Source: Trichocoleus sp. FACHB-46 (lineage in GTDB: Bacteria; Cyanobacteriota; Cyanobacteriia; FACHB-46). Taken from it: a stretch of DNA of 64,000 bases. The translations under genes were made by a program, and so were the position numbers. Below the pieces are notes generated by a model. That model saw only the letters and a list, made by a program, of their open reading frames with translations. It was not told where the DNA came from and ran no database searches. Every line of letters begins with the position of its first letter. Within the stretch, counting starts at the first letter, position 1. Shown here piece after piece: positions 1 through 64,000 of this stretch. The stretch lies in assembly GCF_014695385.1 (NCBI RefSeq), contig NZ_JACJOD010000008.1, positions 124,001 through 188,000 on the forward strand, written 5' to 3'.

Positions 1-30
1 AGCAACTTTACAAATCTTTTGAGGCCTTTC

Positions 31-59
31 TTGACTTCAACCCAAATATCCGCTAGAGA
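31..59 (+). promoter_or_regulatory. possible promoter ahead of the DUF3134 gene
   Basis: TTGACT at 31-36 is followed after 17 bases by TAGAGA at 54-59. The -35 box is good and the -10 box weak. It lies about 90 bases upstream of the first gene start, so it could drive the small acidic protein and perhaps mraY. No mapping data; modest confidence. Confidence 0.3.
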
Positions 60-149
60 TGTCTTCACGAAATTCACCACTCGGTGGTAGACTCTGGGCA
101 TCTCCGTTCGTCAGAATAAAAAAGTAGCTACTCTAGGCCGAACCTTAGC

Positions 150-386
150 ATGTACAACCCTTCTTTGCGGCAGCACGCTCGTAGCGAACGCGCTCCCATC
201 ATTCCATTACAGCAAGAGTCTTCAATTTTAGACTGGCTGGAGGCAAATGGTCGTCTGTTGGCTCGCGATAGTCAAGATTTCGACTACTCCGATAATGAGG
301 AAGAAATCGCCGAGCTTATGGCGGTTGATGATGGCACCTATGACACCGATGACGATGACGACGATGCCCTCGATCTCGATGAATAG
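150..386 (+). CDS. DUF3134-like small acidic protein
   Basis: A 78-residue protein of unknown function resembling the cyanobacterial DUF3134 family, recognised from its N-terminal region (MYNPSLRQ.., then PIIPLQQESSILDWLEANGRL) and short length. The C-terminal third is extremely acidic, with a run of aspartates at about residues 67-73. There are no membrane segments and no cysteines, so it is probably a soluble cytoplasmic protein. It sits about 120 bases upstream of mraY on the same strand and may be co-transcribed with it, but nothing in the sequence gives a function. The ATG at 150 is the only good start. Confidence 0.75.
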   Translation: MYNPSLRQHARSERAPIIPLQQESSILDWLEANGRLLARDSQDFDYSDNEEEIAELMAVDDGTYDTDDDDDDALDLDE

Positions 387-505
387 AGCGAGTTGGTATC
401 GCTCTAAGTTTGGCAATCGCCCAAATGGGTAAAATTTTGTCCTGAATTTCCAAAGATCAGCTCGAAATCTTTGGCATGTGTGGTGTGAAGTGAGATGACA
501 ATCCA

Positions 506-1609
506 GTGGACGCAAAACTATTTTCTGACCGATCCATCAAGCTGACTGGGACGATGCTGCTGCTAGCGCTGTGGACAGGACTAAGCTTTGCCGCCTCAGC
601 GCTAGATTGGTTTGCCAACCGCCCCCTCTGGCAAGGGCTTTCGTTGACTTTGCCATTGTGGATTTGTGGCCTAGTAACCGCCGCATTAGGTTACTGGGCT
701 GTACCCTTGCTCCGGGCGCTGAAAACCGGGCAATTTATTCGGGAAGACGGACCCCAAGGCCACTTAAAGAAAGCAGGCACCCCAACGATGGGTGGCATTT
801 TCTTTGTGCCTGCGGCGGTAGCGATCGCGCTGCTCTGGTCTGGATTTAATGCCAATGTAGTAGCAGTCTCAGCCCTGACACTCGGCTACGGTTTCATCGG
901 TTGGCTAGACGACTGGCAAGTATTACGCCGCAAGTCCAATAAAGGCATCTCGCCCCGAATGAAGCTCGCCCTGCAAGTCATGTTTGGCGGGCTATTCTGT
1001 CTTTGGCTGATGCTGACTCAAGGCGAAAGCATTACCACGGTGGCTCTCCCCTTTGGACTGGCACTGCCTTTAGGATTGCTGTTTTGGCCCTTGGCTTGGT
1101 TTGTGTTGGTGTCGGAGAGTAATGCCACCAACCTCACCGATGGTCTTGATGGCCTGGCAGGCGGCACCGGAGCGATCGCTCTCTTAGGGTTAGGTGCTTT
1201 GGTTGCACCGACTCATCCTGAATTAATGCTGTTTTGTGGTTGCCTCAGTGGTGGCTGTCTGGGCTTCTTAATGCATAACCGGAACCCCGCTCGCGTCTTC
1301 ATGGGAGACACGGGTTCCTTGGCCTTAGGGGGAGCCTTAGCTGCGATCGCTCTAATCACCAATACTCTGTGGGCATTGCTAATTCTCGGGGGCCTCTTCC
1401 TAGCGGAAACCCTATCAGTAATCGCGCAAGTCAGCTATTTCAAGGCGACTAAAGGCCCTGACGGAGTCGGCAAGCGCCTATTCAAAATGGCCCCTCTCCA
1501 TCACCATCTAGAGCTCTCCGGTTGGTCAGAAAACCAAATTGTGTCACGGTTTTACCTAACAGGGGGATGTTTGGTTCTAGTGTGTCTACTGCTTCACCTC
1601 TTTGTTTAA
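506..1609 (+). CDS. mraY: phospho-N-acetylmuramoyl-pentapeptide-transferase MraY
   Basis: Integral membrane enzyme that transfers phospho-MurNAc-pentapeptide from the UDP-linked precursor to undecaprenyl phosphate, giving lipid I, the first membrane step of peptidoglycan synthesis. It has 367 residues, the normal length, and about ten hydrophobic segments. Family motifs are visible: GTPTMGG near residue 90, the LDDW pair near residue 135, NATNLTDGLDGLAGG near residue 205, FMGDTGSLALGG near residue 265 and the PLHHHLE box near residue 330. The start is a GTG at 506; an ATG lies 14 codons later but would cut into the normal N-terminal region. A strong terminator follows directly. No other mur genes are in the window, as is common in cyanobacteria, where the dcw cluster is dispersed. 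Confidence 0.95.
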   Translation: MDAKLFSDRSIKLTGTMLLLALWTGLSFAASALDWFANRPLWQGLSLTLPLWICGLVTAALGYWAVPLLRALKTGQFIREDGPQGHLKKAGTPTMGGIFFVPAAVAIALLWSGFNANVVAVSALTLGYGFIGWLDDWQVLRRKSNKGISPRMKLALQVMFGGLFCLWLMLTQGESITTVALPFGLALPLGLLFWPLAWFVLVSESNATNLTDGLDGLAGGTGAIALLGLGALVAPTHPELMLFCGCLSGGCLGFLMHNRNPARVFMGDTGSLALGGALAAIALITNTLWALLILGGLFLAETLSVIAQVSYFKATKGPDGVGKRLFKMAPLHHHLELSGWSENQIVSRFYLTGGCLVLVCLLLHLFV

Positions 1610-1635
1610 GCGTCTTCTAAAACTGGATTAAATCT

Positions 1636-1673
1636 AAAAGTTCGGACTCCTTGCCAGGGGTTCGAATTTTTTT
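1636..1673 (+). terminator. rho-independent terminator of mraY
   Basis: A long stem pairs AAAAGTTCGGACTCC with GGGGTTCGAATTTTT around the loop TTGCCA, using a few G-T pairs, and runs into seven Ts at 1667-1673. It begins 27 bases after the mraY stop codon. Confidence 0.75.
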
Positions 1674-1843
1674 AGTACCAGCTCGATTCCTTAAAACGAG
1701 TGAGAGATAGTACGAAGAGGAGTTAAACCATTCGAGCTAGTAACCTAAAGATTAGGTAAACCGCTGGTTATATCTAGCTACTCTAAAGCCCATAGCGTTT
1801 ATGGTTGGGAGCATCTAAGCAATTTCCCCTGCACTTAGGGTTT

Positions 1844-2182
1844 ATGATGCAATACGCACCTTCCCGCCCCCAATTTGAAGTTTTTCAAGTTTCTGGTCAT
1901 CTCAATGGAATCAATGCCACTGATTTGCAGAACCAGTTGAAGCATAAAGTTGCTTCGACCCCCGCACAGGACATATTAGTGGACATGGCTCAAGTAGATT
2001 CTCTAGATAGTTCTGGACTAATGGTGTTGGTTGGAGCGCTTAGCTTTGCCCAGCGTTTGGGCCGTCAGCTAGTTCTATGCTCAATTTCACCTTCGGTCCG
2101 CATCATTTTTGAGCTGACTCAGCTCGACAAAGTTTTTCCAATTTTTGATAATCAAGCTGCCTTTGAAACGACTTTGATCTAA
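1844..2182 (+). CDS. STAS-domain anti-sigma-factor antagonist-like protein
   Basis: A single STAS domain of about 112 residues, the fold of SpoIIAA/RsbV-type anti-anti-sigma factors, which bind a partner kinase or transporter and are switched by phosphorylation of one serine. The key loop DSLDSSGLMVLVGAL (near residue 60) holds the conserved DSSG, whose serine is the usual phosphorylation site. The domain begins at FEVFQVSGHLNG and ends at the C-terminal helix KVFPIFDNQAAFETTL. A longer reading from a TTG at 1805 exists, but two tandem ATG codons at 1844 and 1847 fit the domain start better. No partner kinase (RsbW type) or phosphatase is adjacent, so its target is unknown. The gene is monocistronic between the mraY terminator and a convergent gene. 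Confidence 0.8.
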   Translation: MMQYAPSRPQFEVFQVSGHLNGINATDLQNQLKHKVASTPAQDILVDMAQVDSLDSSGLMVLVGALSFAQRLGRQLVLCSISPSVRIIFELTQLDKVFPIFDNQAAFETTLI

Positions 2183-2251
2183 ATTTAGGGTGCATTTGCC
2201 TCACGCAGTTAGTTGTGGCCTATGGCGTGACTTATCTGAGTCAGTCACAGC

Positions 2252-3262
2252 TTAAGCTTGCATCCGTCTAACTTCTTCATTGGCTTCTAGCTGAAATCTT
2301 AAGTTTTGGTTGTATTCTTCGACGTGCTTCAGTTCTGCTAACTTACGCAAAATCGTTTTAGTAAAGTTCTCGGCGTCGGGGAGCTGGTCGGCAATTTGCG
2401 CCGTCTCCACTTCAATCTCAATCATCTTGATCATGCGTGAGTACTCACTAACCAGCCGTTGGTTATTACTCATCTGCTTACTCAAGATGCCTACAGCACT
2501 CGTAGTGCGACGAATCCGGTTGGCATAAAGCTTGTCATCAAACTGCAACATTTTACGTTTGAGCGAGTCCAGTTGGCTGATCAGCGCCTGGTTCGCAGCA
2601 GACTCATGCTTTAGTTCGCCCAAACGCTGCTCTAAGCTGTATTTCTGAGTAAGGAGTTTCTGATCGGCGAGTAAGCGTGACTCCTCCTGCACATTCATTT
2701 GCAGCGGAGGACTTGTGAGCTGAGCTGTATGAGCAAGCTTCGCGTAGAGTAAAAGACTAGCTGCACTCAGCATTGATAGCAGGAAGATATTGGCCCCAGT
2801 CAACAGCAAAGACAAAAACACAGTGGCGGAGACGGTGCCACGAGTGGCCACTAAATAACCAGGGCTGGGTACAGGTGAAGGTAAAAGATAATCGCTACCT
2901 GTCGTATGGTTGGTAATTGCGATTAACTTTTTCAAGACATAGCCTTGGGTGGTATACAGCAGCGAAATCATATCGCCACGACGCACCGGAATCCCATCCT
3001 CTGCTCCTGGAACGGAAAACTTCAAGACTTGAAGACTTCTGCTTGGCGTAATAATGCGGAATTCATAGTGCCGTTTATAGAACCTAGGCAGCTTAGCAGT
3101 GAGGTAAAGCAGCACCTCTCGCATAGAACTCCGTTGAGAGAGCTTGCCGTAAACCACACCATATTTGCGTTGGCAGGAGGTGCATCTCAACTGAGGAATG
3201 CTGTCATAGTTGAGAGTACCCAGGGGTGTCAGACACGATGGGCATTGAATTGACCGTTTCAT
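2252..3262 (-). CDS. zinc-ribbon, membrane-anchored coiled-coil protein of unknown function
   Basis: Not recognised as a named family. The 336 residues divide into four parts: an N-terminal four-cysteine zinc ribbon (C7, C10, C27, C30 in CPSC and CTSC pairs); a soluble region to about residue 140; one or two transmembrane helices at about 145-178; and a long predicted coiled coil from about 190 to the end, rich in Q, E, K and L. The layout suggests a cytoplasmic metal-binding head tethered to the membrane, with the coiled coil for self-association or partner binding. It converges on the STAS gene with a 70-base gap. The ATG start directly precedes the zinc ribbon and is well placed. A function cannot be assigned from the sequence. 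Confidence 0.7.
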   Translation of the reverse strand: MKRSIQCPSCLTPLGTLNYDSIPQLRCTSCQRKYGVVYGKLSQRSSMREVLLYLTAKLPRFYKRHYEFRIITPSRSLQVLKFSVPGAEDGIPVRRGDMISLLYTTQGYVLKKLIAITNHTTGSDYLLPSPVPSPGYLVATRGTVSATVFLSLLLTGANIFLLSMLSAASLLLYAKLAHTAQLTSPPLQMNVQEESRLLADQKLLTQKYSLEQRLGELKHESAANQALISQLDSLKRKMLQFDDKLYANRIRRTTSAVGILSKQMSNNQRLVSEYSRMIKMIEIEVETAQIADQLPDAENFTKTILRKLAELKHVEEYNQNLRFQLEANEEVRRMQA

Positions 3263-3675
3263 AAAGAGGGGGCTCTGTCAGAGCCAAGTTTCAAGCTTGC
3301 CTGAATAGAAACAGTGCTACATGCGAGCAGCACGTCAGTAGATCGATTCTAGTGCTTGGGTTTAAAAGTGGGTGGGAGAATTTGCAAGTAGAAGAATTTG
3401 TAACAGAAGCCGCGATCGCCCCTATAAATGGCTCCATAAGATTGCCCCATAAATCGCCAAGATCGATCGTCTAACTAGATGCCTAACTAGACCGCCCCAG
3501 TCACTGGAAAAGTTTTTTATAAAGAATATTAGATGCGGAATGACTCAATAGAGTTATGTGGTATTCAACAACGCTATCCTGACCACTCAAGCTTTTGTCT
3601 CGGTGTAAAGGTCTATGTTTGAGCCTTAAACAAGGCTTAGTCAATGACCCTGTTCTACCCTCTAGGATCACCCTT
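3263..3675. other. 413-base intergenic region, no gene seen
   Basis: This is a divergent intergenic stretch that should hold the promoters of the zinc-ribbon gene (minus) and the hydrolase gene (plus). A small hairpin, AGCCTT-AAAC-AAGGCT, lies near 3624-3639 in the presumed hydrolase leader. No convincing -35/-10 pair was found. The reading frame of the hydrolase is open upstream to a TTG at 3595, but that extension has no signal or domain character. Confidence 0.4.
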
Positions 3676-4857
3676 ATGAATCCCGCTTTACAGACCAGTA
3701 CCACCCCCACTGCTGAACAACTAGCCCAAACGAAGCAAGCGATCGCCGCTTACATTGCCACTATTGATGCCAACCCAGATCGTCGTTCAGGTGCCTACCC
3801 CTACTACCTCTTTCATGAACCTGGGCAAACTGTTCATGGCACTATCCTGATGTTTCATGGTTTCAGTGCAAAACCCCATCAAATGTGGCGCTTGGCTGAT
3901 TACTTATTCCGGAATGGGTTCAATGTTTATCAAGCAACCCTAGCGGGTCACGCCTTTGCACTGCCCAACAAATATTGGCCCCAAGTTGATCTCAAGCCTG
4001 AGCTTGCCGAGCCTTTACGCCGGAAAGTTCAGCAAGACCCCGTTTTACAAAACTATTTTGCTAATCTATCGGCTAACCCCAGCGATCGCCGCCCCAGTGC
4101 AACCCAACGTATCGCTTTACTAGCAAGGCTGCTAGCCATTGAGCCTCGCCTGCTAGATATTATGCAAGCTATTACTCGGCCAGATGATCCTGACTTTGAG
4201 CGCTACTTTATCTCCTCTCACCTCGATTACCTGAGCGAAGCAAAAGCTCGATTGGCTGAATTGGATGCGCTCCCAGGCCCAGTTTATACGGTGGGTTTGT
4301 CAGTTGGGGGTGCTGTCGCTCTAGGTCTTGCTGCGACTCGTCCCGATCGCATCGATCGCGTTGTGGCTTATGCTCCTCTCCTCAAAGTTGATGGAGAAGA
4401 ACATCGGCAGTATGTGAATATGGCAGGTCCGCTGGATATCAAAGAACTAGGTTGGGACCCTAATCTGCAATTCCCTGTGGGAGCGCTAACGGCAGCCGAT
4501 CGCTTTGGCAGCTCCTTTGTCCTGAACTCCAAGCAAACTCGTACCTTACAAAATATCCCCACCTTCTTAGTGCTGACTGAGAACGAGGATGCGGCTGATG
4601 TGGAGACGAACCAAACTTTCTTTCAGGAAATCGGTGGTAATCACCAAGGGCATTACTCTTACCTATACCCAGCTCAAGACTTAGTGCCTCACCCAATGGT
4701 GGACCCTACTGAGGTAAGCCAGAATATGAGTAATCGTTTCTGGCAAAGTCTTTACCAGGAGACATTCCGTTTCCTGACGCAGGGTAAGGTGAACTTAGAT
4801 AATATGAGTAATCTAGAACAAGCGTCTGATCTGCCTCTCGTACCCGCTGTTCAATAG
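3676..4857 (+). CDS. alpha/beta hydrolase (esterase/lipase-like)
   Basis: A 393-residue soluble alpha/beta-hydrolase-fold protein, presumably cutting an ester or amide bond; the substrate cannot be read. Visible features are the strand and oxyanion-hole segment ILMFHGFSAKP near residue 60 and the nucleophile elbow VGLSVGGAVALG (G-x-S-x-G type serine) near residue 205. A C-terminal histidine region, LVPHPMVDP near residue 340, is a plausible place for the catalytic histidine. An insertion between strand and elbow (about residues 100-190) would form a lid. No signal peptide was seen. I chose the ATG at 3676 rather than an upstream TTG at 3595, because the intervening codons have no domain character. 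A terminator follows at 4927. Confidence 0.8.
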   Translation: MNPALQTSTTPTAEQLAQTKQAIAAYIATIDANPDRRSGAYPYYLFHEPGQTVHGTILMFHGFSAKPHQMWRLADYLFRNGFNVYQATLAGHAFALPNKYWPQVDLKPELAEPLRRKVQQDPVLQNYFANLSANPSDRRPSATQRIALLARLLAIEPRLLDIMQAITRPDDPDFERYFISSHLDYLSEAKARLAELDALPGPVYTVGLSVGGAVALGLAATRPDRIDRVVAYAPLLKVDGEEHRQYVNMAGPLDIKELGWDPNLQFPVGALTAADRFGSSFVLNSKQTRTLQNIPTFLVLTENEDAADVETNQTFFQEIGGNHQGHYSYLYPAQDLVPHPMVDPTEVSQNMSNRFWQSLYQETFRFLTQGKVNLDNMSNLEQASDLPLVPAVQ

Positions 4858-4926
4858 ACTGGATTAATCTGCGTAACTACATAGGGCCACACAGCACCTA
4901 CTTGACTAACTCTATTTTGATGGCAT

Positions 4927-4960
4927 ACTTCCTTGGCTAAATAGCTGAGGAAGTTTTGTT
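4927..4960 (+). terminator. rho-independent terminator of the hydrolase gene
   Basis: A 12-base-pair stem ACTTCCTTGGCT / AGCTGAGGAAGT with two G-T pairs and an AAAT loop is followed by TTTTGTT. It lies 70 bases after the stop codon. Confidence 0.7.
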
Positions 4961-5288
4961 GATTGGGCTTATGGTTTTAGCTTGAGGTACCTGAATTATT
5001 TAGTAGATAACAAGGTGATTAAGGTCGAAAAGCTATACCTGAGCTGATAGGAAACGCGATCGCCCTAAATTGAAAACTCAGCTCATTGACGAAAAGTATA
5101 GTAGGATACAAAATAATTGCGCGTATCAACAAAAATAGACGAAGGTTAATTTTGCTAACCTTTCGTTGTCTTGTTATTCGATGTATAAAATTTTTTGATA
5201 GCAGAAGCAGCCTAAAAGGCATGACAACTTATGTTTTAATCAACTAAAGTGAAGAAGTGTATCGGCTTGTAGCCCTCAGGTAACCTTT
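4961..5288. other. 328-base intergenic region, no gene seen
   Basis: AT-rich leader between the hydrolase terminator and the HAD gene. A TATAAA box occurs at 5184-5189 without a good -35 partner. A minus-strand 67-codon frame here has a biased, non-protein-like composition and was rejected. Confidence 0.4.
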
Positions 5289-6098
5289 ATGACAGGTGTT
5301 GTACCCGCAAGTTTGCATCTCTACGAGTTATATCGGAGTCAAACAGGGCTTTCCGTTCCATCTTCATCAGGGCTGACAGTATTTTGCGACTTTGATGGTC
5401 CCATTATTGATGTTTCAGAGCGCTACTACAGTACCTATCAACTAGGACTCGCCGACACTCAAGCGACTTACCAAGCTCAAGGAACTACCTTACCCATTCA
5501 GCTACTCAGTAAAGAACAGTTCTGGCAGATGAAACAAGATCGCGTGCCAGATGTAGAGATCGCAATGCGCTCTGGACTCGTTCAGCAATCACAAATTGAT
5601 GTGTTTTTACAGCGAGTTGGCCAAATCGTAAATCAGCCGACCCTGCTTCAAAAGGATCGGCTGCAGCCGGGAGTGCGCTGGGCACTCAAATTACTGCATA
5701 CAAAAGGTATTAGGCTGGTTTTAGTGACGCTACGATGCCAACAGCAAGCGACTCAGATCTTGCAAGAATATGGTTTGGCAGATTTGTTTAGCGGTATTTA
5801 TGGCGCTGATAACGACCAAGCGGCTTACCAAAACTACGCTGACTACAAAACTCAGTTGTTAGTTAAAGCTGCGCTGGAGCAAGGGTTGCGCGGTGACTTG
5901 GCTCAGTCATCCTGGATGATTGGAGATACCGAGGCCGATATTTTGGCTGGACAAGCGTTAAAGATTCCCACGATCGCCTTGACTTGTGGGATTCGCAGCA
6001 GACGTTATGTAGAGCGATTGCAACCCACCTGTATCCTCAGCGATCTCGTATCTGCAGTGCAGCATGTCGTAACTTGCTACCATCTAGTCCAAGCCTGA
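5289..6098 (+). CDS. HAD-superfamily phosphatase
   Basis: A 269-residue haloacid-dehalogenase-fold hydrolase of the phosphoglycolate phosphatase/pyrophosphatase type, likely removing phosphate from a small metabolite. The nucleophile motif CDFDG is at about residues 33-37 (D34 nucleophile, D36 acid/base). Motif II is the VLVTLR threonine near residue 147, motif III the lysine of NYADYKTQLL, and motif IV the GDTEADILAG aspartates near residue 218. The helical cap lies between motifs I and II. No membrane or signal segments. It stands alone on the plus strand and converges with mreD. The substrate is not predictable. Confidence 0.8.
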   Translation: MTGVVPASLHLYELYRSQTGLSVPSSSGLTVFCDFDGPIIDVSERYYSTYQLGLADTQATYQAQGTTLPIQLLSKEQFWQMKQDRVPDVEIAMRSGLVQQSQIDVFLQRVGQIVNQPTLLQKDRLQPGVRWALKLLHTKGIRLVLVTLRCQQQATQILQEYGLADLFSGIYGADNDQAAYQNYADYKTQLLVKAALEQGLRGDLAQSSWMIGDTEADILAGQALKIPTIALTCGIRSRRYVERLQPTCILSDLVSAVQHVVTCYHLVQA

Positions 6099-6124
6099 AA
6101 TCATACAAGCTGAGAATTGTAGGT

Positions 6125-6709
6125 TTAAGGTTGTTCTAGCAGACCCATATGCTCCCACCAGCGGTTGAGAGGGAAGTAAACGACGGGAGCCCAAAGACTA
6201 CTCAAAATTGCTGAACTCAAAGCAGTGCGCTGGTGGTATGTCCAGATTTCGGCCAGTGTCCGCATGGCTTGAACCGATGCGCCATCAAACTTTTGCAGAC
6301 TAAATTGAATGGCAATCACAGTTTCTGCTAAGACAGCCATACCAAAAACAATCAGTGCCACAGAGATAAAGTCTTCTTCGATGTATCGCTGCTTCTGTAG
6401 ACGAGCCGTTAACACACCCACTACTATCAAACTTAAAACATGAGTGGGATGAGGAGCCGTCATACCATCTTGCAGGAGCCCTAAGACTAATCCAGCGATC
6501 GCTCCTTGAAACACAGTCCGCTTAACGCTCCAAGCCACGACCCAGATTAGCAGCCAATTAGGACCAATGCCTGCTAGTTCCAGACCTGGAAAGCGTAGAG
6601 GCAGAGCCAGTAGGCATAAAAGCACAGAGACGACTGTTACAGTCCAATTTAAAAGCGAGCGATGATAAGCAGAACCTTTCAGCAGGTTTTTGAAGGAATC
6701 ATTCCTCAT
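6125..6709 (-). CDS. mreD: rod shape-determining protein MreD
   Basis: A small integral membrane protein (194 residues, about five hydrophobic segments) that belongs to the elongasome with MreB and MreC and helps direct lateral wall synthesis. The call rests on size, topology and position as last gene of mreB-mreC-mreD. The frame is open further upstream, but the ATG at 6709 overlaps the mreC stop as ATGA, the usual sign of translational coupling, so this start is preferred. MreD is poorly conserved in sequence, so identity depends partly on context. Confidence 0.85.
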   Translation of the reverse strand: MRNDSFKNLLKGSAYHRSLLNWTVTVVSVLLCLLALPLRFPGLELAGIGPNWLLIWVVAWSVKRTVFQGAIAGLVLGLLQDGMTAPHPTHVLSLIVVGVLTARLQKQRYIEEDFISVALIVFGMAVLAETVIAIQFSLQKFDGASVQAMRTLAEIWTYHQRTALSSAILSSLWAPVVYFPLNRWWEHMGLLEQP

Positions 6710-7491
6710 GGGATATTCGACTTTGGAGTTGCGGGCGTAGAATTTTGAAGTTCGGCTTGGGTAGGATAAACGATTACCCATTCCAAGTAACTGATAGGGG
6801 CAGATAGCTCAATCACTGCTTCAGGCGCAGGGCTTTTATTCAGGTTGACTGACTCAACTCGCCCCACTGGCATACCGGATGGAAAAAGCTGACTGAATGT
6901 GGAAGTAGAAATCACATCGCCACGCCGCACATCTGGAACTTTATCAAAGAATTCCATCACTGCTCGGTTACCTGCTTGGCCTCGCATGAAACCCGTGTAG
7001 CGGCTGCGACTTACAACCACGCCGACTCGGCTAGTGGGATCACTAATGAGCAGAACGCGACTAGTATGAGGAGTGCTGCTGACAATCCGCCCGACCAAGC
7101 CTCCAGGCCCAGCGACCACATGACCTACCTGTAGGCCATCTTTGCTACCCCGACCCAAGGTAACTTGTTGCCACCAATGGTCGGCGCTACGCCCAATTAC
7201 CGGAGCAGCAATTCCCTTTTGAGGTGTAGCAGAGGCATAACCGAGTAAATCTTGAAGCTTTTGATTTTGGCTTTCTAGCTCCACTAAGCGCTGCTGGAGT
7301 TCTAGAACCCGCGCGTTGGCAATTTGCTCTTCGGGGTTCGGAGCGCCTTGGAAAGGGCGAGTCAGACCTTGATAAACTTCTAGAATTGCCGCTCCCTGGG
7401 TTTCTCGCACTACCCAAGCTGTACTGAGGGTAAGACCCACCAGCAACATTCTTACGCCATATCGATCCCACCAGCGACGCAGTGTATACAT
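6706..7491 (-). CDS. mreC: rod shape-determining protein MreC
   Basis: A bitopic protein of 261 residues: a short cytoplasmic N-terminus, one transmembrane helix at about residues 13-30, a coiled coil at about 55-85 (QQRLVELESQNQKLQDLL), then the periplasmic beta domain with the typical VIGRSADHWWQQVTLGRGSKDGL segment. It links the MreB filament to the periplasmic wall-synthesis enzymes. Length and domain order are normal. The stop overlaps the mreD start by 4 bases. It lies 342 bases downstream of mreB, so it may have its own promoter. Confidence 0.93.
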   Translation of the reverse strand: MYTLRRWWDRYGVRMLLVGLTLSTAWVVRETQGAAILEVYQGLTRPFQGAPNPEEQIANARVLELQQRLVELESQNQKLQDLLGYASATPQKGIAAPVIGRSADHWWQQVTLGRGSKDGLQVGHVVAGPGGLVGRIVSSTPHTSRVLLISDPTSRVGVVVSRSRYTGFMRGQAGNRAVMEFFDKVPDVRRGDVISTSTFSQLFPSGMPVGRVESVNLNKSPAPEAVIELSAPISYLEWVIVYPTQAELQNSTPATPKSNIP

Positions 7492-7833
7492 GCAATCTAA
7501 ACTATCTTGGTTTGAACTTACTTTCTAGGAATCCTTAGCTTGCTGAAATGGTTTCCTTGGCTGAAGGCAGGTTAGTGCTTAAGGCAAAGGAAGGCTAACA
7601 AATGCGATCGCCCAGCAGTGATAGCAGATTTAAGGGCCTCGTAAGATTTGCAGGGCAACGCTGGGCCTAGGGGGTTGCTCAAATTGAGTCTAGGGCCTGA
7701 AGAACTCAATCCCAGGAGACCCAAGTAGACTAAGGCAGAGCAATACCGCTCTCCAAACTAGGGAAGTGCGCGATCGTCTAAGGCCACCGGACTTAGGCGA
7801 TCGCCAGCCCTGAAACACATCAATTTGATGTTG
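7492..7833. other. 342-base spacer between mreB and mreC
   Basis: No open reading frame of note. It holds a hairpin at 7770-7804 built on two HIP1-like octamers and some GC-rich direct similarity (CTAGGG repeats) around 7672-7700. A promoter for mreCD may lie here, but no clear boxes were seen. Confidence 0.4.
7770..7804 (-). terminator. HIP1-containing hairpin downstream of mreB
   Basis: A stem of GCGATCGCCTAAG against CTTAGACGATCGC (one mismatch) with a nine-base loop, 30 bases after the mreB stop. There is no T-run, so it may be an attenuator, an RNA-stabilising stem or a chance product of HIP1 density rather than a true terminator. Confidence 0.35.
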
Positions 7834-8877
7834 TTACATATGGCGAGAGCGACCGCTGAATACTCGTTCTAGCTGCTTGAAGTTCTCTAACACCCGACCT
7901 GTGCCTAATACAACACAGCTCAGGGGATCGGCAGCAACGTGAACTACAATGCCAGTTTCGTGACTAATCAGGGTATCAATGCCTTTTAATAGGGCACCTC
8001 CTCCAGCCAACATGATCCCGCGGTCAATAATATCCGCTGCCAGTTCAGGGGGAGTGCGCTCTAAGGTACGCTTAACAGCCTCAACAATCACTAATAGAGG
8101 CTCAGACATACTTTCGCGAATTTCTGGCCCCTTGATCGTAACGGTGCGAGGCAATCCAGAGAGTAAATGCAGACCCCGAACTTCCATCATGGCTTCATCA
8201 ACTTCGTTGGTGGGGTAAGCGGAACCGATGCGGATCTTAATTTCCTCCGCTGTGCGTTCCCCAATTACCAAGTTATGAACTTTCTTCATGTACTGAGTGA
8301 TTGATTCACTCAGCTCATCACCCGCGACTCGAACAGATTCACTCAGAACTGTTCCTTGTAAGCTTAAAACTGCGACTTCAGTGGTGCCGCCACCAATATC
8401 GATAATCATGTTACCGGTAGGTTCTGCCACAGGCAGTCCCGCTCCGATCGCGGCGGCAACTGGCTCATCAATCAGGTAAACTTCACGGGCACCCGCTTGA
8501 GAAGCTGCTTCCATGACCGCCCGACGTTCTACCCCTGTAACCCCACTAGGAATGCCAATGACGATCCGGGGTGAAACCAGCGTGCGGCCTTCATGCACCC
8601 GCCGAATAAAATGCTTCAACATCAGTTCTGCGGTGTCGAAGTCGGCAATCACACCATCCCGCAGGGGACGCAGAGCAACTACATTCCCAGGGGTCCGTCC
8701 CAGCATTTTTTTGGCATCTTCTCCGACCGCCAAAGGAATCCGGTCATCTTGGTCAATCGCCACCACCGAAGGTTCTTGGAGAACGATGCCTTTACCTGAT
8801 ACATAAACTAGTGTGTTCGCGGTACCGAGGTCGATACCCATGTCCCGAGATAAGGAAAAACGACTGAAAAGACCCAC
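7834..8877 (-). CDS. mreB: rod shape-determining protein MreB (bacterial actin)
   Basis: Actin-fold ATPase (347 residues, usual length) that polymerises under the membrane and organises the wall-elongation machinery. Phosphate-1 motif DLGTANTLVY is at about residue 16, the second phosphate loop IDIGGGTTEVAVLS near residue 160 and the adenosine-binding segment MLAGGGALLKGID near residue 290. An N-terminal amphipathic stretch (GLFSRFSLSRD) would serve for membrane binding. The start is GTG at 8877. It is first in the mreB-C-D order, though separated from mreC. Confidence 0.96.
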   Translation of the reverse strand: MGLFSRFSLSRDMGIDLGTANTLVYVSGKGIVLQEPSVVAIDQDDRIPLAVGEDAKKMLGRTPGNVVALRPLRDGVIADFDTAELMLKHFIRRVHEGRTLVSPRIVIGIPSGVTGVERRAVMEAASQAGAREVYLIDEPVAAAIGAGLPVAEPTGNMIIDIGGGTTEVAVLSLQGTVLSESVRVAGDELSESITQYMKKVHNLVIGERTAEEIKIRIGSAYPTNEVDEAMMEVRGLHLLSGLPRTVTIKGPEIRESMSEPLLVIVEAVKRTLERTPPELAADIIDRGIMLAGGGALLKGIDTLISHETGIVVHVAADPLSCVVLGTGRVLENFKQLERVFSGRSRHM

Positions 8878-9157
8878 TAGTTTCTACGCCCCTAAACGAA
8901 ATGCTGCTGCGCCTGAATACAATGTAGCCGAGGTGGATTTTATTACGTTTTTTATCCTGAGTCTAGTTAGATTCAGGTTAACTGTAAATCCCATTAATTA
9001 CGCTAAGTTTGACGAATCTTTAGTCACATTCCTAGGAGTGGAGGCTGAAATCAGGATGAATTTTGAATTTATCTGATCTTGATAACTTTTATCTTAACGA
9101 CTATTTGTGCTCTCACTAACAAATCTACAACCTTTATTGGGTGATAAATTGAGGCTC
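8878..9157. other. divergent intergenic region between mreB and the ssb leader
   Basis: AT-rich stretch that should carry the mreB promoter (minus) and the ssb promoter (plus). The plus-strand frame starting inside mreB is a shadow. A TATACT box at about 9282, close to ssb, is a candidate -10, but its -35 partner is poor. Confidence 0.35.
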
Positions 9158-9328
9158 ATGAGGCTCAAGATTAGTAAAAGCGCTAAAATTTTTGAACCAC
9201 TTGTTCAGCTACTAGAAAGAGCGCGATCTCAAAACCAGTCATCAACCATGAAGCGGCGATCGCGACTAGAAAACATTCGATATACTATAGGTACGCTTGT
9301 ACTAACTGTTGTAATCATAATCCTATGA
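9158..9328 (+). CDS. possible small membrane protein coupled to ssb
   Basis: A 56-codon frame with basic N-terminal half and a strongly hydrophobic C-terminus (residues about 38-56, ending TLVLTVVIIIL). Its TGA overlaps the ssb ATG as ATGA, which is the geometry of translationally coupled genes. The frame is open back to a GTG at 9107, and a second internal ATG at 9248 would leave only a 26-residue peptide. The ribosome site before 9158 (GAGG, 3 bases away) is too close, which weakens the case. It could equally be untranslated leader. Confidence 0.25.
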   Translation: MRLKISKSAKIFEPLVQLLERARSQNQSSTMKRRSRLENIRYTIGTLVLTVVIIIL

Positions 9329-9693
9329 GTCTTAACGTTGTCACTTTGGTCGGTCGGGTAGGCGGAGATCCAGATGTCAAATTTTTTGAATCGGGTAGCG
9401 TAGTTTGTAATTTGACCCTAGCAGTGGACCGACGGACCCGTAATAATGACCAGCCAGACTGGTTCAATTTGGAGTTGTGGGGCAAAACAGCACAAGTAGC
9501 GGCTGACTATGTGCGTAAAGGCAGCTTGATCGGCGTGAGCGGGGCGCTCAAGTTTGAGTCTTGGCAAGATCGCAATACAGGTGCAACACGTTCTAAGCCT
9601 GTAATTCGCGTCGATCGCCTAGAACTGCTAGGTTCCAAGCGAGACAATGACGCTGGTTCTATGAACAATTACGGCGGCGATGACGAGTTTTAG
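9325..9693 (+). CDS. ssb: single-stranded DNA-binding protein
   Basis: OB-fold protein of 122 residues that coats single-stranded DNA in replication and repair. The N-terminal strand LNVVTLVGRVGGDPDVKFFESG and the segment WFNLELWGKTAQVAADYVRKGSLIGVSG are typical. The acidic tail is short (GGDDEF) and ends in phenylalanine, consistent with the tip that recruits partner proteins; the low-complexity linker common in other bacteria is nearly absent, as usual in cyanobacteria. The ATG overlaps the stop of a possible upstream mini-ORF. A strong terminator follows. Confidence 0.93.
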   Translation: MSLNVVTLVGRVGGDPDVKFFESGSVVCNLTLAVDRRTRNNDQPDWFNLELWGKTAQVAADYVRKGSLIGVSGALKFESWQDRNTGATRSKPVIRVDRLELLGSKRDNDAGSMNNYGGDDEF

Positions 9694-9748
9694 CGGAGTT
9701 GCCAGAGTCTTGCACCTGAGCTTTTGATTGTGTGTAACTGTGATGGGT

Positions 9749-9776
9749 AGGGGCAGGTCTTGTACCTGCCCTTTTA
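9749..9776 (+). terminator. rho-independent terminator of ssb
   Basis: Stem GGGCAGGT (9751-9758) with ACCTGCCC (9764-9771), extended by A-T and G-T pairs, followed by TTTT. The sequence also resembles GC-rich palindromes that recur in cyanobacterial genomes. Confidence 0.7.
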
Positions 9777-9828
9777 TGTTGGGGCAGCTGCTCAGAAGCC
9801 CCTAGGAAGTCACCCACGAGAGGTGCCC

Positions 9829-10596
9829 TTAATACCGAATCTCTAGGGTGACGCTGGCATCAATTTCTTGCTCGCCACCCACTACAGGCGTATCAGCCAT
9901 TTCAGCTCGCTGCAATTTAGAGAAGGCCATGACGGGGCGAGGGGGGGGAGTGCTGGCTCCGTTGACCTGGATACTGACGATTTCCTGGGCCGTGAAGTTG
10001 AGCGCTTCCAAAACAGCGTTGGCTTGCTGTTGGGCATCCTGGGTGGCTTCGCGTAGCGCTTGTTTTTGGGCAGCGGCGATCGCGGGGTCTGGAGCCACAA
10101 AACTCACACCGTTGACTCGCGTCGCTCCTGCTTTGACTGCGTCATCAATAATGGTGCCTGCTCGTTGTGTATCAACCCGAAAGCTGACGGTATTGGTAGC
10201 AATGTAGCCGACTAAGCGTTGCGTGTTGTTCTCGTAACTGTAGTTGGGGTTGAGGGTGATGCCTGTAGTTTGCAGTTTCTCCACATTGCGTGCCTTGAGC
10301 AATGCCACGACTGCCGAAGAGCGCTTGGCGGCTTCCTGCTGCACAGCTTCTGCGGTTTTGCCTTGCACTTCTACGCCTAGCTCAACTTGAGTCAAGGTGG
10401 TAGGAATTGTTTCGATGCCACGGCCAGTGACGGTAAGGGTTCTTAGCATTCTCTCTGCGGCTCTCTCTTGAGCGAGAACAGGATTGGCAAAAGTGAGGCT
10501 CAGTATTCCTAGGGCGATTGGTAAGGCTGTCCAGCGCTGCCAGGAACGGGATGGCCAAGAGCGCGATGGGCGATGGGACATCTGGGCTTGGTACAT
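9829..10596 (-). CDS. SIMPL-domain (DUF541) exported protein
   Basis: A 255-residue periplasmic or exported protein with a signal peptide (hydrophobic stretch ALPIALGILSLTF, cleavage after NPVLAQ near residue 42). The mature part shows the SIMPL pattern LTVTGRG near its start, ELGVEVQGKTAEAVQQEAAKRS, then LNPNYSYENN and VRVDTQRAG-like segments. The family (DUF541) occurs widely; its role is uncertain beyond links to stress tolerance. I chose the ATG at 10596 because GAGGAG lies ten bases ahead; a GTG at 10614 overlaps that ribosome site. A short duplication, PSRSW-PSRSW, precedes the signal helix. The EVE gene is divergent, 140 bases away. Confidence 0.8.
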   Translation of the reverse strand: MYQAQMSHRPSRSWPSRSWQRWTALPIALGILSLTFANPVLAQERAAERMLRTLTVTGRGIETIPTTLTQVELGVEVQGKTAEAVQQEAAKRSSAVVALLKARNVEKLQTTGITLNPNYSYENNTQRLVGYIATNTVSFRVDTQRAGTIIDDAVKAGATRVNGVSFVAPDPAIAAAQKQALREATQDAQQQANAVLEALNFTAQEIVSIQVNGASTPPPRPVMAFSKLQRAEMADTPVVGGEQEIDASVTLEIRY

Positions 10597-10736
10597 AAAA
10601 TGGTTTCTCCTCACGATCGCAAGTATGGGGAATAAATGGCTTTGATGTTCCTAATCTGTCATCCCCAGTGGTACAAAGTCTGATTGGTTACATTTTTAGA
10701 AACTTACAGACTTGGTAACAGAGGAAAGCGATCGCG

Positions 10737-11150
10737 ATGGCTTATTGGTTGTTGAAGAGTGAACCCCCAGTTTATAGCTATGCAGACTTGGAGCGAGATG
10801 GCCGCACGATTTGGGATGGGGTGAACAATAATCTAGCGTTGAAGCACATCCGCACCATGCAGCCGGGAGACTTAGCGCTGATTTACCACACAGGCGACGA
10901 GCGCAGCGCAGCGGGCATTGCTGAGGTGGTGAGTGAGCCTTATGCAGACCCCGCCTTAGCTGACCCGAAACGAGCCGTGGTGGATGTGAAAGCCGTGCGA
11001 TCGCTGCCGCAACCTGTGACTTTGGCGCAAATTAAGCAAGACAGCAGCTTTGAAGGCTTTGATCTATTGCGGATTAGTCGGCTTTCAGTGGTGCCCGTTT
11101 CGCCTGAACATTGGCAACGAATTCTGCAACTGGCAGGGGAGTCCTCCTAG
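10737..11150 (+). CDS. EVE-domain protein
   Basis: A 137-residue single-domain protein of the EVE (PUA-like) fold, whose members bind modified bases in DNA or RNA. The opening MAYWLLKSEPPVYSYADLERDGRT, then WDGVNNNLALKHIRTMQPGDLALIYHTG and the later IAEVVSEPYADP, match the thymocyte-nuclear-protein type found in many bacteria. It has no nuclease or helicase fusion. The next gene, a PD-(D/E)XK nuclease, starts 45 bases after the stop on the same strand, and a DNA methylase lies two genes further. A link to base modification is therefore tempting but unproven. Confidence 0.88.
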   Translation: MAYWLLKSEPPVYSYADLERDGRTIWDGVNNNLALKHIRTMQPGDLALIYHTGDERSAAGIAEVVSEPYADPALADPKRAVVDVKAVRSLPQPVTLAQIKQDSSFEGFDLLRISRLSVVPVSPEHWQRILQLAGESS

Positions 11151-11194
11151 AATCATCTGTAGGCGCTCCATCCTCACTCGCATTTCTGTCATTC

Positions 11195-12007
11195 ATGGCT
11201 TACCACCTTTCTGCTGCGAAGCTGCAAACCTACCATCGCTGTGCCCAGTCCTACTATTTCCGCTACGAACGAGGGATTAAAACGGCTGCTTTTTTTGGGT
11301 CTGCGTCTCTCGGTACAGCGCTACACGAGGCTTTAGCGCAGATCTACCGCGATTGGCACTATCAAGACCCGATTCCCGGACTCGATTGGGTGGAATACTG
11401 CTGGAGCCAGCACACTCAAGGACTCAGCCCTACTCAGGTGACAGATGGGCAGGTGATGTTGCAGCGCTATCACGAGCGCTTTATGGCTAGCCAAACTGCG
11501 ATCGCGCGTCCAGTAGCTGTGGAAGGCAAAATTCAAGGATCGCTCCAAGTCGAAAATCTAGAATTTACTTTGGCAGGACGCTACGATCGCCTCGATTATT
11601 TAGCGGATGGATTGGAACTGATCGACTACAAATCCAACAAAGACACTAAGCTGTTAGACCCAGCAGAGATGAATCTGCAAATTGGGCTGTACTACTTGGC
11701 TTTAGAGCAAACTTATCCGCAAACCCTACGCCGCTTGAGCTTAATTTATCTCCGCACAGGCGAGAACATTAGCTTTGAAGTGACTCCAGAACATAAGCAA
11801 CGAGTAGAATCTGCCATTGGTGATTTAGCGCTACGCTTGCGAACAGATGCAGCCTGGGAACCTACAACTGGCGGGCACTGCGATCGCTGCACCTATGCTC
11901 GCTATTGCCCAGGGGTGCAAGCGGAACCAGAACTATTGCCGATGGATGCCAAACCCCGACCAGAACTACAGTTGGCCCTGAGCTTAGCACTGGATTCGGC
12001 AAGCTAA
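11195..12007 (+). CDS. PD-(D/E)XK nuclease with Fe-S cysteines (RecB/Cas4-like)
   Basis: A 270-residue nuclease of the RecB/AddB/Cas4 type. The N-terminus shows AAKLQTYHRCAQSYYFRYERG with the first cluster cysteine at about residue 15. The catalytic core contains LAGRYDRLDYL and then ELIDYKSNKD, giving the D..(D/E)-x-K triad near residues 130-150. The C-terminus has three more cysteines in HCDRCTYARYCPG, completing the four-cysteine 4Fe-4S set seen in AddB and Cas4. There is no helicase domain and no CRISPR array, so it is a stand-alone nuclease. The frame is open upstream to 11111 inside the EVE gene, but the ATG at 11195 matches the family start. Family annotation in cyanobacteria is usually just PD-(D/E)XK nuclease. 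Confidence 0.85.
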   Translation: MAYHLSAAKLQTYHRCAQSYYFRYERGIKTAAFFGSASLGTALHEALAQIYRDWHYQDPIPGLDWVEYCWSQHTQGLSPTQVTDGQVMLQRYHERFMASQTAIARPVAVEGKIQGSLQVENLEFTLAGRYDRLDYLADGLELIDYKSNKDTKLLDPAEMNLQIGLYYLALEQTYPQTLRRLSLIYLRTGENISFEVTPEHKQRVESAIGDLALRLRTDAAWEPTTGGHCDRCTYARYCPGVQAEPELLPMDAKPRPELQLALSLALDSAS

Positions 12008-12049
12008 AGACTTTCGGGGTGCTGGTGGCATTCAGCGGGTTAACAGGCT

Positions 12050-12823
12050 ATGGTCAAAGACAAATTGCCAATTGCCTTCTGCTCTATGCCTGCCCTCTCT
12101 ACAAATCGTGTTTTAGCGAATGCTCGTACTCGGTGGGTATCTGTACGAACTAAAACTTTGCTGCGGTTCGGCGGGCTGACAACGGCCCTGTTGCTGACTG
12201 TTACATCTCCCTTAGCAGCTAGGGCCGAGCTATTTAATAGTCCCCTGGAGCGGCTGCCCGTGGCAGAACGAGTGGCGTTACGCAGCGGCAAGGTAGTAGT
12301 AACAGGCGATCGCGGTCGCTATGTGGCTAAAGTTCTGGTCAAAGCCTCTCCAGATGTAGTTTGGTCAGTGTTGACCGACTATACCAATTTGTCCAAATTT
12401 CTTCCCAACGTGGTTTCTAGTCGTCTGATCGAGGCGCAGGGCAACCGCAAAGTGGTGGAGCAAGTGGATGTGCGTCAAGTGTTTCTGGTCAGTAGGCGAT
12501 CGCGCTTCCGCACTGAGAATATTGAGACCGCAAAAAAACGAATTGATTTTCGGTTGCTCGAAGGAGATATGAAAACGCTCCAAGGATATTGGCAAATTGA
12601 TCCCGTTGCTACCTATCCAGGGGCTCCTGTCACTCAAGTTTTGCTGACGCAAGACATTACGGCTGAACCTGGTACAGGCACCCCGAAGGGACTGTTCTAC
12701 AACTTGTTTCGGAATGGCTTGAATGAATCTTTAACCGCGATTAGCCAAGAAATCGGTCGGCGAACCTTGCAGGCAACAGCCCACCATGCTCAACCGCAAA
12801 CCTCCCCCACCAGTTCCTTCTGA
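12050..12823 (+). CDS. secreted SRPBCC/polyketide-cyclase-like protein
   Basis: A 257-residue protein with an N-terminal signal (about residues 38-60, TALLLTVTSPLAARAE) followed by a START-like SRPBCC domain. The domain has the typical VLVKASPDVVWSVLTDYTNLSKFLPNVVSSRL opening and a hydrophobic pocket expected to bind a lipid or other apolar ligand. It probably works in the periplasm or thylakoid lumen. Start choice is uncertain: the ATG at 12050 or one at 12086. The last 38 bases overlap the start of the downstream methylase gene in another frame. Ligand unknown. Confidence 0.8.
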   Translation: MVKDKLPIAFCSMPALSTNRVLANARTRWVSVRTKTLLRFGGLTTALLLTVTSPLAARAELFNSPLERLPVAERVALRSGKVVVTGDRGRYVAKVLVKASPDVVWSVLTDYTNLSKFLPNVVSSRLIEAQGNRKVVEQVDVRQVFLVSRRSRFRTENIETAKKRIDFRLLEGDMKTLQGYWQIDPVATYPGAPVTQVLLTQDITAEPGTGTPKGLFYNLFRNGLNESLTAISQEIGRRTLQATAHHAQPQTSPTSSF

Positions 12824-14645
12824 CTCTATTTTCCCGGACAGCATTAGGGCATCACCACTGCCGATTGGGGTTTGCTACACACCCACGGCAGTAGTGGATT
12901 ACATGGTGGAAAACACAGTTGGACGGCTGTTAGCGGTTAAAACGCCTCAACAATTGTTGGGCAAGCTCCGGATTCTCGACCTAGCCTGCGGTGAAGGCAT
13001 TTTCTTGTTGCGAGCTTACGCTTACTTGTTGGCTTGGTACCGCGATCGCTACATCACGGCATACATACAAGGCGAAGCACTGATCGCAGAACTGCCACTG
13101 CAACAAGCCAGTGATGGCACTTGGAATCTGGCGATCGCAGAACGGTGGCGGATTCTCGGGGAGCACATTTATGGGGTGGATATTGATGCCCAAGCGGTTG
13201 AGCAGGCTCGGCGGTGTTTATTGAAAATAGCTGGCCCCCCTAGCCCCCCAAACTTGGGGGGAACAAGAGTTCTAATTGACTTGGAGAACAACCTTAAGTG
13301 TGGCAACGCCATAATTGGCGAGGAATTGGGCGATCGCTCCCCTGCATCATTTCCAATCAACTCCAACCAGGCTTTTAACTGGCAAGAAGAGTTTCCGGAG
13401 GTGATGCAGGCAGGAGGGTTTGATGTGGTGATTGGCAACCCTCCCTATGTTGGCTCGGAGTGGATGACCGAGCACCTGCCCCAGTGGCGGCATTACTGTA
13501 CGCAACATTATCAAGCCGCTGCTGGCAATTGGGACTTGTTCTGCGTATTTATTGAGCAGGCGATCGCCCTCTGCAAGCCCCACGGTTTAACCAGTTTGAT
13601 TGTGCCGAATAAACTGGGTTCTGCCAGATACGCGGCCCAAGCTCGGCAAATTTTAACCGTGCAGAATCAACTGTTGACCATTCGCGACTATTCCAGGGTG
13701 GCAATTTTCCCGGTCGCGGTTTATCCCATTGTTTATACGGCCTGCAAACGACTGCCGGAATTAACTTCACAGGTGCAATACGAACGCATGGAAGTAGCCG
13801 CTAATAGTGCGATCGCTGGTTCAACTCAGCAATGGTTGGATTACCAGCGCTACTTTATGCCCGCAGGCAAACCTTGGCGGCTCGGTTCTAGTTTGCATCA
13901 AACTGAGTTGTGCGATCGCTTGCAATCCCAGTTTCCACCCCTCTCAACGGTGGCAGAAGTTTTGGGAGCCGCAACCGTAGGAGAAGCCTATGCCATGCAG
14001 TCTTTGATTGCCGATGAAGCTTGCCCCCAAGCGACCGATTTGAAGCTGATTAACAGCGGCACGATTGACCGTTACTGCGACCTCTGGGGGCAGAAGTGCT
14101 TGCGCTATTTGGGCCATGCTTATCGCTATCCCATCATCCCAGCGACGCAGCACTCTCACCTGCCGTCCAAGCGACAACGGCAAGCTCGCCAACCCAAAAT
14201 TATTGTGGCTAGCATGACTCAAGTTTTGGAATGTGTAGTGGATGTCGCAGGAGATTTCGTAGCAGGAAAATCGACTGTGATTATCCTCACCTCACTGAAT
14301 TTGCATTACCTCTTAGCGCTGTTAAACAGCAAATTAATCAGCTTTTACTACCGCAACTTATATGGGGGAGACTGCCTCAAAGGAGGCTATTTGCGAATCG
14401 GGCCGCAACAGTTGCGATCGTTGCCTATTTGCCTTGCTCACGACTCACTATTCACGCAACCCAATCAACATTTAGTCTTGCTAGCGCAGCATTTGTTATC
14501 TCTTCAGCAACAGTTAGTCACAGCCGAAGCTGCTGAATATCGCCACAATTTGCAGGAGGGTATCTACACTTTGGAACGCCAAATCGACCAATTCGTCTAC
14601 GACCTTTATGGACTCACGGCGGAGGAGCAGCGGCTCATTAGTTAG
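12786..14645 (+). CDS. Eco57I/TaqI-type N6-adenine DNA methylase, stand-alone
   Basis: A 619-residue DNA methyltransferase. The SAM-binding motif I is ILDLACGEGIFLLRA near residue 62, and the catalytic motif IV is VVIGNPPYVGSEW near residue 215; the NPPY form indicates amino-group (N6-adenine) methylation. The opening YTPTAVVDYMV is typical of large gamma-type enzymes. The C-terminal 250 residues would form the TaqI-like target-recognition domain, with the family segment LLALLNSKLISFYYRNLYGG. No endonuclease domain or motif is seen at either end, and no restriction gene is adjacent, so it is an orphan or a class whose cutting activity I cannot see. An in-frame GC-rich palindrome sits at 13233-13264 between motifs I and IV. 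The start overlaps the SRPBCC gene by 38 bases. Confidence 0.82.
   Translation: MLNRKPPPPVPSDSIFPDSIRASPLPIGVCYTPTAVVDYMVENTVGRLLAVKTPQQLLGKLRILDLACGEGIFLLRAYAYLLAWYRDRYITAYIQGEALIAELPLQQASDGTWNLAIAERWRILGEHIYGVDIDAQAVEQARRCLLKIAGPPSPPNLGGTRVLIDLENNLKCGNAIIGEELGDRSPASFPINSNQAFNWQEEFPEVMQAGGFDVVIGNPPYVGSEWMTEHLPQWRHYCTQHYQAAAGNWDLFCVFIEQAIALCKPHGLTSLIVPNKLGSARYAAQARQILTVQNQLLTIRDYSRVAIFPVAVYPIVYTACKRLPELTSQVQYERMEVAANSAIAGSTQQWLDYQRYFMPAGKPWRLGSSLHQTELCDRLQSQFPPLSTVAEVLGAATVGEAYAMQSLIADEACPQATDLKLINSGTIDRYCDLWGQKCLRYLGHAYRYPIIPATQHSHLPSKRQRQARQPKIIVASMTQVLECVVDVAGDFVAGKSTVIILTSLNLHYLLALLNSKLISFYYRNLYGGDCLKGGYLRIGPQQLRSLPICLAHDSLFTQPNQHLVLLAQHLLSLQQQLVTAEAAEYRHNLQEGIYTLERQIDQFVYDLYGLTAEEQRLIS
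13233..13264. repeat. palindromic repeat unit inside the methylase gene
   Basis: CCCCCCAA (13244-13251) and TTGGGGGG (13254-13261) form an 8-base-pair stem in a run of Cs and Gs, reading in frame as a Pro/Gly-rich insert (GPPSPPNLGGT). This palindrome type is common between genes in cyanobacteria, so I read it as a dispersed-repeat insertion tolerated by the protein. Confidence 0.55.
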
Positions 14646-14696
14646 GTCACTAAAATATAAGTGCTAAAAAATTACTTCTACTTAGTTTTTGTGACC
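14645..14696. other. imperfect inverted repeat after the methylase gene
   Basis: GGTCAC at 14645-14650 pairs with GTGACC at 14691-14696, with flanking AAAA/TTTT pairing. It lies at the methylase stop codon and could act as a weak terminator; no clean T-run follows the stem. Confidence 0.3.
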
Positions 14697-14719
14697 CAAA
14701 ATCATCAAAACTTGCTTAA

Positions 14720-15424
14720 TTGTTGTGGCTGGTAATAGTGCGAAATAGTTTGATTTCTGGGTTGGTCATTAGCAGTAGCTTGTGGTTAGCAACATCAGTA
14801 GCAGCCGCTCCATCGGCAAGCGAATATCGTCAACTAGGTCTCGCTTATCGAACCCAAGCACGTTATTCAGAAGCGATCGCCGCACTTCAGCAAGCGGTAG
14901 AACTAGAACCCAACAATTTGTCTGGACGCATTACCCTAGGATGGACGCAACATCTGGCAGGCCAAGAAACTGCGGCAATGGAATCGCTGTTTCAGGTGCT
15001 GTATCGCGATCCTCAGTCAGTTCCAGCGTTGAATGCGTTAGGCATCGTCTATTTGGTGCAGGGTGACTTGAACTCTGCTGTCCTCACTCACACTTGGGCC
15101 GCTTGGCTAGAACCTGATAACGAAATTCCTTACTACAACCTCAGCTTGGCGACTCACCGTTTGCGAGAGTATGGCTGGGCCAGCTTAGCCGCACATCGAG
15201 CCGCTGCTTTGGAGCCAGACAATTCTCACCCTTGGGTGGCATTGGCAATCATTAACTGGGATGGCGGCGATCGCGCAGCAGCGACCAAAGCTTACGAGCA
15301 AGCCTTGGCGCTAAATGGAAACTATGGCGATCGCGCCTTTCTGAGCTATCTCCAAGAAGCTGGATTTAGTGCGGCTCAAATCCAAGTGGCGGAGCAAGTT
15401 TTGTCAGCGACCGTCTCACGTTAA
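14720..15424 (+). CDS. exported TPR-repeat protein
   Basis: A protein of up to 234 residues with an N-terminal signal sequence (SLISGLVISSSLWLATSVAAA) and about four to five tetratricopeptide repeats. Consensus pieces include YRQLGLAYRTQARYSEAIAAL, ALNALGIVYLVQGDLNSAV and AWLEPDNEIPYYNLSLATHR. TPRs mediate protein-protein contacts, so this is a periplasmic or lumenal scaffold of unknown partner. The start is uncertain: TTG at 14720 or GTG at 14738; no clear ribosome site precedes either, and there is no ATG before the signal helix. It is followed by a methyltransferase gene 47 bases downstream. Confidence 0.75.
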   Translation: MLWLVIVRNSLISGLVISSSLWLATSVAAAPSASEYRQLGLAYRTQARYSEAIAALQQAVELEPNNLSGRITLGWTQHLAGQETAAMESLFQVLYRDPQSVPALNALGIVYLVQGDLNSAVLTHTWAAWLEPDNEIPYYNLSLATHRLREYGWASLAAHRAAALEPDNSHPWVALAIINWDGGDRAAATKAYEQALALNGNYGDRAFLSYLQEAGFSAAQIQVAEQVLSATVSR

Positions 15425-15471
15425 GTTTCTTCATTAAAATTTGGGAAGTAGAGACTATTCCCGCTGACATC

Positions 15472-16116
15472 ATGCCCCTACAACCCAGCGATCGCACCAA
15501 GCTAGACCCCACCGAAGACACAGTATTTTATGGATTGCCTCGTTTTGTCACTCACGTAGACGAAGGATTCATCCAGCAGCTCACTGATTTGTATCGCGAA
15601 CGGTTGAAGCCTCAGACACGCATCTTGGACTTGATGAGCAGTTGGGTTTCCCATCTACCAGATGGGATCGAATTTGCTCATGTCGAGGGGCATGGACTCA
15701 ATGCGGAAGAGTTAGCCCGCAATCCACGCCTGAATCACTACTTTACCCAAGACCTCAACCAGGAGCCGAAACTACCGCTACCCGACCAATCGTTTGATGC
15801 AGTGCTCAATACCGTTTCCGTGCAGTATTTGCAGTACCCCGAAGCGATCTTCAGTGAGATTCATCGTGTTCTCAAGCCCGGAGGCATTGCGATCGTTAGT
15901 TTTTCGAATCGTATGTTCTACCAAAAGGCGATTCAGGCTTGGCGAGACAGCTCGGAGGAATACCGAGTAGAACTGGTCAACCGTTACTTCACATCTGCAC
16001 CTGGATTTTCTGCACCTGAAGCGATCGCTCGGCGGGCGCAAGTACCCAGTTTCCTGCAAATGCTTGGCGTTGCAGGGGGTGATCCCTTTTATGCCGTAAT
16101 TGCCCAGCGGGTTTAA
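15472..16116 (+). CDS. SAM-dependent methyltransferase, Methyltransf_11 type
   Basis: A 214-residue class I methyltransferase. The SAM-binding region is degenerate at the usual glycine loop (TRILDLMSSWVSHLP near residue 50, no G-x-G), but the later motifs are clear: LPDQSFDAVLNTVSVQYLQYP near residue 105 and the post-motif EIHRVLKPGGIAIVSFSNRMF near residue 130. Substrate unknown. Lack of the glycine loop is shared by a cyanobacterial group of these proteins, as far as I recall, and need not mean loss of activity. A dispersed repeat directly follows the stop codon. Confidence 0.78.
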   Translation: MPLQPSDRTKLDPTEDTVFYGLPRFVTHVDEGFIQQLTDLYRERLKPQTRILDLMSSWVSHLPDGIEFAHVEGHGLNAEELARNPRLNHYFTQDLNQEPKLPLPDQSFDAVLNTVSVQYLQYPEAIFSEIHRVLKPGGIAIVSFSNRMFYQKAIQAWRDSSEEYRVELVNRYFTSAPGFSAPEAIARRAQVPSFLQMLGVAGGDPFYAVIAQRV

Positions 16117-16122
16117 AGCAGG

Positions 16123-16210
16123 AACCTAACCCCAGTCCCCTCCCTCGTAGGGAAGGGAGCTAGATTCTAAAGTTCTTTTCCGCGTCGGAGAGGGGTTTGG
16201 GGAGAGGTTA
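16123..16210 (+). repeat. dispersed repeat family A, copy 1
   Basis: An 88-base GC-rich element containing AACCTAACCCC at one end and GGTTTGGGGAGAGGTTA at the other, with an internal CCCTCG-TAGGGAAGGG palindrome. A second copy in reverse orientation is at 22367-22454. It fills the gap between a methyltransferase gene and the convergent acsA gene. Confidence 0.75.
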
Positions 16211-16216
16211 GTTTAG

Positions 16217-18205
16217 TTAACCTTCGTCGCGGAGAGCCTCTAGGACGTTGCGATCTTCCAAAGTGGAAGTATCTCCGGACACGGCATTGCCACTGGCGAG
16301 ATCTCGCAGCAATCGGCGCATAATTTTGCCCGATCGCGTCTTGGGGAGGGCATCGGCAAATCGAATATCTCCGGGACGGGCGATCGCGCCGATTTCTTGG
16401 CCCACGTGTTGCTTTAGTTCTGCTTTCAGAGCATCACTGCCCGTGTGTCCCCCTTCTAGGGTGACGAAAGCCACAATGTCTTGCCCTTTGAGTTCATCGG
16501 GTTTGCCGACCACCGCAGCCTCAGCTACGGCAGGGTGCGAGACCAACGCCGACTCAATTTCCATCGTGCCTAGACGGTGCCCTGCTACGTTGATCACATC
16601 ATCCACACGACCCATCACCCAGTAGTAGCCATCTTCATCGCGTCGGGCGCCATCGCCTGCAAAGTAGATATATTTGCCATCTTTGGGTGGAATGTGCTCC
16701 CAGTAGGTTTTGCGGAAGCGATCGGGATCGCCATACACCGTTCGCATCATTCCGGGCCAAGGATGCCGTACGGCCAAGTAGCCGCCTTGGTTGGTGCCGA
16801 CGGATTCTCCTTCTAGATTCACCACATCAGCCAAGATGCCAGGGAAAGGCAGGGTCGCTGAGCCTGGTTTGGTGGCGATCGCACCCGGTAGAGGCGTAAT
16901 CATAATGCCCCCAGTTTCGGTTTGCCACCAAGTATCCACAATCGGGCAGCGCTCACCACCAATCACACGGTGGTACCACATCCAAGCTTCAGGGTTGATG
17001 GGTTCGCCTACGGTACCTAACAAGCGTAGAGAGGAGAGATCTCGCGCTTTCGGTATGTCTTCGCCCATTTTGATAAAGGCGCGAATGGCCGTAGGTGCGG
17101 TGTAAAAAACATTGACCCCATGCTTTTGAATCACATCCCAGAAGCAGCCAGGATTCGAGGCGCGGGGTGCCCCTTCGTACATTAGTGTGGTCGCACCGTT
17201 GGAAAGTGGGCCGTAGACAATATAGCTGTGTCCCGTAATCCAACCTACATCAGCGGTACACCAATACACATCTGTGTCTTGCAGATCAAAGATCCACTTG
17301 GTTGTCATGTGGGTGTAGAGGTTGTAGCCACCTGTGGTGTGCACCACGCCTTTGGGTTTGCCTGTACTACCTGAGGTGTAGAGGACAAACAGCAAATCTT
17401 CGCTATCCATCGGTTCAGCAGGACAATCCGCCGACATCTGCGGCTGCAACTCGTGCCACCAATGATCCCGACCGCCGAGTTGCATGGGGATCTCTTGTCC
17501 CGTCCGCCGTACCACCAGCACATTCTCGACACTAGGAGCCGCACCATCGGCTAAAGCTTTATCCACTTGGGTTTTCAGCGGCACGATCGCGTCTTTGCGC
17601 CAGCCACCATCGGCTGTGACCACGACCTTGACTTGACCATCGACCAAGCGATCGCGCAACGCCTCAGCACTAAAGCCGCCAAACACGACCGTATGCGCTG
17701 CCCCAATCCGCGCACAAGCTAGCATCGCGATCGCAGCTTCCGGGATCATCGGCATGTAGATGCCCACACGATCGCCCTTCTCCACACCCAAATGCTTCAA
17801 GGCATTAGCAAACTGGCACACCTCACGATGCAGTTGGGCATAGGTGAGCGTCCGCGAATCTCCCGGTTCTCCTTCCCAAATCAAAGCCGCTTTGTTGCGT
17901 CGCCAGGTGGTCAAGTGGCGATCGAGGCAGTTGTAAGAGATGTTGATCTTACCACCGACAAACCACTTGGCAAAGGGTGGCTGCCAATCCAGCACTTGAT
18001 CCCACTTCTGAAACCAGTGCAACTCTTGTTCGGCTAGCTCGGCCCAAAACTTTTCTGGGTCAGCCTTGGCGCGATCGTAGAGTTGCTGGTAGTCTTCCAG
18101 ACTCTTGATCTGAGCTTTTTGAGAGAACTCAGCCGCAGGCTGAAATAAGCGCTTTTCTTGAAGAATGGATTCAATCGTGGATTCTGACATAGCTCTTTCT
18201 ATCAC
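16217..18205 (-). CDS. acsA: acetyl-coenzyme A synthetase
   Basis: AMP-forming ligase that activates acetate with ATP and CoA to acetyl-CoA (662 residues, normal). Visible are the core nucleotide motif [18 protein letters not shown] near residue 275, the [10 protein letters not shown] adenine-binding motif near residue 425, the hinge [20 protein letters not shown] near residue 530, and the C-terminal [14 protein letters not shown] with the catalytic, acetylation-sensitive lysine near residue 620. The GTG at 18205 has an AGGAG eight bases upstream; the ATG at 18190 gives the more typical N-terminus ([17 protein letters not shown]) and is an alternative. No deacetylase or acetyltransferase is adjacent. 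Confidence 0.95.
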
Positions 18206-18301
18206 CAGGACGGCTCCTCCAAAAACGATACTTCGTTCTTGGGTCAGTTGGGCAGAACTATATCTTGATTTTGTTTAAGTGTTGACTGAACCGTTGCCCA
18301 T

Positions 18302-18904
18302 CTAAGTGTCCCGAATGGCTGGAGCCGTCGCTAAGCGAGTGGCGCTTTGCTGCATCCGTTTAATTTCTTCTGCAGACCACTGATGGGGCGCTTGGCAATG
18401 ATGCGCGATCAGCAAGCCCCACAAGCCTTTACTGGTAAGGACAGGCACAACAAGATTGGCCCGCACCTGGAGACTCCGCAGAAAATCCCGGTGGCACTCT
18501 TGAATGGGTTCTGTCTCGATGTCGGCGATCGCTCGAACCCGTCCATCTAAGTACAAAGCTGCATACTCGTCGTTGAAGCAATCATCAGCGCCAGTTGATC
18601 CCAAAATCGACAACTGCTCAGCGCTCAAGGACTCGAAGGTAACTTGGCCTTTCCATCGTTGATAAAAGTAGTACAAGACCACGCGATCAGCTTGGAGCAT
18701 CTGTTTCAGCTCATCGGTCGTTTTTTGGACCAAGGTATCTCTTTCTAGACTTTGGGCTAGACGTTTGGCAACGCGGCTCAATCCTCTGTCCTGCTGGTCT
18801 AAGGAGTGAGAATTCAGTTCATCAAAATTACTACGCACAGGTTGAGGAGGGGTACGAAGTTCAATAAGTTGGTAGCGATCAGCCAGTGCACTGCGCTGAT
18901 TCAA
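18302..18904 (-). CDS. stand-alone DXCF-type cyanobacteriochrome GAF protein
   Basis: A 200-residue protein that is essentially one GAF domain (about residues 42-195) after a short N-terminal extension. It carries the full bilin-binding signature of cyanobacteriochromes. The DXCF motif is DDCF (107-110, Cys109). The canonical chromophore cysteine is in ECHRDFL (Cys137-His138), followed by LQVRANLVVPVL and LWGLLIAHHC. Known DXCF proteins attach phycocyanobilin or phycoviolobilin and sense blue/green light. Here no kinase, cyclase or chemotaxis output domain is attached, and the stop codon directly follows the GAF fold. The start is a TTG at 18904 with only AGG next to it; there is no ATG in frame, so a degraded 5' end of a longer photoreceptor gene is possible. 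Confidence 0.8.
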   Translation of the reverse strand: MNQRSALADRYQLIELRTPPQPVRSNFDELNSHSLDQQDRGLSRVAKRLAQSLERDTLVQKTTDELKQMLQADRVVLYYFYQRWKGQVTFESLSAEQLSILGSTGADDCFNDEYAALYLDGRVRAIADIETEPIQECHRDFLRSLQVRANLVVPVLTSKGLWGLLIAHHCQAPHQWSAEEIKRMQQSATRLATAPAIRDT

Positions 18905-19004
18905 CCTGGAGAGATTAGCGGTTTCTGGTTCTATTTAGAAGGGATAATTTACGGAATTTTGATCAAAGTTTTTCGAAGTTGGCGATCGCTCTTTTCCCCT
19001 GACA

Positions 19005-19036
19005 ACAAAAATCCCCCTCACCGAAGTCAGGGGGAG
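19005..19036 (-). terminator. rho-independent terminator of the homospermidine gene
   Basis: On the minus strand CCCCCTGAC pairs with GTGAGGGGG around a TTCG tetraloop closed by C-G, with one mismatch, then ATTTTTG. It lies about 40 bases after the stop codon. A second small hairpin (GAGTGAA/TTCACTC) at about 19044-19061 precedes it. Confidence 0.8.
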
Positions 19037-19072
19037 CTAATTTGAGTGAAGACGTTCACTCAGAAGTGACGT

Positions 19073-20278
19073 TTATTTGCGAATCGGAGTGCCGCAGGGA
19101 TAAGTTGCCACAGGTTCGCGCTTGGCTGCTTCGCTCTTGATAGTCTCAGCCACAGCCACCAGCGATCGCTCTGTTGCCGATTCCGCTTTTGCTGCCAAGT
19201 AGTCAGCCTTCAGTTTCGCCAGCATTTCTTCCCGGCGATCGTAGAGCCGCTTCAGGGAACGAGGCGCACATTGGTTGATCACATAAGCGGTCATGATGGG
19301 TAGCGCGATCGTGCTGTCGGTGTAGCAAACAATCGTGCTAGGCAGTTCATCCGGGTCAACCTTGCCCCAACTCACAGCTTCGCTAGGAGTAGCCCCGGAA
19401 AGACCACCTGTATCTGGGCGAGCATCAGTGACTTGGATAAAGTAGTCGTGACCTCGTTCCTCTAGCCCCAATACTTCATGCAGTTGGGGTTGCGTTTGCA
19501 ATAGGAAGTTCTTAGGACTGCCACCGCCGATGATTAGCGCGGCACTCTTACCTTCTTCACCAGCGACACCAGACTCGCGCGCTGCATAGGCGATCGCTGC
19601 GGTTTCATTCACATCCAAGGAAGGATCAATCACCAACTCAGAGCCTTCTAGCGCCAAAGCAGCTACGTTCATGCCAATCGAGCTGTCTCCGGGAGAAGAG
19701 GTATAGATGGGAACGCCGCACTCATAGGCTGTTGCCAACAGGCAAGAATTCTGCACACCGAGTTGCTTCTCTACTTCTCGGACATACTTGCCGAGCAAAT
19801 GGTGAAATTCCGCCGTACCCATCCGCTTCTGGAACGGTTCCGCCCGCAAAATCTCGCGAATGAAGGCGTCGGTTTCCAGTAGCACATCGTAGTGGAACAC
19901 AATATCGTAGATTCGGATGCGGCCTTCTTGACGTAGTTTCACGTCATCCAAAAAGGGATTGCTGGAATAGAGGCTCAACCCCAAACCATAGTGCATGTCA
20001 TGGTAGAGATTAGCGCCCGTGCTGATCATCCAGTCAATAAAGCCATTCCGAATTAGGGGAGCTAGGACTGAAACTCCAAAGCCCGCCGGAGTCATCGCGC
20101 CAGACAAACTCACCCCAACAGTCACGCCCTCCTGCATCACTTCTTGGCTCAGTAAGTGACAAATCTCGCGCAGGCGAGCGGAGTTGTAAGCTGTGAAATA
20201 GCCGTCGATTAAATCAACGACGCTGATTTCAGCAGGCATGGGGGCGGGTGCGATTTTGTGGCTGAGCAATTTCGACAT
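19073..20278 (-). CDS. deoxyhypusine-synthase-like homospermidine biosynthesis protein
   Basis: A 401-residue enzyme of the deoxyhypusine synthase fold. Bacterial members of this group are generally homospermidine synthases using spermidine and/or putrescine with NAD, since bacteria lack the eIF5A target. Visible are the NAD-site segments [15 protein letters not shown] near residue 60, [15 protein letters not shown] near residue 205 and [12 protein letters not shown] near residue 255, whose lysine matches the catalytic lysine of the family. The [28 protein letters not shown] segment follows. The ATG at 20278 is chosen because GGAG lies seven bases ahead and the upstream 36 codons are an unrelated hydrophobic run. 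Cyanobacterial homologues are often called speY or homospermidine biosynthesis protein. Confidence 0.85.
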
Positions 20279-21287
20279 TTGTACGCTCCAAAAAGAACAA
20301 AAAGCATAAAGAAGAGGAGAAATGGACACGCAGCTACCTAATGCGATCGCGATTGACAAACGAGCTAGGAAGCCCAGTTCAATCAACTCAAACGCTACTA
20401 GGTTTTCTTATCTGCAACCTTGAAAGAAACTTTCAAAGTCATGTGATCCGATTGGTCAACGAAGTTGGCAACGCTTAGGTGAGTAGGTACCCAAGCAGCC
20501 AAGAGATTCGATTCTGTCGTTCTGTCCAGTAGTGGCAGAACTCCACAGACTCAAAACTTATGTTTGCTGCATCAACTAAACCTAGGCACAGAATTCCCTA
20601 GGCCAGATGAAAAAGGACATCGTACAGGTCAATATCCCTTGACTAAAAGCTCTGATAAATCTGAAAAACATCAGAACCATTAATCCAGCTATTTAATTCA
20701 AAAAAGACTCCACCTAAGGAGCGCGATCGACCCAGTTCGCCACTATTTCTAGAGATAGGGTTGCTTATCCTCTGACTCAGCAAGAGTATCTACTAGCAAT
20801 CGCGAACCTGGTAGTTACAGGCCGATCAGCTCATACTGGGTGCTTCACAACGGTCAGCCCAAGACAGTGCGGGATCGCACTGCCGTTTCCGTTTCAATTT
20901 CATTTCCAGGTACCAAAGTGGTCTCCACGGGTACCCGACCAAGGAAAGGAGTTTCAAGGCTTTATACGCGACCTCAAACACCAACTGCTACAGTTTAACA
21001 CCCACGTCTGAAATCAGCTCAATAAAACTACGGAAACTGCTGGGATTCTCCAAGCAAACCTCCTCAAAGTAAGGGTTCTTACGGCTTTCTCTATCGCTTG
21101 GGTGAGTATGCCGCGCCTAAGGGCATTCCTTTGCAGTTTTTCGTCTTAAGCATTACAATATCTGCTCCGTTTTAGTCAACCTATGTAGGCGAAGAAACAA
21201 GATAAACTGGAGACAACGCCATAAAAAACTTCATCAAAAAGCTAATACGGCATATTTAACTGCTCAGCCTGTTTCTGAGGTCATGCC
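20279..21287. other. 1-kb region without a recognisable gene
   Basis: No open frame of useful length has protein-like composition. Two short open stretches were noted. On the minus strand, 20854-20961 reads as a Thr/Glu-rich piece ending VRSRTVLG before a TGA. On the plus strand, about 21033-21176 contains GSYGFLYRLGEYAAPKGIPLQ before a TAG. Either may be a gene relic or chance. No transposase motif, tRNA or cobalamin riboswitch box was found, although cobO lies nearby. Confidence 0.45.
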
Positions 21288-21596
21288 ATGCCTAAACCTC
21301 CAGCCTTGCCTTCTTCTGCGTTGCACCACACCACTTCTCATTCATCATCTCAGCAGCATTGGCATAGCTTTAGTCACATGCTGAAACGACTACATGCCGA
21401 GGGAGTTTATCTACATCCTCAGCAATTGGCTGAGTTTTTGGTAGTCCACGGCTTGCCTGTAGATCTACGTTATGTCCCAGAGCGACTGCAACAGAAAGCA
21501 ATGTCGATCAATGCTCACTACAACGGCGATATGGCAGCTTTGGCAGAAGACTCAGAAGAGCAGCCTTGGGATGACTGCTTGGGGGATTTCGATTAA
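21288..21596 (+). CDS. small conserved-looking protein of unknown function
   Basis: A 102-residue soluble protein that I do not recognise. The N-terminal 25 residues are low complexity (Ser/His/Pro), followed by a compact helical part (HMLKRLHAEGVYLHPQQLAEFLVVHGLPVDLRYVPERLQQKAMSINAHYNGDMA) and an acidic tail ending DDCLGDFD. A ribosome site GAGG lies seven bases before the ATG. It is 81 bases upstream of cobO on the same strand and may share its transcript. No catalytic motif is visible. Confidence 0.65.
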   Translation: MPKPPALPSSALHHTTSHSSSQQHWHSFSHMLKRLHAEGVYLHPQQLAEFLVVHGLPVDLRYVPERLQQKAMSINAHYNGDMAALAEDSEEQPWDDCLGDFD

Positions 21597-21677
21597 GTTG
21601 GTTAAATTAGCCGCCGTTCCACCGAGCTTCGACTTAGACTTTAAGATCGCTACAGAGCCTTTCGGATAACTAGTTCA

Positions 21678-22340
21678 ATGAATCCAAATCTTGACACCTC
21701 AGCGGCTACAGACTCAGCTTCACCCGAAGCAGCAGTGGGTCTGACGGATGAGCAGTATCGGCAAAAGATGCAGCGGCGCAAAGAAGTGCAAGAACAACGC
21801 CTAGCTGAGCGATCGCTGGAAAAAGGCTTGATTGTGGTCAATACGGGCAACGGTAAAGGTAAAACTACCGCTGCTTTGGGGATGGTGCTGCGATCGCTCG
21901 GTCACGGTTACAAAGTGGCGATCGTGCAATTCATTAAGGGCGCTTGGGAGCCAGCGGAGAAAGCAGCCTTTAGCCATTGGGGTGAGCAACTGGAATTTCA
22001 TGCGATGGGTGAGGGCTTTACCTGGGAAACTCAAGACCGCGATCGCGACATCCAAAAAGCTCAGGAAGCTTGGAATACCGCTTTAACCTATATCCGTAAT
22101 CCAGAATTTCGCTTGGTGCTGCTAGATGAAGTGAATATTGCCTTAAAGCTGGGCTACTTAGCGGTTGAGGACGTGTTGGCAGGTCTAGAGCAGAAACCAG
22201 AGGATTCTCACGTCATTTTGACTGGCCGTGGAGCACCTGCGGCTTTGATTGAGCGGGCCGATCTAGTGACCGAAATGACCTTAGTCAAGCACCCTTTCAA
22301 GGAACAAGGCATCAAGGCTCAGCCTGGAATCGAATTTTAG
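21678..22340 (+). CDS. cobO: cob(I)yrinic acid a,c-diamide adenosyltransferase
   Basis: ATP-dependent corrinoid adenosyltransferase of the CobA/CobO/BtuR family (220 residues), which attaches the 5'-deoxyadenosyl group to cobalt in vitamin B12 synthesis or salvage. The P-loop is VVNTGNGKGKTTAALG near residue 55, the second nucleotide motif LLDEVNIALKLGYL near residue 150 and the C-terminal LTGRGAPAALIERADLVTEM near residue 185. The roughly 30-residue N-terminal extension is usual in cyanobacteria. No other cob genes are in the window, and no cobalamin riboswitch was found upstream. Confidence 0.93.
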   Translation: MNPNLDTSAATDSASPEAAVGLTDEQYRQKMQRRKEVQEQRLAERSLEKGLIVVNTGNGKGKTTAALGMVLRSLGHGYKVAIVQFIKGAWEPAEKAAFSHWGEQLEFHAMGEGFTWETQDRDRDIQKAQEAWNTALTYIRNPEFRLVLLDEVNIALKLGYLAVEDVLAGLEQKPEDSHVILTGRGAPAALIERADLVTEMTLVKHPFKEQGIKAQPGIEF

Positions 22341-22366
22341 GTGCTATCACCATGCAGAGTAAAACT

Positions 22367-22454
22367 GACCTCTCCCCAAACCCCTCTCCGGAGCGGAGAG
22401 GGACTTTGAATCTAGTTCCCCTTCCCTACTAGGGAAGGGGCTAGGGGTTAGGTT
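22367..22454 (-). repeat. dispersed repeat family A, copy 2 (reverse orientation)
   Basis: An 88-base element whose reverse complement matches 16123-16210 almost throughout, with scattered substitutions and one- or two-base indels. It contains the palindromes TCTCCGGAGCGGAGA and CTTCCCTACTAGGGAAG. It fills the gap between cobO and sbcC. Confidence 0.75.
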
Positions 22455-22523
22455 TTGATGGATGGATCCTCGAATAACTGAGCAGCCCCTCCAAGCCGAA
22501 ATCCAAACTCTAGAATTGAGTTT

Positions 22524-25280
22524 ATGGAAATTCTTTCGATTAGTCTCAAAAACTTTAAGGTTCACAGCGATCGCTACTTTGAGTTTCAGCCCGGAACCAA
22601 CGCGATTTGTGGAGAAAATGGGGCAGGCAAAACCAGCATTTTAGAGGCGATCGCTTGGGCGCTGTTTAATTACTCCAGCTATACCAAAGAAGAATTAATC
22701 CGTCGGGGTGCAGCCAGCGCTCAAGTCAGTGTCACCTTTACTTCCAGAGGGGATGGGCGCACGTATCGTGTGCAGCGTTGTACCAGCAAGGGCTATGAGA
22801 TTTTTGACCCACAAATTCGTCAACGACTAGACCTGAAGAATGTCAGTGATGTTTTGCCTTGGCTGAAAGAACATTTGGGCGTTGCCAAAGAAACTGACTT
22901 GCCCAAATTGTTTGCTGATACCATTGGCATTCCGCAAGGCACCTTTACTGAAGACTTTAAGAAAGCAGCAGACGAGCGGCGCAAAGTCTTCGATCGCATC
23001 CTGCGCGTGGATGAGTACAAACAAGCTTTTGAGAAATCGAGAGATTTAGAAAAGTATGCTCAGCAGCAAGTTCAGGAACTAGAGCGGGCGATCGCGTACT
23101 ATACCGAGAACCTGCGCGATTGGGATCTGCTGCACACTCAGCGGGCGGATTTGCAGCAAGAAGTAACCAAGGATAAGACTGCTTTACAGCAACTTCAAAT
23201 CCAACTGGAGCAACTTCAGCATCAAAAAGATCGGCTCACCGCTCAATCGCACCAAATCCAGCAACTCGAAGTTCAGTTCTCGACTTTGCAGGCGCAACTG
23301 ACTGGACAGCGCCAAACCAATGTGTTGCTAGAACAGTCGCTCCAGAGAGCGAAGCAAGCAGTAGCCACCTGCGAAGCCAATCGAGCGGGTTATCAAACCT
23401 TTTTACAAGCAGAATCTGCCTTGCAAGCCCTAGATCGCCAAAGCAAACAGCAGCAAGCTCTGCTGAAACAGCGCCAAGGCTATCAAATGACTTGGGAGAA
23501 CTCGCAAGCCAAGCTCACTAAACTGACTCTACAACTCGAAAGCCTAACCGCAGCCCAGCAAGAAATTGAACAACTGCAACCCCTGATTCAACAACAGACT
23601 GAGCTAGAGCAAAATCAGGAAGCGATCGCCCAACAACTCCAACAACTGTTTAGCGCCGAGTTAGAGCGGCAGAACGTCACTAAGCAATTAGCCAAGTTAA
23701 AAGGTGAACTGGAACATCTCAACGCAGAAATTGAGCGGATTCGTAGCTTTGAGGCTGTTTTGGAACAAATTCCCACCTGGGAGCAACAACGCGATCGCCT
23801 GCAAGCACAGCTCAGCCGCATTGCCGCTGCTAAACAATTTGAAGCTGACCTCAGCCAGATCGTCTCTCATGGCCAAACTCAACGCGATCGCTACTTAAGG
23901 GATGCGGAAACTGCGATCGCAGGTTTGCAGGAACTTCAGCGATCGGTACCATTGCTGGCTGCTTCAGTAGACTCAGCTTTAGACACGCTTCAGGCGGGAG
24001 TAGACCTGAACAACGAAATTCTCGAAAACTTGCAGCAAATCCTAGGCGATTTATCGGAGCAGGTTTCTGCCAGCAAACTAGAGCAACAGCTAGGCGAAGT
24101 AAAGCGCCAACTGGAAACAGCCTATCAACAGCGTACTCACTTTGCTGGGCTAGAATCTTTGCTCAATAAGCAAACTGCCTTGCAACAAGACACAGCAGAA
24201 CTGCAAGCTAAGCTCCAATACCTTCAGACTCAACTCGTCAGTCAAGCGACGTTGCAACAACAAAAGACACAAATTGCCACTGAGATAGCTGCCCTAGGAA
24301 ATCCTAGAGGTCGGAGTCAACTTCGCCAGCAAGAATTACAGCAACAAGCCCAATTGCAGATGCAATATAACCAAGCTCAGCAAGCTCAGATGGAAGTTGC
24401 TCAAGCAGTCACTCACCTAGAAGCTCAGTTGGCAGAATTTGCGGATTTGCCCGACCAGATAGAAACACAAAAAAACCAGAAAGCAAGACACCAAAACGCA
24501 CGCGACCTGTATCTGCAAAACCAAAAAGATGCAGAGCAATTGCCGACTCTAGAAGCAAATTTTGAGGCCGCGATCGCCCAACTCAGCACCTTAACTACTA
24601 ACCAAGCGATCGTGCAGGCCCAATTAGCGCAACTAGCAGAAACTTACGACCCGCAGCATCTGCAAGAAGTGGAAGCCACTTACAACGCGATTCGCAGCCA
24701 AAAAGACCAAATTGAGGGAGGGTTGCCCCAAAAGCAGAAATTCCTCTATCAAATTGAGCACCAACTAGCAGAGCTACAAGCGATCGCCGACCAACGCACA
24801 AAAGCTCAAGCTAATTTGCTAGAACGGCAACGAGTGCAGCAGTTTATCAGTGATGCCCGCCAAGTCTACAACCAAGCAGGCCCACGCATTACCAAGTTCT
24901 ACATTGAGGAAATTTCTCGCGAAGCTGACAAACTCTTCCGCGAACTAATCAACCGCCAAAATGTGGCCCTGGAGTGGACGGGTGATTACGAAATCCGCAT
25001 TCAAGAAGGCGGTTACTGGCGCACGTTCAGGAGTCTGTCAGGGGGTGAGCAAATGTGTGCGGCTCTGGCAGTGCGTCTAGCTCTACTCAAAGTTTTGGCA
25101 GATATTGATGTTGCCTTCTTTGATGAACCCACTACCAATATGGATCGGGCACGGCGAGAACAGTTAGCTGAAGCGATCGCCAACATCAAATCCTTCCGGC
25201 AACTTTTCATCATCAGCCACGATGACACCTTCGAAAACGTCACCGAAAACTTAATCCGCGTCGAACGAGAAGCCCTCTAA
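22524..25280 (+). CDS. sbcC: SbcC/Rad50-like SMC ATPase
   Basis: A 918-residue ATPase subunit of the SbcCD (Rad50-Mre11-type) nuclease that opens hairpins and processes DNA ends. The N-terminal Walker A is ICGENGAGKTS near residue 30, with the Q-loop region GIPQGTF near residue 138. A long glutamine-rich coiled coil spans about residues 180-770. The C-terminal signature LSGGEQMCAALAVRLAL is near residue 835, followed by Walker B VAFFDEPTTNMD and ISHDDTFENVTENL. The coiled coil contains no C-x-x-C pair, so the usual zinc hook seems to be missing. The gene meets sbcD head-on with overlapping stop codons instead of forming the usual sbcDC operon. Confidence 0.9.
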   Translation: MEILSISLKNFKVHSDRYFEFQPGTNAICGENGAGKTSILEAIAWALFNYSSYTKEELIRRGAASAQVSVTFTSRGDGRTYRVQRCTSKGYEIFDPQIRQRLDLKNVSDVLPWLKEHLGVAKETDLPKLFADTIGIPQGTFTEDFKKAADERRKVFDRILRVDEYKQAFEKSRDLEKYAQQQVQELERAIAYYTENLRDWDLLHTQRADLQQEVTKDKTALQQLQIQLEQLQHQKDRLTAQSHQIQQLEVQFSTLQAQLTGQRQTNVLLEQSLQRAKQAVATCEANRAGYQTFLQAESALQALDRQSKQQQALLKQRQGYQMTWENSQAKLTKLTLQLESLTAAQQEIEQLQPLIQQQTELEQNQEAIAQQLQQLFSAELERQNVTKQLAKLKGELEHLNAEIERIRSFEAVLEQIPTWEQQRDRLQAQLSRIAAAKQFEADLSQIVSHGQTQRDRYLRDAETAIAGLQELQRSVPLLAASVDSALDTLQAGVDLNNEILENLQQILGDLSEQVSASKLEQQLGEVKRQLETAYQQRTHFAGLESLLNKQTALQQDTAELQAKLQYLQTQLVSQATLQQQKTQIATEIAALGNPRGRSQLRQQELQQQAQLQMQYNQAQQAQMEVAQAVTHLEAQLAEFADLPDQIETQKNQKARHQNARDLYLQNQKDAEQLPTLEANFEAAIAQLSTLTTNQAIVQAQLAQLAETYDPQHLQEVEATYNAIRSQKDQIEGGLPQKQKFLYQIEHQLAELQAIADQRTKAQANLLERQRVQQFISDARQVYNQAGPRITKFYIEEISREADKLFRELINRQNVALEWTGDYEIRIQEGGYWRTFRSLSGGEQMCAALAVRLALLKVLADIDVAFFDEPTTNMDRARREQLAEAIANIKSFRQLFIISHDDTFENVTENLIRVEREAL

Positions 25281-26554
25281 GTTGTAGGGTCTTTCAGCAG
25301 TTGTTGGGCGAGTTCGTAGAGTTCAGCTTCGGGGCGGTTGTCGAGCACTAAGTCCTTCAGTTCTACTAAGCCTTTCGCAATCGCTCCTGCTTGATCTTGA
25401 TAGGCATTATTGGCAGCTAACAAATCGGTATAGGCTTGTAGCTCGATTGCGGTGCGGGGTGGTGGTTCCTCACCATTGCCAATCATTGGTGTTTCGTATT
25501 CGGTGCCGATCGCGTCGTATTTTAGCAAAAAGATCAGCGCTTCACTGAGTTGATGCAGCTCGTCTCGTAAATCGCGCACATTGAGATCCAAGCGGTTGAA
25601 GCCGACCTGACCGTGAATTCGTAGCTCTACAATGGCGTCTGGGGTTTTGCCAGATTTCGCTGCGGATTGGATGTAGGCGATCGCTGCTTGTTCCAGTTCT
25701 GCTTGCGTTTGCTGCTTATTTGCCTCCAGATTGAGACGGATCATCCGGCGCTGATAATAATCTTGCTTTAGCTCAGCTCGGATTCCCGTCCCGTTGATCT
25801 CGACTAGATAGGCACCACGAGGGGTTTGCTGGAGATTTTCAGCGATGCTATTGGCTTCAATCGAGCCAGGGTTAAAAATCCAGCCTTCTAGTTCGTAGTT
25901 CTTGTGGATATGACCTAAAGCTAGATACTCCACTCCTGCTTCCCGCAAAGGATTTACAGCTTCTAGCCTCAGCGCCCCAGTATAACGAGCAATCTGGCCA
26001 TCCATGCCGTGATGAAACATCATGACGGTGTGTGGTGGTCCTGGTGGCAGTTGCTGAATACTATGGGCCAACTTCTCAATCATTTGGGGAGCGGACGCGC
26101 CATACCAACGGGAGCCTAAGACCCGCACCCCACAGGGTAAGTCGATATAGCCACCTGCTTTGGCTTCTGGTGTCCAAGGATCAAAGAGGCTAGCTCCATC
26201 TTCCGTGTCTTCTTTAGGCTCTAGCAGAATCACATATTCCCAGTCAGCCATGTAGCGCAGCCAACTGGTTTTGGTGGCGTAGGGGCGGTTGTCATGGTTG
26301 CCCTCAATTGCCAATACTGGAATACCGGCTTCTCGCAGCATCTCAAAGCAAACCTGGGCCTGGTTCAGCACTGCGGGCAACACTTGCCGATGCTCAAACA
26401 AGTCACCCGCAATTAAGACAAAGTCAACTTGCTCATCAATGGCGTAACGCTCCAGTACATCCCGAAAAGCTAAGAAGAAATCCTTGGTGCGCTGGGGAGT
26501 GTCGTAGCGATCGAGCCCTAAGTGCACATCAGCAACGTGGAGAAAGCGAGGCAT
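25277..26554 (-). CDS. sbcD: SbcD/Mre11-like exonuclease
   Basis: A 425-residue metallophosphoesterase, the nuclease subunit partnering SbcC. All phosphoesterase motifs are present near the N-terminus: DVHLG at about residue 9, GDLFEHR at about 50 and GNHDNR at about 85, then MMFHHGMDG near 185 and LALGHIHKN near 220. The C-terminal 170 residues would carry the capping and SbcC-binding parts. Its TAG overlaps the sbcC TAA (25277-25280) on the opposite strand. Being convergent, the pair must be driven by two separate promoters. Confidence 0.92.
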   Translation of the reverse strand: MPRFLHVADVHLGLDRYDTPQRTKDFFLAFRDVLERYAIDEQVDFVLIAGDLFEHRQVLPAVLNQAQVCFEMLREAGIPVLAIEGNHDNRPYATKTSWLRYMADWEYVILLEPKEDTEDGASLFDPWTPEAKAGGYIDLPCGVRVLGSRWYGASAPQMIEKLAHSIQQLPPGPPHTVMMFHHGMDGQIARYTGALRLEAVNPLREAGVEYLALGHIHKNYELEGWIFNPGSIEANSIAENLQQTPRGAYLVEINGTGIRAELKQDYYQRRMIRLNLEANKQQTQAELEQAAIAYIQSAAKSGKTPDAIVELRIHGQVGFNRLDLNVRDLRDELHQLSEALIFLLKYDAIGTEYETPMIGNGEEPPPRTAIELQAYTDLLAANNAYQDQAGAIAKGLVELKDLVLDNRPEAELYELAQQLLKDPTT

Positions 26555-26619
26555 AACCAGATTGATAGCGTGGCTTTCCCCAGTCTACCGAGCCTTAGCT
26601 GAGCTAGCGAGCAAATGTT

Positions 26620-27258
26620 CTATTTAGCTTGATTTTTTTGGGAGTTGGTCTGACACATACCCAAGATGCGCTGGTCGTTGGCGCTGACCTTAGCTAGGCG
26701 CTGGAAGCCTTGCAAGCCAATTTCGGCCACAGCAGGCTTATTGCTATTCGAGGCGATGGTGCTGTTTTGCTCCAAGGCGATCGCGAAGGGATGTGTGGTT
26801 TTCTCGTAGGTATCAACCACGTTCAACGCTAATTTGCCTGGCTCAAAACTGCCAGAGAAACAATCGAAGGACGATCGTGGCATGTAGAATGCGCCAACGA
26901 CTTTGCCTTTAGTTACCTGAAACACCATGTAAGCACTACCAACTTGCTCTGGCTCGGCTGCCTCACCATATAGATAGGTACCGTCAGCCAGAGGACTATT
27001 CTTGCTATTCGCAGAGCTTTTAACAGAATTTTTGCTAGGAGCTGCTTGCTTGGCGATCGCCTTGGCGGTTGGTGCTGGCGTTAAGGGTTGCCGCTCCAGC
27101 TGGCGTACCGACACAACCGCAGAGGTAGACTCAGCTGCGTTCACAGCTTGTAGCGCAACACCAGAGAGACTCGTTAGCAGCAAAATGCCCAAAGCTGGCT
27201 GGGTAATGCGTTGCAGAGTACGCCACGGCGAGAGAGAACGGATGCATGGATTGGTCAC
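26620..27258 (-). CDS. exported protein of unknown function
   Basis: A 212-residue protein, not recognised as a named family. A signal peptide (ITQPALGILLLTSLSGVALQ, cleavage near AVNAAES) is followed by a basic, Ala/Lys/Ser-rich linker to about residue 90. A compact C-terminal domain then starts at PLADGTYLYGEAAEPEQVGSAYMVFQ, with two cysteines that could form a disulfide. I chose the GTG at 27258 because GGAGG lies eight bases ahead; the ATG at 27273 (or a TTG at 27276) would overlap that site. The region upstream holds a small stem ACACCC/GGGTGT at 27392-27407. Probably periplasmic. Confidence 0.65.
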   Translation of the reverse strand: MTNPCIRSLSPWRTLQRITQPALGILLLTSLSGVALQAVNAAESTSAVVSVRQLERQPLTPAPTAKAIAKQAAPSKNSVKSSANSKNSPLADGTYLYGEAAEPEQVGSAYMVFQVTKGKVVGAFYMPRSSFDCFSGSFEPGKLALNVVDTYEKTTHPFAIALEQNSTIASNSNKPAVAEIGLQGFQRLAKVSANDQRILGMCQTNSQKNQAK

Positions 27259-27504
27259 CGTAGTTTCCTCCATCAAGACTCAACGACAAACCTCAACACT
27301 CACACCGTAACCCAGAATACCTGTACAACTGTTCAATCAAATGAGAGAGTTAGTTGCTATCTAGAGGTAGGTTTCCGGGAGTTGTGAGGACACACCCAAA
27401 AGGGTGTTGCTAAGGTTACTGTTCAGTTCTACAAGAGTTTAGTTCCCGATTCCTGACCACAAGTTCAATATCTTGTTCAGAACTTTAAATAGATAAAAAT
27501 AAGT

Positions 27505-27542
27505 AGATAAAAAACAGGGACACGCTTGAGCATCCCTGTTTA
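27505..27542 (-). terminator. rho-independent terminator of the sigma factor gene
   Basis: On the minus strand AAACAGGGA pairs with TCCCTGTTT across a short loop and runs into TTTTTTATC. It begins a few bases after the stop codon of the sigma gene. Confidence 0.85.
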
Positions 27543-27548
27543 AAGTGG

Positions 27549-28532
27549 TTAGCTGGCCAAGTACTCACGTACGCTCTCCTGACGACGGCGCAAGTGATTG
27601 AGGGCTTGGTGCTCTAGTTGGCGCACACGCTCACGACTAATATTGAGGCGTTCACCGACTTTGGCTAGAGACAACTCTTTGCCATCATTCAGGCCGAAGC
27701 GGAGGGTCAAAACTTCTCGCTGTTGCGGGGTGAGTTCTGCCAACAAGTCTTGCAAGTCTTGGCGGAGCAACTCCTGAGTCATATTGTGCTCAGGCGAAGG
27801 CCCTTCGTCTTCCAAGAGGTCTTGCAGTTCGGTGTCTTGGTTGTCACCGACACGAAGATCTAAAGAAACGGGTTGACGAGACATCGTCAGGTATTCCCGA
27901 ATTTGCGCAGGCTCTAGTTCTAGAGCTTCTCCAATCTCAGCAGGGCTAGCAGCCCGACCTAATTTCTGGGCTAGCTCACGCTGCACCTTCTTGATCTTAT
28001 TCAGCTTCTCGGTGATGTGGATGGGCAAACGGATAGTCCGAGCTTGCTGAGCGATCGCGCGAGTAATGGCTTGGCGAATCCACCAGTAGGCGTAGGTCGA
28101 GAACTTATAACCACGAGTCGGGTCAAACTTCTCTACACCGCGCTCCAGTCCTAGGGTGCCTTCTTGGATCAAGTCCAGGAACTCCAGGTTGCGCTTCTGG
28201 TATTTCTTCGCGATCGCCACGACCAAGCGCAGGTTCGCTTCAATCATCTTTTGCTTGGCTCGGTGGCCCTGACGCAGAGTTTTTGTCAACTCTTCTTCGC
28301 TGAGCTTAGCTTGCGCTGCCCACTCCGCTTGAGTTGGCTCATGACGCAACTTTTTCGCCAGCTTTTCCTTGGCTTCTAATAGAGACATCATCTGCTGGAC
28401 CTGCTTCCCAAACACAATTTCTTGTTCATGGGTTAGCAGAGGCACTCGTCCAATTTCATGGAGGTAGGTGCGTACCATGTCAACGGTGAACATGGGATTA
28501 GCAGTCTTTGTTTTAGAATTGGCAGTAGGCAT
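27549..28532 (-). CDS. group 2 RNA polymerase sigma factor (RpoD/SigA family)
   Basis: A 327-residue sigma-70 protein that directs RNA polymerase to promoters. Region 1.2 ([21 protein letters not shown]), region 2 ([29 protein letters not shown] and [19 protein letters not shown]), region 3 ([19 protein letters not shown]) and region 4 ([28 protein letters not shown]) are complete. The long region 1.1 of the housekeeping factor is absent, so it is group 2, similar in size to cyanobacterial SigB and SigD types used in stress or light acclimation; the exact subgroup cannot be fixed by eye. It has a leader of over 300 bases and its own terminator, so it is probably monocistronic. Confidence 0.9.
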
Positions 28533-29008
28533 GGATCTGTGATGAACTCAGTAAAAGTAGATTAAAGAGAAGTGGGGGCGAAATAGAGAGCGATTGAAAG
28601 CTTGAAGTGGGAACGGGCAGCCAACCAGACACAATAAGCAAGCTCTTCCCTAACCAACCTCAAATCGCCTAGGTCAGAGAAGTCCAAATGCAGAGGATAA
28701 AGCTAACCTCTGTCTACAGGTGATGAATTAGCTTAAAACTTCGTGCCCGTAACTTTCAGGATGCAGGTGGACCCGATTCCATATTATTTGACCTAAGTAG
28801 TGGCAAGAAACTCTAAAAGGTCGTACTCAGTATGAGTTTACTTTACTCGATTGTGCTATAAGTTTAGACTCCAGGAAAGCAAAAAAGATTCATCCTAGAG
28901 TATGATCCCGTTAGGCAAAACCGAAGAATCTACTGGAAAATTTTCTATTCTAGCTCTAACTTTAGCGAAGTGACATTTCTGTAGCTGTGCTCTAAGCAGT
29001 TCTTCTAC
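28533..29008. other. upstream region of the sigma gene, no gene seen
   Basis: About 476 bases with only very short open frames on both strands. It should hold the sigma gene promoter on the minus strand; TAATAT with TTGCCA upstream is present near 28780-28806, but the spacing (14 bases) is short. Confidence 0.35.
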
Positions 29009-29014
29009 TATAAT
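29009..29014 (+). promoter_or_regulatory. consensus -10 box with no gene downstream on its strand
   Basis: A perfect TATAAT at 29009-29014, with a weak -35-like TGTGCT seventeen bases upstream. Transcription would start near 29020, just at the foot of a hairpin. The next plus-strand gene is more than 4 kb away, so this would drive a non-coding RNA. Confidence 0.45.
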
Positions 29015-29019
29015 GGCGC

Positions 29020-29095
29020 AGTTTTCCCTGACCGAAGGGCCATTTAGCATAGGGAAAACCGAACTGATTCAGAGGCTTTTTAGGGAGAAAGCCTC
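29020..29095 (+). ncRNA. candidate small structured RNA
   Basis: Directly after the TATAAT box the sequence forms a stem GTTTTCCCT / AGGGAAAAC with an internal GACC/GGCC-like bulge, then a second stem GAGGCTTT / AAAGCCTC (about 29071-29094). Neither stem is followed by a T-run on either strand, so they do not look like terminators of the HerA-like gene. It does not match Yfr1, Yfr2 or 6S RNA motifs that I know. Purely a prediction. Confidence 0.35.
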
Positions 29096-29164
29096 ATTGA
29101 TTAATGCAAAGACGTAGCCTCTATCCGGGTCTTTTGCCCATTGGTCTCGAAAAATCTCACAGGA

Positions 29165-30940
29165 CTAGAAACCTAAGTCCGCTTTAGCAGACTCTGCGGC
29201 TTTGAAGACTGCCGCTGTAGGCATCTCTTCCCAGGGTACATCCCCAATCTCGGCATAAAAGGTTTCGTCGTAAGGGCGAGTGCGAATGACCACAGGCATC
29301 GGCACTGCATGGCCTAGAATTAGAGCTTGCTGTTTTGAGTCTAGCTTAGATAATACGGAACGGAGGCTTTGCGCCCCCGACACTCCGGTAAAGATGGCAT
29401 CAATATCCTTCTCGTCGTTGAGGAGCGCGGTGATGCGGGTGCCAATCTGAGACATGACTTCGTTGTCGATCCCTGAAGGTCGTTGGTCTACTACCAATAA
29501 GGTGACGAAGTATTTCCGCATCTCACGGGCAATCGTGCCGAAGATGGTTTGGCTGACGGTGCTAGGGTCGAGAAAGCGGTGGGCTTCTTCAATTGTGATG
29601 ACGAGTTGCTGGGGACGATCGCTGGGGTTCTTGCTTTGTAAAAACTTCTCGGCTTTTTGCACATAAGCAGCGTGAATCCGACGCGCAATCACATTCGTCG
29701 CCAACATATAAGAGAGCATGTTGGACTGCGAGCCAAACTCAATCACCACGTGCTTGCCCGCATCAATGGAATCGAGAATTTGACCCACGTAGTTGTGAGG
29801 GCAAGTATTACGAATATATTTCAGTTCTTCTAGGCGGTTGAGTTTGCGCTGCAATGCCATGATGGAAGACTTGCTGCCCATCTTGGTTTCGCAAAACTCC
29901 TGAATTTCCATGTTGCTCATAGAGAGCAGGCGAGTAATCCAAGATTTGCCAAACTCATTGCGGAGAATAATGGCGTTTTCTAGGCTGGCTTCAGATAGGT
30001 TGAGTTCTCCGCGTACCAGCATTAGGTCTTCCACATCAATCTGGTCAAAGCTGATAAAGAGATCTTGAGCGTCTCGGACTCCGCGGCGCTTAGTGGATTC
30101 GGTGTCGAGGGTGTAGATCTGCACCTGACCGGGAAAGAGTTGCCTGAGCCCCTTCACTGTGCTGAACTGCTTGCCTTCGCGGACGGCTTCCCAGCCATAC
30201 TCCGAGTGCATATCAAAAATCAGGTTGACTCCCGCTTGTTTGCGGATAATTCCTGACAGCAACAACCGAGTTAGGAAAGACTTCCCGGTCCCTGATTTTC
30301 CAAATACTCCATTACTACGTTCGACGAAGCGATCTAAATCGACGCAGATAGGCACGTCCATATCAATCGGTTGCCCGATCGCAAAGTTGCGACGATGGGG
30401 GTCATCTTCCCAACCAAAAACGGCTCGGAAATCCCGCTCGCTGGCTTCATGCACCTGGCTAAAGTGGCTAGGGATGGTCTTAACGGGCATTAACTCGATC
30501 GTGCTGCTGCTTTGAGGTGTGAGGGAAGCGAGCAGTGGCAAGCTGGCTGTAGAGTCACTTTTATCTTCAGCGGCACGGGCATTTTTGCCACCTTTGGTTT
30601 TCTTGGCCTTACTGTTGGCCGAGTAACTAATAGGCTCTTCTGGTTCGGGTGTAAACATCAACATTGGAGTTAAGTCGATGGTGCCGAACGTGCCCGTTCC
30701 TGCAAGAACTTCTTGGAGAAACGTATTACCTGGATCAGGAGGATTAGCGAAAATCCGGGTGCTGGCGGTTCCTAAGGTTACGTCGGTCAACATGCAGAAG
30801 AACCGCGATCGCGCTCCTTGAACAACCAAGAATTTGCCCACTCGCATGTCTTCTACAGAGACATCTGGGTGTAAGCGAACTTCGAGTCCTTGGCTAAGGG
30901 AGCCTTGAATGACTGAACCTAAGGGTTTATCTAAATCCAT
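29165..30940 (-). CDS. HerA/DUF87-like P-loop ATPase
   Basis: A 591-residue FtsK/HerA-type ATPase. An N-terminal beta-barrel-like part (HAS-barrel position, residues 1-90) is followed by a charged linker (about 110-145). The ATPase core has Walker A GVFGKSGTGKSFLTRLLLSG near residue 215, Walker B LVITIEEAHRFLDP near residue 455 and a later DQRPSGIDNEVMSQIGTRI sensor/arginine region near residue 495. Relatives translocate DNA, often with a NurA nuclease in end resection, but no NurA gene is adjacent here. In cyanobacteria this protein is usually annotated only as ATP-binding protein. Start at ATG 30940. Confidence 0.82.
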   Translation of the reverse strand: MDLDKPLGSVIQGSLSQGLEVRLHPDVSVEDMRVGKFLVVQGARSRFFCMLTDVTLGTASTRIFANPPDPGNTFLQEVLAGTGTFGTIDLTPMLMFTPEPEEPISYSANSKAKKTKGGKNARAAEDKSDSTASLPLLASLTPQSSSTIELMPVKTIPSHFSQVHEASERDFRAVFGWEDDPHRRNFAIGQPIDMDVPICVDLDRFVERSNGVFGKSGTGKSFLTRLLLSGIIRKQAGVNLIFDMHSEYGWEAVREGKQFSTVKGLRQLFPGQVQIYTLDTESTKRRGVRDAQDLFISFDQIDVEDLMLVRGELNLSEASLENAIILRNEFGKSWITRLLSMSNMEIQEFCETKMGSKSSIMALQRKLNRLEELKYIRNTCPHNYVGQILDSIDAGKHVVIEFGSQSNMLSYMLATNVIARRIHAAYVQKAEKFLQSKNPSDRPQQLVITIEEAHRFLDPSTVSQTIFGTIAREMRKYFVTLLVVDQRPSGIDNEVMSQIGTRITALLNDEKDIDAIFTGVSGAQSLRSVLSKLDSKQQALILGHAVPMPVVIRTRPYDETFYAEIGDVPWEEMPTAAVFKAAESAKADLGF

Positions 30941-31231
30941 TTATAAACTCGCTAGTCTCCCTTGCTCACACCTGGACGGGTTAATGGAGGCAGATGATTT
31001 TAGACCAATAATTCCTCAACCTTTTGAATTATCTTAGGTCTAATTCATTCAAGTAATACTAATTCTAGTTATTTTAGGGCTTAAAAGTTATATAGCAATG
31101 CTTCTGGTTCTAATACTTAAATGTTTTTATAGGGAAGATTTGTCAGTTAAGCGATCGCTGCACTTAATCTTGCGTTGCTCCTCAGAAAATCTCTTTTCAG
31201 AAAAATTTTGATTGGCATTGGTTTCATCCAT
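30941..31231. other. AT-rich intergenic region, no gene seen
   Basis: Strongly AT-rich around 31000-31140. It lies upstream of the HerA-like gene and downstream of the terminator of the proline-rich gene, so the HerA promoter should be here. No good box pair was identified. Confidence 0.35.
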
Positions 31232-31270
31232 GAAAAAAGGTGAAGGATCTCTAACGAAACCCTTCACCTT
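31232..31270 (-). terminator. rho-independent terminator of the proline-rich protein gene
   Basis: On the minus strand AAGGTGAAGG (31261-31270) pairs with CCTTCACCTT (31237-31246), followed by TTTTTTC. It lies about 120 bases past the stop of the gene at 31387. Confidence 0.75.
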
Positions 31271-31305
31271 TACTAAAACCAAAAGATTATATAGCCATCC
31301 TAAAT

Positions 31306-31348
31306 GGATTAGCGAGGCACGCTCTGGAGGGATGTGCCTCGCTAATCC
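31306..31348. repeat. 15-base-pair perfect inverted repeat
   Basis: GGATTAGCGAGGCAC at 31306-31320 is exactly complementary to GTGCCTCGCTAATCC at 31334-31348, with a 13-base loop. There is no T-run on either side. It sits between the proline-rich gene and its terminator and may be a mobile palindrome or an RNA-stabilising stem. Confidence 0.6.
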
Positions 31349-31386
31349 ACCAATCTCATAAACTACTTAGGACTTCATTAGCTGAG

Positions 31387-31824
31387 CTACGGTTGAGCGG
31401 GAGCGGTCTCTCCTGTAGAAGTGGCATCTCCTGTAGGAGCAGCACTATCAGCGGGAGTGGTTTCCGCAGCAGGAGCTTGTGGTGCCGCAGGGCTCGGAAT
31501 GCTGACGTTCACATCCGGAGCTGGGGGCGCTTCTACTTTAGGCAATGTGATATTAACGTCTGGTGGTTTCACATCTGGAGCTTGAGGCTGAGGAACTGGA
31601 ATTTCTTGGGTGCGCTCAATAATAGTTTGGTTGCCCGCAGGAGCTGAGTTGTCTGCTCCGCGGTTAAATAGGAAGAAAGCACCGAGTCCCAAGCCAAGCA
31701 GGGAGGTTAAGAGGATTCCTGTCATCAAACCGCTAGCAGCACTATTATTCTCACGAGCGATTTGATTTTCTCGGCGTAATTCTTGGTTGTAAATTTCCCT
31801 ATCTCGATCGCGCAAGTTTGTCAT
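31387..31824 (-). CDS. single-pass membrane protein with proline/alanine-rich tail
   Basis: A 145-residue protein of unknown function. A charged N-terminus (NLRDRDREIYNQELRRENQIAREN) of about 30 residues is followed by one transmembrane helix at about 33-52 (LMTGILLTSLLGLGLGAFFLF). The extracytoplasmic tail, about 90 residues, is rich in P, A, V and D, with repeats such as APDVKPPDVN and APPAPDVNVSIP. The form suggests a membrane-tethered spacer or wall-spanning peptide. A terminator and a perfect inverted repeat follow. No enzyme motif. Confidence 0.65.
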   Translation of the reverse strand: MTNLRDRDREIYNQELRRENQIARENNSAASGLMTGILLTSLLGLGLGAFFLFNRGADNSAPAGNQTIIERTQEIPVPQPQAPDVKPPDVNITLPKVEAPPAPDVNVSIPSPAAPQAPAAETTPADSAAPTGDATSTGETAPAQP

Positions 31825-32138
31825 GGTTTTTTGCAGAACTCGGTATTAGTAAAAAAATCAGGTAACAAAACTGAAGTTTTAACATTCCGAGATTAACGAC
31901 TGGATTGGCGCAGATCGCTCTGTCTGAAGGCTAAGTCTATCTATTTCAGAAGGGTGATTGTACGGGGTTGCTTGGTGTAAAAACGATTTTTAAGTTTGGG
32001 CGGAGTTTGTCTACTGGTGGAATTAAGAGCTTGGGGGCACCCGCCCCAAACCTCCGCTGAAGGACGGCTGCGTCCTCCAGACCTCCTCCAGAGGGGTTTG
32101 GGGTGCTGAGTTTTTCTCTACGTGTAAGAGGGTGGGGG
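31825..32138. other. 314-base intergenic region holding a repeat
   Basis: It contains repeat family B copy 1 (32031-32089). Frames called in this stretch are produced by the repeat and by the GST gene in other frames. The rest is the presumed promoter region of the proline-rich gene. Confidence 0.45.
32031..32089 (-). repeat. dispersed repeat family B, copy 1
   Basis: A 59-base GC-rich element; its reverse complement matches 38746-38804 at 49 of 59 positions without gaps. Contains GGACGCAGCCGTCC, a short palindrome, at its centre. It lies downstream of the GST gene. Confidence 0.75.
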
Positions 32139-32936
32139 CTACTCGATGTCAATCGAGGTGGGTCTGGTGCTACTGGAGGGGCTGGTAGCGGGAGTGAAGG
32201 ATTTGCGGTATTCAGTGTAAAGGCGATCGCGCCAGTTAAAGAAAGGCTCGAAGGTGCCGATATCTGCAACTCCAGGGACTCCTTTGCCTTTGAGTCCTTC
32301 AGGGATGTCGAGGTAAGGGCCAGAGGGGAATTTGATGTACATGCTCAGCCCTGCTACAGCAAAATCAGCTAGGGTAGGCTGATCGGAAATTAGATACGGG
32401 TGATCGAGCAGGATAAAGGTTAGGGCTTCTAGGTTTTGTCTGAGTGAGGCTTTGGCGCTATGCAAAGCATCGGGTCCCATGCCAACTCCAAAGCTCAGCA
32501 CGTCTAACACTTCGCTAGGAACTGAGCCGATCAAGTTTTTCAATAAGGCAGGCGTAGAAGTGGGTAGAGCAGCAGTGCGAAAGTCGGGACTTTGGCTAAA
32601 GGCGGCGAGCATGGCTTTGCGGGCGTTCAGACCTAAGACTTCGTCGGCCCAATCTTCGAGCATGAAGCACAGCCCTTTTTGTTTGGGGTCTGTGGGGATA
32701 ACGGGGCGATCGGGATATTGGCGATCGAGATATTTACCGATCGCCGTTGAATCTGCAATCACTTCGTTGCCATCTTTTAGAACCGGGACTTGGCGTTGCC
32801 CGGACATTCGGTAGAGGTCTAACTGCCCAATGCCAGGGGTGACTTCAATCTTGCGATAGGCCAATCCCTTGTAATCCAGGATTAGCCGCACCTTCTCGCA
32901 ATAATGCGACATCTCAAATTGGTACAACTCCAGCAT
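32139..32936 (-). CDS. glutathione S-transferase family protein
   Basis: A 265-residue protein with an N-terminal thioredoxin-like GST domain (LELYQFEMSHYCEKVRLILDYKGL, then the cis-proline QRQVPVLKDGNEVIADSTAIGKYLD) and a C-terminal helical domain with the LADFAVAGLSMY helix. The N-terminal SHYC takes the place of the CxxC or Ser of related thiol-transfer enzymes. The substrate is unknown. The start is the ATG at 32936, which has AGGAG seven bases ahead; a longer frame to 32972 is open but overlaps that site. A dispersed repeat follows the stop codon. Confidence 0.85.
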   Translation of the reverse strand: MLELYQFEMSHYCEKVRLILDYKGLAYRKIEVTPGIGQLDLYRMSGQRQVPVLKDGNEVIADSTAIGKYLDRQYPDRPVIPTDPKQKGLCFMLEDWADEVLGLNARKAMLAAFSQSPDFRTAALPTSTPALLKNLIGSVPSEVLDVLSFGVGMGPDALHSAKASLRQNLEALTFILLDHPYLISDQPTLADFAVAGLSMYIKFPSGPYLDIPEGLKGKGVPGVADIGTFEPFFNWRDRLYTEYRKSFTPATSPSSSTRPTSIDIE

Positions 32937-33287
32937 GATCATTCTCCTGTGCTGTTTACAGCGACGACCCATCCGCCTTCCAAGGTAGCAGGCTCCTTCA
33001 GAAAAGGCACTTCTGGCGAGGGTGAGGATTTCTGGTCTAGAAGTTTTACCTGGGAGTTCTACCTTTGGGCAGGTTGGTTTTGTGGTGTGTCTCGCCTAAG
33101 AGCGATCGCTCAGCAGCTCTTTGGTGGCTTCTCACCATCTATCTCTTACTCTTAGCTCGGGTTAGATCCCACTCGTGGCAGAGAATTAAAACCACTCAGA
33201 CTTCTACACTCAAATTTGTATAGGAGCTGACATTTTTAGCCCAAGTTTTTGAAATCACTAATCTCTTTACGGGAACCCGAGGTATTT
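32937..33287. other. 351-base divergent intergenic region
   Basis: Promoter region for the GST gene (minus) and the Ser/Asn-rich protein (plus). It includes a GAGCGATCGCTC palindrome near 33102 (HIP1 context) but no gene or clear promoter pair. Confidence 0.35.
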
Positions 33288-34118
33288 ATGAGCGCTCAGA
33301 ATTTTTTCTCATTTAAGAAAGTAGTTAGTCTAGCTGGTGTGGCTGGCGTCAGTGCTTTGTTGGGATTGCCCGCAGTAGCCCAAATGCAATCTAGCCCTGC
33401 TAACTCCAACAGCCCCACTCAGTGTGTACCCAGCACGGGCCAAGTTACTCCTAGCGATAGCCCCACGGGTGGAGCCACGATGGAGCAAATGCAAGCAAAT
33501 GGCACTCAATCGATGGATCAGTCCAACATCAACATGAGCTCACCTTACAGTGGGTCTGAGCAAGCTAACTCCAGCTACCTGGGTTCGCAGAATCTGCAAG
33601 CAAATCAGTCAAACATGAGTGGTAACTCCTCTGCTGCAGGCATGTCTTATAGAAGCGCTGAGGTGGCTCCAACCTATGGCCCCGCAGGTGGATACACAAT
33701 GGAGCGTTTGCGGGAATTAGATGGCGAGCGTGTTGCTAGCGCTGACATGCGTAATACAACTCAGTCCTTCAACTCGTCTTACCAATCTAACTATCAAGCT
33801 AACCGCTTTACTCCTAGTGCAGGTGCGACGGCAGGCCCTGCAGGTGGTTATACAGCAAACAGCTTGAATAACAACAACATGCCGATGAATAACAGTATGG
33901 CAATGAACCAATCTGGTGAGAACCAGTACAGTGGCAGCAATACCATGCGTCCCATGCCTGGTTCCATGAGTTCCGATCGCAACCGTCCTGCTGGCGAGAT
34001 GACCGCAGAAGTTAGCCAGAGCCTCGACAACCAGAGCAACTCTATCTATCGAGTTGGCCCCAGCAGTTCTAGCTCCAGCAGCCAGTACAACAGCGGTAGC
34101 GCCATCGGCGGCTGCTAA
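33288..34118 (+). CDS. secreted Ser/Asn/Gln/Met-rich low-complexity protein
   Basis: A 276-residue protein of unknown function. The signal peptide is KKVVSLAGVAGVSALLGLPAVAQ with cleavage near residue 31. The rest is low complexity, dominated by S, N, Q, M and G, with two copies of GPAGGYT (near residues 130 and 185) and many short NSM/NNM runs. A terminal poly-serine stretch precedes GSAIGGC. Such composition suggests an extended, possibly matrix or surface protein. I preferred the ATG at 33288 over the upstream one at 33249, because GAGG precedes it and it starts the signal peptide. A strong hairpin follows the gene. Confidence 0.65.
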   Translation: MSAQNFFSFKKVVSLAGVAGVSALLGLPAVAQMQSSPANSNSPTQCVPSTGQVTPSDSPTGGATMEQMQANGTQSMDQSNINMSSPYSGSEQANSSYLGSQNLQANQSNMSGNSSAAGMSYRSAEVAPTYGPAGGYTMERLRELDGERVASADMRNTTQSFNSSYQSNYQANRFTPSAGATAGPAGGYTANSLNNNNMPMNNSMAMNQSGENQYSGSNTMRPMPGSMSSDRNRPAGEMTAEVSQSLDNQSNSIYRVGPSSSSSSSQYNSGSAIGGC

Positions 34119-34220
34119 ATTCGACCTTTGAGCGGGTTAAGTTCTTGGTGCAGCTACAGTTCGAGCAGTGACTCTAGCCAGTAGCTTTACCTAGCCCCTG
34201 AAACGCTCAATCACAAACAC

Positions 34221-34265
34221 CAGCGCCAGAGTTTACAGGAGGCTGATTCCTAAGCTCTGGCGCTG
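34221..34265 (+). terminator. strong hairpin after the low-complexity protein gene
   Basis: CAGCGCCAGAG (34221-34231) pairs perfectly with CTCTGGCGCTG (34255-34265), 11 base pairs; the loop contains an inner AGGA/TCCT pairing. Only a weak T-rich stretch follows, so it is a probable but not classic terminator. Confidence 0.55.
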
Positions 34266-34316
34266 TGCTATTTGGGGCAAATGCCGCAATTGCTACGAGG
34301 CATTACCAGAGATCCG

Positions 34317-34342
34317 TTGCGACTTTGTCTCCGTCCTATAAT
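34317..34342 (+). promoter_or_regulatory. likely promoter of the membrane protein/cysQ-like pair
   Basis: A perfect TATAAT at 34337-34342. TTGCGA at 34317-34322 is a candidate -35 but only 14 bases away, so the -10 box is the main evidence. Transcription would begin about 25 bases before the next ATG. Confidence 0.4.
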
Positions 34343-34374
34343 GATGCTGATATTGCGCGACTCCCATCTAGGTT

Positions 34375-34854
34375 ATGGAAAGCACTGAAACGACTGGCGG
34401 TCTTACTCGCAGGCAACACCTCTGGATTGCAGCTAGTATCTGGACTTTGGTAGGGATTGGTCTGTTTACGATGGGTTTGGTGTTCTGGTTTCATCTACCT
34501 TATCTGGGCTTTCTGGATACCAAGCATTTAGGCTGGGGAGCGGCTGCGTTGAGTATCGGTTTGTTGAAAGGAAAAATTATTCTCGATCGAACTGCAAATC
34601 GGGTGATCGATCGCGTGGATACGTTACAGGAGCCGAACCCCTTTAAAAGCATCTTCCAGATGTTTGGCGCTAAGACGATCGCGCTGATTCTGGCCATGAT
34701 GGGAATTGGGGTAGGCTTACGCCTGGCGGGAGTCAGTTTTGAAATTCGGGGTCTGATTTACATTGCTGTCGGTGCTGCTCTGATGTGGAGCTGTCGTCGC
34801 TATTGGGTCGCTTCGGGTCAGGATGCAGCCATTAGTGGAGCGAAGGAATCCTAA
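34375..34854 (+). CDS. four-helix membrane protein of unknown function
   Basis: A 159-residue protein with about four hydrophobic segments: residues 17-40, 47-63, 97-114 and 122-141. The charged loop between segments two and three (KGKIILDRTANRVIDRVDTLQEPNPFKSIF) is probably cytoplasmic. No catalytic motif is visible. It ends in TAA directly abutting the GTG of the next gene (34855), so the two are surely co-translated from one transcript. Its job may relate to the phosphatase, but that is inference only. Confidence 0.7.
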   Translation: MESTETTGGLTRRQHLWIAASIWTLVGIGLFTMGLVFWFHLPYLGFLDTKHLGWGAAALSIGLLKGKIILDRTANRVIDRVDTLQEPNPFKSIFQMFGAKTIALILAMMGIGVGLRLAGVSFEIRGLIYIAVGAALMWSCRRYWVASGQDAAISGAKES

Positions 34855-35757
34855 GTGGCAAACTTGCAATCAATCGCTGGATTTCCGGTCGAATCTGTTT
34901 TAGCGATCGCCCGCTCTATTGGCTGGGGCGCTGCTGAGATCTTGCAATCCTATTACCACCCCCATCCAGTTGCAGGGGAGTCAGCTCTAGACTTAAATAT
35001 CCAAGACCAGGGGGATGGACCTGTCACCGCTGCGGATGTCGCCACCAACCACTACATTCTGAATAATCTCCACGCTGCGTTTGGCACGGTGGAGTTTGGC
35101 TACCTGACGGAGGAAACCTTCAAAGCGCAGAATCCCTCCGAGCGGTTGCAGCATACCTGGGTCTGGATTGTAGACCCGCTGGATGGCACGAAAGATTTTA
35201 TCAAGCGCACCGGAGAATACGCGGTTCACATTGCTTTAGCTCATGCAGGACGACCCGTATTAGCAGTGGTAGTTTGTCCAGAACTCGGCAAACTTTACTA
35301 CGCAACTTTGGGTGATGGCACGTTTGTAGAGACACGCGACAGTGCTGTAACTCAATTACGAGTGGCTGATCGCGATCGCATCGAAGATCTGTCAGTCGTT
35401 GTCAGCGGGAGCCATCGCGGGGAAAGGCTAGTCCAGCTTTTGAGCCAACTGCCTTGCCAAAATCAACGGGCGATCGGCAGTGTTGGTTGCAAAATTGCCG
35501 CGATCGTGGAGCAACAGGCAGATTTATATATCTCCTTGTCAGGAAAATCAGCGCCGAAGGATTGGGATCTAGCAGCTCCAGAACTGATTTTGACCGAGGC
35601 AGGTGGCAAAGTGACCCGCTTTGATGGCAGTTTGTTGCAGTATAACCAGGCAGATGTCAGCCAGTGGGGTGGTATCCTCGCCAGCAATGGTACTTGCCAC
35701 ACTCAAATTTGCGCTCAAGCCGAAACCCTACTCGCCGTGATCGACACTTCTAGTTAA
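34855..35757 (+). CDS. inositol monophosphatase-family phosphatase (CysQ-like)
   Basis: A 300-residue magnesium- or lithium-sensitive phosphatase of the IMPase/PAP-phosphatase family. Members dephosphorylate 3'-phosphoadenosine 5'-phosphate (CysQ, recycling the by-product of sulfate assimilation), inositol phosphates or fructose bisphosphate. Metal-site motifs are GYLTEETFK near residue 82, WIVDPLDGTKDFI near residue 102 and KDWDLAAPELILTEAGG near residue 225. The CysQ substrate is the usual assignment for this type in cyanobacteria but is not proven by the sequence. The start is GTG, immediately after the stop of the membrane protein gene. Confidence 0.85.
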   Translation: MANLQSIAGFPVESVLAIARSIGWGAAEILQSYYHPHPVAGESALDLNIQDQGDGPVTAADVATNHYILNNLHAAFGTVEFGYLTEETFKAQNPSERLQHTWVWIVDPLDGTKDFIKRTGEYAVHIALAHAGRPVLAVVVCPELGKLYYATLGDGTFVETRDSAVTQLRVADRDRIEDLSVVVSGSHRGERLVQLLSQLPCQNQRAIGSVGCKIAAIVEQQADLYISLSGKSAPKDWDLAAPELILTEAGGKVTRFDGSLLQYNQADVSQWGGILASNGTCHTQICAQAETLLAVIDTSS

Positions 35758-35766
35758 CGATTGGAG

Positions 35767-38625
35767 CTATTGAGCTTCACCAATTAAGGTAAAGGCTGCC
35801 CAATCTTTCGGGTCAGGATGTTGTTTCATCGTGGCTAACATGGCTTGGCGAAGAGCTTGGGCTTTATCTGGTTGCTGTTGCAGTGTCTGGTAGAACTGCG
35901 TCATCAGAGTTGCTGTAGGCGCATCAGGTACTTGCCAGAGGGAGACCATGACGCTGGGGGCACCAGCGGCAATAAAGGAGCGCGAGAGACCTACCACACC
36001 ATCTCCAGTAATGCGACCACGCCCAGTATCGCAAGCACTGAGAACCACTAAATCAGTGTTGAGCTTCAGGTCAAGAATTTCGCTAGCTGTCAGGAGGCCG
36101 TTATCTCGACCAGAAGGAGCTAAGGCGATCGCCCCTGGTACTCCCAAACCTTTGAAGTCATCCAATAGCCCGTGGGTAGCTAAATGGACAAGTCGTGTTT
36201 GGGTCATCTGCTGCAAGATAGTAGTTTTAGTCGCTTGGCTACCAGTTAAAGCTTGGGTTTTTAGCAGGGCCGCGATCGCCTTAGCTTCTTGCTCCGCACC
36301 AGGGAGGCTGGGGAGTGGTTGAGGGGTGGCACCGAGAGGTAGGCTGACTTTGGGCATGGTGGGGTTGCCCACTACAAGCAAATTTTTGGCTTTGCCTGAT
36401 TGCTGTTGGCGTTTCTGACGCGTCAGGTCTAGGACTTGAATCGAAGGCGCGGTGAGAACAGTGTGTTGCTCGATCAAGTAGCGACCATTGCTGGCTTGCA
36501 AGGCAGGAAAAGGGACCAAAAACAGGGCTTCTTGGGGTAGAAAGGTAACGTGGGCGTTAGGGTCAGTAGGCAGGAGATCTGCGATCGGCTGAATCAGTAA
36601 TTGGTGGAGTTGTTGCAGTGGTTGGTTGGTTTGGTTGTTTACCTTGGCGATCGCTCTCGCCACCGTCGTCGTGTCTTCTTGGAACGTCAATCCTCGACCC
36701 TTGATGCCGATCGCTTCTCTTGCCTGCGTGACTAAACTTTCCAAGACGGAAGCAGTATCCGCTGCATTAATTCCTGATTGAGGCAAACCTTTTAACTCGA
36801 CTTGGCGAAAACTGATATTTCCTGTGGGCTGAATCACCCAAATGAATAGCTGTGGAGCTTGCGAAGGAGCGATATCCTGCACGATCGCATATTCTACCAG
36901 CGTTGAATTTTGAGTTTTAGCAATCTGCTTGATTTGGGCCAGAGTTGGAGGATTGAGAGCAGGAGCTGTGGTTGAGTTGGTGCTGAGGCGTTGAGCGAGC
37001 AACTCAACAAAGGCACGGGCACGACTGCGTTCAGCAATTTCTAAAGCGGGATTGGTCTGCTTATGGGCAATCAGCGTTTGCTGCAACGTGCCATAGGTTT
37101 TCTGTTGTGTCTCAAAGATAGAGACTTTCTCCGCATCCGTCAGCCCTGGGCGCAAAGATTCCAAAATTGCGATCGCCTGTCGTAGCGTTTTCTCCGCCTC
37201 CGATTGTTGCCCGGAACGATGCAAAATCCGACCAATACTGCTCAGCGTCACCCCCTCATTGACGCGATCGCCCACCTCCCGATGCACCGTGAGCGCTTGC
37301 TGATAGAACTTCAAAGCTTGGGCATTCTGTCCCTGTTGCTCATAGGAGTGGCCCAAGTTGCTCAGCGCCACCCCTTCCCCCGTGCGATCGCCTACCTGCT
37401 TGTAGAGTTGCAACGCCTGCTGGTAAAACTTCAGCGCTTGATCCGTTTGCTTCTGGTTGTCGTAGACCTGCCCCAAATTGTTTTGCGTGGTGGCTTCCCC
37501 AGCGCGATCGCTGAGTTCCTGGTAAATCGCTAACGCTTGTTGATGCAGCTTCAGTGCTTGGTCGTATTTGCCCACCCTGGCATAGACCCGCCCAATATTG
37601 TTCAGTGTCGCGGCTTGACCTACCTTGGTAATCGATTCCTGATTCAAGGCATTGCCAATATCCCGCCGCATCGCCAAGCCCGACTGCTGAAACTCCAACG
37701 GTTGGGAATATTGCCCCACAATCTCGTATAGCAACCCCAACTCAGTAAACGCCGTGGCTGCATCCGGGCGATCGCTAAACTTGTTAAAAATCGCCAGAGC
37801 TTGCTGAGTCGAATCCAGCGCTTCCTTGTACTGCCCAATGCTGAAAAACAGCCCACCCATATTATTGAGAATCGTTGCCTTCGTGCCTTGATAAGCGGGC
37901 AGTGAATCAAAAATGGCTAAGGCTTGGCGATAACTTTCCAGCGCCTTGGCGTACTGCCCCAGATTCACATACACCACGCCCACATTACCCAGCGTCGTGG
38001 CTTCGCCCTCGCGATCGCGCCCCTCCCGCTGAAGTTTGAGCACCTGCTGATACGCTTCCAACGCTTGCGGATATTGCCCCAACCGGAAGTAAACACTAGC
38101 AACCTCATTCAGCCGTAGCTTCTCACTGTTGCGATCGCCCAACTGCCGAATGATCCCTAATGCCTTCTGGTAAAACTCCAGCGCCTTGGTGTATTGTCCT
38201 TGCTCCCCATAAGCCACCCCCATATCAGCCAGCGTTGCCCATTCCCCCTCGCGATCGCCAATCTTCTGCCGCAACTTCAGCGCCTGCTGATAGAACTCCA
38301 ACGCCTTCGGGTACTGCCCCAAACTGTAGTGGTAGACATTGGCAATGTGATTCAGACTTTGCGCCTCCCCCGCCTTAGCCCCCGTCGCCTTAAAAATCGC
38401 GATCGCCTTTTGCAACGTTGCTAACGCCTCTCGCGGCTGCCCCTGGCGAAACTGGTCATACCCTTGCTGATTCAGATAAACCGCCTCAGTAATCTGCGCC
38501 TGCTCTGTCTCCGACTGCGCCAACACCACCGAAGCCCCTAAAGGATTGAAGTGATCCAACGGTGTGCCACCTGCCAGTAATAAAGCAGCAACTACAAAGC
38601 TCAGCGATCGGCGGTGATAGGACAT
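35767..38625 (-). CDS. exported TPR-CHAT (caspase-like) protein 1
   Basis: A 952-residue protein. A signal peptide (residues 1-37, ending ASVVLAQ) is followed by about 12 tetratricopeptide repeats of 40 residues (about 55-500; consensus pieces such as LYEIVGQYSQPLEF and NNLGQVYDNQKQTDQALKFY). A helical connector precedes the C-terminal CHAT domain (about 640-952). CHAT is a caspase/separase-fold peptidase; the His is in HLATHG (about residue 818) and the Cys in LSACDTG (about residue 865), so it looks catalytically intact. The signal places it outside the cytoplasm, unlike CHAT proteases in known defence systems. It is the last of a minus-strand array of paralogues; the C-terminal segment PDPKDWAAFTLIGEA is shared by all. 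Confidence 0.88.
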   Translation of the reverse strand: MSYHRRSLSFVVAALLLAGGTPLDHFNPLGASVVLAQSETEQAQITEAVYLNQQGYDQFRQGQPREALATLQKAIAIFKATGAKAGEAQSLNHIANVYHYSLGQYPKALEFYQQALKLRQKIGDREGEWATLADMGVAYGEQGQYTKALEFYQKALGIIRQLGDRNSEKLRLNEVASVYFRLGQYPQALEAYQQVLKLQREGRDREGEATTLGNVGVVYVNLGQYAKALESYRQALAIFDSLPAYQGTKATILNNMGGLFFSIGQYKEALDSTQQALAIFNKFSDRPDAATAFTELGLLYEIVGQYSQPLEFQQSGLAMRRDIGNALNQESITKVGQAATLNNIGRVYARVGKYDQALKLHQQALAIYQELSDRAGEATTQNNLGQVYDNQKQTDQALKFYQQALQLYKQVGDRTGEGVALSNLGHSYEQQGQNAQALKFYQQALTVHREVGDRVNEGVTLSSIGRILHRSGQQSEAEKTLRQAIAILESLRPGLTDAEKVSIFETQQKTYGTLQQTLIAHKQTNPALEIAERSRARAFVELLAQRLSTNSTTAPALNPPTLAQIKQIAKTQNSTLVEYAIVQDIAPSQAPQLFIWVIQPTGNISFRQVELKGLPQSGINAADTASVLESLVTQAREAIGIKGRGLTFQEDTTTVARAIAKVNNQTNQPLQQLHQLLIQPIADLLPTDPNAHVTFLPQEALFLVPFPALQASNGRYLIEQHTVLTAPSIQVLDLTRQKRQQQSGKAKNLLVVGNPTMPKVSLPLGATPQPLPSLPGAEQEAKAIAALLKTQALTGSQATKTTILQQMTQTRLVHLATHGLLDDFKGLGVPGAIALAPSGRDNGLLTASEILDLKLNTDLVVLSACDTGRGRITGDGVVGLSRSFIAAGAPSVMVSLWQVPDAPTATLMTQFYQTLQQQPDKAQALRQAMLATMKQHPDPKDWAAFTLIGEAQ

Positions 38626-38656
38626 GGTGAGAATTTCAGATAGTGAGTAGAGTCAG

Positions 38657-38700
38657 CCCTCTCCCCCAGCCCCTCTTCCAATACTGAGCGAGGGGAGCAA
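38657..38700. repeat. short C/G-rich repeat-like stretch
   Basis: CCCTCTCCCCCAGCCCCTCTTCC followed by GAGCGAGGGGAGC; resembles the ends of family A palindromic elements but is incomplete. It lies in the 292-base gap between two CHAT genes, next to repeat family B. Confidence 0.35.
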
Positions 38701-38745
38701 GATGAAAGGAAAGCAAGATGAAAACTGGGAGAAACAAGCACTTTT

Positions 38746-38804
38746 GGAGGGGGTCTGGGGGACGCAACCGTCCCTCAGCGGGAGTTTGGGGGAAGCGCCC
38801 CCAA
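38746..38804 (+). repeat. dispersed repeat family B, copy 2
   Basis: A 59-base element matching the reverse complement of 32031-32089 at 49 of 59 positions without gaps. It sits between two CHAT genes, downstream of the FHA-TPR-CHAT gene. Confidence 0.75.
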
Positions 38805-38917
38805 TGGCTCGGTTCTCAAAGCCTAAACCAAGCTAGAAATAACGAAGAACACCCCAAAAAACTTCACCTCGATCCTGCCCTACTCCGTAGAACTTCAACC
38901 CATAAGTAACAAATTTG

Positions 38918-41900
38918 TCACTCCGCCTCACCAATCAAAGTAAACGCCGCCCAATCTCTAGGATCTGGGTGCTGCTTCAACATCGCCAACATTGCCTGCC
39001 GTAGCGCTTGCGCCTTATCCGGTTGCCGTTGCAGATTTTGGTAAAACTCAGTCATCAGAGCTGCCGTTGGGTGATCGGGCACCTGCCACAGCGACACCAC
39101 CACACTTGGGGCACCCGCTGAAATCAGCGATCGCGATAGCCCTACTACCCCATCGCCCGTAATCTTGCCGCGTCCTGTGCCACAAGCACTCAGCACCACC
39201 AACTCAGCATTCAGCTTCAATCCGAGAATGTCATTCGCCGTCAGCAAACCATCATCCTGACCCGAAGGCGCTAAGGCGATCGCACCTGGAATGCCTAGCC
39301 CTCGGAAATCATCCAACAAACCATGAGTTGCTAGGTGAATAATCTGAGCATCACCCATCTTTGCCATCACCGTTGCTTTCGTTGCCGCGCTGCCCGTAAT
39401 CGCCTCTGTGTTGAGGAGCGAGGCAATCATCTTGGCTTCCCGCTCAGCTCCAGGCAAGCTGTAAAGTGGTTGCGATCGCTCACCATTTTCGCTCGGCACG
39501 TTAGGCATCGTGGGGTTGCCCACAATTAGAGACTTCTGGGGCGATCGCGGTAGTGTTGTGGCGGCAATCTGCGTAGGCTGAGACTGCTGCGCTATGCCTT
39601 GGCGTTGCCTTTGTTGGTAGGTGAGTGCCAAAACCTCGATTGCTGGGGCCGTCAGCATCGTATGTTTTTCGATCAGATACTTTCCGGCGGCATCTTGCAA
39701 AGCGGGGAAAGGAGCCAAAAAGAGAGAACCTTGAGGAATGAAGACCACACGAGCAGTTGGGTCGCTTGGCAACAGATCCGCGATCGGCTGAATCAACAGT
39801 TGATGCAGTTGCTTCAGTTGTGACTGTTGCGTCTGGTAACGTTGGAGCCTCTCCAAGGCACTGGCGACAACCTGAGTGGTTTGGTTAAATGCCAGCCCCC
39901 GCCCTTCAATCCCAATCGAGGCTCTGGTACTAGCAACCAAATCATCTAAAGAGGTCTTTTGCTCCTGCCACAGCGGTTTGAGGTCTACTTGGCGGAATGC
40001 TACTTCTCCATTGGGCTGTACCACCCAGATATAGAGCGCTTTGTCCTGAATCTGCCGCTGCCCCTCGACCTGAAAGGCTTCTTGAATAATCGAATACTCA
40101 ACCAAGGTGGCATTCTGAGCGCGGGCAATTTGTTGAATTTGGGCAATGCTGGGAGGTTCTAGATTAGCAGCGCCTGCCAAACTTTTGCTGCCCTGAGTGG
40201 GCAACTGCTTTGCCAACAATTCCACAAAAGCACGGGCTCGACCGCGTTCTGCCACTTCTAGCGCTGCCTGCGCCTTATTCTGGGCAATCAAGACTTCTTG
40301 AAGCGTGCTGTAAGTCGTTGCTTGAGTCTCAAAGATTGAGATCTTCGTCGCATCATCATTTTGATCAAGCTGTGCCCGTAGCGACTCCCAAACTTTGATC
40401 CCTGCAAAAAGCGCTTGCTCTGCTTCAGCCAATTTACCCAAACGTAACCAAGCATCTCCTAAATTATTCAAGGCATGGCCTTCACCAGGGCGGTCCTGCA
40501 ATTGTTGCGCGAGCGCCAAACTTTGCTGTTGATAGTTAGCTGCTTGCTGGTAGTTTTCCAGGCCATAGTAAGCCAGCCCTAAGTTACCCAACGCTCGCCC
40601 TTCGGCTAGGCGATCGTTCAACTCACGCGCGATCGCTAATTGTTGCTCCAGATGCTTAATCGCTTTGGCGTGATCCCCTTTGGTGAAGTAAACCAAACCT
40701 AAATTGCCTAACGACTGCCCAATGCCTCGGCGGTCCTGAGCTTTCTCCGCGATCGCTAAACTTTCCTGTGGATATTCCAGTGCCTTAGCAAGATTGTCTT
40801 GAGCCAGATACGCGATCCCCAAGTTGCGTAGGGTCATGCCTTGCAATTCGGGAACTGGCAGCGTGCGGCTGATGGCTAAACTTTGCTCGTAGTACTGAAT
40901 CGCCTTTGTGTAGTTACCCACAGCACTGTAAGCAGCTCCTAATCCACTTAACGCTTCCGCTTCGCCTGCTCGGTTTTGCAGTTGCTGAGCGAGCGCCAAA
41001 CTCTGCTGGTAGCGCTGAATTGACTGGGCGTAGTTGCCTACGACAAAATGGATGCTGCCTAAGTTATGCAGGGTTTGTCGTTGCTGCTGCGGTTGGTTTT
41101 GCTGCTGAGCTAAAGCGAGTTGCTGCTGGTAGCACTGAATCACTCGCCCTTGGTCAGTAATGACTCGGTAAGTCGTTCCCTGATTTTCTACAATCTGTCC
41201 AACTCGCAAACAATCCTGGGTACTCGTTGCGATCGCAATTTGTTGCCCTTGAACAGTAGTTCCCAGAGTGGGATTGGAGCGAGGGCGATCGTTACTCAGA
41301 GCAATTTCTTGCCGCCGAATCGTGCCTGGTTTGGGTTGCGGTGCAGCTCCAAGCGTTGCGCTGGGAACTTCCGGGGGAGGTGAAGGTGGTACTCCTGTAG
41401 TGGCTCCAATGCCTGTTTCAGGCTGAGGCGAGGGCGGAATTCCACTTGATGGTTCAGGTAAAGGATCGGGAGAAACCCCTAATGCTGGTGTACCTATACC
41501 TTCAGGTGAGCCTGGTTCAGGATTAATCGGAATATCAGGGGGTACTGGCCCAGCTTGTTGAGTGGGTTTCTCGGAGGGGATAAGTGGAAGGTCCCCTGGA
41601 ACTTCTGGAATAGCTGGTAGGCTAGCTCCTGGGTCTTCTGGAATGGGTGGCAGGTCAACTTCTGGGATGGATGGGGGGAATGTAATGCCCATCTCTTTAT
41701 CAATCGGAAAGGGAATGTCTATATCTGGAAGAGGGTTAGGAGAAATTTTGCCACCAGTTCCAGGGTTGCTGACTCTATCACCAGGGTCAATGAGAACTTC
41801 GATGTTGCCTCTAATGTAGAAGGTGCTGCCAGTGGGGCTAGTAACGAGATAGGTATTGCCATCAGGCTGAATGCTTAAAGGATTGCCGATACTGTCGTGC

Positions 41901-42919
41901 ACACCTTTGTCAGGTAGCGGGAGAGGTGTATTGCCCAGCGTGACTTTGCCAGCAGCCACAAGCGTGGCACTCCGAGCCGTAGCATTTTGCACCACTACAT
42001 CTCCTGGCAAAACGGTGAGGCCAGAGCCAGATAAAACTAGCTGCCCGTCTCGGTTGGTGGTGATATTCGTAGCATTTTTGCCGAGACCGCCTGTAAGGAG
42101 ATCGGGGAGATCCACAATCGGGAAGTCCCAGGGGTTGGGTTGATAGGTGTCAGGAGCGATCGCCTGAATATCTAGAGTCAGCAAACTTTCGGCTTGGCTC
42201 AGCCGTACCAAACTGTTACCTGGAACCGCCGCGACGGTGATGTGTCCTTCGGGAGCGGTGAGTTGACCTGTGCTAATCACAGTGCCACCGAGCAACGTTA
42301 AATTCTGTCCAGCGGCAACTTCTAGATTCCCGGTATTGATGATCCCGGCGGGTTGGCTCATGCTGAAGGCGAATAAATCTGGTGTGCCGACTAAGCCTTC
42401 ATAGCTGTTAGGGCCAGAAGCGTTCAGCCACTCTTTACCAAAGCCAATTCCGTTGGCAGTGGTAGCGGTGAAAGAGCCAGGAATGTTGAGACTGGCATTG
42501 GCACCAAAGACGATCCCCGCAGGATTGATGAGAAATAAATTGGGACTGCCACCTGTAACTTGAATTAAGCCATCGATCGCCGACAAGTTGCCGCCTACCA
42601 CCCGTGCCAAAATGTTTTGCGTGGCGGGATCAGCGAGGAAATTGGCCGTGTAGCCTGTTTCGAGAATGAACTGAGTAAAGCTGTGAAACAGGTTCGCTCC
42701 GTCTTGCGATCGCTGGCCCCCTGTAATATCAAAGCGGCTACCGTCCGGGGTGACGAGCGTCCCTGTATCATCTGGGGCAGGAAGGATTGGTAAGGCTTTG
42801 CCGTCTGGAATCCCACCAGCATGGCTAGATTGGGGCGGAAAAACTGCGGCCAAAACTAATGCGACTAGCAACAAGCTCACCCCGAGGTGGGGCGATCGTA
42901 AACGATTTTTCAAGGTCAT
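38918..42919 (-). CDS. two-partner-secretion-type FHA-TPR-CHAT fusion protein
   Basis: A 1333-residue exported fusion. A signal peptide (residues 1-35) precedes a filamentous-haemagglutinin N-terminal secretion domain (about 50-270), with SIDGLIQV-like LSAIDGLIQVTGG, LFLINPAGIVFGANASLN (the NP-x-GI motif) and TPDLFAFS. A proline-rich linker (about 390-560) follows, then about six TPRs (about 640-870) and a C-terminal CHAT peptidase domain (about 1000-1333), with HLATHG (His about 1199) and LSACGTG (Cys about 1246). The first part is what two-partner systems use to cross the outer membrane through a TpsB (FhaC/ShlB) pore. No TpsB gene is in the window. The domain order suggests a secreted or surface-held caspase-like peptidase. 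Confidence 0.88.
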   Translation of the reverse strand: MTLKNRLRSPHLGVSLLLVALVLAAVFPPQSSHAGGIPDGKALPILPAPDDTGTLVTPDGSRFDITGGQRSQDGANLFHSFTQFILETGYTANFLADPATQNILARVVGGNLSAIDGLIQVTGGSPNLFLINPAGIVFGANASLNIPGSFTATTANGIGFGKEWLNASGPNSYEGLVGTPDLFAFSMSQPAGIINTGNLEVAAGQNLTLLGGTVISTGQLTAPEGHITVAAVPGNSLVRLSQAESLLTLDIQAIAPDTYQPNPWDFPIVDLPDLLTGGLGKNATNITTNRDGQLVLSGSGLTVLPGDVVVQNATARSATLVAAGKVTLGNTPLPLPDKGVHDSIGNPLSIQPDGNTYLVTSPTGSTFYIRGNIEVLIDPGDRVSNPGTGGKISPNPLPDIDIPFPIDKEMGITFPPSIPEVDLPPIPEDPGASLPAIPEVPGDLPLIPSEKPTQQAGPVPPDIPINPEPGSPEGIGTPALGVSPDPLPEPSSGIPPSPQPETGIGATTGVPPSPPPEVPSATLGAAPQPKPGTIRRQEIALSNDRPRSNPTLGTTVQGQQIAIATSTQDCLRVGQIVENQGTTYRVITDQGRVIQCYQQQLALAQQQNQPQQQRQTLHNLGSIHFVVGNYAQSIQRYQQSLALAQQLQNRAGEAEALSGLGAAYSAVGNYTKAIQYYEQSLAISRTLPVPELQGMTLRNLGIAYLAQDNLAKALEYPQESLAIAEKAQDRRGIGQSLGNLGLVYFTKGDHAKAIKHLEQQLAIARELNDRLAEGRALGNLGLAYYGLENYQQAANYQQQSLALAQQLQDRPGEGHALNNLGDAWLRLGKLAEAEQALFAGIKVWESLRAQLDQNDDATKISIFETQATTYSTLQEVLIAQNKAQAALEVAERGRARAFVELLAKQLPTQGSKSLAGAANLEPPSIAQIQQIARAQNATLVEYSIIQEAFQVEGQRQIQDKALYIWVVQPNGEVAFRQVDLKPLWQEQKTSLDDLVASTRASIGIEGRGLAFNQTTQVVASALERLQRYQTQQSQLKQLHQLLIQPIADLLPSDPTARVVFIPQGSLFLAPFPALQDAAGKYLIEKHTMLTAPAIEVLALTYQQRQRQGIAQQSQPTQIAATTLPRSPQKSLIVGNPTMPNVPSENGERSQPLYSLPGAEREAKMIASLLNTEAITGSAATKATVMAKMGDAQIIHLATHGLLDDFRGLGIPGAIALAPSGQDDGLLTANDILGLKLNAELVVLSACGTGRGKITGDGVVGLSRSLISAGAPSVVVSLWQVPDHPTAALMTEFYQNLQRQPDKAQALRQAMLAMLKQHPDPRDWAAFTLIGEAE

Positions 42920-43160
42920 GGGCTGAGGAAAGGCGGCTGATGAATGGGATCGCTGAACACGTATCTAACTGCATTCGCTCAACCCAGGCTGCAGGTTGTG
43001 GGCAAAACGCAGTCATTCAAGAGCAGTCGCTAGAACGCTGTACAAAGCAGAACCGAAGAACTGGTAAAACCTTAACTGATCTACTACACCCAGATGGAAG
43101 CGGAAGATACCCCAAATATAGACAGCCTAATTGGGGAATCAAAACCCTACTCCTAAAGTA
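42920..43160. other. leader of the FHA-TPR-CHAT gene
   Basis: No gene. It should carry that gene's own promoter, because the intergenic distance and the CHAT remnant separate it from the WD40 gene. No convincing boxes or ribosome site were seen before the ATG at 42919. Confidence 0.35.
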
Positions 43161-43217
43161 TTAGGGTCTGTTTCGGGCAAATTCCGCTTCGCCTATTAGG
43201 GTGAACGCTGCTAGATC
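43161..43217 (-). pseudogene. remnant of a fourth CHAT gene C-terminus
   Basis: Read on the minus strand from 43217, the codons give DLAAFTLIGEAEFARNRP and then TAA at 43161. The first twelve residues match the conserved end of the three intact CHAT proteins (DWAAFTLIGEA) at all but the Trp, which is Leu. The codon before them is TGA, and nothing further upstream matches. It lies between the WD40 gene and the FHA-TPR-CHAT gene, exactly where a deleted array member would leave its 3' end. Confidence 0.6.
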
Positions 43218-43260
43218 TCAGCCCTCTTCATCGCATGTCCAATCGCTTTTCAAGTCGTAA

Positions 43261-44331
43261 TTATGAAATGGTCAGAGCCTGTCGTTGCTCCTTAGAGGTG
43301 GGGGCGCTGAGAGTGACGTCACGGCCTGTTCGGAGATCCCAAAGTTTGATGATGTCGCCCCAGCCGCCACTGACTAATGCTTGACCATTGGAGCTGAGGG
43401 CGATCGCCTCGATACTACTGGATTGACGAGGCAGAGTTTGGGTGAGTTGTCCGGTTGTTAACTGCCACAACTTAATCGTGTTATCGCTGCTGCCACTGAT
43501 CAGCGTTTGGCCATTGCGGCTCAGCGTCAAAGCGCTAATGGCGGCTTGATGACCCATTAAAGTTTGTCTTACTTGACCTGCTGATAAATCCCAGACTTTG
43601 ATGGTGCGATCGCCATTGCCACTGATTAAGGTTTGACCATCGGCGCTAATGGCTAAGGCATTAATGCCAAAAGCGTTATCTGAAAAAGTCCGCAGCACTT
43701 CGCCGTTACTCAGTTGCCACAGCTTGATTACATTCCAACTGCTGCTGGCTAAAGTTTGTCCGTCAGCACTAATCGCTAAGGCGTAAATTGAGTCCTGGTG
43801 TCCAGTCAAAGTTCGCTCCAACTTGAACTTCTGCCCGACAGCCGCTAAGCGCCAGACCCGAATCGTTTTGTCGCCACCGCCGCTGAACAAAGCTTGACCA
43901 TTGGGACTGAAGGCGATCGCTTCTACCCAATCGGTATGCCCCGTGAGAGTTTGCAACAGTTGTCCAGTGGGTACGCTCCAAAGTTTGATGGTTTTGTCGT
44001 GACTGGTACTAGCGAGAATTTGACCATTGGGACTGAAGGCGATCGCTAAAATCGGTAACGGATGCCCTGCTAAGGTGCGGATTTCTGCTTGAGTTTGCGA
44101 GTTCCACAACTTGATTTGCTTGTCATGGCTTACCCCTGCCACTACTTTGCCATCGGAACTAATGGCTACGGCTGCATGACCTGAGAGAATCCGGGCGATC
44201 GCTTTGGGCAGTTGACTTTGAGGTTGGGCAATTGCAGATGGGGCAGCAAGTATGGGGTAGGCGAAGCAACAAGTGGCAGCGATCGCACTAAGACTCATGC
44301 TAGAAAGGCGAATCATGAGTGGGTTCAGCAT
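43261..44331 (-). CDS. exported seven-bladed WD40 protein
   Basis: A 356-residue protein with a signal peptide (LSAIAATCCFAYPILAAPSAIAQ, cleavage near residue 35) and seven WD40 repeats ending in KLWNSQT, KLWSVPT, RVWRLAA, KLWQLSN, KVWDLSA, KLWQLTT and KLWDLRT, enough for one closed beta-propeller. WD40 propellers are binding platforms. The gene starts 3 bases after the stop codon of the TPR-CHAT gene at 44335, so the two are co-transcribed and probably co-translated. Both are exported, which suggests they meet outside the cytoplasm, perhaps as sensor and peptidase; that pairing is inference. No enzyme domain is attached, unlike many cyanobacterial WD40 proteins. Confidence 0.88.
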   Translation of the reverse strand: MLNPLMIRLSSMSLSAIAATCCFAYPILAAPSAIAQPQSQLPKAIARILSGHAAVAISSDGKVVAGVSHDKQIKLWNSQTQAEIRTLAGHPLPILAIAFSPNGQILASTSHDKTIKLWSVPTGQLLQTLTGHTDWVEAIAFSPNGQALFSGGGDKTIRVWRLAAVGQKFKLERTLTGHQDSIYALAISADGQTLASSSWNVIKLWQLSNGEVLRTFSDNAFGINALAISADGQTLISGNGDRTIKVWDLSAGQVRQTLMGHQAAISALTLSRNGQTLISGSSDNTIKLWQLTTGQLTQTLPRQSSSIEAIALSSNGQALVSGGWGDIIKLWDLRTGRDVTLSAPTSKEQRQALTIS

Positions 44332-44334
44332 GAT

Positions 44335-47300
44335 TTATTCAGCCTCACCCATCAGCGTAAAAGCGGCCCAATCCAGCGGGTCAGGGTAGCTGGCTTTGGT
44401 TACTAGCATGGCTTGCCGTAACGCTTGGGCTTTATCAGGTTGGCGTTGCAGTTGCCGATAAAACTCGGTCATCAAGGCAGCAGTGGGTTCGTCAGGCACC
44501 TTCCACAGCGACACGATCACACTCGGTACGCCAGCAGAAATTAAGGAGCGGGACAACCCCACCACGCCATCGCCTGTAATTCTTCCCTGCCCAGTGTCGC
44601 AGGCACTTAAAACTACCAGTTCTGCATTGAGCTGCAAATTGAGAATTTCGCTGGCAGTGAGGAGGCCGTCATCTTGGCCAGAAGGCGCTAAGGCGATCGC
44701 TCCCGGTACACCTAAGCCTTTGAAATCATCTAACAAGCCGTGTGTCGCTAAGTGAACAATCTGAGCTTGCGGAAGTTGCTGCAAAATTTTGGCTTTGGTG
44801 GCTTGATCTCCGATGAGAGCTTGGGTGCGGAGAAGCGTGGCGATCGCTTTGGCTTCCTTTTCGGCTCCTGGTAGGCTGGCCAGTTGCTCGGCAGGTTCGC
44901 CCAACTTGGGACGAATGCTGGGCATAGTGGGATTGCCGACAATTAAGGATGAAGGAGAAGGGAGAAAGGATGAAAGTGGATCTGCTTTCTTATCCCTTGC
45001 CTCCTGTAATCGTTGGCGTTGTTGGTGGGTGAGGTCTAGGACTTGAATTGAGGGAGCGATCAAAACAGTATGTTTTTCGATCAGGTATTTGCCGTCGGCA
45101 TCCTGTAGGGCGACAAAAGGGACGAGAAAGAGAAACTGCTGGGGAATGAAGGTGACGTGAGCATTAGGGTCTTTGGGCAGCAAATCGGCGATCGGGTCGA
45201 TCAGCAGTTGATGCAGTTGTTGCAAGCGCTTGTTTTCAGCTTCAGCAGCATTGGCATCGGCAGTAGCACGGGCGATCGCCTCGGCATCTTCCTGAAACAC
45301 TAATCCTCTGACCCCGATGGAACTGCGGCTGCGAGTGACTAACTCCTTGAGGGGTTGGGTGGTTGGAGTGGGAGTCACTCCCTTTTGCCACAGCGGTTTC
45401 AAGTCCACTCGGCGAAAGTCCACTTTGCCGTTGGGTTGAATCACCCAGATGAATAATTCTGACTCGCGCAGAGGTTCACCGTTGACATTCCGCTCATCGT
45501 CGTCGATGACGGAGTACTCGACCAGCGTAGTGTTGTGCTGCTTGGCGATCGCTCGAGTTTGAGCCAAATTAGGCGGCTGGATTTTGGCGACGGCGTCAGC
45601 TTGAGTGGGCAAGCGTTCGGCTAAAAGTTCCACAAACGCTCTGGCCCGACCGCGCTCAGCCGCTTCCAGAGCAGCTTCTGGTTTGTTTTGGGCAACTAAG
45701 GCCTTTTGTAAGAGGCGATAGGTGCTGGTTTGCTCTTCAAAAAGGGAAATTTTATTGCGGTCATCATCTCCTAGACTGGCTCGCAAAGATTCCCATGCTT
45801 GAGCGCTGGCGAGCAGACTGGTTTCTGCGGCGGTTAATTGCTTGGCAGCCAATTGAGCGCGACCGAGGTTGCCGAGGGCATAGCCTGCAACGCGTTGATT
45901 GCCAATTTTCTGCGCTAGAGCGGCGGCTTTAGCTTGGTAGCTAGCGGCTTGGGCGTAATCCTGGCGTGTGTAATGAGTCCGTCCCAGATTGATCAGCGTG
46001 GTCGCTTCTCCGGCGGGGTCCTTAGTCTTTTGGGCGATCGCTAGCGCTTGGTTGTAATAAGTTAAGGCGAGTTGGGGTTGTTTCAGGTCGTCATAGATCA
46101 AGCCAATGTTGTTGAGAACCGTGGATTCTCCTTCGGCGTCTTGGACTTGGCGGAGTAGCTTCAGGGATCGCTGGTAATAATCTAGGGCTGGCTCGTAATC
46201 GCGGCGGTCGTAATACACGCTGCCAATATTGGCTAAAGCATAAGCTTCGCGTCCGGGGTCATCGGCTTCTTTGAGGACCGCTAGCGCTTGCTGAAAAATT
46301 TCTAAGGCTTGGTCTAATTGGCCCACATAAGAATAGACGGTCCCCAGATTGGCCAAGGTGGTAGCGCGGTCAAAGCGATCGCTATCAGCTTTCAGGCTGG
46401 CGAGTGCTTGATTGAAGGCATCAAAGGCGGTTTGGTATTGGCCCAGTTTGGCGTACACCAAGCCCATGTTGTTGAGCGTGCGATTTTGGCGGGTGTGGTC
46501 TCCGGTGGATTTCGAGATCGCCAACGATTGGCGGTGATAGTTCAGCGCTTGGGCATAGTCGCCGAGCTTGCTGGATATACTGCCCATGTTGTTGAGCACC
46601 GTGCCCTCTCCAGCCCGGTTTTTGATCTCTTTCAAGAGAGGGAGTGCTTGGTTGAAGGCAGCTAAGGCGAGTTCAAGTTGGCCTGTGGAATTGTAGACCT
46701 GACCCATGCCCACAAGAATAGTCGCTTGGCTGTAGCGATCGCCTAATTGTTGCGCCAATGGCAATGCTTGTTTGTAAGCCTCTAGCGCGGGTTGCTTTTG
46801 GCCCAAGCTGTCGTGCGCGGCTCCCAAAGCTAGCAAAGCCAAGATTTCCTGCTGTCGTTCACCGTTCTTTTTGGCACTGGTTCTCGCTTGCTCAAACTTC
46901 GCGATCGCTTGCTGCACCGAAGCTCTAGAGCCTTGGCTCAGTAATGCCTGCCCTTCCTTCAGGGCTTGCATGGTGGGGTCTAGGGTATTGTTTGATGAGG
47001 GAAGTTGGGCCGCAATCACGGCTTGCTGTTGCTGATAAGTCTTGACCTGGTCAAAATCTCCTAACTCTTGCGAAGTTTTGATCAAGCTTTCCAATGCTTG
47101 CGCTTGCTTGGGCACATCTTTAAGCTTTTGGGCCAAGGCAAGGGCAGGTTCCTGGTAGCTCAGCGCTTGCTTGTTCTCGCCAACGGACGCATAAATGGTG
47201 CCGAGAGTATTCAGCATTTGCCATTCTTTCTCGGCATCGCCCCACTGTCGTGCTAGTTTCAGCCCTTGTTCGTAGTAGCTGGCAGCAGGGGGAATTTCTT

Positions 47301-47604
47301 GCTGGCTGTAGTGCAGCAAGCCCAGGCAGTAGAGAATTAGAAACTCACCTTCGCGATCGCCTAGACTCCGATAAATCTGGAGCGCCCGTTGCCAAGATGT
47401 TTCGGCAGCGGCAAACTCTCTGGCTTCAAGTTGAGCAAAGCCTTGCTTTTGCAGTTGATCCGCTTCGATTTTCTGAGCCGAATTTGGGGTTGCAGGTTTT
47501 TGTGTGGCGGTAGGTTGAGCGATCGCCTCAGGAATCGGCAAAATCATCCCAGCAGGCAAGACTAAAGCAAATAACAGCGCAGCAAAGAGTTTGGCAGAGA
47601 GCAT
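44335..47604 (-). CDS. exported TPR-CHAT (caspase-like) protein 2
   Basis: A 1089-residue protein: signal peptide (residues 1-30, LFAALLFALVLPAGMILPIPEAIAQ), about 13 TPRs in two blocks (about 48-200 and 240-620), a connector, and a C-terminal CHAT domain (about 760-1089) with HLATHG (His about 955) and LSACDTG (Cys about 1002). It closely resembles the protein at 35767 over the CHAT domain. It is first in the array (minus strand) and 3 bases upstream of the WD40 gene. A glycosyltransferase gene precedes it by about 130 bases. Substrate and trigger unknown. Confidence 0.88.
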   Translation of the reverse strand: MLSAKLFAALLFALVLPAGMILPIPEAIAQPTATQKPATPNSAQKIEADQLQKQGFAQLEAREFAAAETSWQRALQIYRSLGDREGEFLILYCLGLLHYSQQEIPPAASYYEQGLKLARQWGDAEKEWQMLNTLGTIYASVGENKQALSYQEPALALAQKLKDVPKQAQALESLIKTSQELGDFDQVKTYQQQQAVIAAQLPSSNNTLDPTMQALKEGQALLSQGSRASVQQAIAKFEQARTSAKKNGERQQEILALLALGAAHDSLGQKQPALEAYKQALPLAQQLGDRYSQATILVGMGQVYNSTGQLELALAAFNQALPLLKEIKNRAGEGTVLNNMGSISSKLGDYAQALNYHRQSLAISKSTGDHTRQNRTLNNMGLVYAKLGQYQTAFDAFNQALASLKADSDRFDRATTLANLGTVYSYVGQLDQALEIFQQALAVLKEADDPGREAYALANIGSVYYDRRDYEPALDYYQRSLKLLRQVQDAEGESTVLNNIGLIYDDLKQPQLALTYYNQALAIAQKTKDPAGEATTLINLGRTHYTRQDYAQAASYQAKAAALAQKIGNQRVAGYALGNLGRAQLAAKQLTAAETSLLASAQAWESLRASLGDDDRNKISLFEEQTSTYRLLQKALVAQNKPEAALEAAERGRARAFVELLAERLPTQADAVAKIQPPNLAQTRAIAKQHNTTLVEYSVIDDDERNVNGEPLRESELFIWVIQPNGKVDFRRVDLKPLWQKGVTPTPTTQPLKELVTRSRSSIGVRGLVFQEDAEAIARATADANAAEAENKRLQQLHQLLIDPIADLLPKDPNAHVTFIPQQFLFLVPFVALQDADGKYLIEKHTVLIAPSIQVLDLTHQQRQRLQEARDKKADPLSSFLPSPSSLIVGNPTMPSIRPKLGEPAEQLASLPGAEKEAKAIATLLRTQALIGDQATKAKILQQLPQAQIVHLATHGLLDDFKGLGVPGAIALAPSGQDDGLLTASEILNLQLNAELVVLSACDTGQGRITGDGVVGLSRSLISAGVPSVIVSLWKVPDEPTAALMTEFYRQLQRQPDKAQALRQAMLVTKASYPDPLDWAAFTLMGEAE

Positions 47605-47686
47605 AGCGATCGAGACAAGCGTCAGAAACTGTTAGTTAAGACCTAGAACTGCATTAACTACAGAGTACTGATGTTGAATTTCTGAA

Positions 47687-47712
47687 GCTATCTAGATGAA
47701 TTTTTAGATAGC
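47687..47712 (-). other. inverted repeat after the glycosyltransferase gene
   Basis: GCTATCTA at 47687-47694 pairs with TAGATAGC at 47705-47712. It lies just past the stop of the GT2 gene on the minus strand. With no T-run after it, it is at best a weak terminator between that gene and the CHAT array. Confidence 0.3.
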
Positions 47713-47736
47713 AAGTAAGTGAGTTGAAGGCAGCAC

Positions 47737-48660
47737 TTAACGTTGACTGCGCTTATCGATCATGTCTGCTAACAGGGCAAACATGCCAATTTGGGTTGCT
47801 GCAATAAACAAAATCATCGTTCGCTCGGTGAGATCTTCTCGCACAAAGATGTCTTGAATTAAGGTAACTAAAAATCCTAGAAAGAAGATACTTGCAACAG
47901 GAAGAAAAATTCTTAGTGGAGCGAAATAAACTCCAGTTCTTAAGATTAATTGGAGAAATCTCAGGGTATCTCGAATCGGTTTAATTTTACTTTTGCCAAC
48001 TCGATGGTAATAATCAATTGGTACATACTGAACTACATAGTTGTTTGTTAGCATGGCCAGCGTAATGGTAGTTGTAAAACTAAAAGTATTAGGTAAGATA
48101 TTAAGAAAACGTTCTGCAATATCTTTGTGAAACACTCGCATTCCACTGTTGATATCAGGGATGCGGCAGTTAGTAATCCATTGGGCGAAGTGCAACAGAA
48201 ACCACTTGGGAATTTTGCGAAGCTTAGAATATTTGACGTTTTCACCAATTCTCGCACCCACCACCATATCTGCCTGCTGAGCCAGACCCACTAACTCTGG
48301 AATTCGCTCATTTGGATAGGTGCCATCAGCATCCGTAATCACAATTAGGGAATATTTAGCATGGCGAATTCCGGTTTTGAGAGCCGCACCATAACCTCGA
48401 TTTTGACTGTGCTGAATCAAGCGAATCCCGGATAGTTCTTGCAGAATCTGACTGGTTCTATCTGTGGAACCGTCGTTGACTACAATAATTTCGTAATGAC
48501 AATCAGCCGCTTGAAACTGTTGATGCAAATGTTCTAGCGTGATGGCGACGTGCTGTTCTTCGTTGTAGACCGGAAGAATCAGAGAAAAGGCAGGATAAAG
48601 GTTTTGTGGATTGGATGTGGCCGTAGAGATTTCTTTGCCTAGGGATAAACGTTCTGGCAT
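47737..48660 (-). CDS. family 2 glycosyltransferase, dolichyl/polyprenyl-phosphate sugar type
   Basis: A 307-residue GT-A enzyme that would move a sugar from a nucleotide donor to a polyprenyl phosphate (DPM1/ArnC type). Motifs are FSLILPVYNEEQHVAITLEHL near residue 28, IIVVNDGSTDRTSQIL near residue 60, VITDADGTYPNERIPELV near residue 108 (metal-binding DxD) and ARIGENVKYSKLRKIPKW. Two C-terminal transmembrane helices (about 245-275 and 283-300) anchor it. It lies 36 bases downstream of the GT39-like gene, which would use a polyprenyl-linked sugar, so the two probably act in one glycan or glycoprotein pathway. Confidence 0.88.
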   Translation of the reverse strand: MPERLSLGKEISTATSNPQNLYPAFSLILPVYNEEQHVAITLEHLHQQFQAADCHYEIIVVNDGSTDRTSQILQELSGIRLIQHSQNRGYGAALKTGIRHAKYSLIVITDADGTYPNERIPELVGLAQQADMVVGARIGENVKYSKLRKIPKWFLLHFAQWITNCRIPDINSGMRVFHKDIAERFLNILPNTFSFTTTITLAMLTNNYVVQYVPIDYYHRVGKSKIKPIRDTLRFLQLILRTGVYFAPLRIFLPVASIFFLGFLVTLIQDIFVREDLTERTMILFIAATQIGMFALLADMIDKRSQR

Positions 48661-48696
48661 GATTCAGGCCTGGATGGTGGAGCAATACAATGAGTG

Positions 48697-50319
48697 TTAT
48701 TTCCTCAGCGAGGCAGGAAGTTTCGTTAGATGAAAGACATTACGAGTTTTACTGAGCGGTTGAGCTTGAAAGTTTTGCGTCTTTTCCAAATTCTCTCGTA
48801 GTGGAATAGAGGCGCTGAATAAAAACACATCACTAAACTGGCCAGGAACTTGCGGAACTACTGTTGCAGGTAATAACTGTAGATGAACCTTAGAATCTAG
48901 AGAATGGCTCAATGATAGAACGTCGATCGCATTGCTGCTGTCACTAATAATTAAAGGATTAGTAGTGCGATCCACAATACGAGAAAACTCAGGATAAAAC
49001 CCAGTTTTCTGAATACTCTTATGCCACCAAACCTCAGATTGAGAACTAATTAAACAGCTTAAACTTCCAGCAGCAACTAAAGTCACTAATGCCGTTCTCG
49101 CAACTTTGTGTTGGCGCAGTTGACGCGATCGCAAATGAGTGGCGAGATAGTAAGCAACGGCTAATTCGATCGCGATATAACAGGGAGTTAGGTAGCGAAG
49201 ATTGGTGGAATATCGGCTTTGTAGAATTAAATCAGCAATGACTAAGGGAAAAGCTGTAACCACAATCAAGCTGACAATAAATAGCCAGATGCGCTGAGCG
49301 GTATGGTGACAAAGCCAATAGAAGACAACCGCTGCTAACAGAACAAAAATAATATTCGCAGAACCAAGTTCAATATCGACAAAAACTCGATTCAGGTTAA
49401 TAAACCATTTGCCAATGATGGTATGCAAAGTTTGAGCGCGCCTAACTCCCTCGGTAGCGGCGTGAACTTGCGCCCAATTCTGCACCACCAGAATGATCCA
49501 AGGCAAAAATGTTGCCAGTCCTGCGATCGCGGCTAAAGCAAAAGATTTGAAAGTTTTAAATAGGCGATCGCGTTGAGTCGCTAGCAGGTAAACCCCGTGA
49601 GCGATCGGAACTAAACCTGCTAAGGCATGGGTGTACAGACTCAAACTAACTGCGATCGCATACAATCCCCATGCCTGCTTGGTTTGAAGTCGTAACGCCC
49701 GCAAGAAACTAGCGCTAGAAAATAAAACCGTGACCGCCCAAAGGCTGTACTCTCTCGCTTCTTGGGCATAAATTACATGAAAAGGGGCGATCGCAATCAG
49801 AGCGCAGGCGATCGCGGCGGTTAAGGAAGACTCGAAGAGTTCTAAGCAAAGCCAATAGATGCAGGGAAAGGCAAACAGGCTGATCACAACGGGTAAACTC
49901 CGCATCGCTGCAACCGAGCTGCCAAACCCGTCACTCCAGAGGCGGGCCAACAAGTAATAAAGCGGTGGGTGCTCCGCATTGCCAGCTAGTGCCGTGAGCG
50001 TGTCGCCCCAACCTTTATCCGGGCTGGGGTGTTGATATTTTTGCAGCGTTGCTACCTCAACGACCTGGCCATTAAAGGCTTGCTGTACTAGTTCTGTTTG
50101 GGTGTAGCCAAACACTCGCAGCGAAGTCAGCGCTTCATCATGCCAGTAGAGTTTGCGGTCTAAGTTAACGAAGCGAAAGCAGAGACCCAACAGGAGCGAT
50201 GTGAGTAGCAAAAGCTTCAGCCAGGTAGGATACCGTTTCCCAACTAGTCGAAACTGCTTGCGGACCTTAACCTCGGTAGCGCCCCTGAGGGAAGTGGCGG
50301 ATGCAGCCCTGGATGCCAT
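48697..50319 (-). CDS. GT39/PMT-like integral membrane glycosyltransferase
   Basis: A 540-residue GT-C-fold enzyme with about ten transmembrane segments. The first periplasmic loop holds the acidic pair of the family (LYWHDEALTSLRVFGYT, near residue 50), followed by NAEHPPLYYLLARLWSDGFG. The protein would transfer a sugar from a polyprenyl-phosphate donor to a lipid or protein acceptor in the periplasm. The start is the ATG at 50319, with GGGAG five bases upstream; an open TTG at 50355 is less likely. It is paired with the GT2 gene downstream, which could make the donor. Confidence 0.82.
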   Translation of the reverse strand: MASRAASATSLRGATEVKVRKQFRLVGKRYPTWLKLLLLTSLLLGLCFRFVNLDRKLYWHDEALTSLRVFGYTQTELVQQAFNGQVVEVATLQKYQHPSPDKGWGDTLTALAGNAEHPPLYYLLARLWSDGFGSSVAAMRSLPVVISLFAFPCIYWLCLELFESSLTAAIACALIAIAPFHVIYAQEAREYSLWAVTVLFSSASFLRALRLQTKQAWGLYAIAVSLSLYTHALAGLVPIAHGVYLLATQRDRLFKTFKSFALAAIAGLATFLPWIILVVQNWAQVHAATEGVRRAQTLHTIIGKWFINLNRVFVDIELGSANIIFVLLAAVVFYWLCHHTAQRIWLFIVSLIVVTAFPLVIADLILQSRYSTNLRYLTPCYIAIELAVAYYLATHLRSRQLRQHKVARTALVTLVAAGSLSCLISSQSEVWWHKSIQKTGFYPEFSRIVDRTTNPLIISDSSNAIDVLSLSHSLDSKVHLQLLPATVVPQVPGQFSDVFLFSASIPLRENLEKTQNFQAQPLSKTRNVFHLTKLPASLRK

Positions 50320-50432
50320 GCCAACTCCCTTAATCCAGATGTAGTAGGATTGCAAGAATATTAAATCCTTGCCAGAAGTTTACAGTAATTTCAATTGGCT
50401 GCGCTTTCTCAGCACACTGCATCTCCACCCCT

Positions 50433-52148
50433 ATGCTGATTACGCATTTGCATCACGGGCTGACGACGGCGAAACCTTCCAAAGCCCAGTTAGCCTTTTG
50501 GTTCAGTTTGAGCCTAACTTTTGCCGCGATCTATGGCTGCATGGCACTACAGCAAGCCTTTAGCGGTGAATACGTGGTCCAAGATGACGCGCGGCAGCAT
50601 GTGTTTTGGATGCAGCGATTCCTCGATCAAGAATTACTGCCCAACGATTTTATTGCCAACTATTTCCAATCTGTAGCGCCTTGGGGCTACACCAAGTTTT
50701 ACCAACTGTTTGCGGCGATCGGGGTTCATCCTTTTTTGTTGAACAAGCTCTTGCCGATCGCCTTAGGTTTGGTGATGACAGGCTATTGCTTTGGCGTCAG
50801 CTTACAACTGTTTCCGGTACCTGCGGCGGGTTTTCTAGCAACTCTGCTGCTGAACCAAACAATTTGGATGAAGGATGACTTGGTGACTGCCACCCCCAGA
50901 GCCTTTTTGTATCCGCTGTTTGTGGCGTTTCTCTACTACTTGGTGCGGCGATCGCTCCTGCCTTGCCTGGCGGCGATCGCATTGCAAGGACTGTTTTACC
51001 CGCAAATTTTGTTGATTAGTGCTGGAACCCTAGTGCTCACCTTAGTTCGCTGGGAAAATGGGCGGCTGTGTTTCTCCTGCGATCGCCAAGACTATCTCTT
51101 CTGTGTAACAGGCTTAGCCGTGGCGTTTGTGGTGTTGTTGCCCTTTGTCTTACAAACCTCTGAGTACGGCTCTGTGATTACGCCAGATATGGCGAGGCGA
51201 ATGCCAGAGTTTGGTGAAAAAGGCCGCAGTCGGTTCTATGTAAATGATCCTTGGGACTTTTGGCTCACGGCTGAGCGGAGTGGCTTTTTTCCTGCCCTGT
51301 GGTTGCCTCCATTGCTGACTGTGGGTGTGCTGCTACCCTTGCTCTGGCGATATCGCGATCGCTTGCCGCTACTCCAGCAAGTACAACCGCAGATCCGTTT
51401 ATTGGTGCAGATTTTCGCCGCTTCGGTAGGGCTGTTTACTCTGGCTCACTTGCTGCTATTTAAGTTGCAATTACCCAGTCGTTATACTCACCACAGTTTT
51501 CGGGTGATTACTGCGATCGCCACTGGGATTGTCCTGATTACGTTATTCGATGCTTTATGGCGATGGGCTACTCAGTCTCAGTCAGCCCCAAAACAGTACT
51601 TAGCGATTGGAATTATAGTTCTGGTGAGCGCAGCTTTGTTACTCTATCCCAGTTACGACCAGCGTTTTCCTGACACAAAATATAAAGAAGGACAAGCCCC
51701 TGCTCTCTATCAGTTTTTGCAAAAAACGCCCAAAGCAAGCTTAGTGGCTTCACTGTCAGAAGAAGCTAACTTTGTACCTTATTTTGGTCAGCGGCCCGTT
51801 TTAGTGGGGCGTGAGTATGCGCTGCCGTTCCACCAAGGGTATTACAGTCAGTTTCGCCAAAGAGTCACAGATTTGTTGCAAGCGCAGTACAACCCCAACC
51901 AAGAAGCTGTTGAGCAGTTTATCCAGCAGTACGGCATTAACTTTTGGTTGCTAGATCAAGAAGCATTTACCCCCCACTACTTGGCGAGCAACCGTTGGTT
52001 TCAGCAGTTCCAGCCCGCAGCTCGTGAAGCTCAAACTCGATTAGAGCAAGGGATTACACCTGCGATCGCTCCAACAGTTCCCCGTTGTACTGTCTTTAGT
52101 ACAGAGCGCTTGATCTTGCTGGATGCTGCCTGCATTTCTGCAAGATAA
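50433..52148 (+). CDS. polytopic membrane protein, GT-C-like
   Basis: A 571-residue protein with about ten transmembrane helices and a soluble C-terminal part (about 400-571). I do not recognise a named family. The segment VVQDDARQHVFWMQRF in the first large loop (near residue 50) has the acidic pair expected of GT-C glycosyltransferases, and later the loop LPSRYTHHSFRVITAIA resembles a conserved lumenal motif of such proteins. The C-terminal region contains EEANFVPYFGQRPVLVGREYALPFHQGYY, likely periplasmic. It is divergent from the GT39-like gene 114 bases away and may serve the same glycan pathway. No sugar specificity can be read. Confidence 0.65.
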   Translation: MLITHLHHGLTTAKPSKAQLAFWFSLSLTFAAIYGCMALQQAFSGEYVVQDDARQHVFWMQRFLDQELLPNDFIANYFQSVAPWGYTKFYQLFAAIGVHPFLLNKLLPIALGLVMTGYCFGVSLQLFPVPAAGFLATLLLNQTIWMKDDLVTATPRAFLYPLFVAFLYYLVRRSLLPCLAAIALQGLFYPQILLISAGTLVLTLVRWENGRLCFSCDRQDYLFCVTGLAVAFVVLLPFVLQTSEYGSVITPDMARRMPEFGEKGRSRFYVNDPWDFWLTAERSGFFPALWLPPLLTVGVLLPLLWRYRDRLPLLQQVQPQIRLLVQIFAASVGLFTLAHLLLFKLQLPSRYTHHSFRVITAIATGIVLITLFDALWRWATQSQSAPKQYLAIGIIVLVSAALLLYPSYDQRFPDTKYKEGQAPALYQFLQKTPKASLVASLSEEANFVPYFGQRPVLVGREYALPFHQGYYSQFRQRVTDLLQAQYNPNQEAVEQFIQQYGINFWLLDQEAFTPHYLASNRWFQQFQPAAREAQTRLEQGITPAIAPTVPRCTVFSTERLILLDAACISAR

Positions 52149-52174
52149 GCCTAGTGACAATGTTGCCATCCTAG

Positions 52175-52894
52175 CTAAAGCTCAGCGCGACCATAACGAG
52201 CAGCGACGGCATGAGGGTCAGGGTTTGGGTTGGCTCCAGTGCTCAACCAGGCCCACAATTGGTCGCCCCAGGAGAAGTGCCACCATTCATTCATGTGTTG
52301 CAGAAAACCCGCACTGACCATCACTTGCTTAAGCAACTGGCGATTTTGATGATATTGCTGTGCTTCCAGTTCTGGCTGATCGGCAAAGAAATCTGGAAAA
52401 GAGCGGGGAGAGATCTCATCAATGGGTGAACCCATATTTACAGGAGCACCGGATGCATCTACCAGCGTTACGTCTACCGCAGCACCAGTGCTGTGAGGAG
52501 GTGGCGTAGCAGGGTTCACATTCGGTACCGCCCAAAACTGATGCACTTGCTCCCAAATGCTTTGTTTCTGAGCGTCCGTGAGTTCCTGAAGTTGTAACCC
52601 TTTCGCTTGCACCAGTTCGGCAAAGGTGTAGTCCACCATATACTGCTGCACCGCGATCGGACGGTGAGCATCAAAAACTTGAATCTGCCAACTAGGACAA
52701 CATGCTTGCAGTTGTTGCTGAGCCTGGAGCAAGCGAGCCACCACTTGTTCCCGCAAATAGTAGGGCGATTTGTCACCATAAGGAGCCCCTAACTTTTGAT
52801 AAGCATGGAGATGTTCGGTGGCAAATATATCTAGTGGAATGGGTACTAATGGTTCTCTACATTCCGCGATCGCAATTTGCTGATAAGGTTTCAT
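52175..52894 (-). CDS. D-alanyl-D-alanine dipeptidase (VanX/DdpX family)
   Basis: A 239-residue zinc peptidase of family M15D that hydrolyses the D-Ala-D-Ala dipeptide. The zinc site is intact: HSTGAAVDVTLVD near residue 140 supplies His and Asp, and MNEWWHFSWGD near residue 210 supplies the catalytic Glu and the second His. The arginine of the substrate pocket is plausibly in VFDAHRPIAVQQYMV near residue 75. There is no signal peptide, so it is cytoplasmic; in non-resistant bacteria such enzymes recycle wall dipeptides. No vanH/vanA partners are adjacent. It converges with the preceding membrane-protein gene. Confidence 0.88.
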   Translation of the reverse strand: MKPYQQIAIAECREPLVPIPLDIFATEHLHAYQKLGAPYGDKSPYYLREQVVARLLQAQQQLQACCPSWQIQVFDAHRPIAVQQYMVDYTFAELVQAKGLQLQELTDAQKQSIWEQVHQFWAVPNVNPATPPPHSTGAAVDVTLVDASGAPVNMGSPIDEISPRSFPDFFADQPELEAQQYHQNRQLLKQVMVSAGFLQHMNEWWHFSWGDQLWAWLSTGANPNPDPHAVAARYGRAEL

Positions 52895-53119
52895 ACAACT
52901 AAATCTATCGTTTTAGTAATTTAAAAATAGTTACAAAGATTGTGAAATAAAAATTTGATTCCTAAGTAATCCTAACTTTGCTCAGCGGTTTTTACTGAAC
53001 TGATAGGATGAAATTATGAGGATATTAAATTGTTGCTATTGCTATGGGACGCACCAAAATTCAATTGCTCCAGAAAAGCAACAAGCTCCCTAGAAGAGGA
53101 GTGTTAACTCCTAGCTAAA

Positions 53120-53536
53120 ATGCATAAGATTGCGGTCTTAGATGACGACATTAACTGGAGTTTGTCAGTTCAAAGGTTCTTGAGAAAAGAGTTTTTGGTA
53201 ACTGTTTTTACAGATTCTAATCACTTTTTTGCGGTGGCAGCTCAGTACGATTTGGTGATTGTTGATTTTGTTCTTGACCCTTTGCCTGAATCAGAAAACA
53301 AGCTAGATGGCTATGGTATTATTCATCGCTTAAAATCATCCTTAGAGCGCCCTCCTCTCTGCCTGTTAGTCTCCGGCTGGATTGACAGAAATGATTTAGC
53401 ATCCATCAGCCAACGACCTTATTTTATGGCCGATGACCTAGCGGCAAAAGATGCGGGTTTAGACGTGATTTTGGCAAAAGTAAGGCAACTGTTGGGTAGC
53501 ACCTTGCCGCAATCGCCCTCTTATTCTCAACCTTAG
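53120..53536 (+). CDS. stand-alone receiver-like domain protein
   Basis: A 138-residue protein with response-regulator (CheY-like) fold. The acidic pocket is IAVLDDDINW at residues 4-13, the likely phosphorylation aspartate is in LVIVDFVLD near residue 50, the Thr/Ser switch in LLVSGW near residue 90, and the lysine in LAAKDAG near residue 111. The loop after the aspartate (PLPESENKLDG) is longer than usual. No output domain is attached and no histidine kinase is nearby. GAGGAG lies 24 bases before the ATG, probably too far to act; a 24-codon leader frame ends just before the gene. Confidence 0.7.
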   Translation: MHKIAVLDDDINWSLSVQRFLRKEFLVTVFTDSNHFFAVAAQYDLVIVDFVLDPLPESENKLDGYGIIHRLKSSLERPPLCLLVSGWIDRNDLASISQRPYFMADDLAAKDAGLDVILAKVRQLLGSTLPQSPSYSQP

Positions 53537-53630
53537 ACCATTCTTGCAACGAGCGGACTATGATGGAGAGCTAGATGGGAAGCCTCTGCTGCCCGTTAAA
53601 CTCTTCTGAACATTCAGCGGATTCAGTTTC

Positions 53631-54176
53631 ATGGAAACAGTAGGTACAACAATAGGCAGCTACGCTCCAGACTTTGAACTCCCAGGAATAGATAATGCGG
53701 TGCACCATCTTGCTCGTTATCTAGAAAGGTCGAAAGCAGTAGGGGTAGTGTTTATGTGTAACCATTGCCCTTACGTACGGCTCTACCTAAACCGCCTCAA
53801 ACAAATTCAAGCTACCTTTCAGGCTCAAAAGTTTACCTTAATTGGGATTAATCCCAACGATGCCACGCAATACCCGGATGATAGCTTCGAGAATATGAAG
53901 CACTTCGCGGTTGAGCAACAATTGAACTTCCCCTATTTGCGAGACGTGACCCAAGATGTAGGGCGTAGCTTTGGAGTCAAAATAACGCCAGAAGTTTTCT
54001 TGCTAGACCAAGCGGGCATTGTGCGCTATCACGGACGCATTGACGACAACCCAGAAGATGTCAGTGCTGTGCGATCGCCCAACTTTCAAATCGCGATCGC
54101 TCGTGTCCTAGAGGGCAATGCAATACCTGTAGCAGAAACTGAACCCGTAGGTTGCTCTGTTAAATGGCGTATTTAG
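53631..54176 (+). CDS. thioredoxin-fold (AhpC/TSA-like) protein
   Basis: A 181-residue soluble thioredoxin-like protein. The active site is VVFMCNHCPYVRLYLNRL near residue 42 (C-N-H-C), the cis-proline is in FGVKITPEVFLLDQAG near residue 125, and the fold begins with the ELPGIDNAVHHLARYL strand. This CxHC type is common in cyanobacteria and other phyla as a thioredoxin family protein of the AhpC/TSA or redoxin clan; substrate unknown. No signal peptide. It lies 87 bases upstream of pyrH. Confidence 0.82.
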   Translation: METVGTTIGSYAPDFELPGIDNAVHHLARYLERSKAVGVVFMCNHCPYVRLYLNRLKQIQATFQAQKFTLIGINPNDATQYPDDSFENMKHFAVEQQLNFPYLRDVTQDVGRSFGVKITPEVFLLDQAGIVRYHGRIDDNPEDVSAVRSPNFQIAIARVLEGNAIPVAETEPVGCSVKWRI

Positions 54177-54263
54177 CAATGCTTGCGGCTCCTAAAAGCT
54201 GACCTCCGACAGCTTAGTGTTATCTTTAGTTGGAGGCAATTTGAGTTAAAAAGTAGTCGCTAC

Positions 54264-54992
54264 ATGGGGATTGTTTATCAGCGGGTTTTGTTCAAACTAA
54301 GCGGTGAAGCCTTAATGGGCGATCTAGCTTATGGCATTGACCCAGCGGTGGTTCAAGCTATTGCCCAAGAAGTGTCAGATGTTGTAGCAACTGGAGTCCA
54401 AGTTGCCATTGTCGTGGGTGGCGGCAACATCTTTCGCGGCGTTAAGGGAGCTGCGGCTGGGATGGACCGGGCAACCGCCGATTACATTGGCATGATTGCC
54501 ACCGTCATGAATGCCATGACCTTGCAAGACTCTCTTGAACAAATGGGCGTGCCCACAAGAGTGCAAACTGCGATCGCCATGCAAGAAGTGGCAGAACCTT
54601 ACATTCGGCGGCGAGCCATTCGTCATCTCGAAAAAGGGCGAGTTGTGATCTTTGGGGCAGGCTCCGGCAATCCCTTCTTCACGACCGACACCACAGCAGC
54701 GCTGCGAGCAGCGGAAATTAGCGCCGATGTTTTGTTTAAGGCTACTAAGGTAGATGGTGTTTACGACTCCGATCCGCACCAGAACCCCAACGCGCGTAGG
54801 TACCAAAGCCTCACCTACGCCCATGTTTTGCAGCAAGATTTGCGCGTGATGGATAGTACTGCGATCGCACTGTGCAAAGATAACAACATTCCTATCATTG
54901 TGTTTGACCTCTCGGTACGCGGTAACATTCTGCGGGCCGTGACGGGAGAAACAATTGGAACGATCGTGGGAGGTTCTTGTGAAATTAGCTGA
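54264..54992 (+). CDS. pyrH: uridylate kinase
   Basis: UMP kinase of the amino-acid-kinase fold (242 residues), making UDP from UMP in pyrimidine nucleotide synthesis. Motifs are [19 protein letters not shown] at the N-terminus, [14 protein letters not shown] near residue 50, [17 protein letters not shown] near residue 70 and the C-terminal [17 protein letters not shown]. The frame is open upstream to 54183, but the ATG at 54264 gives the normal N-terminus. The end overlaps the frr gene by 14 bases. pyrH-frr adjacency is conserved in many bacteria. Confidence 0.95.
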
Positions 54993-55527
54993 CGCTGAAA
55001 ATTCGATGCAAAAAGCCGTTGAATCAACTCAACGGTCTTTCAATACAATTCGGACTGGACGAGCCAACACATCTCTGCTCGATCGAGTCATGGTGGAGTA
55101 TTACGGAGCCCCAACTTCTCTCAAGTCTCTAGCAACTATCAATACGCCAGATGCCAGCACGATTACGGTTCAACCCTTCGATCGCGGTAGCTTAAACTTG
55201 ATTGAAAAAGCCATTTCCCTATCCGACATTGGCTTAACTCCTAGCAACGACGGGTCCACCATTCGCCTAAATATTCCACCGCTCACTAGCGATCGCCGGA
55301 AAGAACTCGTGAAGCTAGCGGCCAAGTTTGCCGAAGAAGGCAAAGTATCAGTTCGCAATGTGCGTCGCGATGCGGTCGATAGCGTCCGCAAACAAGAAAA
55401 AGCGGGCGAAGTGTCCGAAGATGAAGCACGGGACTTGCAGGATAAAATTCAAAAGCTGACGGACAAGTACATTGCCAGAATTGAAGAAGTTTTGGCAGAG
55501 AAGGAGAAAGATATCACCACCGTCTAG
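54979..55527 (+). CDS. frr: ribosome recycling factor
   Basis: A 182-residue protein that, with EF-G, splits post-termination ribosomes. The typical opening is [34 protein letters not shown], followed by [38 protein letters not shown] near residue 110, and the C-terminal helix ends with [19 protein letters not shown] chose the GTG at 54979, which has GGGAGG five bases ahead, rather than the longer frame. It overlaps the pyrH stop and is probably translationally coupled to it. Confidence 0.94.
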
Positions 55528-55636
55528 AGTGTTCTGCTCAACCCCAGGTTTGGAGCTAAATCCTATAGAGCCATAGAGCTAAATTGTTCTAGAACTAAGC
55601 ATTCTAGCGAGCAACATTGAAGTTCGTCTTTCGGGT
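55528..55636. other. gap between frr and a minus-strand small gene
   Basis: Convergent 109-base gap. No clean terminator hairpin was found for frr; AGAGC/GCT and TTCTAGAA short palindromes are present. Confidence 0.3.
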
Positions 55637-55813
55637 TTAGGCATATTGAAGTGCTGGCATGGGTGTCTGACGAACCACGTAAGCTAAGTGCATGGGGTAC
55701 CCCTGAATGGAGTAGATTATGTCGATGCACTTCAAGGCAGTCTCGCGATTCTTATAAGAACGCAGAACTCGCTTACTGCCGTTGGCGTACTGCACACATA
55801 CTTCCCAGTTCAT
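55637..55813 (-). CDS. 58-residue small protein of cyanobacterial type
   Basis: A short minus-strand gene coding a protein that starts MNWEVCVQYANGSKRVLRSY and continues KNRETALKCIDIIYSIQGYP before MHLAYVVRQTP. It resembles, as far as I recall, a family of very small cyanobacterial proteins of unknown function with a tryptophan at position 3 and a GYP-(M/L)-HLAYVVR ending. GAGG lies eight bases before the ATG, and the composition is clearly protein-like. The overlapping plus-strand frame (about 55688-55870) is a shadow of this gene. No domain is known; about 60 residues would make one small beta/alpha unit. Confidence 0.7.
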   Translation of the reverse strand: MNWEVCVQYANGSKRVLRSYKNRETALKCIDIIYSIQGYPMHLAYVVRQTPMPALQYA

Positions 55814-56247
55814 TGGCTTAGCCTCATTTCGGAGTGTCTTGTGGCTCAGAACTTTATCAAGCCTTCATGAACTATCCTAGGGGCCACATCAGGGCTTTGT
55901 ACTCAGTGCATTCAATGAACTATATAACTGTAGTGATTTCACGGATTGATTGTTGTTGGAACTGAACCAATTCCTCTACTTTGAAACTTGAATTGCCAAG
56001 CACACGTGTGAAATCCCTGTTGTTTTTCCCTGAGAAACAGCAGGGTTATTCGTATGCTGCTTTAGATTTGGAATCAACACGGAAACATTCACTGAGTTAC
56101 CCCTGTCTGTCAGCTCTGGATGCCATTGGGTCAGGATGACTAGTAAAGCACTACAAACTGCAAGTGTTTGGCAAAGCTACTACCCAAAGTTCTAATCGAT
56201 CGGCCAGGCTGGAGTTGTGAACTGATATTCAAGAGTGAGATGCGAGC
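55814..56247. other. 434-base intergenic region with a strong stem
   Basis: Divergent region between the 58-residue gene (minus) and the flavoprotein gene (plus). CCCTGTTGTTT (56015-56025) pairs with AAACAGCAGGG (56035-56045) with one G-T pair, an 11-base-pair stem. Its place, far from any stop codon, suggests a regulatory or dispersed element rather than a terminator. No open frame of note. Confidence 0.45.
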
Positions 56248-57384
56248 ATGATGTTTGACTGCATTATTGTCGGTGCGGGGCCAGCGGGAGGAACTTCCGC
56301 TTACCATTTAGCCAAGCAAGGCCGTTCTGTTCTAGTGCTAGAAAAAGAACCCCTACCCCGCTACAAACCTTGTGGAGGCGGAGTCTCGCCTCAAGTTGCG
56401 CAGTGGTTTGACTTCGACTTCACGCCAGCGATTTCACTCAAGGTCAACTCCGTGCGCTTCACTTGGAAAATGGAAGACCCAGTGGAAGTTGAGCTAAAAA
56501 CTCCAGAGCCGATGTGGATGGTGCGGCGAGATGTGTTCGATCACTTCTTGGTACAGCAAGCCCAGAAGCAAGGCGCAGAGCTGCGAGACAACACGGAAGT
56601 TACAGGGATTCAGTTTAAGAGCGACCACTGGCAAGTCAATACAGCCGATGGTCCAGTCACTGGGCGCTATCTCATTGCTGCGGACGGTGCTAAAGGTCCA
56701 ATGGCGAAGTGGCTAGGGTTCAAAGAGCGGAAGCGCCGCTTAGCCGGAGCTTTGGAAGCAGAGGTGCCCGCTCAAGTAGAAAGCGGCAACCCCATTCACT
56801 TTGAGTTTGGCATGGTGAAGAATGGCTACATCTGGAACTTCCCTAAAGCCGATGGCTATTCGTTGGGTATTGGTACCTTCCGAGGGGGTGAACCCCAGGA
56901 TATGAAAGCTTTGCTGGCTGAGTATGCCACGCTGTTTGGCGTGGATGTCAAGTCCAGTCAACAATATGGACATCCGCTCTGCTTGTGGGACGGTAATCAA
57001 AAACTGCACACCCAAAATGCGGTGCTAGCGGGAGAAGCTGCTTGTGTGGTTGATCCCTTTACCGCAGAAGGGATTCGGCCTTCTATTTTTAGTGGTATGA
57101 AGGCGGCTGAAGCGATTAACCAAGCTCTGACAGGCGATCGCAGTGCTCTAGAGCGCTATACCCAAATCATCAACCAAGAATGGGGCGAAGACATGGCTTG
57201 GGCGCAGCGTATTGCGGGTGTCTTCTATCGGGTACCTGGCATTGGCTACAAAGTCGGCATCAAGCGTCCTTCCGCTACAGAACGTATGGGCAAAATTCTC
57301 TGCGGTGAACTGCGCTACGCTGATGTCGCCAACCGAGCAATTAAGCGGCTGACTAGCAGCTTGATTCCTGGCATGGGTGGTTAA
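56248..57384 (+). CDS. geranylgeranyl-reductase-family FAD-dependent oxidoreductase
   Basis: A 378-residue flavoprotein. The FAD-binding Rossmann motif is IIVGAGPAGGTSAYHLAKQGRSVLVLEKE at the N-terminus, then PRYKPCGGGVSPQ near residue 37, which has the conserved cysteine of the geranylgeranyl reductase group. YLIAADGAKGPMAKWLG is near residue 143 and the second FAD motif, VLAGEAACVVDPFTAEGIRPSIFSG, near residue 263. Members reduce isoprenoid double bonds using NADPH (chlorophyll phytyl chain, lipids). It may be a second paralogue rather than the chlP gene itself; the sequence does not settle which isoprenoid it acts on. A bidirectional hairpin follows. Confidence 0.88.
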   Translation: MMFDCIIVGAGPAGGTSAYHLAKQGRSVLVLEKEPLPRYKPCGGGVSPQVAQWFDFDFTPAISLKVNSVRFTWKMEDPVEVELKTPEPMWMVRRDVFDHFLVQQAQKQGAELRDNTEVTGIQFKSDHWQVNTADGPVTGRYLIAADGAKGPMAKWLGFKERKRRLAGALEAEVPAQVESGNPIHFEFGMVKNGYIWNFPKADGYSLGIGTFRGGEPQDMKALLAEYATLFGVDVKSSQQYGHPLCLWDGNQKLHTQNAVLAGEAACVVDPFTAEGIRPSIFSGMKAAEAINQALTGDRSALERYTQIINQEWGEDMAWAQRIAGVFYRVPGIGYKVGIKRPSATERMGKILCGELRYADVANRAIKRLTSSLIPGMGG

Positions 57385-57406
57385 AAAGCTATAACTCATT
57401 CATCAC

Positions 57407-57429
57407 TAGGGCGTACGTGGTGCGCCCTA
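57407..57429. terminator. bidirectional hairpin between convergent genes
   Basis: TAGGGCG (57407-57413) pairs with CGCCCTA (57423-57429); a T-rich ATTTATTT follows on the plus strand. It lies between the flavoprotein gene (plus) and the RDD gene (minus) and can serve both. Similar GC-rich palindromes recur in cyanobacterial intergenic DNA. Confidence 0.6.
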
Positions 57430-57432
57430 CAT

Positions 57433-58221
57433 TTATTTAGTAGATTGCTGTTGATAAGCGAGATAAACTGCCTCTAAAAACAAATCGGGGGTTGTGTTCG
57501 ACGGTACTTTTTCCAGCAAAATTATTTCTTTTACTTGACGAGCTAACTGTAAATTGACTTCTGACTGGGCTTTGGATGACATGGCACCCCGGCGCTGCAA
57601 GTAGTCTCGAATCACAGCGAAGTCGTCGGGCAGCAAATGGGATAAATCTGCAATTTCGGGTAATTGGGCCGCTAATGCCTCGGCTGCTGGAGAAATAGGA
57701 AAAGTGGCAGCAGCAATCGTTTGCTCTTCTTGAATCACCACCGTGCCTGCTGCCCAGTCTCCTAAACGTTTTTCTTGGCGACCTAAAGCAATCAAGAATA
57801 CGCCTAAGAATAAAGTGTCATCGAAAGGTCGAAGTAAAGCTCGTAAGGTAGCTTGAGCTAAGCCAATGGGCCGTCCGTCATCGCGAATCACCCGAATTTT
57901 GGTGTAACGCTTCCCAGGCGTCTGCCCACGCCAAAGGCTTTCAAAGAAGACAAAGTAGCCCACATAGATCACAAAGCCACCCAGAATAGTAATCGCCGTC
58001 AACCAAAGATCAACTCCGTTGGCGCTCCCGGTTATTTGTACTACCAAATCTAGAACTTGCTTAGAAACAAATAACCAAACAACTAAGAAGGCAATTAGAA
58101 AACCACCTAGGCAGGTGTAATCAATCAGCAACGCGAAGGCCCGATTCCCAATTCCAGCTAGGGTAAATTCCAACTCTACGCTTTCTGGTGTCTGTAGAAT
58201 AATTCGATTAAAGAAGCGCAT
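57433..58221 (-). CDS. RDD-family membrane protein
   Basis: A 262-residue protein with an RDD domain: hydrophobic segments at about residues 28-50, 70-95 and 125-140 with the family pieces RAFALLIDYTCLGGF-like (GNRAFALLIDYTCLGGFL), FESLWRGQTPGKRYTKIRVIRDDG and TLRALLRPFD. The C-terminal 90 residues are soluble and include SHLLPDDFAVIRDYLQRRG. RDD proteins are membrane proteins of uncertain function, some proposed as transporters. RDD, SpoIIM, DUF58 and MoxR genes commonly sit together, as here. Confidence 0.85.
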   Translation of the reverse strand: MRFFNRIILQTPESVELEFTLAGIGNRAFALLIDYTCLGGFLIAFLVVWLFVSKQVLDLVVQITGSANGVDLWLTAITILGGFVIYVGYFVFFESLWRGQTPGKRYTKIRVIRDDGRPIGLAQATLRALLRPFDDTLFLGVFLIALGRQEKRLGDWAAGTVVIQEEQTIAAATFPISPAAEALAAQLPEIADLSHLLPDDFAVIRDYLQRRGAMSSKAQSEVNLQLARQVKEIILLEKVPSNTTPDLFLEAVYLAYQQQSTK

Positions 58222-58330
58222 GGTCTTTCGTCTGCATAGCTCGGGGTAGGGAGAGATCAGGGATTCGGTGTGGCCGCTGGGGAGAAATATAAAGAGGTTG
58301 AGAGATTGGTTAGAGATGCAATGGGGAAGG

Positions 58331-59176
58331 TTAGCGATCGCGCAATTTCAGCCCTAATCCCTCTCGGCGGCTGCGGAGATCGTAATAAACCACAGCTTTA
58401 AGGGCTTGCCAGAACGGCATGATAATCATGCCACTCAACAAGCTCAAGCTCAAAATCAGCACAGAAAAGATAACTGACAAGGCGGAATCAGCGACAGAAT
58501 CTTGTCCTAGCGCCGCTTGTAAGACACTAATCACCACCTGGAACAAAAGTTGGATAGGAATAGTGATGAGAAATGCGACTGAAACTACACCTACCAATTG
58601 CCAAATCAACCCCTGAGATAAGTCCCAACTGCGGCTAATCGCTTTGCTGGCAGTCATGTTGTCCTCAAGGGCTAAAGGAACTTCGACCACCAAAAAGCGG
58701 GCGGAAATCCAAAGCAGCCCCACAGTAAAAGCAAGGACGGCGATGACCACAAAAATGCCACCAACCACGGCGGCTAGAACACTGTTTCCCAGGGCAGCGC
58801 CAATTACAAATGCCAAAATTCCAACTGCTACTCCTAAAACGATAGAACAGGCCAGAACAATACCGAGGGCAAGTAGCCCAACGAACAGCCCAGCTAACAA
58901 AAAACTCCACTTCCGAGCATTCGTTCTCTGTTCAGCGGTATTGGTGCTCTCCGGTTGGTTGACCAATTCCCCAAAAGCTAATCGTGAGATCGACGCCGAT
59001 AAAGCTGAGTACTTAGCCCAACCGTAAACAGGCACGAGCACCCAGAGATACGCTTTGCAGGCAATGCCAAAATATTGCTTCAGGTGGGAGCTGTAGAGCC
59101 GAAAACTCGCACTCACTACATTACCGATGCTGAGCGGTCGCATGGGGCCACCGGGGTTCAAATTTGGAGACGACAC
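58331..59176 (-). CDS. polytopic membrane protein linked to the RDD/SpoIIM module
   Basis: A 281-residue protein with about five hydrophobic segments and a long Gly/Val/Ala-rich middle (about 105-165). It begins with a basic, soluble stretch (GGPMRPLSIGNVVSASFRLYSSHLKQYFGIACKAYLWVLVP), the same arrangement as the DUF975/glycerophosphoryl-phosphodiesterase membrane-domain proteins, but I cannot name it with certainty. The start is GTG at 59176 with AGGAG ten bases ahead. It is just upstream of the RDD gene on the minus strand and divergent from spoIIM, so it likely belongs to the same module. Confidence 0.7.
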   Translation of the reverse strand: MSSPNLNPGGPMRPLSIGNVVSASFRLYSSHLKQYFGIACKAYLWVLVPVYGWAKYSALSASISRLAFGELVNQPESTNTAEQRTNARKWSFLLAGLFVGLLALGIVLACSIVLGVAVGILAFVIGAALGNSVLAAVVGGIFVVIAVLAFTVGLLWISARFLVVEVPLALEDNMTASKAISRSWDLSQGLIWQLVGVVSVAFLITIPIQLLFQVVISVLQAALGQDSVADSALSVIFSVLILSLSLLSGMIIMPFWQALKAVVYYDLRSRREGLGLKLRDR

Positions 59177-59264
59177 TAGCCAAGTTCTCCTGGGAATGAA
59201 TGGAACCAGATTGACGCTATCTTAGGCTACGCTTAGCTTAGAGCGGAGTGAAAATTTATAAAGT

Positions 59265-60233
59265 ATGAATATTCAGCGCTGGATTGCACGGCGTGAACCC
59301 AATTGGAAACGCTTGGATGCGCTACTGAAGCAAGTAGAAAAACGGAGTTTGAAGTCAATCCCAGCCGCTGAAATCAAAGAATTAGCCAGTTTATATCGCT
59401 CCGTATCCGCAGATTTGGCCCGCGCCCGCACTAATCAAGTTGGGGCCGCTCTCGTGCAAGACTTGCAAACCCTGGCTTCTCGCGGCTATACGCAGATTTA
59501 TCAAGGCTCCAGACGACAGGAATGGCAAGCGGCTCTAGACTTTTACCGTTGGGGCTTTCCAGCTTTGGTTCAAGAAACTTGGGCCTACATTGCTTTGGCA
59601 ACCACGTGTTTTCTGGCTGGATCTTTAGTGGCTTGGTGGTTCGCTTGGCAAGACCCTACCTTTTTGTCGTTGTTGGTACCGAGTGAGCTAATTACCAAAG
59701 TGCGAGACAAAGGCGAACTATGGATGGGGTCAATTGTAGGCATTGAACCTCTCGCTTCTACCCGAATTATGACCAACAATCTTTCGGTTTCTTTTGGGGC
59801 GATCGCGGGCGGCATGACCGCAGGTCTTTATACCCTGTTTCTCCTAGTTTTCAACGGATTAAGTATTGGGGCGATCGCTACTTTGGTCGGCCAAAATAAT
59901 TTAGCTTATCCGTTTTGGGCCTTTGTTTTCCCCCACGGCTCACTCGAGTTACCCGCCATCTTTTTGGCTGGAGGCGCAGGGTTATTGATTGCTAGAGGGC
60001 TGTTGTTTCCCGGTAAGTACCGCCGTGCGGATGCTCTGCGGCTGTATGGCCTTAAGGCAGCTCAGTTAACCTATGGCATTGTGCCTATGCTAATCATTGC
60101 AGGAACGATTGAAGGCTTTTTCTCTCCTAGCCCTGTCATTCCATCCCCTTTCAAATATTTGGTTGGTATGGGTCTTTTTACACTTCTATTAATATATTGC
60201 AGCCGTAGAAAGCCAACAGGGCAGACAGGCTAA
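59265..60233 (+). CDS. SpoIIM/stage II sporulation protein M-like membrane protein
   Basis: A 322-residue protein. The N-terminal half (about 1-95) is soluble and helical (RWIARREPNWKRLDALLKQVEKRSLKSI), and the C-terminal half has about five transmembrane helices with the family segments RIMTNNLSVSFGAIAGG near residue 170 and FVFPHGSLELPAIFLAGGAGLLI near residue 225. In Bacillus SpoIIM works in engulfment; in cyanobacteria the homologue belongs to the MoxR/DUF58/RDD membrane module of unknown function. Its stop overlaps the DUF58 stop on the other strand by 4 bases. Confidence 0.88.
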   Translation: MNIQRWIARREPNWKRLDALLKQVEKRSLKSIPAAEIKELASLYRSVSADLARARTNQVGAALVQDLQTLASRGYTQIYQGSRRQEWQAALDFYRWGFPALVQETWAYIALATTCFLAGSLVAWWFAWQDPTFLSLLVPSELITKVRDKGELWMGSIVGIEPLASTRIMTNNLSVSFGAIAGGMTAGLYTLFLLVFNGLSIGAIATLVGQNNLAYPFWAFVFPHGSLELPAIFLAGGAGLLIARGLLFPGKYRRADALRLYGLKAAQLTYGIVPMLIIAGTIEGFFSPSPVIPSPFKYLVGMGLFTLLLIYCSRRKPTGQTG

Positions 60234-61549
60234 AGCTGATTACGGGCTTTTAGTTGCAGGTAGCGATCGACCAATTGCTCAGTAATTTGATTCGCAGGTG
60301 CGTCTAGAACTAGCACGCCTTTTTGACGTAGCTCGGCGAAAGCGACTTGACGTTGGGCCAATAGATCTAAAGCCACAGCACGGCTATAAGCAGAGGTAAC
60401 ATCCTCAGTTAGCTGGTGGGCTTGTTGATCAACTTGGGGGTCGCGCAGCGTGACGCAAAAAGGTAAATAACGAGGTTTGAGGCGGGCGAGAGCGGCTAAT
60501 AACTCAGCAGAAGCAGTTGTATCAATGACGTCTGTAATCACTACGACTAGGGCGCGGCGAGTTTGCTGATTGACCATGCGAGTCACAGCTCCCAAATAGT
60601 CTGGTTCCAATAACTCTGGTTGCATCGGCGTTAAACGCTCAATCAGCTTGGTGAGATGGTGCTGACCTCGCTCTGGCGGAATCCAGGTGTGAAGCTGGCG
60701 ATCGAACACTCCTACCCCCACGCGGTCGCCCCGATTCAGACCTGCCAAAGCTAGAGACAATGTGGCGTTCAAACCCCAGTCAAATCGAGTTAAGCCATGA
60801 ACTCGCGCGGTCATCAAGCGGCCTCGATCCAGCAAGACAATCAGGGTTTGCTCTTGCTCTGGCTCCAACACCCGCACCAAGGGACGGCTGCGACGAGCGG
60901 TAGCTTTCCAGTCAATCAAACGCGGATCATCTCCTAAGCCATATTCTCGTAACTCGGCAAATTCAGTGCCCATGCCTAAACGTCGGGCTTGGCGAATGGC
61001 TCCGGTGGATTGCAAAGTCAGGCGGATTGAGAGCGATCGCAACCCCAACAAGTCTGGATAAATATCCACGGTCTGGGTTTGCGGCACTTGCCAATCTCGC
61101 CATGCCAACCCCCAAGCTCCTAGTTGCCGCACCTGCAAATCGCCCCATTGAAACTGCCCCCGTTGCGTGGGGTGAATGGTATAAGTTAGCTCCTGGCTAC
61201 TATTGGCGAGCAAGGTGGCTTGGAGGCTAGAGGCTGAAACGTTAAATGCTACTGGATAAGCATCTCGGACTTGAATCCTGGCAGGTTGATCTCCTGTTTG
61301 CACAGCCAACACCACCGGATTATCTCGACCAATCGAGAGACGATGCAGCGGTTGTCGCTCAATTTTGACTTGGTGCGATCGCACCTGCCGAGCATCCCAA
61401 AAGGCCAACCCCAGAACCACAGCATCAAACAGCAGCAACGCCAACACAGCTATCCTAAGCTGCACCTCTCCAGGCAAAACCACCGCAAAGACAGTCGCGA
61501 TCGCCATGCCAAGGAGGAGTAAACCGTAAACTCGCCACGAAGGAATCAT
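60230..61549 (-). CDS. DUF58-domain protein
   Basis: A 439-residue protein: two transmembrane helices at the N-terminus (about 5-45), a beta-rich extracytoplasmic or cytoplasmic region (about 60-190), then the DUF58/VWA-like domain (about 205-380) with GTEFAELREYGLGDDPRLIDWKATARR near residue 200 and DRGRL near residue 245. DUF58 proteins are standard partners of MoxR ATPases. I chose the ATG at 61549, which overlaps the MoxR stop as ATGA; a longer frame to 61708 lies inside moxR. Confidence 0.87.
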   Translation of the reverse strand: MIPSWRVYGLLLLGMAIATVFAVVLPGEVQLRIAVLALLLFDAVVLGLAFWDARQVRSHQVKIERQPLHRLSIGRDNPVVLAVQTGDQPARIQVRDAYPVAFNVSASSLQATLLANSSQELTYTIHPTQRGQFQWGDLQVRQLGAWGLAWRDWQVPQTQTVDIYPDLLGLRSLSIRLTLQSTGAIRQARRLGMGTEFAELREYGLGDDPRLIDWKATARRSRPLVRVLEPEQEQTLIVLLDRGRLMTARVHGLTRFDWGLNATLSLALAGLNRGDRVGVGVFDRQLHTWIPPERGQHHLTKLIERLTPMQPELLEPDYLGAVTRMVNQQTRRALVVVITDVIDTTASAELLAALARLKPRYLPFCVTLRDPQVDQQAHQLTEDVTSAYSRAVALDLLAQRQVAFAELRQKGVLVLDAPANQITEQLVDRYLQLKARNQL

Positions 61550-62496
61550 CTTGGTACTGGAACTTGATTGAGGACTGAGCCAATGACGCTGTCGATTTTG
61601 AGGCCGTCGAGTTGGGCTTCGGGGCGGAGGATGAGGCGATGGCGGAGAAGGGGAGGTGCGATCGCTTTGATGTCGTCGGGGGTGACGAAATCTCGCCCAG
61701 AAAGCCACGCTTGGGCTTTGCTCACTTGCAACCAGGCGACAGCAGCACGAGGGGAAGCGCCTAAAGCTAAATCGGGATGTTGTCGGGTACGTTGTACTAC
61801 AGCCAGCAAATAATCCAATACAGGCTCCTCGACTTTGACCGCTTGAGCCGCTTGGCGAGCTTGCAGAATTTGCTCAACTGAGGCGATCGCTTTGAGCCGA
61901 GCCAAATCCAAACGGCGAGATTGGAAACCTGCTTGGCTGTTCAGCAGCATTTGTTTTTCGGCTTTAACGTCTGGGTAGTCAACTAAGAGTTTGAATAAAA
62001 AGCGGTCTAGCTGCGCTTCTGGAAGCGGATAGGTGCCTTCAAATTCCAGCGAGTTTTGCGTTGCAATCACCCAGAACAACGACGGTAACGGCATGCTTTC
62101 GCCATCTAGGGTCACCTGTTGTTCTTCCATCGCTTCTAGCAGAGCGGCTTGAGTTTTGGGTGGCGTACGGTTGACTTCGTCTGCCAGCAAGATTTCGGTA
62201 AAAACTGGCCCCTTCTTCAGCACAAAACTGCGCGTGTTCAGGTCGAAAATATTCGTCCCCAAGATGTCGGACGGCAAAATGTCGGGGGTGAGCTGAATGC
62301 GGCGGAAATCGGCTTGGACCAGTTGGGCCAACACTTTGACTAAAAGGGTTTTGCCTGTACCGGGTACGCCTTCTAGGATTACATGGCCGTTGGCGAGTAA
62401 AGCGATGAGCAGTTGTCGCACCAGAGCAGGCTGACCCACAATAACTTGGCTCAGAGCCTGACCTAGGCGAGTGATTACCGCATGCGTTTCTGTCAT
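61546..62496 (-). CDS. MoxR-type AAA+ ATPase
   Basis: A 316-residue AAA+ chaperone-like ATPase. Walker A is LEGVPGTGKTLLVKVLA near residue 40, Walker B ILLADEVNRTPPKTQAALLEAMEE near residue 103, sensor 1 WVIATQNSLEFEGTYPLPEAQLDRF near residue 145, and sensor 2 is the C-terminal PRAAVAWLQVSKAQAWLSGRDFV. MoxR proteins are thought to activate or assemble their DUF58/VWA partner. Its TGA overlaps the start of the DUF58 gene, so translation is coupled. Confidence 0.92.
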   Translation of the reverse strand: MTETHAVITRLGQALSQVIVGQPALVRQLLIALLANGHVILEGVPGTGKTLLVKVLAQLVQADFRRIQLTPDILPSDILGTNIFDLNTRSFVLKKGPVFTEILLADEVNRTPPKTQAALLEAMEEQQVTLDGESMPLPSLFWVIATQNSLEFEGTYPLPEAQLDRFLFKLLVDYPDVKAEKQMLLNSQAGFQSRRLDLARLKAIASVEQILQARQAAQAVKVEEPVLDYLLAVVQRTRQHPDLALGASPRAAVAWLQVSKAQAWLSGRDFVTPDDIKAIAPPLLRHRLILRPEAQLDGLKIDSVIGSVLNQVPVPR

Positions 62497-62503
62497 AGGT
62501 GAT

Positions 62504-62743
62504 TTAATAGCGAGGCAGATGATGGCGAACAGTCTGAATTTTTTCTAACCAAGTCAGCAAGTCGCGATCGCTGACTCGTTGACCGCGCGATCGCAGTTGT
62601 AGCATGTCTGCTAGTTCTGTGGCAGGTCGTCCGGTTTGTTGGGTCCAGGCGGTGAGCAGAGTTTCCGGGTCTAATAATTGGTTGCCCAACCCTAAAGCTC
62701 GTTGCACTTGTAATTGCTCTTCTTTACGAATCGTGTCAATCAC
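62504..62743 (-). CDS. 79-residue protein of the MoxR/DUF58 operon
   Basis: A small soluble protein, not recognised as a named family. It is mainly helical, with two parts: IRKEEQLQVQRALGLGNQLLDPETLLTAW and then LQLRSRGQRVSDRDLLTWLEKIQTVRHHL. It lies between the DUF4350 gene (12-base gap) and moxR (7-base gap) on the same strand, so it is co-transcribed. The sequence gives no function; position suggests an accessory of the MoxR complex. Confidence 0.65.
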   Translation of the reverse strand: MIDTIRKEEQLQVQRALGLGNQLLDPETLLTAWTQQTGRPATELADMLQLRSRGQRVSDRDLLTWLEKIQTVRHHLPRY

Positions 62744-62755
62744 AAACTCGCTGGA

Positions 62756-63655
62756 TTACGCCTTGTAGAGGGCTCCTGCCAAAGCTTCGATATAGGCCTT
62801 GCTGTTATCCACAGCGGGAGTCGTGACTGGAATCGGCTGACCAAAGCGGCGATTGTGTGCCCAAATGCCTAAGAGCAGCAATACTCCCACTTGAATGAAT
62901 CCAGGCAAGAGAGCAGTGTTGGCTAAATAAGCTAGAAAGCTGCGCGATCGCTTTTCTGAACCTGAACCTGAACCTGTAGCATCAGCAGGGTCACGATAGC
63001 CGTGCAGATATTCATCGACCCAAATTGACTGTTTGGGCTGAGTCACCAGTTGAGCTAGAAATTCATAGTTGCCGCGATCGTCTTGATAGGCGTTGGCTGC
63101 AAGATGGGGTGTAGTGGCCCAAACGACTCGACCTTGACCCAAAGATTCTTGCCAAACCACGGCCCCAAAGCGATCGCCCAGGACTAGGCTGGTGGTGCCC
63201 TGCTTCGGTAAGTAATGCCGTCGTCGAGTTTCCACTCGCACGTTGCCGACTTCACTGGTTTGCCAGGTGCGGAAAGTTGCCTCGGTGACAGGAGCATGGG
63301 CACCTAAAACGACTAGCGTATTGCCTGCCTCTACCCAAGCTTTTTGGTTCTCGTCGAGGGACGCTACCTTCAGCCTGCTGTTAATTTGTAACAGCGTGAT
63401 CTTGCCCTGGTTCGCTGAGCTGGGTTGCTTTTGAGCTAATTGCTCAAACGGTTGCTGCCAACGCTGGATGGGAGTGCCGCGATCGCTCATGAAACTGTAC
63501 CAAGCACCGTAACCATCGGGAGCGCGGCTATAAGTTGAACCACTACGGGAAGCACTTTGAGTCGGAGCACTCAGCAAGGTGAGTAGAGCGATCGCTCCAA
63601 TGACCAAAGCCCCAAACCACATTTGTCGTCGAGAGAGATTTTGCGCAGGATTCAT
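62756..63655 (-). CDS. DUF4350-domain membrane protein
   Basis: A 299-residue protein with an N-terminal signal anchor (MWFGALVIGAIALLTLLSAP) and a C-terminal transmembrane helix (about 245-262, TALLPGFIQVGVLLLLGIWA). The middle carries the DUF4350 pattern: APDGYGAWYSFMSDRGTPIQRW near residue 50 and the GNTLVVLGAHAPVT segment near residue 110, resembling the periplasmic domain of related ABC-type accessory proteins. A GAACCT hexamer repeats around 62960-62980 (Gly-Ser run). I chose the ATG at 63655, whose first base overlaps the upstream gene's TGA (TGATG). Confidence 0.8.
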   Translation of the reverse strand: MNPAQNLSRRQMWFGALVIGAIALLTLLSAPTQSASRSGSTYSRAPDGYGAWYSFMSDRGTPIQRWQQPFEQLAQKQPSSANQGKITLLQINSRLKVASLDENQKAWVEAGNTLVVLGAHAPVTEATFRTWQTSEVGNVRVETRRRHYLPKQGTTSLVLGDRFGAVVWQESLGQGRVVWATTPHLAANAYQDDRGNYEFLAQLVTQPKQSIWVDEYLHGYRDPADATGSGSGSEKRSRSFLAYLANTALLPGFIQVGVLLLLGIWAHNRRFGQPIPVTTPAVDNSKAYIEALAGALYKA

Positions 63656-64000
63656 CAAGAGCGTCTCCCAGCAGGCATGCGGTTCTCGATTTCTCGCCTC
63701 TCAATTTCTTGGTAGGCTGTTTGGCAACGATTTAACGTCTCGAGCGAAATCGCCATATTGTTAAACCGCATTTGTTCGTGCGTCGTAATCAATAGCTGGT
63801 AAAGCGGCGCTTGGGGAAAATGCTGCACCAACTGCCAATACTCCCCATCGGTGCGGCTAGCCTCCAAGGGCACTAAGTTGGATTCACTCAAGTGTTGCAG
63901 CAGCGCAAAATACAAGTCTTGGAAGGCTTCCGGGTAGTTGCCTCGACGATGCGAATCCTGCGATCGCTGAAACCATCCGGCGGCATCAAGTTGGCTAACT
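63655..64000 (-). CDS. DUF4129-like protein, C-terminal part (runs off the window)
   Basis: The last 114 codons of a gene continuing beyond 64000. The visible piece has the DUF4129 pattern: AAGWFQRSQDSHRRGNYPEAFQDLYFALLQHL, then RTDGEYWQLVQHFPQAPLYQLLITTHEQMRF. It ends with a basic tail. DUF4129 proteins are membrane partners of the MoxR/DUF58 module, usually with several transmembrane helices upstream of this domain. It is the first gene of the operon visible here and overlaps the DUF4350 start. The internal TTG at 63915 is not the real start. Confidence 0.75.
   Translation of the reverse strand, partial: VSQLDAAGWFQRSQDSHRRGNYPEAFQDLYFALLQHLSESNLVPLEASRTDGEYWQLVQHFPQAPLYQLLITTHEQMRFNNMAISLETLNRCQTAYQEIERREIENRMPAGRRS

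Follow-up and report, generated by a model that had tools for sequence, protein, structure and literature searches.

The window analysed here, a 64,000-nucleotide stretch of DNA from Trichocoleus sp. FACHB-46, carries on its minus strand a gene for a protein with one GAF domain, both bilin cysteines and no output domain, which belongs to a discrete, single-copy stand-alone family occurring across cyanobacteria. The protein is probably a complete and conserved output-less single-domain cyanobacteriochrome of the DXCF type, signalling in trans through a putative partner, with predicted bilin binding and colour. In support of this explanation we count the exclusively short orthologues, their occurrence as single copies, their grouping in one clade, the invariant cysteines and histidine, purifying selection, a conserved non-ATG start, the fold of the model, and the matches to PcyA and heme oxygenase in the same genome. 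Against it stand the lack of a shared neighbour cluster, the weak part of the model at residues 65–84 and the replacement of the motif aspartate in some family members.

Gene, domain content and start codon

The first-pass annotation had described a 200-residue protein starting at TTG and had given no strand. Its coordinates are indeed those of a 200-codon open reading frame with TTG as the first codon (18302–18904), which lies on the minus strand; TTG, however, was not upheld as the start (see below). A Pfam GAF match (E 7.2e-20) spans residues 55–194 in the numbering from TTG, and a domain search of the 210-codon open frame returned no second domain, and thus none of the output domains of multi-domain photoreceptor kinases, cyclases or MCPs. 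In a search of solved structures, the top matches were cyanobacteriochrome GAFs or proteins derived from them (6oap, 7.4e-32; miRFP670nano, 5e-28; 3vv4, 2.4e-24). Together with the Pfam match, these hits identify the phytochrome-type GAF domain by which cyanobacteriochromes are recognised.

The canonical bilin cysteine followed by a histidine is present as Cys137–His138 from TTG (Cys115–His116 from GTG; codons at 18491..18496, minus strand), and the DXCF motif as DDCF at residues 107–110, with the second cysteine, Cys109 from TTG or Cys87 from GTG, encoded at 18578..18580 on the same strand. Both sites, as well as the LQVRANLVVP strand, located at residues 145–154 (TTG numbering), had been read correctly in the annotation. 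Membership in the extended red/green (XRG) group was rejected, as Gly105 rather than Trp stands two positions before the motif aspartate in 67/67 stand-alone proteins; the test motif, WXDXXL, was taken from the accessible text of PMC11284453, and its register, with Trp two before the motif Asp, was deduced. The same genome holds one match to a PcyA-type reductase (PF05996) and one to heme oxygenase (PF01126).

The 5′ region was compared with that of relatives, where the annotation had suggested looking for an ATG or for lost domains; the flanks hold no sister domain, and an aligned ATG occurs in only 2 of 48 rows. A GTG at 18838–18836 (residue 23 in TTG numbering) instead aligns with a GTG in 38 of 47 further rows of the family, so that the column, with the window included, holds 39 GTG, 2 ATG, 1 GTT, 3 other codons and 3 gaps. 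GTG makes up 39 of the 40 valine codons in this column, compared with 120 of 521 (23%) in the conserved core, and it is the sole ATG, GTG or TTG ahead of the core in 26 of 48 rows. In 22 chosen relatives, differences within the 14 codons 5′ of the GTG are not concentrated at the third position (529/550/295 over the three codon positions, against 3307/1825/8278 in the core). The 17 codons directly after the GTG likewise lack a third-position signature (186/143/61), so the N-terminal tail would seem to be weakly constrained or badly aligned, and the start assignment therefore rests on the start-codon column.

Since that column is conserved, the true start is probably the GTG 22 codons downstream of the TTG, which would give a protein of about 178 residues with its bilin cysteines at positions 87 and 115; TTG was rejected as the start. 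The probable coding sequence accordingly runs over 18302..18838 on the minus strand (178 aa, GTG start, TAG stop), based on the Pfam GAF match, the conserved GTG column and the short open frames throughout the family. The 22 codons from TTG to GTG (18839..18904, minus strand) are probably an untranslated leader, to judge from the codon-position differences and the start-codon column. The weak TTG, which had been taken as a hint of a broken gene, is thus explained by the conserved GTG downstream. The retention of a non-ATG start over such deep divergence may mean that the protein is deliberately kept at a low level.

An AlphaFold2 model built from 24 family members (mean pLDDT 77.1, pTM 0.71) is predicted to fold as a cyanobacteriochrome GAF domain, although pLDDT falls below 50 at residues 65–84 of the 178-aa form, beside the DXCF cysteine. 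It matched cyanobacteriochrome structures in Foldseek with an E-value of 1.5e-12 (3vv4 being named TePixJ by Foldseek), and superposed on miRFP670nano with Z 18.4 and an rmsd of 2.0 over 138 residues, on TePixJ 4glq with Z 17.7 and an rmsd of 2.1 over 140 residues, and on 3vv4_A with Z 16.8. The model also shows a long N-terminal helix (residues 8–48).

Distribution and descent of the stand-alone family

Scanning the species collection with a pattern yielded 18 relatives that are 59–68% identical. Of 386 cyanobacterial genomes sampled, 57 gave a match at E <= 1e-45; these represent 32 of the 143 genera and belong to 15 family codes. All 57 orthologues lie in short open frames of 165–213 aa, with one close homologue per genome among the at most 8 candidates scored in each, a limit past which additional stand-alone copies could escape; seven of them (G203, G336, G195, G155, G149, G039, G099) are known from match-table rows alone. 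In the genomes reached via the loci of named records, with all candidates scored, exactly one copy was present in 8/8. Relaxing the limit to 1e-36 left this set of 57 unchanged, its last row standing at E 9.3e-50; the 84 rows that come next begin at 1.2e-41, and each sits in an open frame of 359–2216 aa. Within the genome of the window itself, 40 other GAF matches were detected, every one in an open frame of 655–1865 aa, and the best-scoring is 40% identical over the aligned stretch.

These numerous larger GAF proteins (each with an open frame of at least 655 aa) suggest another way in which the protein could act, namely by joining one of the cell's multi-domain cyanobacteriochromes or kinases as a sensory subunit at its GAF or helical dimer interface, and modulating it as a heteromer rather than addressing a separate effector. 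GAF domains pair through elements such as long helices, and the N-terminal helix of the model would suit such a role. We nevertheless consider heteromeric modulation unlikely, as the genomes that carry single-domain relatives differ widely in their candidate numbers (4 to 77, at a first look).

In the phylogenetic tree, 67 stand-alone proteins were split by one branch (SH-aLRT 100, stem 0.75 changes per column) from 39 multi-domain cyanobacteriochrome GAF domains, a set picked as the best remaining matches and not at random, and made up of 16 domains from the same genome, 20 next-best matches elsewhere and 3 solved structures. Left out of the tree were L029, which is the same protein as L009, and 13 of the 29 own-genome paralogue loci (L024 duplicates, weak or partial GAFs). 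Cys109, Phe110, Cys137 and His138 are invariant in 67/67 stand-alone proteins, while Leu49, Leu58, Tyr79, Tyr81, Thr104, Gly105 and Phe141 are near-fixed in the clade but seldom seen among the multi-domain GAFs. A small, soluble single domain that has invariant bilin cysteines and no effector could also be pictured as a bilin binder without any signalling role, keeping free bilin bound, quenched or buffered, or protecting the cell. This is improbable, since the photoswitch cysteine, which would be dispensable for merely holding a bilin, is conserved without exception just like the canonical one, and one copy per genome together with a conserved GTG start would fit low expression better than storage.

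The remaining alternative, raised in the first-pass annotation, is that a frameshift or deletion broke up a larger gene for a multi-domain cyanobacteriochrome and left this gene as the remnant. The absence of a fused output domain and the TTG as first codon might speak for it, but it is effectively ruled out by orthologues that are equally short in all 57 genomes, with no longer one at such similarity, by their descent as one clade, by purifying selection in close pairs (dN/dS 0.07–0.32 in 11/11 pairs tested), by the conserved GTG start and by flanks without a sister domain. A check of the homologues for a frameshifted part of a longer gene, which the annotation had named as a refutation of its reading, found no such case, and no intact longer orthologue or flanking remnant, among the 57 orthologue-bearing genomes.

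The motif aspartate is the more variable element of the family. It is present in the protein of the window (Asp107) and in 57/67 stand-alone proteins in all, and its replacement in the other 10 implies that colour may differ within the family. A small clade (L034, L039, L032, L038, L046, L052, L040) has this residue replaced, mostly by serine (Ser in 6/67 rows, Arg in 1). It keeps both cysteines, and its photochemistry may differ.

Gene neighbourhood and transcription

The gene is flanked on the minus strand by an acetate--CoA ligase gene (acsA) downstream (16217..18205; NCBIfam TIGR02188) and by a gene for a homospermidine biosynthesis protein of the deoxyhypusine synthase family upstream (19073..20386; NCBIfam NF001980, Pfam PF01916). 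The first-pass annotation had named both correctly and had seen no partner in them, which agrees with our finding that neither is common to any of the 38 other loci. Between the homospermidine gene and the GAF gene lies a terminator-like hairpin with a T run (19008..19040, minus strand; −17.2 kcal/mol, z −3.31, with 0 of 200 shuffles folding as well), which is absent from the list of the consensus scan. Its position after the homospermidine gene suggests that the GAF gene is a separate transcription unit, possibly with a transcript read on into acsA, which begins 96 bases downstream. A sigma-70 scan gave 1 promoter-like site against 0.7 expected, located downstream of the gene.

A conserved neighbour that could serve as partner was sought, with gene names from NCBIfam and Pfam, in 39 loci with long flanks (the window and 38 others); no cluster spans more than 10 loci, and the largest ones contain no gene of the window. 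ndhH was found near the stand-alone gene in 11 of 48 loci, 29 of which have flanks of 1.5 kb or less, and in Nostocaceae-type genomes the stand-alone gene often follows ndhH. In 3 of 39 loci (L100–L102), all of one family code, petH lies upstream and an OmpR-type regulator downstream. We treat both neighbourhoods as leads only. In L100, L101 and L102 all genes are on one strand, petH being a CpcD-linked ferredoxin-NADP reductase and the regulator an OmpR-family response regulator, and no kinase is among the next genes named there. On the contig of the window, about 1.2 kb past its right end (188000), a 1129-aa open frame (G000:C8:189206-191530) has several GAF matches, including one of DXCF type (ADECF).

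Predicted photochemistry and proposed signalling in trans

The protein shares its GAF fold, the canonical Cys–His and the second cysteine in D-X-C-F with the DXCF cyanobacteriochromes TePixJ (3vv4, 4glq) and Tlr0924. These, however, are parts of larger proteins, whereas the protein of the window has no output domain, and the stand-alone clade differs from them in a signature of its own that includes Tyr79, Tyr81 and Gly105. By sequence, the best solved-structure matches are GAFs of the red/green type, those underlying miRFP670nano (6mgh) and the dual-sensor kinase 6oap. At the position of the DXCF cysteine the matches listed have Tyr and not Cys, and these GAFs belong to a different clade. Rockwell and colleagues, writing on the DXCF subfamily in 2012, reportedly surveyed the DXCF proteins of N. 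punctiforme.

DXCF proteins are defined, in the accessible text of PMC11284453, by isomerisation of PCB to PVB and by a reversible bond to C10 of the bilin, and their photochemistry is also treated in the accessible text of PMC5578081. By this definition, the protein would bind phycocyanobilin via Cys115 (178-aa numbering) and probably isomerise it towards phycoviolobilin, while a further bond, formed and broken between Cys87 and the bilin, would shift the dark state to the blue, as in proteins of the blue/green kind.

As there is neither a fused effector nor a conserved gene partner nearby, we infer that light changes which partner protein is bound in trans, as with PixD and PixE; stand-alone action by protein contact is the best inference available. 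Signalling by light-dependent protein contact has precedents in PixD–PixE (accessible text of PMC5812497) and in NfPixJ–NfSrr1 (accessible text of PMC12157317). PixD, a stand-alone BLUF photoreceptor, likewise lacks a fused output and would work alike if the trans mechanism holds, but it has a BLUF fold and a flavin in place of a GAF domain and a predicted bilin, and the two are not homologous. A further-reaching possibility, which we put forward tentatively and rate as less likely than not, is that the family represents a widespread and ancient class of diffusible cyanobacteriochromes that serve solely for light-dependent docking, with one DXCF sensor per cell and a conserved non-ATG start. 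The putative effector into which it would dock may have ties to cyclic electron flow, with ndhH or petH as the gene immediately upstream in two lineages, or to an orphan OmpR-type regulator, which comes after the gene in one lineage.

The photochemistry is of a known kind; what is unusual is an output-less, single-copy and conserved clade. The signalling of cyanobacteriochromes is read almost entirely from what is fused behind the GAF domain, be it a kinase, a cyclase or an MCP domain. Cyanobacteriochromes often occur in large multi-domain proteins (accessible text of PMC5812497). In the open-access literature we found no description of an output-less stand-alone DXCF family, although an earlier mention is possible, as most subscription papers lie outside that literature. 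Single-GAF cyanobacteriochromes are noted in the introduction of PMC6696110, citing two reviews, where the term, in the accessible text, may mean either proteins that lack any output domain or proteins in which a single GAF is joined to one. As a natural dual-Cys photoswitch of 178 residues, the protein would be of interest for optogenetics, where it could serve as a docking module; the conservation of the family without an output domain would mean that some cyanobacteriochromes signal by binding alone, like PixD.

What the first reader, a model, noticed from the sequence alone, without database searches (positions are those of the whole stretch)
35767..47604. Array of three exported TPR-CHAT peptidase-like proteins with a WD40 partner
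Three large paralogues (952, 1333 and 1089 residues) lie in a row on the minus strand, each with a signal sequence, TPRs and a C-terminal CHAT domain with intact His (HLATHG) and Cys (LSAC) positions. CHAT domains are best known as cytoplasmic caspase-like proteases, for example in HetF-type and TPR-CHAT defence-associated proteins. Here all copies are predicted to leave the cytoplasm. A WD40 protein, also exported, is interleaved. This could be a periplasmic or surface proteolytic system of undescribed function.
Basis: partly seen in the sequence, partly recalled or inferred. Interest (0 to 1): 0.7.

Follow-up and report, generated by a model that had tools for sequence, protein, structure and literature searches.

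The report
Secreted caspase-like proteases of cyanobacteria
A cyanobacterium carries a conserved row of exported caspase-like protease genes, one of them fused to the tag that sends proteins out through a dedicated outer-membrane pore, which points to an undescribed protease system working on the cell surface.

Summary
Three TPR-CHAT proteins (952, 1333, 1089 aa) and a WD40 protein lie at the stated coordinates, with His and Cys intact. It is therefore a TPS-TPR-CHAT fusion predicted to leave the cell altogether.

The link is general. In 80 chosen cyanobacterial TPS regions, 14 have CHAT fused to TPS and 28 more have a CHAT gene nearby (4.5 of 80 expected by chance). In the two same-genus genomes every TPS protein is a CHAT fusion (3 of 3, 2 of 2), and each has one strong TpsB pore match, so that pore has no other recognisable client. 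All 17 fusions use one TPS subtype, although their CHAT domains fall in separate clades. Related loci add DUF928 and CHASE2 sensor genes.

The array is conserved in the genus under purifying selection. The CHAT model matches Csx29, separase and gingipain.

Best reading: surface-delivered caspase-like endopeptidases that cut envelope or exported proteins. Export and an intact dyad are well supported. Protease activity and substrate are inferred. It is a new variant of known kinds; I found no description in the papers searched.

The parts
44335..47604 (-). exported TPR-CHAT protein, 1089 aa (CHAT at 44344-45231; Cys1002 at codon 44599-44601)
   Evidence: CHAT E 7.6e-73; signal peptide read by eye (missed by the strict script) and kept in two same-genus orthologues
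43261..44331 (-). exported WD40 beta-propeller, 356 aa, 3 bp after the 1089-aa gene
   Evidence: signal peptide; the pair is kept in both same-genus genomes and, at about 51% identity, in a genome of another family (L199)
38918..42919 (-). TPS-TPR-CHAT fusion, 1333 aa
   Evidence: orthologues with 86% and 83% identity; dN/dS 0.10 and 0.115
42185..42754 (-). TPS secretion domain (residues 56-245), with NLFLINPAGI motif from residue 127
   Evidence: PF05860 E 1.3e-40, TIGR01901 E 1.5e-21, motif position; weak sequence match to the solved TPS exoprotein EtpA 8cpk, E 2.8e-4
41120..42166 (-). proline-rich, fast-evolving linker (residues 252-600)
   Evidence: dN/dS 0.26 and 0.37 against 0.06 for the TPS and CHAT parts
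40370..41119 (-). TPR repeats (about residues 601-850)
38927..39820 (-). CHAT domain of the fusion; His1199 codon 39323-39325, Cys1246 codon 39182-39184
   Evidence: E 4.1e-71; invariant columns
35767..38625 (-). exported TPR-CHAT protein, 952 aa (CHAT at 35776-36624; its only Cys is Cys865, codon 36031-36033)
   Evidence: E 5.5e-75; structure model of its C-terminal 473 residues, pLDDT 88, pTM 0.90

Best explanation
The array encodes exported caspase-like endopeptidases. Two (952, 1089 aa) are sent across the inner membrane by Sec. The third (1333 aa) carries a TPS passport, so a TpsB (ShlB/FhaC-type) pore encoded elsewhere in the genome takes it through the outer membrane and it is shown on, or shed from, the surface. 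The TPR superhelix acts as the recognition arm. By analogy with Csx29, binding of a partner to it aligns the His-Cys dyad of the CHAT domain, which makes a limited cut in a surface or exported protein. The likeliest targets are TPS exoproteins themselves: the CHAT protein's own stalk when fused, the neighbouring TPS protein when separate. The cut would mature, release or signal through them. Shown by computation: gene content, TPS domain, intact dyad, caspase-type fold, conservation, association with TPS, TpsB, DUF928 and CHASE2. Inferred: actual secretion, protease activity, activation by TPR binding, and the substrate.
For: TPS domain on the 1333-aa protein. In the same-genus genomes G078 and G079 all TPS-domain proteins (3 of 3, 2 of 2) are TPS-CHAT fusions and each genome has one ShlB match, so the pore has no other recognisable TPS client. 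G050 likewise has one TPS protein, fused, and one ShlB. In G078 one fusion lies in the order CHASE2, DUF928, TPS-CHAT, ShlB, DUF928. Strong ShlB matches (E <= 1e-15) occur in all 28 genomes with TPS and in 0 of 7 without. 14 of 80 TPS regions fused and 28 of 80 with CHAT in the region, 25 of these on the same strand; 4.5 of 80 expected to hold a CHAT by chance. All 17 fusions fall in one TPS clade (28 rows, SH-aLRT 100) while their CHAT domains fall in separate clades: the same passport was joined to CHAT more than once. His and Cys both kept in 17 of 17 fused, 36 of 37 TPS/DUF928-adjacent and 97 of 104 other CHAT proteins, though the fused set has only 0.18 Cys per 100 residues against 0.99 for background ORFs. 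dN/dS 0.06-0.12 for the CHAT genes. CHAT model Z 28.8 to Csx29, 26.2 to separase, 19.1 to the secreted gingipain RgpB.
Against: No secretion or peptidase data. The window locus has no TpsB, DUF928 or CHASE2 gene among the ORFs that I scanned: 10 in and next to the array and 10 others in the window; the remaining window ORFs were not scanned. 38 of 80 TPS regions showed no CHAT (9 of them with a TPS ORF cut by a region or contig end), and 5 of the 7 genomes without TPS still have CHAT genes, so neither needs the other. The strict signal-peptide script fires on only 8 of 17 fusions (TPS-only control 51 of 94, background 125 of 948). Low Cys content is not specific: a CHAT protein in the same genome without evident signal peptide has 1 Cys in 1036 residues. 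TPS and CHAT distances do not correlate among fusions (r 0.03).
Confidence: 0.5

Rival explanations
1. The CHAT domain is an effector: the protein is put on the surface or released to cut proteins of neighbours, predators or phages (contact competition, kin discrimination or defence), as caspase-like domains are proposed to do in polymorphic toxins.
For: CHAT is the C-terminal-most domain of the TPS fusions, the place of the effector in TPS toxins. Zhang et al. 2012 (PMC3482391, passages read) list caspase-like domains both as releasing peptidases and as toxin domains of exported proteins. Tandem arrays and domain shuffling.
Against: No immunity-like gene was recognised beside the array among the ORFs scanned. 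dN/dS is low, without diversifying selection, in TPS and CHAT parts. PADLOC gives only generic TPR hits.
Confidence: 0.2
2. The CHAT domains work as binding or sensing modules in the envelope, not as proteases, like the extracytoplasmic CHAT part of the anti-sigma factor DdvA (role recalled), possibly feeding the CHASE2 sensors.
For: DdvA (8rot, titled transmembrane anti-sigma factor) is the only PDB sequence match to the CHAT profile, E 7.2e-9, and has Z 23.5-23.9. 26 of 40 DUF928 regions hold a CHASE2 gene and 19 of 40 a CHAT gene.
Against: His and Cys are among the invariant columns and kept in 17 of 17 fusions; a pure binding module need not keep a free Cys in an otherwise Cys-poor exported protein.
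Confidence: 0.15
3. Only the two Sec-dependent proteins work, in the periplasm; the TPS part of the third is a relic without a working pore.
For: No TpsB within the scanned part of the window; the TPS linker evolves fast.
Against: The genome has two ShlB genes and four TPS proteins, all fused to or near CHAT. The TPS domain is under as strong selection as the CHAT domain (0.06 each).
Confidence: 0.1
4. The proteins are cytoplasmic and the signal sequences false.
For: CHAT proteins with known roles are mostly cytoplasmic (Csx29, separase; established knowledge). The heuristic signal-peptide score is only about 50% sensitive.
Against: TPS domain; N-termini conserved in orthologues; signal rate equal to that of TPS-only proteins and about four times background.
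Confidence: 0.05

Closest known systems
Csx29 (TPR-CHAT of Craspase, type III-E CRISPR)
   Same: TPR followed by C-terminal CHAT; best structural match, Z 28.8, rmsd 3.2 over 368 residues; His-Cys dyad 47 residues apart here, 43 in Csx29 (H615/C658, PMC10028731 passages)
   Different: Csx29 is cytoplasmic and bound to Cas7-11; here exported, one copy with a TPS passport, no Cas7-11 beside it
DdvA transmembrane anti-sigma factor (8rot, 8rw5)
   Same: CHAT domain by sequence (E 7.2e-9) and fold (Z 23.5-23.9); an extracytoplasmic place for its CHAT is my recall
   Different: membrane-anchored regulator; no signal peptide plus TPS secretion domain
Gingipains RgpB and Kgp
   Same: secreted caspase-fold cysteine proteases; Z 19.1 and 17.2
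   Different: secreted by the type IX system (recalled), no TPR, no TPS domain
TPS exoproteins (FHA, EtpA) with TpsB/FhaC pores
   Same: TPS domain with NPXG motif; TpsB genes in the genome
   Different: known exoproteins are mostly beta-helical adhesins, haemolysins or CdiA toxins (recalled); here the passenger is TPR-CHAT
HetF (Anabaena) and CHAT all2170
   Same: cyanobacterial CHAT plus TPR; HetF is tied to the envelope through a TM and binds FtsI (PMC8406250 passages)
   Different: HetF has CHAT at the N-terminal part (aa 1-555) and a TM; no signal peptide or TPS domain reported in those passages
WD40, CHASE2, DUF928 cluster of Nostoc (PMC5587647)
   Same: a five-gene cluster with two WD40 proteins, CHASE2 and DUF928 (passage), partners that recur here
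   Different: that passage names neither CHAT nor TPS

Membership tests
CHAT (PF12770) | profile match above the curated cut-off | tested here: met
   252.9, 240.2 and 245.9 bits, cut-off 24
CHAT (PF12770) | caspase-type fold with His and Cys dyad | tested here: met
   model pLDDT 88, matches to Csx29, separase and caspase-7, invariant His and Cys
CHAT (PF12770) | endopeptidase activity | not testable with these tools
   needs an assay
TPS exoprotein (TpsA, type Vb secretion), 1333-aa protein | N-terminal TPS domain and NPXG-type motif | tested here: met
   PF05860 E 1.3e-40; TIGR01901 E 1.5e-21; NLFLINPAGI at residue 127
TPS exoprotein (TpsA, type Vb secretion), 1333-aa protein | Sec signal peptide | tested here: met
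   script positive, conserved in two orthologues; no trained predictor
TPS exoprotein (TpsA, type Vb secretion), 1333-aa protein | cognate TpsB | tested here: inconclusive
   two ShlB genes elsewhere in the genome, one in each same-genus genome whose only TPS clients are CHAT fusions; none seen beside the window array
TPS exoprotein (TpsA, type Vb secretion), 1333-aa protein | TpsB-dependent secretion | not testable with these tools
   needs a tpsB deletion
Craspase TPR-CHAT (Csx29) | encoded beside Cas7-11 | tested here: not met
   the genes flanking the array are inositol phosphatase, glycosyltransferase and PMT_2 families; no Cas family among the 20 window ORFs scanned
Craspase TPR-CHAT (Csx29) | TPR-CHAT fold | tested here: met
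   Z 28.8, 368 aligned
HetF | CHAT in the N-terminal part, followed by TM and TPR (PMC8406250) | tested here: not met
   CHAT is C-terminal in all three
known defence systems (PADLOC) | match to a defence protein other than generic TPR or HEAT models | tested here: inconclusive
   generic TPR model best in all three CHAT proteins; weak extra hits PDC-S39 E 4.7e-7 and C3a156 E 1.5e-6 to 5.5e-6 lie in the TPR part

The most novel reading that the evidence does not exclude
Cyanobacteria have a widespread surface-protease system: CHASE2 sensors and the exported beta-sandwich protein DUF928 act with CHAT caspase-like proteases that leave the cell on a dedicated TPS passport subtype through TpsB, and these proteases process TPS exoproteins to control adhesion, phage reception or cell-cell contact. 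In some lineages, including this genus, the only recognisable job of the type Vb pore is to export caspase-like proteins.
Probability: 0.4. Interest if true: 0.8.

Novelty: new variant of a known kind. Interest (0 to 1): 0.62.

Why it matters
CHAT proteases are studied as cytoplasmic or RNA-activated enzymes (Csx29), divisome partners (HetF) or cohesin cutters (separase). A family that is exported, and in repeated independent fusions delivered by two-partner secretion, would place caspase-like proteolysis on the bacterial surface and give cyanobacterial TPS systems a function other than plain adhesion. It makes testable why cyanobacteria carry so many CHAT genes (up to 38 in one of the 33 genomes searched). 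It also offers candidates for surface remodelling: phage-resistant Nostoc 7120 substrains are reported with mutations in an FHA-N-terminal-domain protein (RD5) and, with a second mutation, in a CHAT protein (RD2) (PMC10811720, passages).

Tried and rejected
CRISPR/Craspase origin: rejected by neighbourhood. HetF: rejected by domain order. Known defence system: only generic or weak repeat-region hits. Promoter and terminator scan of the array: fewer promoter-like sites than in shuffles (2 against 7.9), so no operon claim beyond gene spacing. Co-evolution of TPS and CHAT by distance correlation: r 0.68 for 23 adjacent pairs (0 of 2000 permutations as high) but confounded by species relationship; r 0.03 for 17 fusions. 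I read the latter as domain shuffling, but it is also what no coupling would give.

DUF928 model: beta-sandwich plus helices, mean pLDDT 75.9. Best match MtxA C-terminal domain, Z 10.0; the next rows are Z 7.5 and below, many of them carbohydrate-active enzymes, i.e. a common fold. No function concluded; no PDB sequence match.

My first signal-peptide heuristic fired on 162 of 529 background ORFs and was replaced by a stricter one (125 of 948).

Literature: full-text searches (PMC open-licence papers only) showed no paper describing TPS-CHAT fusions or a CHAT-TPS-DUF928-CHASE2 system. Listings and passages were read, no whole papers. The Anabaena exoproteome paper PMC4390845 and the EXCRETE paper PMC11424642 hold none of the terms I searched in them: CHAT, DUF928, TPR and hemagglutinin spellings, plus Sll1891 in the latter. 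Supplements were not available.

Rows dropped before counts: ORFs open at the 5' end and the overlapping own-genome fragments L001-L021 and L030-L037; in the CHAT tree, domains under 220 aa, near-identical copies, and rows labelled 'other' beyond 55. The 80 TPS regions were chosen by me from the rows that one search listed (65 alternate rows plus 15 for under-represented genomes; weaker matches were not listed), so they are not a random sample; overlapping neighbours share regions. The 40 DUF928 regions are every third listed row among rows 1-120, own genome left out; L235 and L242 overlap.

The HMMs used in scripts were built by me from Pfam-verified members and relatives, not Pfam's own.
Full report
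WHAT IS THERE. Pfam finds CHAT and TPRs in all three large proteins and a WD40 propeller in the fourth. It is thus signal peptide, TPS, proline-rich linker, TPR, CHAT. The WD40 start lies 3 bp after the 1089-aa stop; the other two gaps are 341 and 292 bp. The neighbours are an inositol-phosphatase-family gene on one side and glycosyltransferase and PMT_2 genes on the other.

CONSERVATION. One same-genus genome (G078, locus L197) has all four genes in the same order; the other (G079, L198) has three of four, lacking the 952-aa gene at that place. Identities to the window are 85, 78, 86 and 90% (L197) and 84, 82 and 83% (L198). dN/dS is 0.06-0.12 for the CHAT genes and 0.15-0.17 for WD40; within the fusion it is 0.06 for TPS, 0.05 for TPR, 0.06 for CHAT, and 0.26 and 0.37 for the linker. 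A CHAT-WD40 pair at about 51% identity to the window proteins occurs in G054, of another family (L199).

IS IT A PROTEASE? His and Cys are among the invariant columns of a 65-row alignment. They are both kept in 17 of 17 TPS-CHAT fusions, 36 of 37 CHAT proteins within 1.5 kb of TPS or DUF928 on the same strand, and 97 of 104 other CHAT proteins collected. The exported proteins are poor in Cys (0.18 per 100 residues in fusions, 0.99 in background ORFs), and the 952-aa protein has a single Cys, the nucleophile. A cytoplasmic-looking CHAT protein of the same genome is also Cys-poor (1 in 1036), so Cys content alone does not show export. The C-terminal 473 residues of the 952-aa protein give a confident model (pLDDT 88, pTM 0.90). 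VIA-align: Csx29 Z 28.8 (rmsd 3.2, 368 aligned), human separase 26.2, DdvA 23.5-23.9, gingipain RgpB 19.1, caspase-7 12.6; Foldseek agrees. The His-Cys spacing is 47 residues here and 43 in Csx29 (H615/C658, PMC10028731 passages). Fold and residues do not prove activity.

IS IT EXPORTED? The N-termini look like cyanobacterial signal peptides and are conserved. A strict script is positive for 82 of 158 CHAT proteins (52 of 104, 22 of 37 and 8 of 17), against 51 of 94 TPS-only proteins (positive control) and 125 of 948 background ORFs. It misses the window's 1089-aa protein.

THE TPS LINK. The own genome has four TPS proteins: two fused to CHAT (window and C28) and two within about 5 kb of a CHAT gene (C76, C58). 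TPS matches above cut-off occur in 26 of 78 genomes of the phylum. In 80 regions around TPS genes from 25 other genomes, 14 show TPS and CHAT in one ORF and 28 a CHAT gene in the region, 25 of them on the same strand and many overlapping or within 100 bp; 38 show none, 9 of these with a cut TPS ORF. Chance expectation from CHAT counts per genome is 4.5 of 80.

THE PORE. In the two same-genus genomes all TPS proteins are CHAT fusions: 3 of 3 in G078 and 2 of 2 in G079. Each has one ShlB match. In G078 the ShlB gene ends 28 bp from a TPS-CHAT gene (convergent), with DUF928 on both sides of the pair and CHASE2 upstream (L249). G050 has one TPS protein, fused (L170), and one ShlB. Over 35 genomes, strong ShlB matches (E <= 1e-15) are found in 28 of 28 with TPS and 0 of 7 without. 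This is the best genomic evidence that a type Vb pore exports CHAT proteins.

INDEPENDENT FUSIONS, ONE PASSPORT. In a tree of 105 CHAT domains the 17 fusions need four changes (at least two forced by starred branches; shuffled mean 15.9). Fourteen sit in one clade, while the window's fusion sits among stand-alone TPR-CHAT proteins beside that of Oscillatoria princeps (L105; support 82). In a tree of 108 TPS domains all 17 lie in one 28-row clade (SH-aLRT 100) together with 6 CHAT-adjacent, 1 near, 2 cut and 2 rows without CHAT. The window's TPS domain is 66% identical to that of the C28 fusion of the same genome, whereas their CHAT parts align at only 35% over 172 residues. So a particular TPS subtype has been combined with different CHAT types. 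Both trees are quick searches (LG+G4, no bootstrap).

THE WIDER SET. C76 of the own genome carries TPS, CHAT, DUF928, CHASE2-histidine kinase and ShlB genes together; C3 carries CHASE2-kinase, DUF928 and CHAT. Of 40 DUF928 regions, 26 hold CHASE2, 19 CHAT, 8 TPS, 7 ShlB, and 34 at least one of these. Named loci such as L082 (FACHB-63), L096 (Pseudanabaena sp. UWO311) and L111 (Pseudanabaena sp. 'Roaring Creek') show TPS and CHAT adjacent with DUF928, the first two with ShlB and CHASE2 too. The window array itself has none of DUF928, CHASE2 or ShlB in the ORFs scanned and may depend on the copies elsewhere.

MECHANISM. I favour a surface-delivered, TPR-guided caspase-like endopeptidase that makes limited cuts in exported proteins, most likely TPS exoproteins (confidence 0.5 for the whole chain; about 0.85 that at least the 1333-aa protein leaves the cytoplasm by Sec and TPS). 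Rivals: effector against other cells, non-proteolytic sensor, periplasm only, false signals. Precedent for caspase-like domains as processing or toxin domains of exported proteins is given by PMC3482391 (passages).

NOVELTY. CHAT, TPR-CHAT, TPS and TpsB are known. I found no paper in ten full-text searches (PMC open-licence papers only) that describes their union. PMC5587647 reports WD40, CHASE2 and DUF928 genes clustered in Nostoc (passage) without CHAT or TPS. I rate it a new variant of a known kind.

Noticed in passing
L135:9534-13925 (G002): One 1463-aa ORF holds a TPS domain and a POTRA_2/ShlB pore, i.e. secreted partner and transporter in one chain, directly followed by a CHAT gene.
   Followed up: partly
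L024:10943-14259 (own contig C58): The TPS gene upstream of a CHAT gene is split over two overlapping ORFs (577 and 569 aa), so it may be broken or hold an assembly error.
   Followed up: no
L028:3624-7143 (own contig C36): DUF928 gene followed by a TPR-CHAT gene read in two overlapping ORFs at a contig end: a probable broken copy.
   Followed up: no
L140 (G008:C38) and L117 (G024:C86): Tandem arrays of five and six TPS exoprotein genes; in both genomes a CHAT gene lies just beyond the array.
   Followed up: no
window 12786-14645, 22524-26554, 29165-30940: Eco57I-like methylase, SMC/SbcC-like ATPase beside a calcineurin-like phosphoesterase (SbcCD-like pair), and a HerA-like ATPase in the same window.
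   Followed up: no
PMC9895726 (passage): A peptide SLSLLGGTVV assigned to a Nostoc 'CHAT domain-containing protein' in a water extract resembles the TPS-domain stretch NLTLLGGTVI of the window's 1333-aa protein. A weak hint that a TPS-CHAT protein has been detected; the peptide evidence is thin.
   Followed up: partly
L249 against own contig C6:741324-744981: The same-genus DUF928, TPS-CHAT, ShlB, DUF928 locus lacks the TPS-CHAT gene in the window's genome and in G079: loss or gain within the genus.
   Followed up: partly

Follow-up and report, generated by a model that had tools for sequence, protein, structure and literature searches.

An open reading frame at positions 38918..42919 of the 64-kb window (the whole stretch of DNA analysed) encodes, on the minus strand and from an ATG start, a 1333-residue protein in which Pfam detected a two-partner secretion (TPS) domain, tetratricopeptide repeats (TPR) and a CHAT peptidase domain in that order, all above the curated cut-offs. 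The first-pass annotation had read the frame as a TPS-type exoprotein with the NPAGIVFG motif and a CHAT C-terminus; this reading holds, and the TPS domain follows a predicted Sec signal peptide. The two other genomes of the genus retain the same frame and order of domains at 83–86% identity; the frame is therefore neither a chance ORF nor an assembly chimera.

Domain layout and gene cluster

The signal peptide (about residues 1–34; 42818..42919, minus strand, as are all features below) was recognized by its hydropathy peak (3.32 over 12 residues at residue 16, with three K/R ahead), its cleavage site being placed by eye. The TPS domain (PF05860, residues 56–245; 42185..42754; E = 1.3e-40) contains the NPAGIVFG motif (residues 132–139; 42503..42526) and is followed by a Pro-rich linker (residues 385–545; 41285..41767; 44 Pro per 161 residues). 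At the junction between this linker and the TPR array lie Cys570 and Cys596 (41132..41212), a proposed disulfide pair kept within the genus. The TPR array (residues about 600–860; 40340..41122), seen by Pfam TPR families, AlphaFold and Foldseek, leads to the CHAT domain (PF12770, residues 1034–1331; 38927..39820; E = 4.1e-71; 240 bits vs a cut-off of 24). The dyad residues are intact: the HLATHG motif (residues 1195–1200; 39320..39337) supplies His1195 and His1199, and the SACGTG motif (39173..39190) carries Cys1246, the predicted nucleophile and the third and last Cys of the protein.

AlphaFold, run from single sequence, gave a pLDDT of 36 for the TPS part; as a stand-in for a beta-helix prediction of the N-terminus, the TPS family profile matched the solved TPS beta-helix domains of EtpA (8cpk) and HMW1 (2odl) at 2.4e-11 and of HxuA (4i84) at 7e-8. 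The TPR array was modelled as helical pairs (pLDDT mostly 85–97) and matched the LGN TPR in Foldseek. The pLDDT of the CHAT part was mostly <50. By sequence, the CHAT domain had a single PDB match, DdvA (8rot/8rw5, E = 8.4e-5), a transmembrane anti-sigma factor which shares the CHAT fold and has no TPS domain. Foldseek of the TPR-CHAT model matched DdvA over its whole length (1.7e-7); since the CHAT model is poor, this match is a lead only, backed by the sequence match. The CHAT profile also matched the Craspase CHAT chains (6e-4 to 9e-3), whose Csx29 has the fold in common and is itself cytoplasmic and RNA-guided. When genome contigs were scanned with the whole protein, relatives were found mainly via the TPR region.

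The neighbouring genes of the cluster also encode proteins with predicted signal peptides. Downstream lies a 952-residue TPR-CHAT protein lacking a TPS domain (35767..38625), with an orthologue in one of the two same-genus genomes and a position near the fusion in the CHAT tree. Upstream are a 356-residue WD40 beta-propeller protein (43261..44331; signal peptide likely) and, 3 bp ahead of its gene, a 1089-residue TPR-CHAT protein (44335..47604), both conserved in both same-genus genomes. Neither CHASE2 nor DUF928 genes were found in the window cluster; elsewhere in the same genome, on contigs C76, C6 and C28, CHASE2 and/or DUF928 genes lie beside TPS or TpsB genes.

TpsB genes of the genus

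No TpsB gene was found within the 64-kb window, in agreement with the first-pass annotation, which had left open whether the pore is encoded elsewhere or export works another way. The former is the case: the genome has two intact TpsB genes away from the window, on contigs C6 and C76, both encoding POTRA_2 and ShlB domains, and these rule out the reading in which there is no pore. A TpsB gene usually lies beside its TpsA gene, an arrangement that is not required. Across the 242 cyanobacterial genomes, TpsB was present in 179 of the 181 with TPS domains, and in all 58 sampled genomes with a TPS-CHAT fusion. Judged from the genomic comparison, the partner of the window fusion would most likely be the conserved 608-residue TpsB on contig C6, a type shared at 87–93% identity by the three genomes of this genus. 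One of these genomes (G024, a single contig) encodes three TPS proteins, each of them a CHAT fusion, and a sole TpsB, which is of the C6 type and adjoins a TPS-CHAT gene; the window genome and the third genome (G000 and G039) keep this TpsB and have lost that TPS-CHAT gene. One TpsB could serve several clients, three in G024, which suggests why a TPS gene can be without a linked pore.

Recurrence, neighbourhoods and Cys pattern in cyanobacteria

The first-pass annotation had treated this domain combination as an isolated case. Among cyanobacteria the combination is in fact common: TPS-CHAT fusions were present in 66 of 80 cyanobacterial regions picked by TPS similarity. In these 66 regions, CHASE2 (23), DUF928 (21) and TpsB (14) genes were frequent neighbours, against expected rates of about 2.5%, 1.8% and 0.9%, respectively. 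CHASE2 and DUF928 proteins are predicted to lie in the inner membrane or periplasm. The outputs of the neighbouring CHASE2 receptors are interchangeable and comprise cyclase, Ser/Thr and His kinases, GGDEF/EAL, TIR and CHAT; TIR and CHAT, carried by some, belong to the output types associated with cell death and defence. CHAT proteins encoded next to a TPS gene have a signal-like N-terminus and no TPS domain. A CHASE2 gene beside DUF928, near WD40 genes, has been described in Nostoc punctiforme (PMC5587647); the passages describing it do not mention TPS, CHAT or TpsB.

A quick CHAT tree separated three fusion groups, namely those of the window genus, of family f19 and of a main branch, the window fusion falling with the tandem TPR-CHAT proteins of its own cluster and not on the main branch; the well-supported branches of this tree are compatible with a single fusion origin.

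Cys residues are scarce in the fusions (0.13% vs 0.95% in other ORFs) and regularly placed. In 68 fusions the TPS domain had none, and the region between TPS and CHAT had either none (32/68) or exactly two (36/68), never an odd number, which was counted in favour of an oxidising compartment. A strongly Pro-rich stretch preceded CHAT in 47 of the 68, vs 11 of 53 CHAT-less TPS proteins. Exactly two Cys were found in 34 of 46 CHAT-less TPS proteins, mostly about 90–140 and 2–30 residues from the C-terminus; these match the C-terminal disulfide anchor described for HMW1 and HxuA, by which a C-terminal part remains periplasmic and the N-terminal part is exposed on the outside (PMC5422565). Similarly, the prodomain of FhaB is retained in the periplasm while its N-terminal part is outside (PMC11077949). 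The Cys pair and Pro-rich region of the window fusion are comparably placed, with the difference that a predicted enzyme follows the predicted anchor. About a quarter of the pairs in the fusions are distant from the junction, and no sequence homology connects the pairs of different fusions; together with the 32 fusions without a pair, this rules out a universal disulfide anchor. For the window protein itself, a Cys-pair anchor is predicted and considered likely.

Export, retention and possible role of the fusion

On balance we favour a TpsA-type exoprotein whose TPS part would be outside the cell while TPR-CHAT is held in the periplasm in a signalling role. Sec would carry the protein into the periplasm, where the TPS domain would dock on TpsB and the N-terminal part would move to the cell surface until translocation was arrested, probably at the Pro-rich linker and the Cys570/Cys596 loop, in the manner described for HMW1/HxuA and FhaB. 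TPR-CHAT would then be left in the periplasm alongside the cluster's other exported TPR-CHAT and WD40 proteins, and the peptidase would probably act on its own TPS protein or on periplasmic signalling partners. The fusion resembles the TpsA exoproteins FHA, HMW1, HxuA and EtpA in its signal peptide, N-terminal TPS domain with an NPAG/NPNG motif region and a POTRA_2/ShlB-type TpsB in the genome; it differs from them in its C-terminal TPR-CHAT, its unlinked TpsB gene and its lack of long FHA-type repeats.

Alternatively, the whole protein including TPR-CHAT might cross TpsB and act as a protease at or beyond the surface, which we consider unlikely. The protein has the TPS domain and signal peptide for this route, the genome has TpsB genes, and the very low Cys content would suit passage through the pore. 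LepA is a serine protease. This Pseudomonas aeruginosa protein is made and secreted as a TpsA protease (PMC5422565) and thus sets a precedent for complete export of a peptidase via TpsB; it is not a CHAT protein, and its secretion differs from the periplasmic retention favoured for the fusion. However, the comparative evidence points more to a periplasmic TPR-CHAT than to the surface-exposed peptidase suggested by the first-pass annotation: CHAT genes separate from TPS have only a Sec-type signal, CHAT-less TPS proteins mostly end in a Cys pair resembling the HMW1/HxuA anchor, a Pro-rich stretch stands just ahead of CHAT and is often accompanied by a Cys pair as putative anchor, CHASE2 and DUF928 are frequent neighbours in relatives, and the nearest solved CHAT, DdvA, belongs to a transmembrane protein.

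It is improbable that the CHAT domain is dead or non-proteolytic, serving with the TPRs as a protein-interaction module, even though no close relative with demonstrated protease activity was found and the solved CHAT nearest in sequence is that of an anti-sigma factor. The two His and the Cys were invariant in 21 aligned diverse fusions, and each of the 66 complete CHAT domains among the 68 fusions contained exactly one Cys in proteins otherwise nearly free of it; such strong retention of the lone Cys suggests catalysis. The reading of the TPS domain as a relic, acquired through recombination by a periplasmic TPR-CHAT protein whose TpsB export was then lost, would accommodate the nesting of the CHAT part with two non-TPS cluster neighbours that are Sec-exported by prediction and the lack of a linked TpsB gene in the window, but is very doubtful given that the TPS motifs and full TPS length are retained, that the TPS part shows 87–88% identity within the genus and so matches the remaining protein in conservation, that all three genomes keep TpsB, and that family f19 has a second TPS fusion to TPR-CHAT.

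With TPR-CHAT retained in the periplasm as favoured above, a bacterium with two membranes would have a caspase-like protease physically linked to a protein at its surface, and the related loci with DUF928 and CHASE2 inner-membrane receptors suggest a relay that runs from the outer membrane into the cytoplasm, by which cyanobacteria could convey an external event to receptors of the inner membrane. We tentatively propose that TPS-CHAT proteins may stand at the outer-membrane end of a hitherto undescribed relay in cyanobacteria, in which the surface TPS arm would control a periplasmic CHAT, CHAT and DUF928 would act on CHASE2 receptors with interchangeable outputs, and the window protein would be a separately assembled version using tandem periplasmic TPR-CHAT genes. 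Since the window locus lacks CHASE2 and DUF928, the case for the relay comes from relatives, in which the CHAT domains are mostly of another branch.

A search limited to the open-access PMC literature turned up no account of the TPS-CHAT architecture or its neighbourhood; databases have probably seen the architecture already, since Pfam and NCBI annotation would display the domains. A proteomic study of a Nostoc water extract lists the peptide SLSLLGGTVV under a 'CHAT domain-containing protein' (PMC9895726); this single whole-extract peptide, uninformative on location, is similar to sequence in the TPS region of TPS-CHAT proteins.

Domain structure and gene neighbours of the fusion

The ORF at 38918–42919 (minus strand, 1333 residues), described in the first-pass annotation as a TPS domain joined to TPRs and a CHAT domain, was confirmed as real by Pfam domains and genus-wide conservation. 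Far above the Pfam cut-offs, the protein contains TPS (PF05860, residues 56–245), several TPR families (residues ~600–860) and CHAT (PF12770, residues 1034–1331). A Sec signal peptide of typical form is predicted from sequence at its N-terminus, the NPAGIVFG motif occupies residues 132–139, and the linker separating TPS from TPR is Pro-rich (44 Pro within residues 385–545). The source organism carries psaA and psaB and is therefore a cyanobacterium; two further genomes of the genus keep the reading frame, domain order and neighbours, with orthologues 83–86% identical to the window protein.

The CHAT domain contains HLATHG (residues 1195–1200) and SACGTG (residues 1244–1249). The protein has three Cys in total (570, 596 and 1246), and Cys1246 is the predicted nucleophile. 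In an alignment of 21 diverse fusions, the two HLATH His residues and the Cys are invariant, and a single Cys occurs in each complete CHAT domain of a set of 68 fusions (overall Cys content of the fusions, 0.13%). This invariance, together with a lone CHAT Cys in such Cys-poor proteins, argues for a catalytic CHAT domain. In one fusion, at locus L160, the Cys stands without the usual [ST]AC context.

Upstream are genes for a TPR-CHAT protein (44335–47604, minus strand, 1089 aa) and a WD40 propeller (43261–44331, minus strand), separated by 3 bp and conserved in both sister genomes. A second TPR-CHAT protein (35767–38625, 952 aa), encoded downstream, is conserved in one of the two. Each TPR-CHAT neighbour is 52% identical to the TPR-CHAT part of the fusion. 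Since signal-peptide-like N-termini were found on all cluster proteins, the weakest on the WD40 protein, the cluster appears to encode a group of exported proteins. The propeller, encoded among CHAT genes and with a likely signal peptide, would be an exported bacterial WD40 protein by prediction.

Probable TpsB pores for unlinked fusions

The first-pass annotation had reported no TpsB gene in the 64-kb window, and none was found there; its alternative of a pore encoded elsewhere was borne out by a POTRA/ShlB homologue search, which recovered two TpsB in the genome: a 608-aa protein encoded on contig C6 and a 600-aa one on contig C76. POTRA_2 and ShlB domains are present in each. Across the three genomes of the genus the C6 type is 87–93% identical; it shares only 39% identity with the C76 type. 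In the single-contig genome G024 the sole TpsB found is of the C6 type and adjoins a TPS-CHAT gene, and all three TPS proteins are CHAT fusions. In the source genome and the third genome of the genus, this TPS-CHAT gene is absent from the otherwise matching place and the TpsB is retained. Because of this retention, and because the sole TpsB of G024 accompanies three fusions, the simplest reading is that the C6-type TpsB serves unlinked TPS-CHAT fusions. Among 242 genomes of the class, a clear TpsB was present in 179/181 with a clear TPS domain versus 7/61 without (Fisher 1.6e-43, overstated because the genomes are related), and in 58/58 where a TPS-CHAT fusion was seen.

At locus L186 (6030–10448, genome G175), TPS, POTRA_2 and ShlB form a single 1473-aa ORF, cargo and pore in one polypeptide, adjoined by CHAT, DUF928 and CHASE2 genes.

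Location of the peptidase

The TPR-CHAT part is probably retained in the periplasm, as judged from sequence patterns. Where a CHAT protein is encoded next to a TPS gene, its N-terminus is signal-like and it lacks a TPS domain; it would therefore have no route through TpsB. CHAT-less cyanobacterial TPS proteins mostly end in two Cys, ~90–140 and 2–30 residues from the end (exactly two in the whole protein in 34/46), the same layout as the HMW1/HxuA disulfide anchor, which holds the C-terminus in the periplasm (PMC5422565). Between TPS and CHAT, 68/68 fusions have 0 or exactly 2 Cys, and in both TPS-TPR-CHAT types the pair immediately precedes the first TPR. A strongly Pro-rich stretch, usually 120–290 residues ahead of CHAT, occurs in 47/68 fusions versus 11/53 CHAT-less TPS proteins; periplasmic retention of a C-terminal part would resemble FhaB, whose prodomain is kept in the periplasm (PMC11077949). 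The only PDB relative of the window CHAT detectable by sequence is DdvA, titled as a transmembrane anti-sigma factor. These features favour the periplasm over the surface peptidase of the first-pass annotation. Export to the surface, for which the secreted TPS protease LepA is a precedent (PMC5422565), is possible but less likely; the 32/68 fusions without a Cys pair between TPS and CHAT count against retention.

Recurrence of TPS-CHAT fusions and their genomic context

Among 80 regions surrounding the TPS domains with the highest similarity to that of the window, a sample chosen for this similarity and no census, 66 have TPS and CHAT within one ORF. In a contrast sample of 20 regions around the best-scoring PF05860 domains there was no such ORF, and 6 had a separate CHAT gene. 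The window-protein junction was present in 3/3 genomes examined from its order, all of the same genus. In a CHAT tree (88 sequences, quick IQ-TREE search), the window fusion and two orthologues group with their cluster neighbours in a TPR-CHAT branch, fusions of family f19, a second type of TPS fusion to TPR-CHAT, fall elsewhere in that branch, and the remaining fusions form a separate one. By Pfam, TPRs are present in the window and f19 fusions and were not found in two main-branch fusions scanned. Placement and TPR content together suggest that TPS–CHAT fusion happened more than once; the well-supported branches alone are compatible with one origin. No paper on TPS-CHAT proteins was found in the open-access literature.

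The source genome also has TPS and CHAT as neighbouring genes, on contigs C58 and C76. On C58 (L026), the TPS gene adjoining a TPR-CHAT gene is two overlapping ORFs (6947–8671 and 8530–10269), suggesting a frameshift, either genuine or introduced by assembly. Short TPS proteins very similar to the window TPS domain (563–617 aa; L092, L095, L097, L098) carry a conserved C-terminal stretch, TVEVIPNSLTLRN or similar, in place of CHAT.

CHASE2 genes occurred in 23/66 fusion regions, DUF928 in 21/66 and TpsB in 14/66, versus ~2.5%, ~1.8% and ~0.9% expected by gene density in a genome of such size, a rough expectation for regions related to one another. The other parts of the CHASE2 proteins vary (cyclase, Ser/Thr kinase, His kinase, GGDEF, GGDEF-EAL, 1–3 TIR, CHAT) while the envelope part is fixed, which suggests a possible signalling relay with exchangeable outputs. 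The window cluster has no CHASE2, DUF928 or TpsB neighbour, so the relay is argued from relatives, mostly of the other CHAT branch. One earlier mention of CHASE2 beside DUF928, near WD40 genes, concerns Nostoc punctiforme (PMC5587647). The wider TPS-CHAT gene neighbourhood merits separate study.

In regions of the source genome without a TPS gene, CHAT adjoins DUF928 and CHASE2 (L188, C3:1000–15000) or DUF928 (L189, C36). CHASE2 envelope receptors whose output is of the death or defence type (one to three TIR domains or CHAT) adjoin TPS-CHAT at L119 (5836–9144), L162 (5010–8309), L120 (11276–13288), L138 (3923–5893), L096, L102, L115, L128 and L160.
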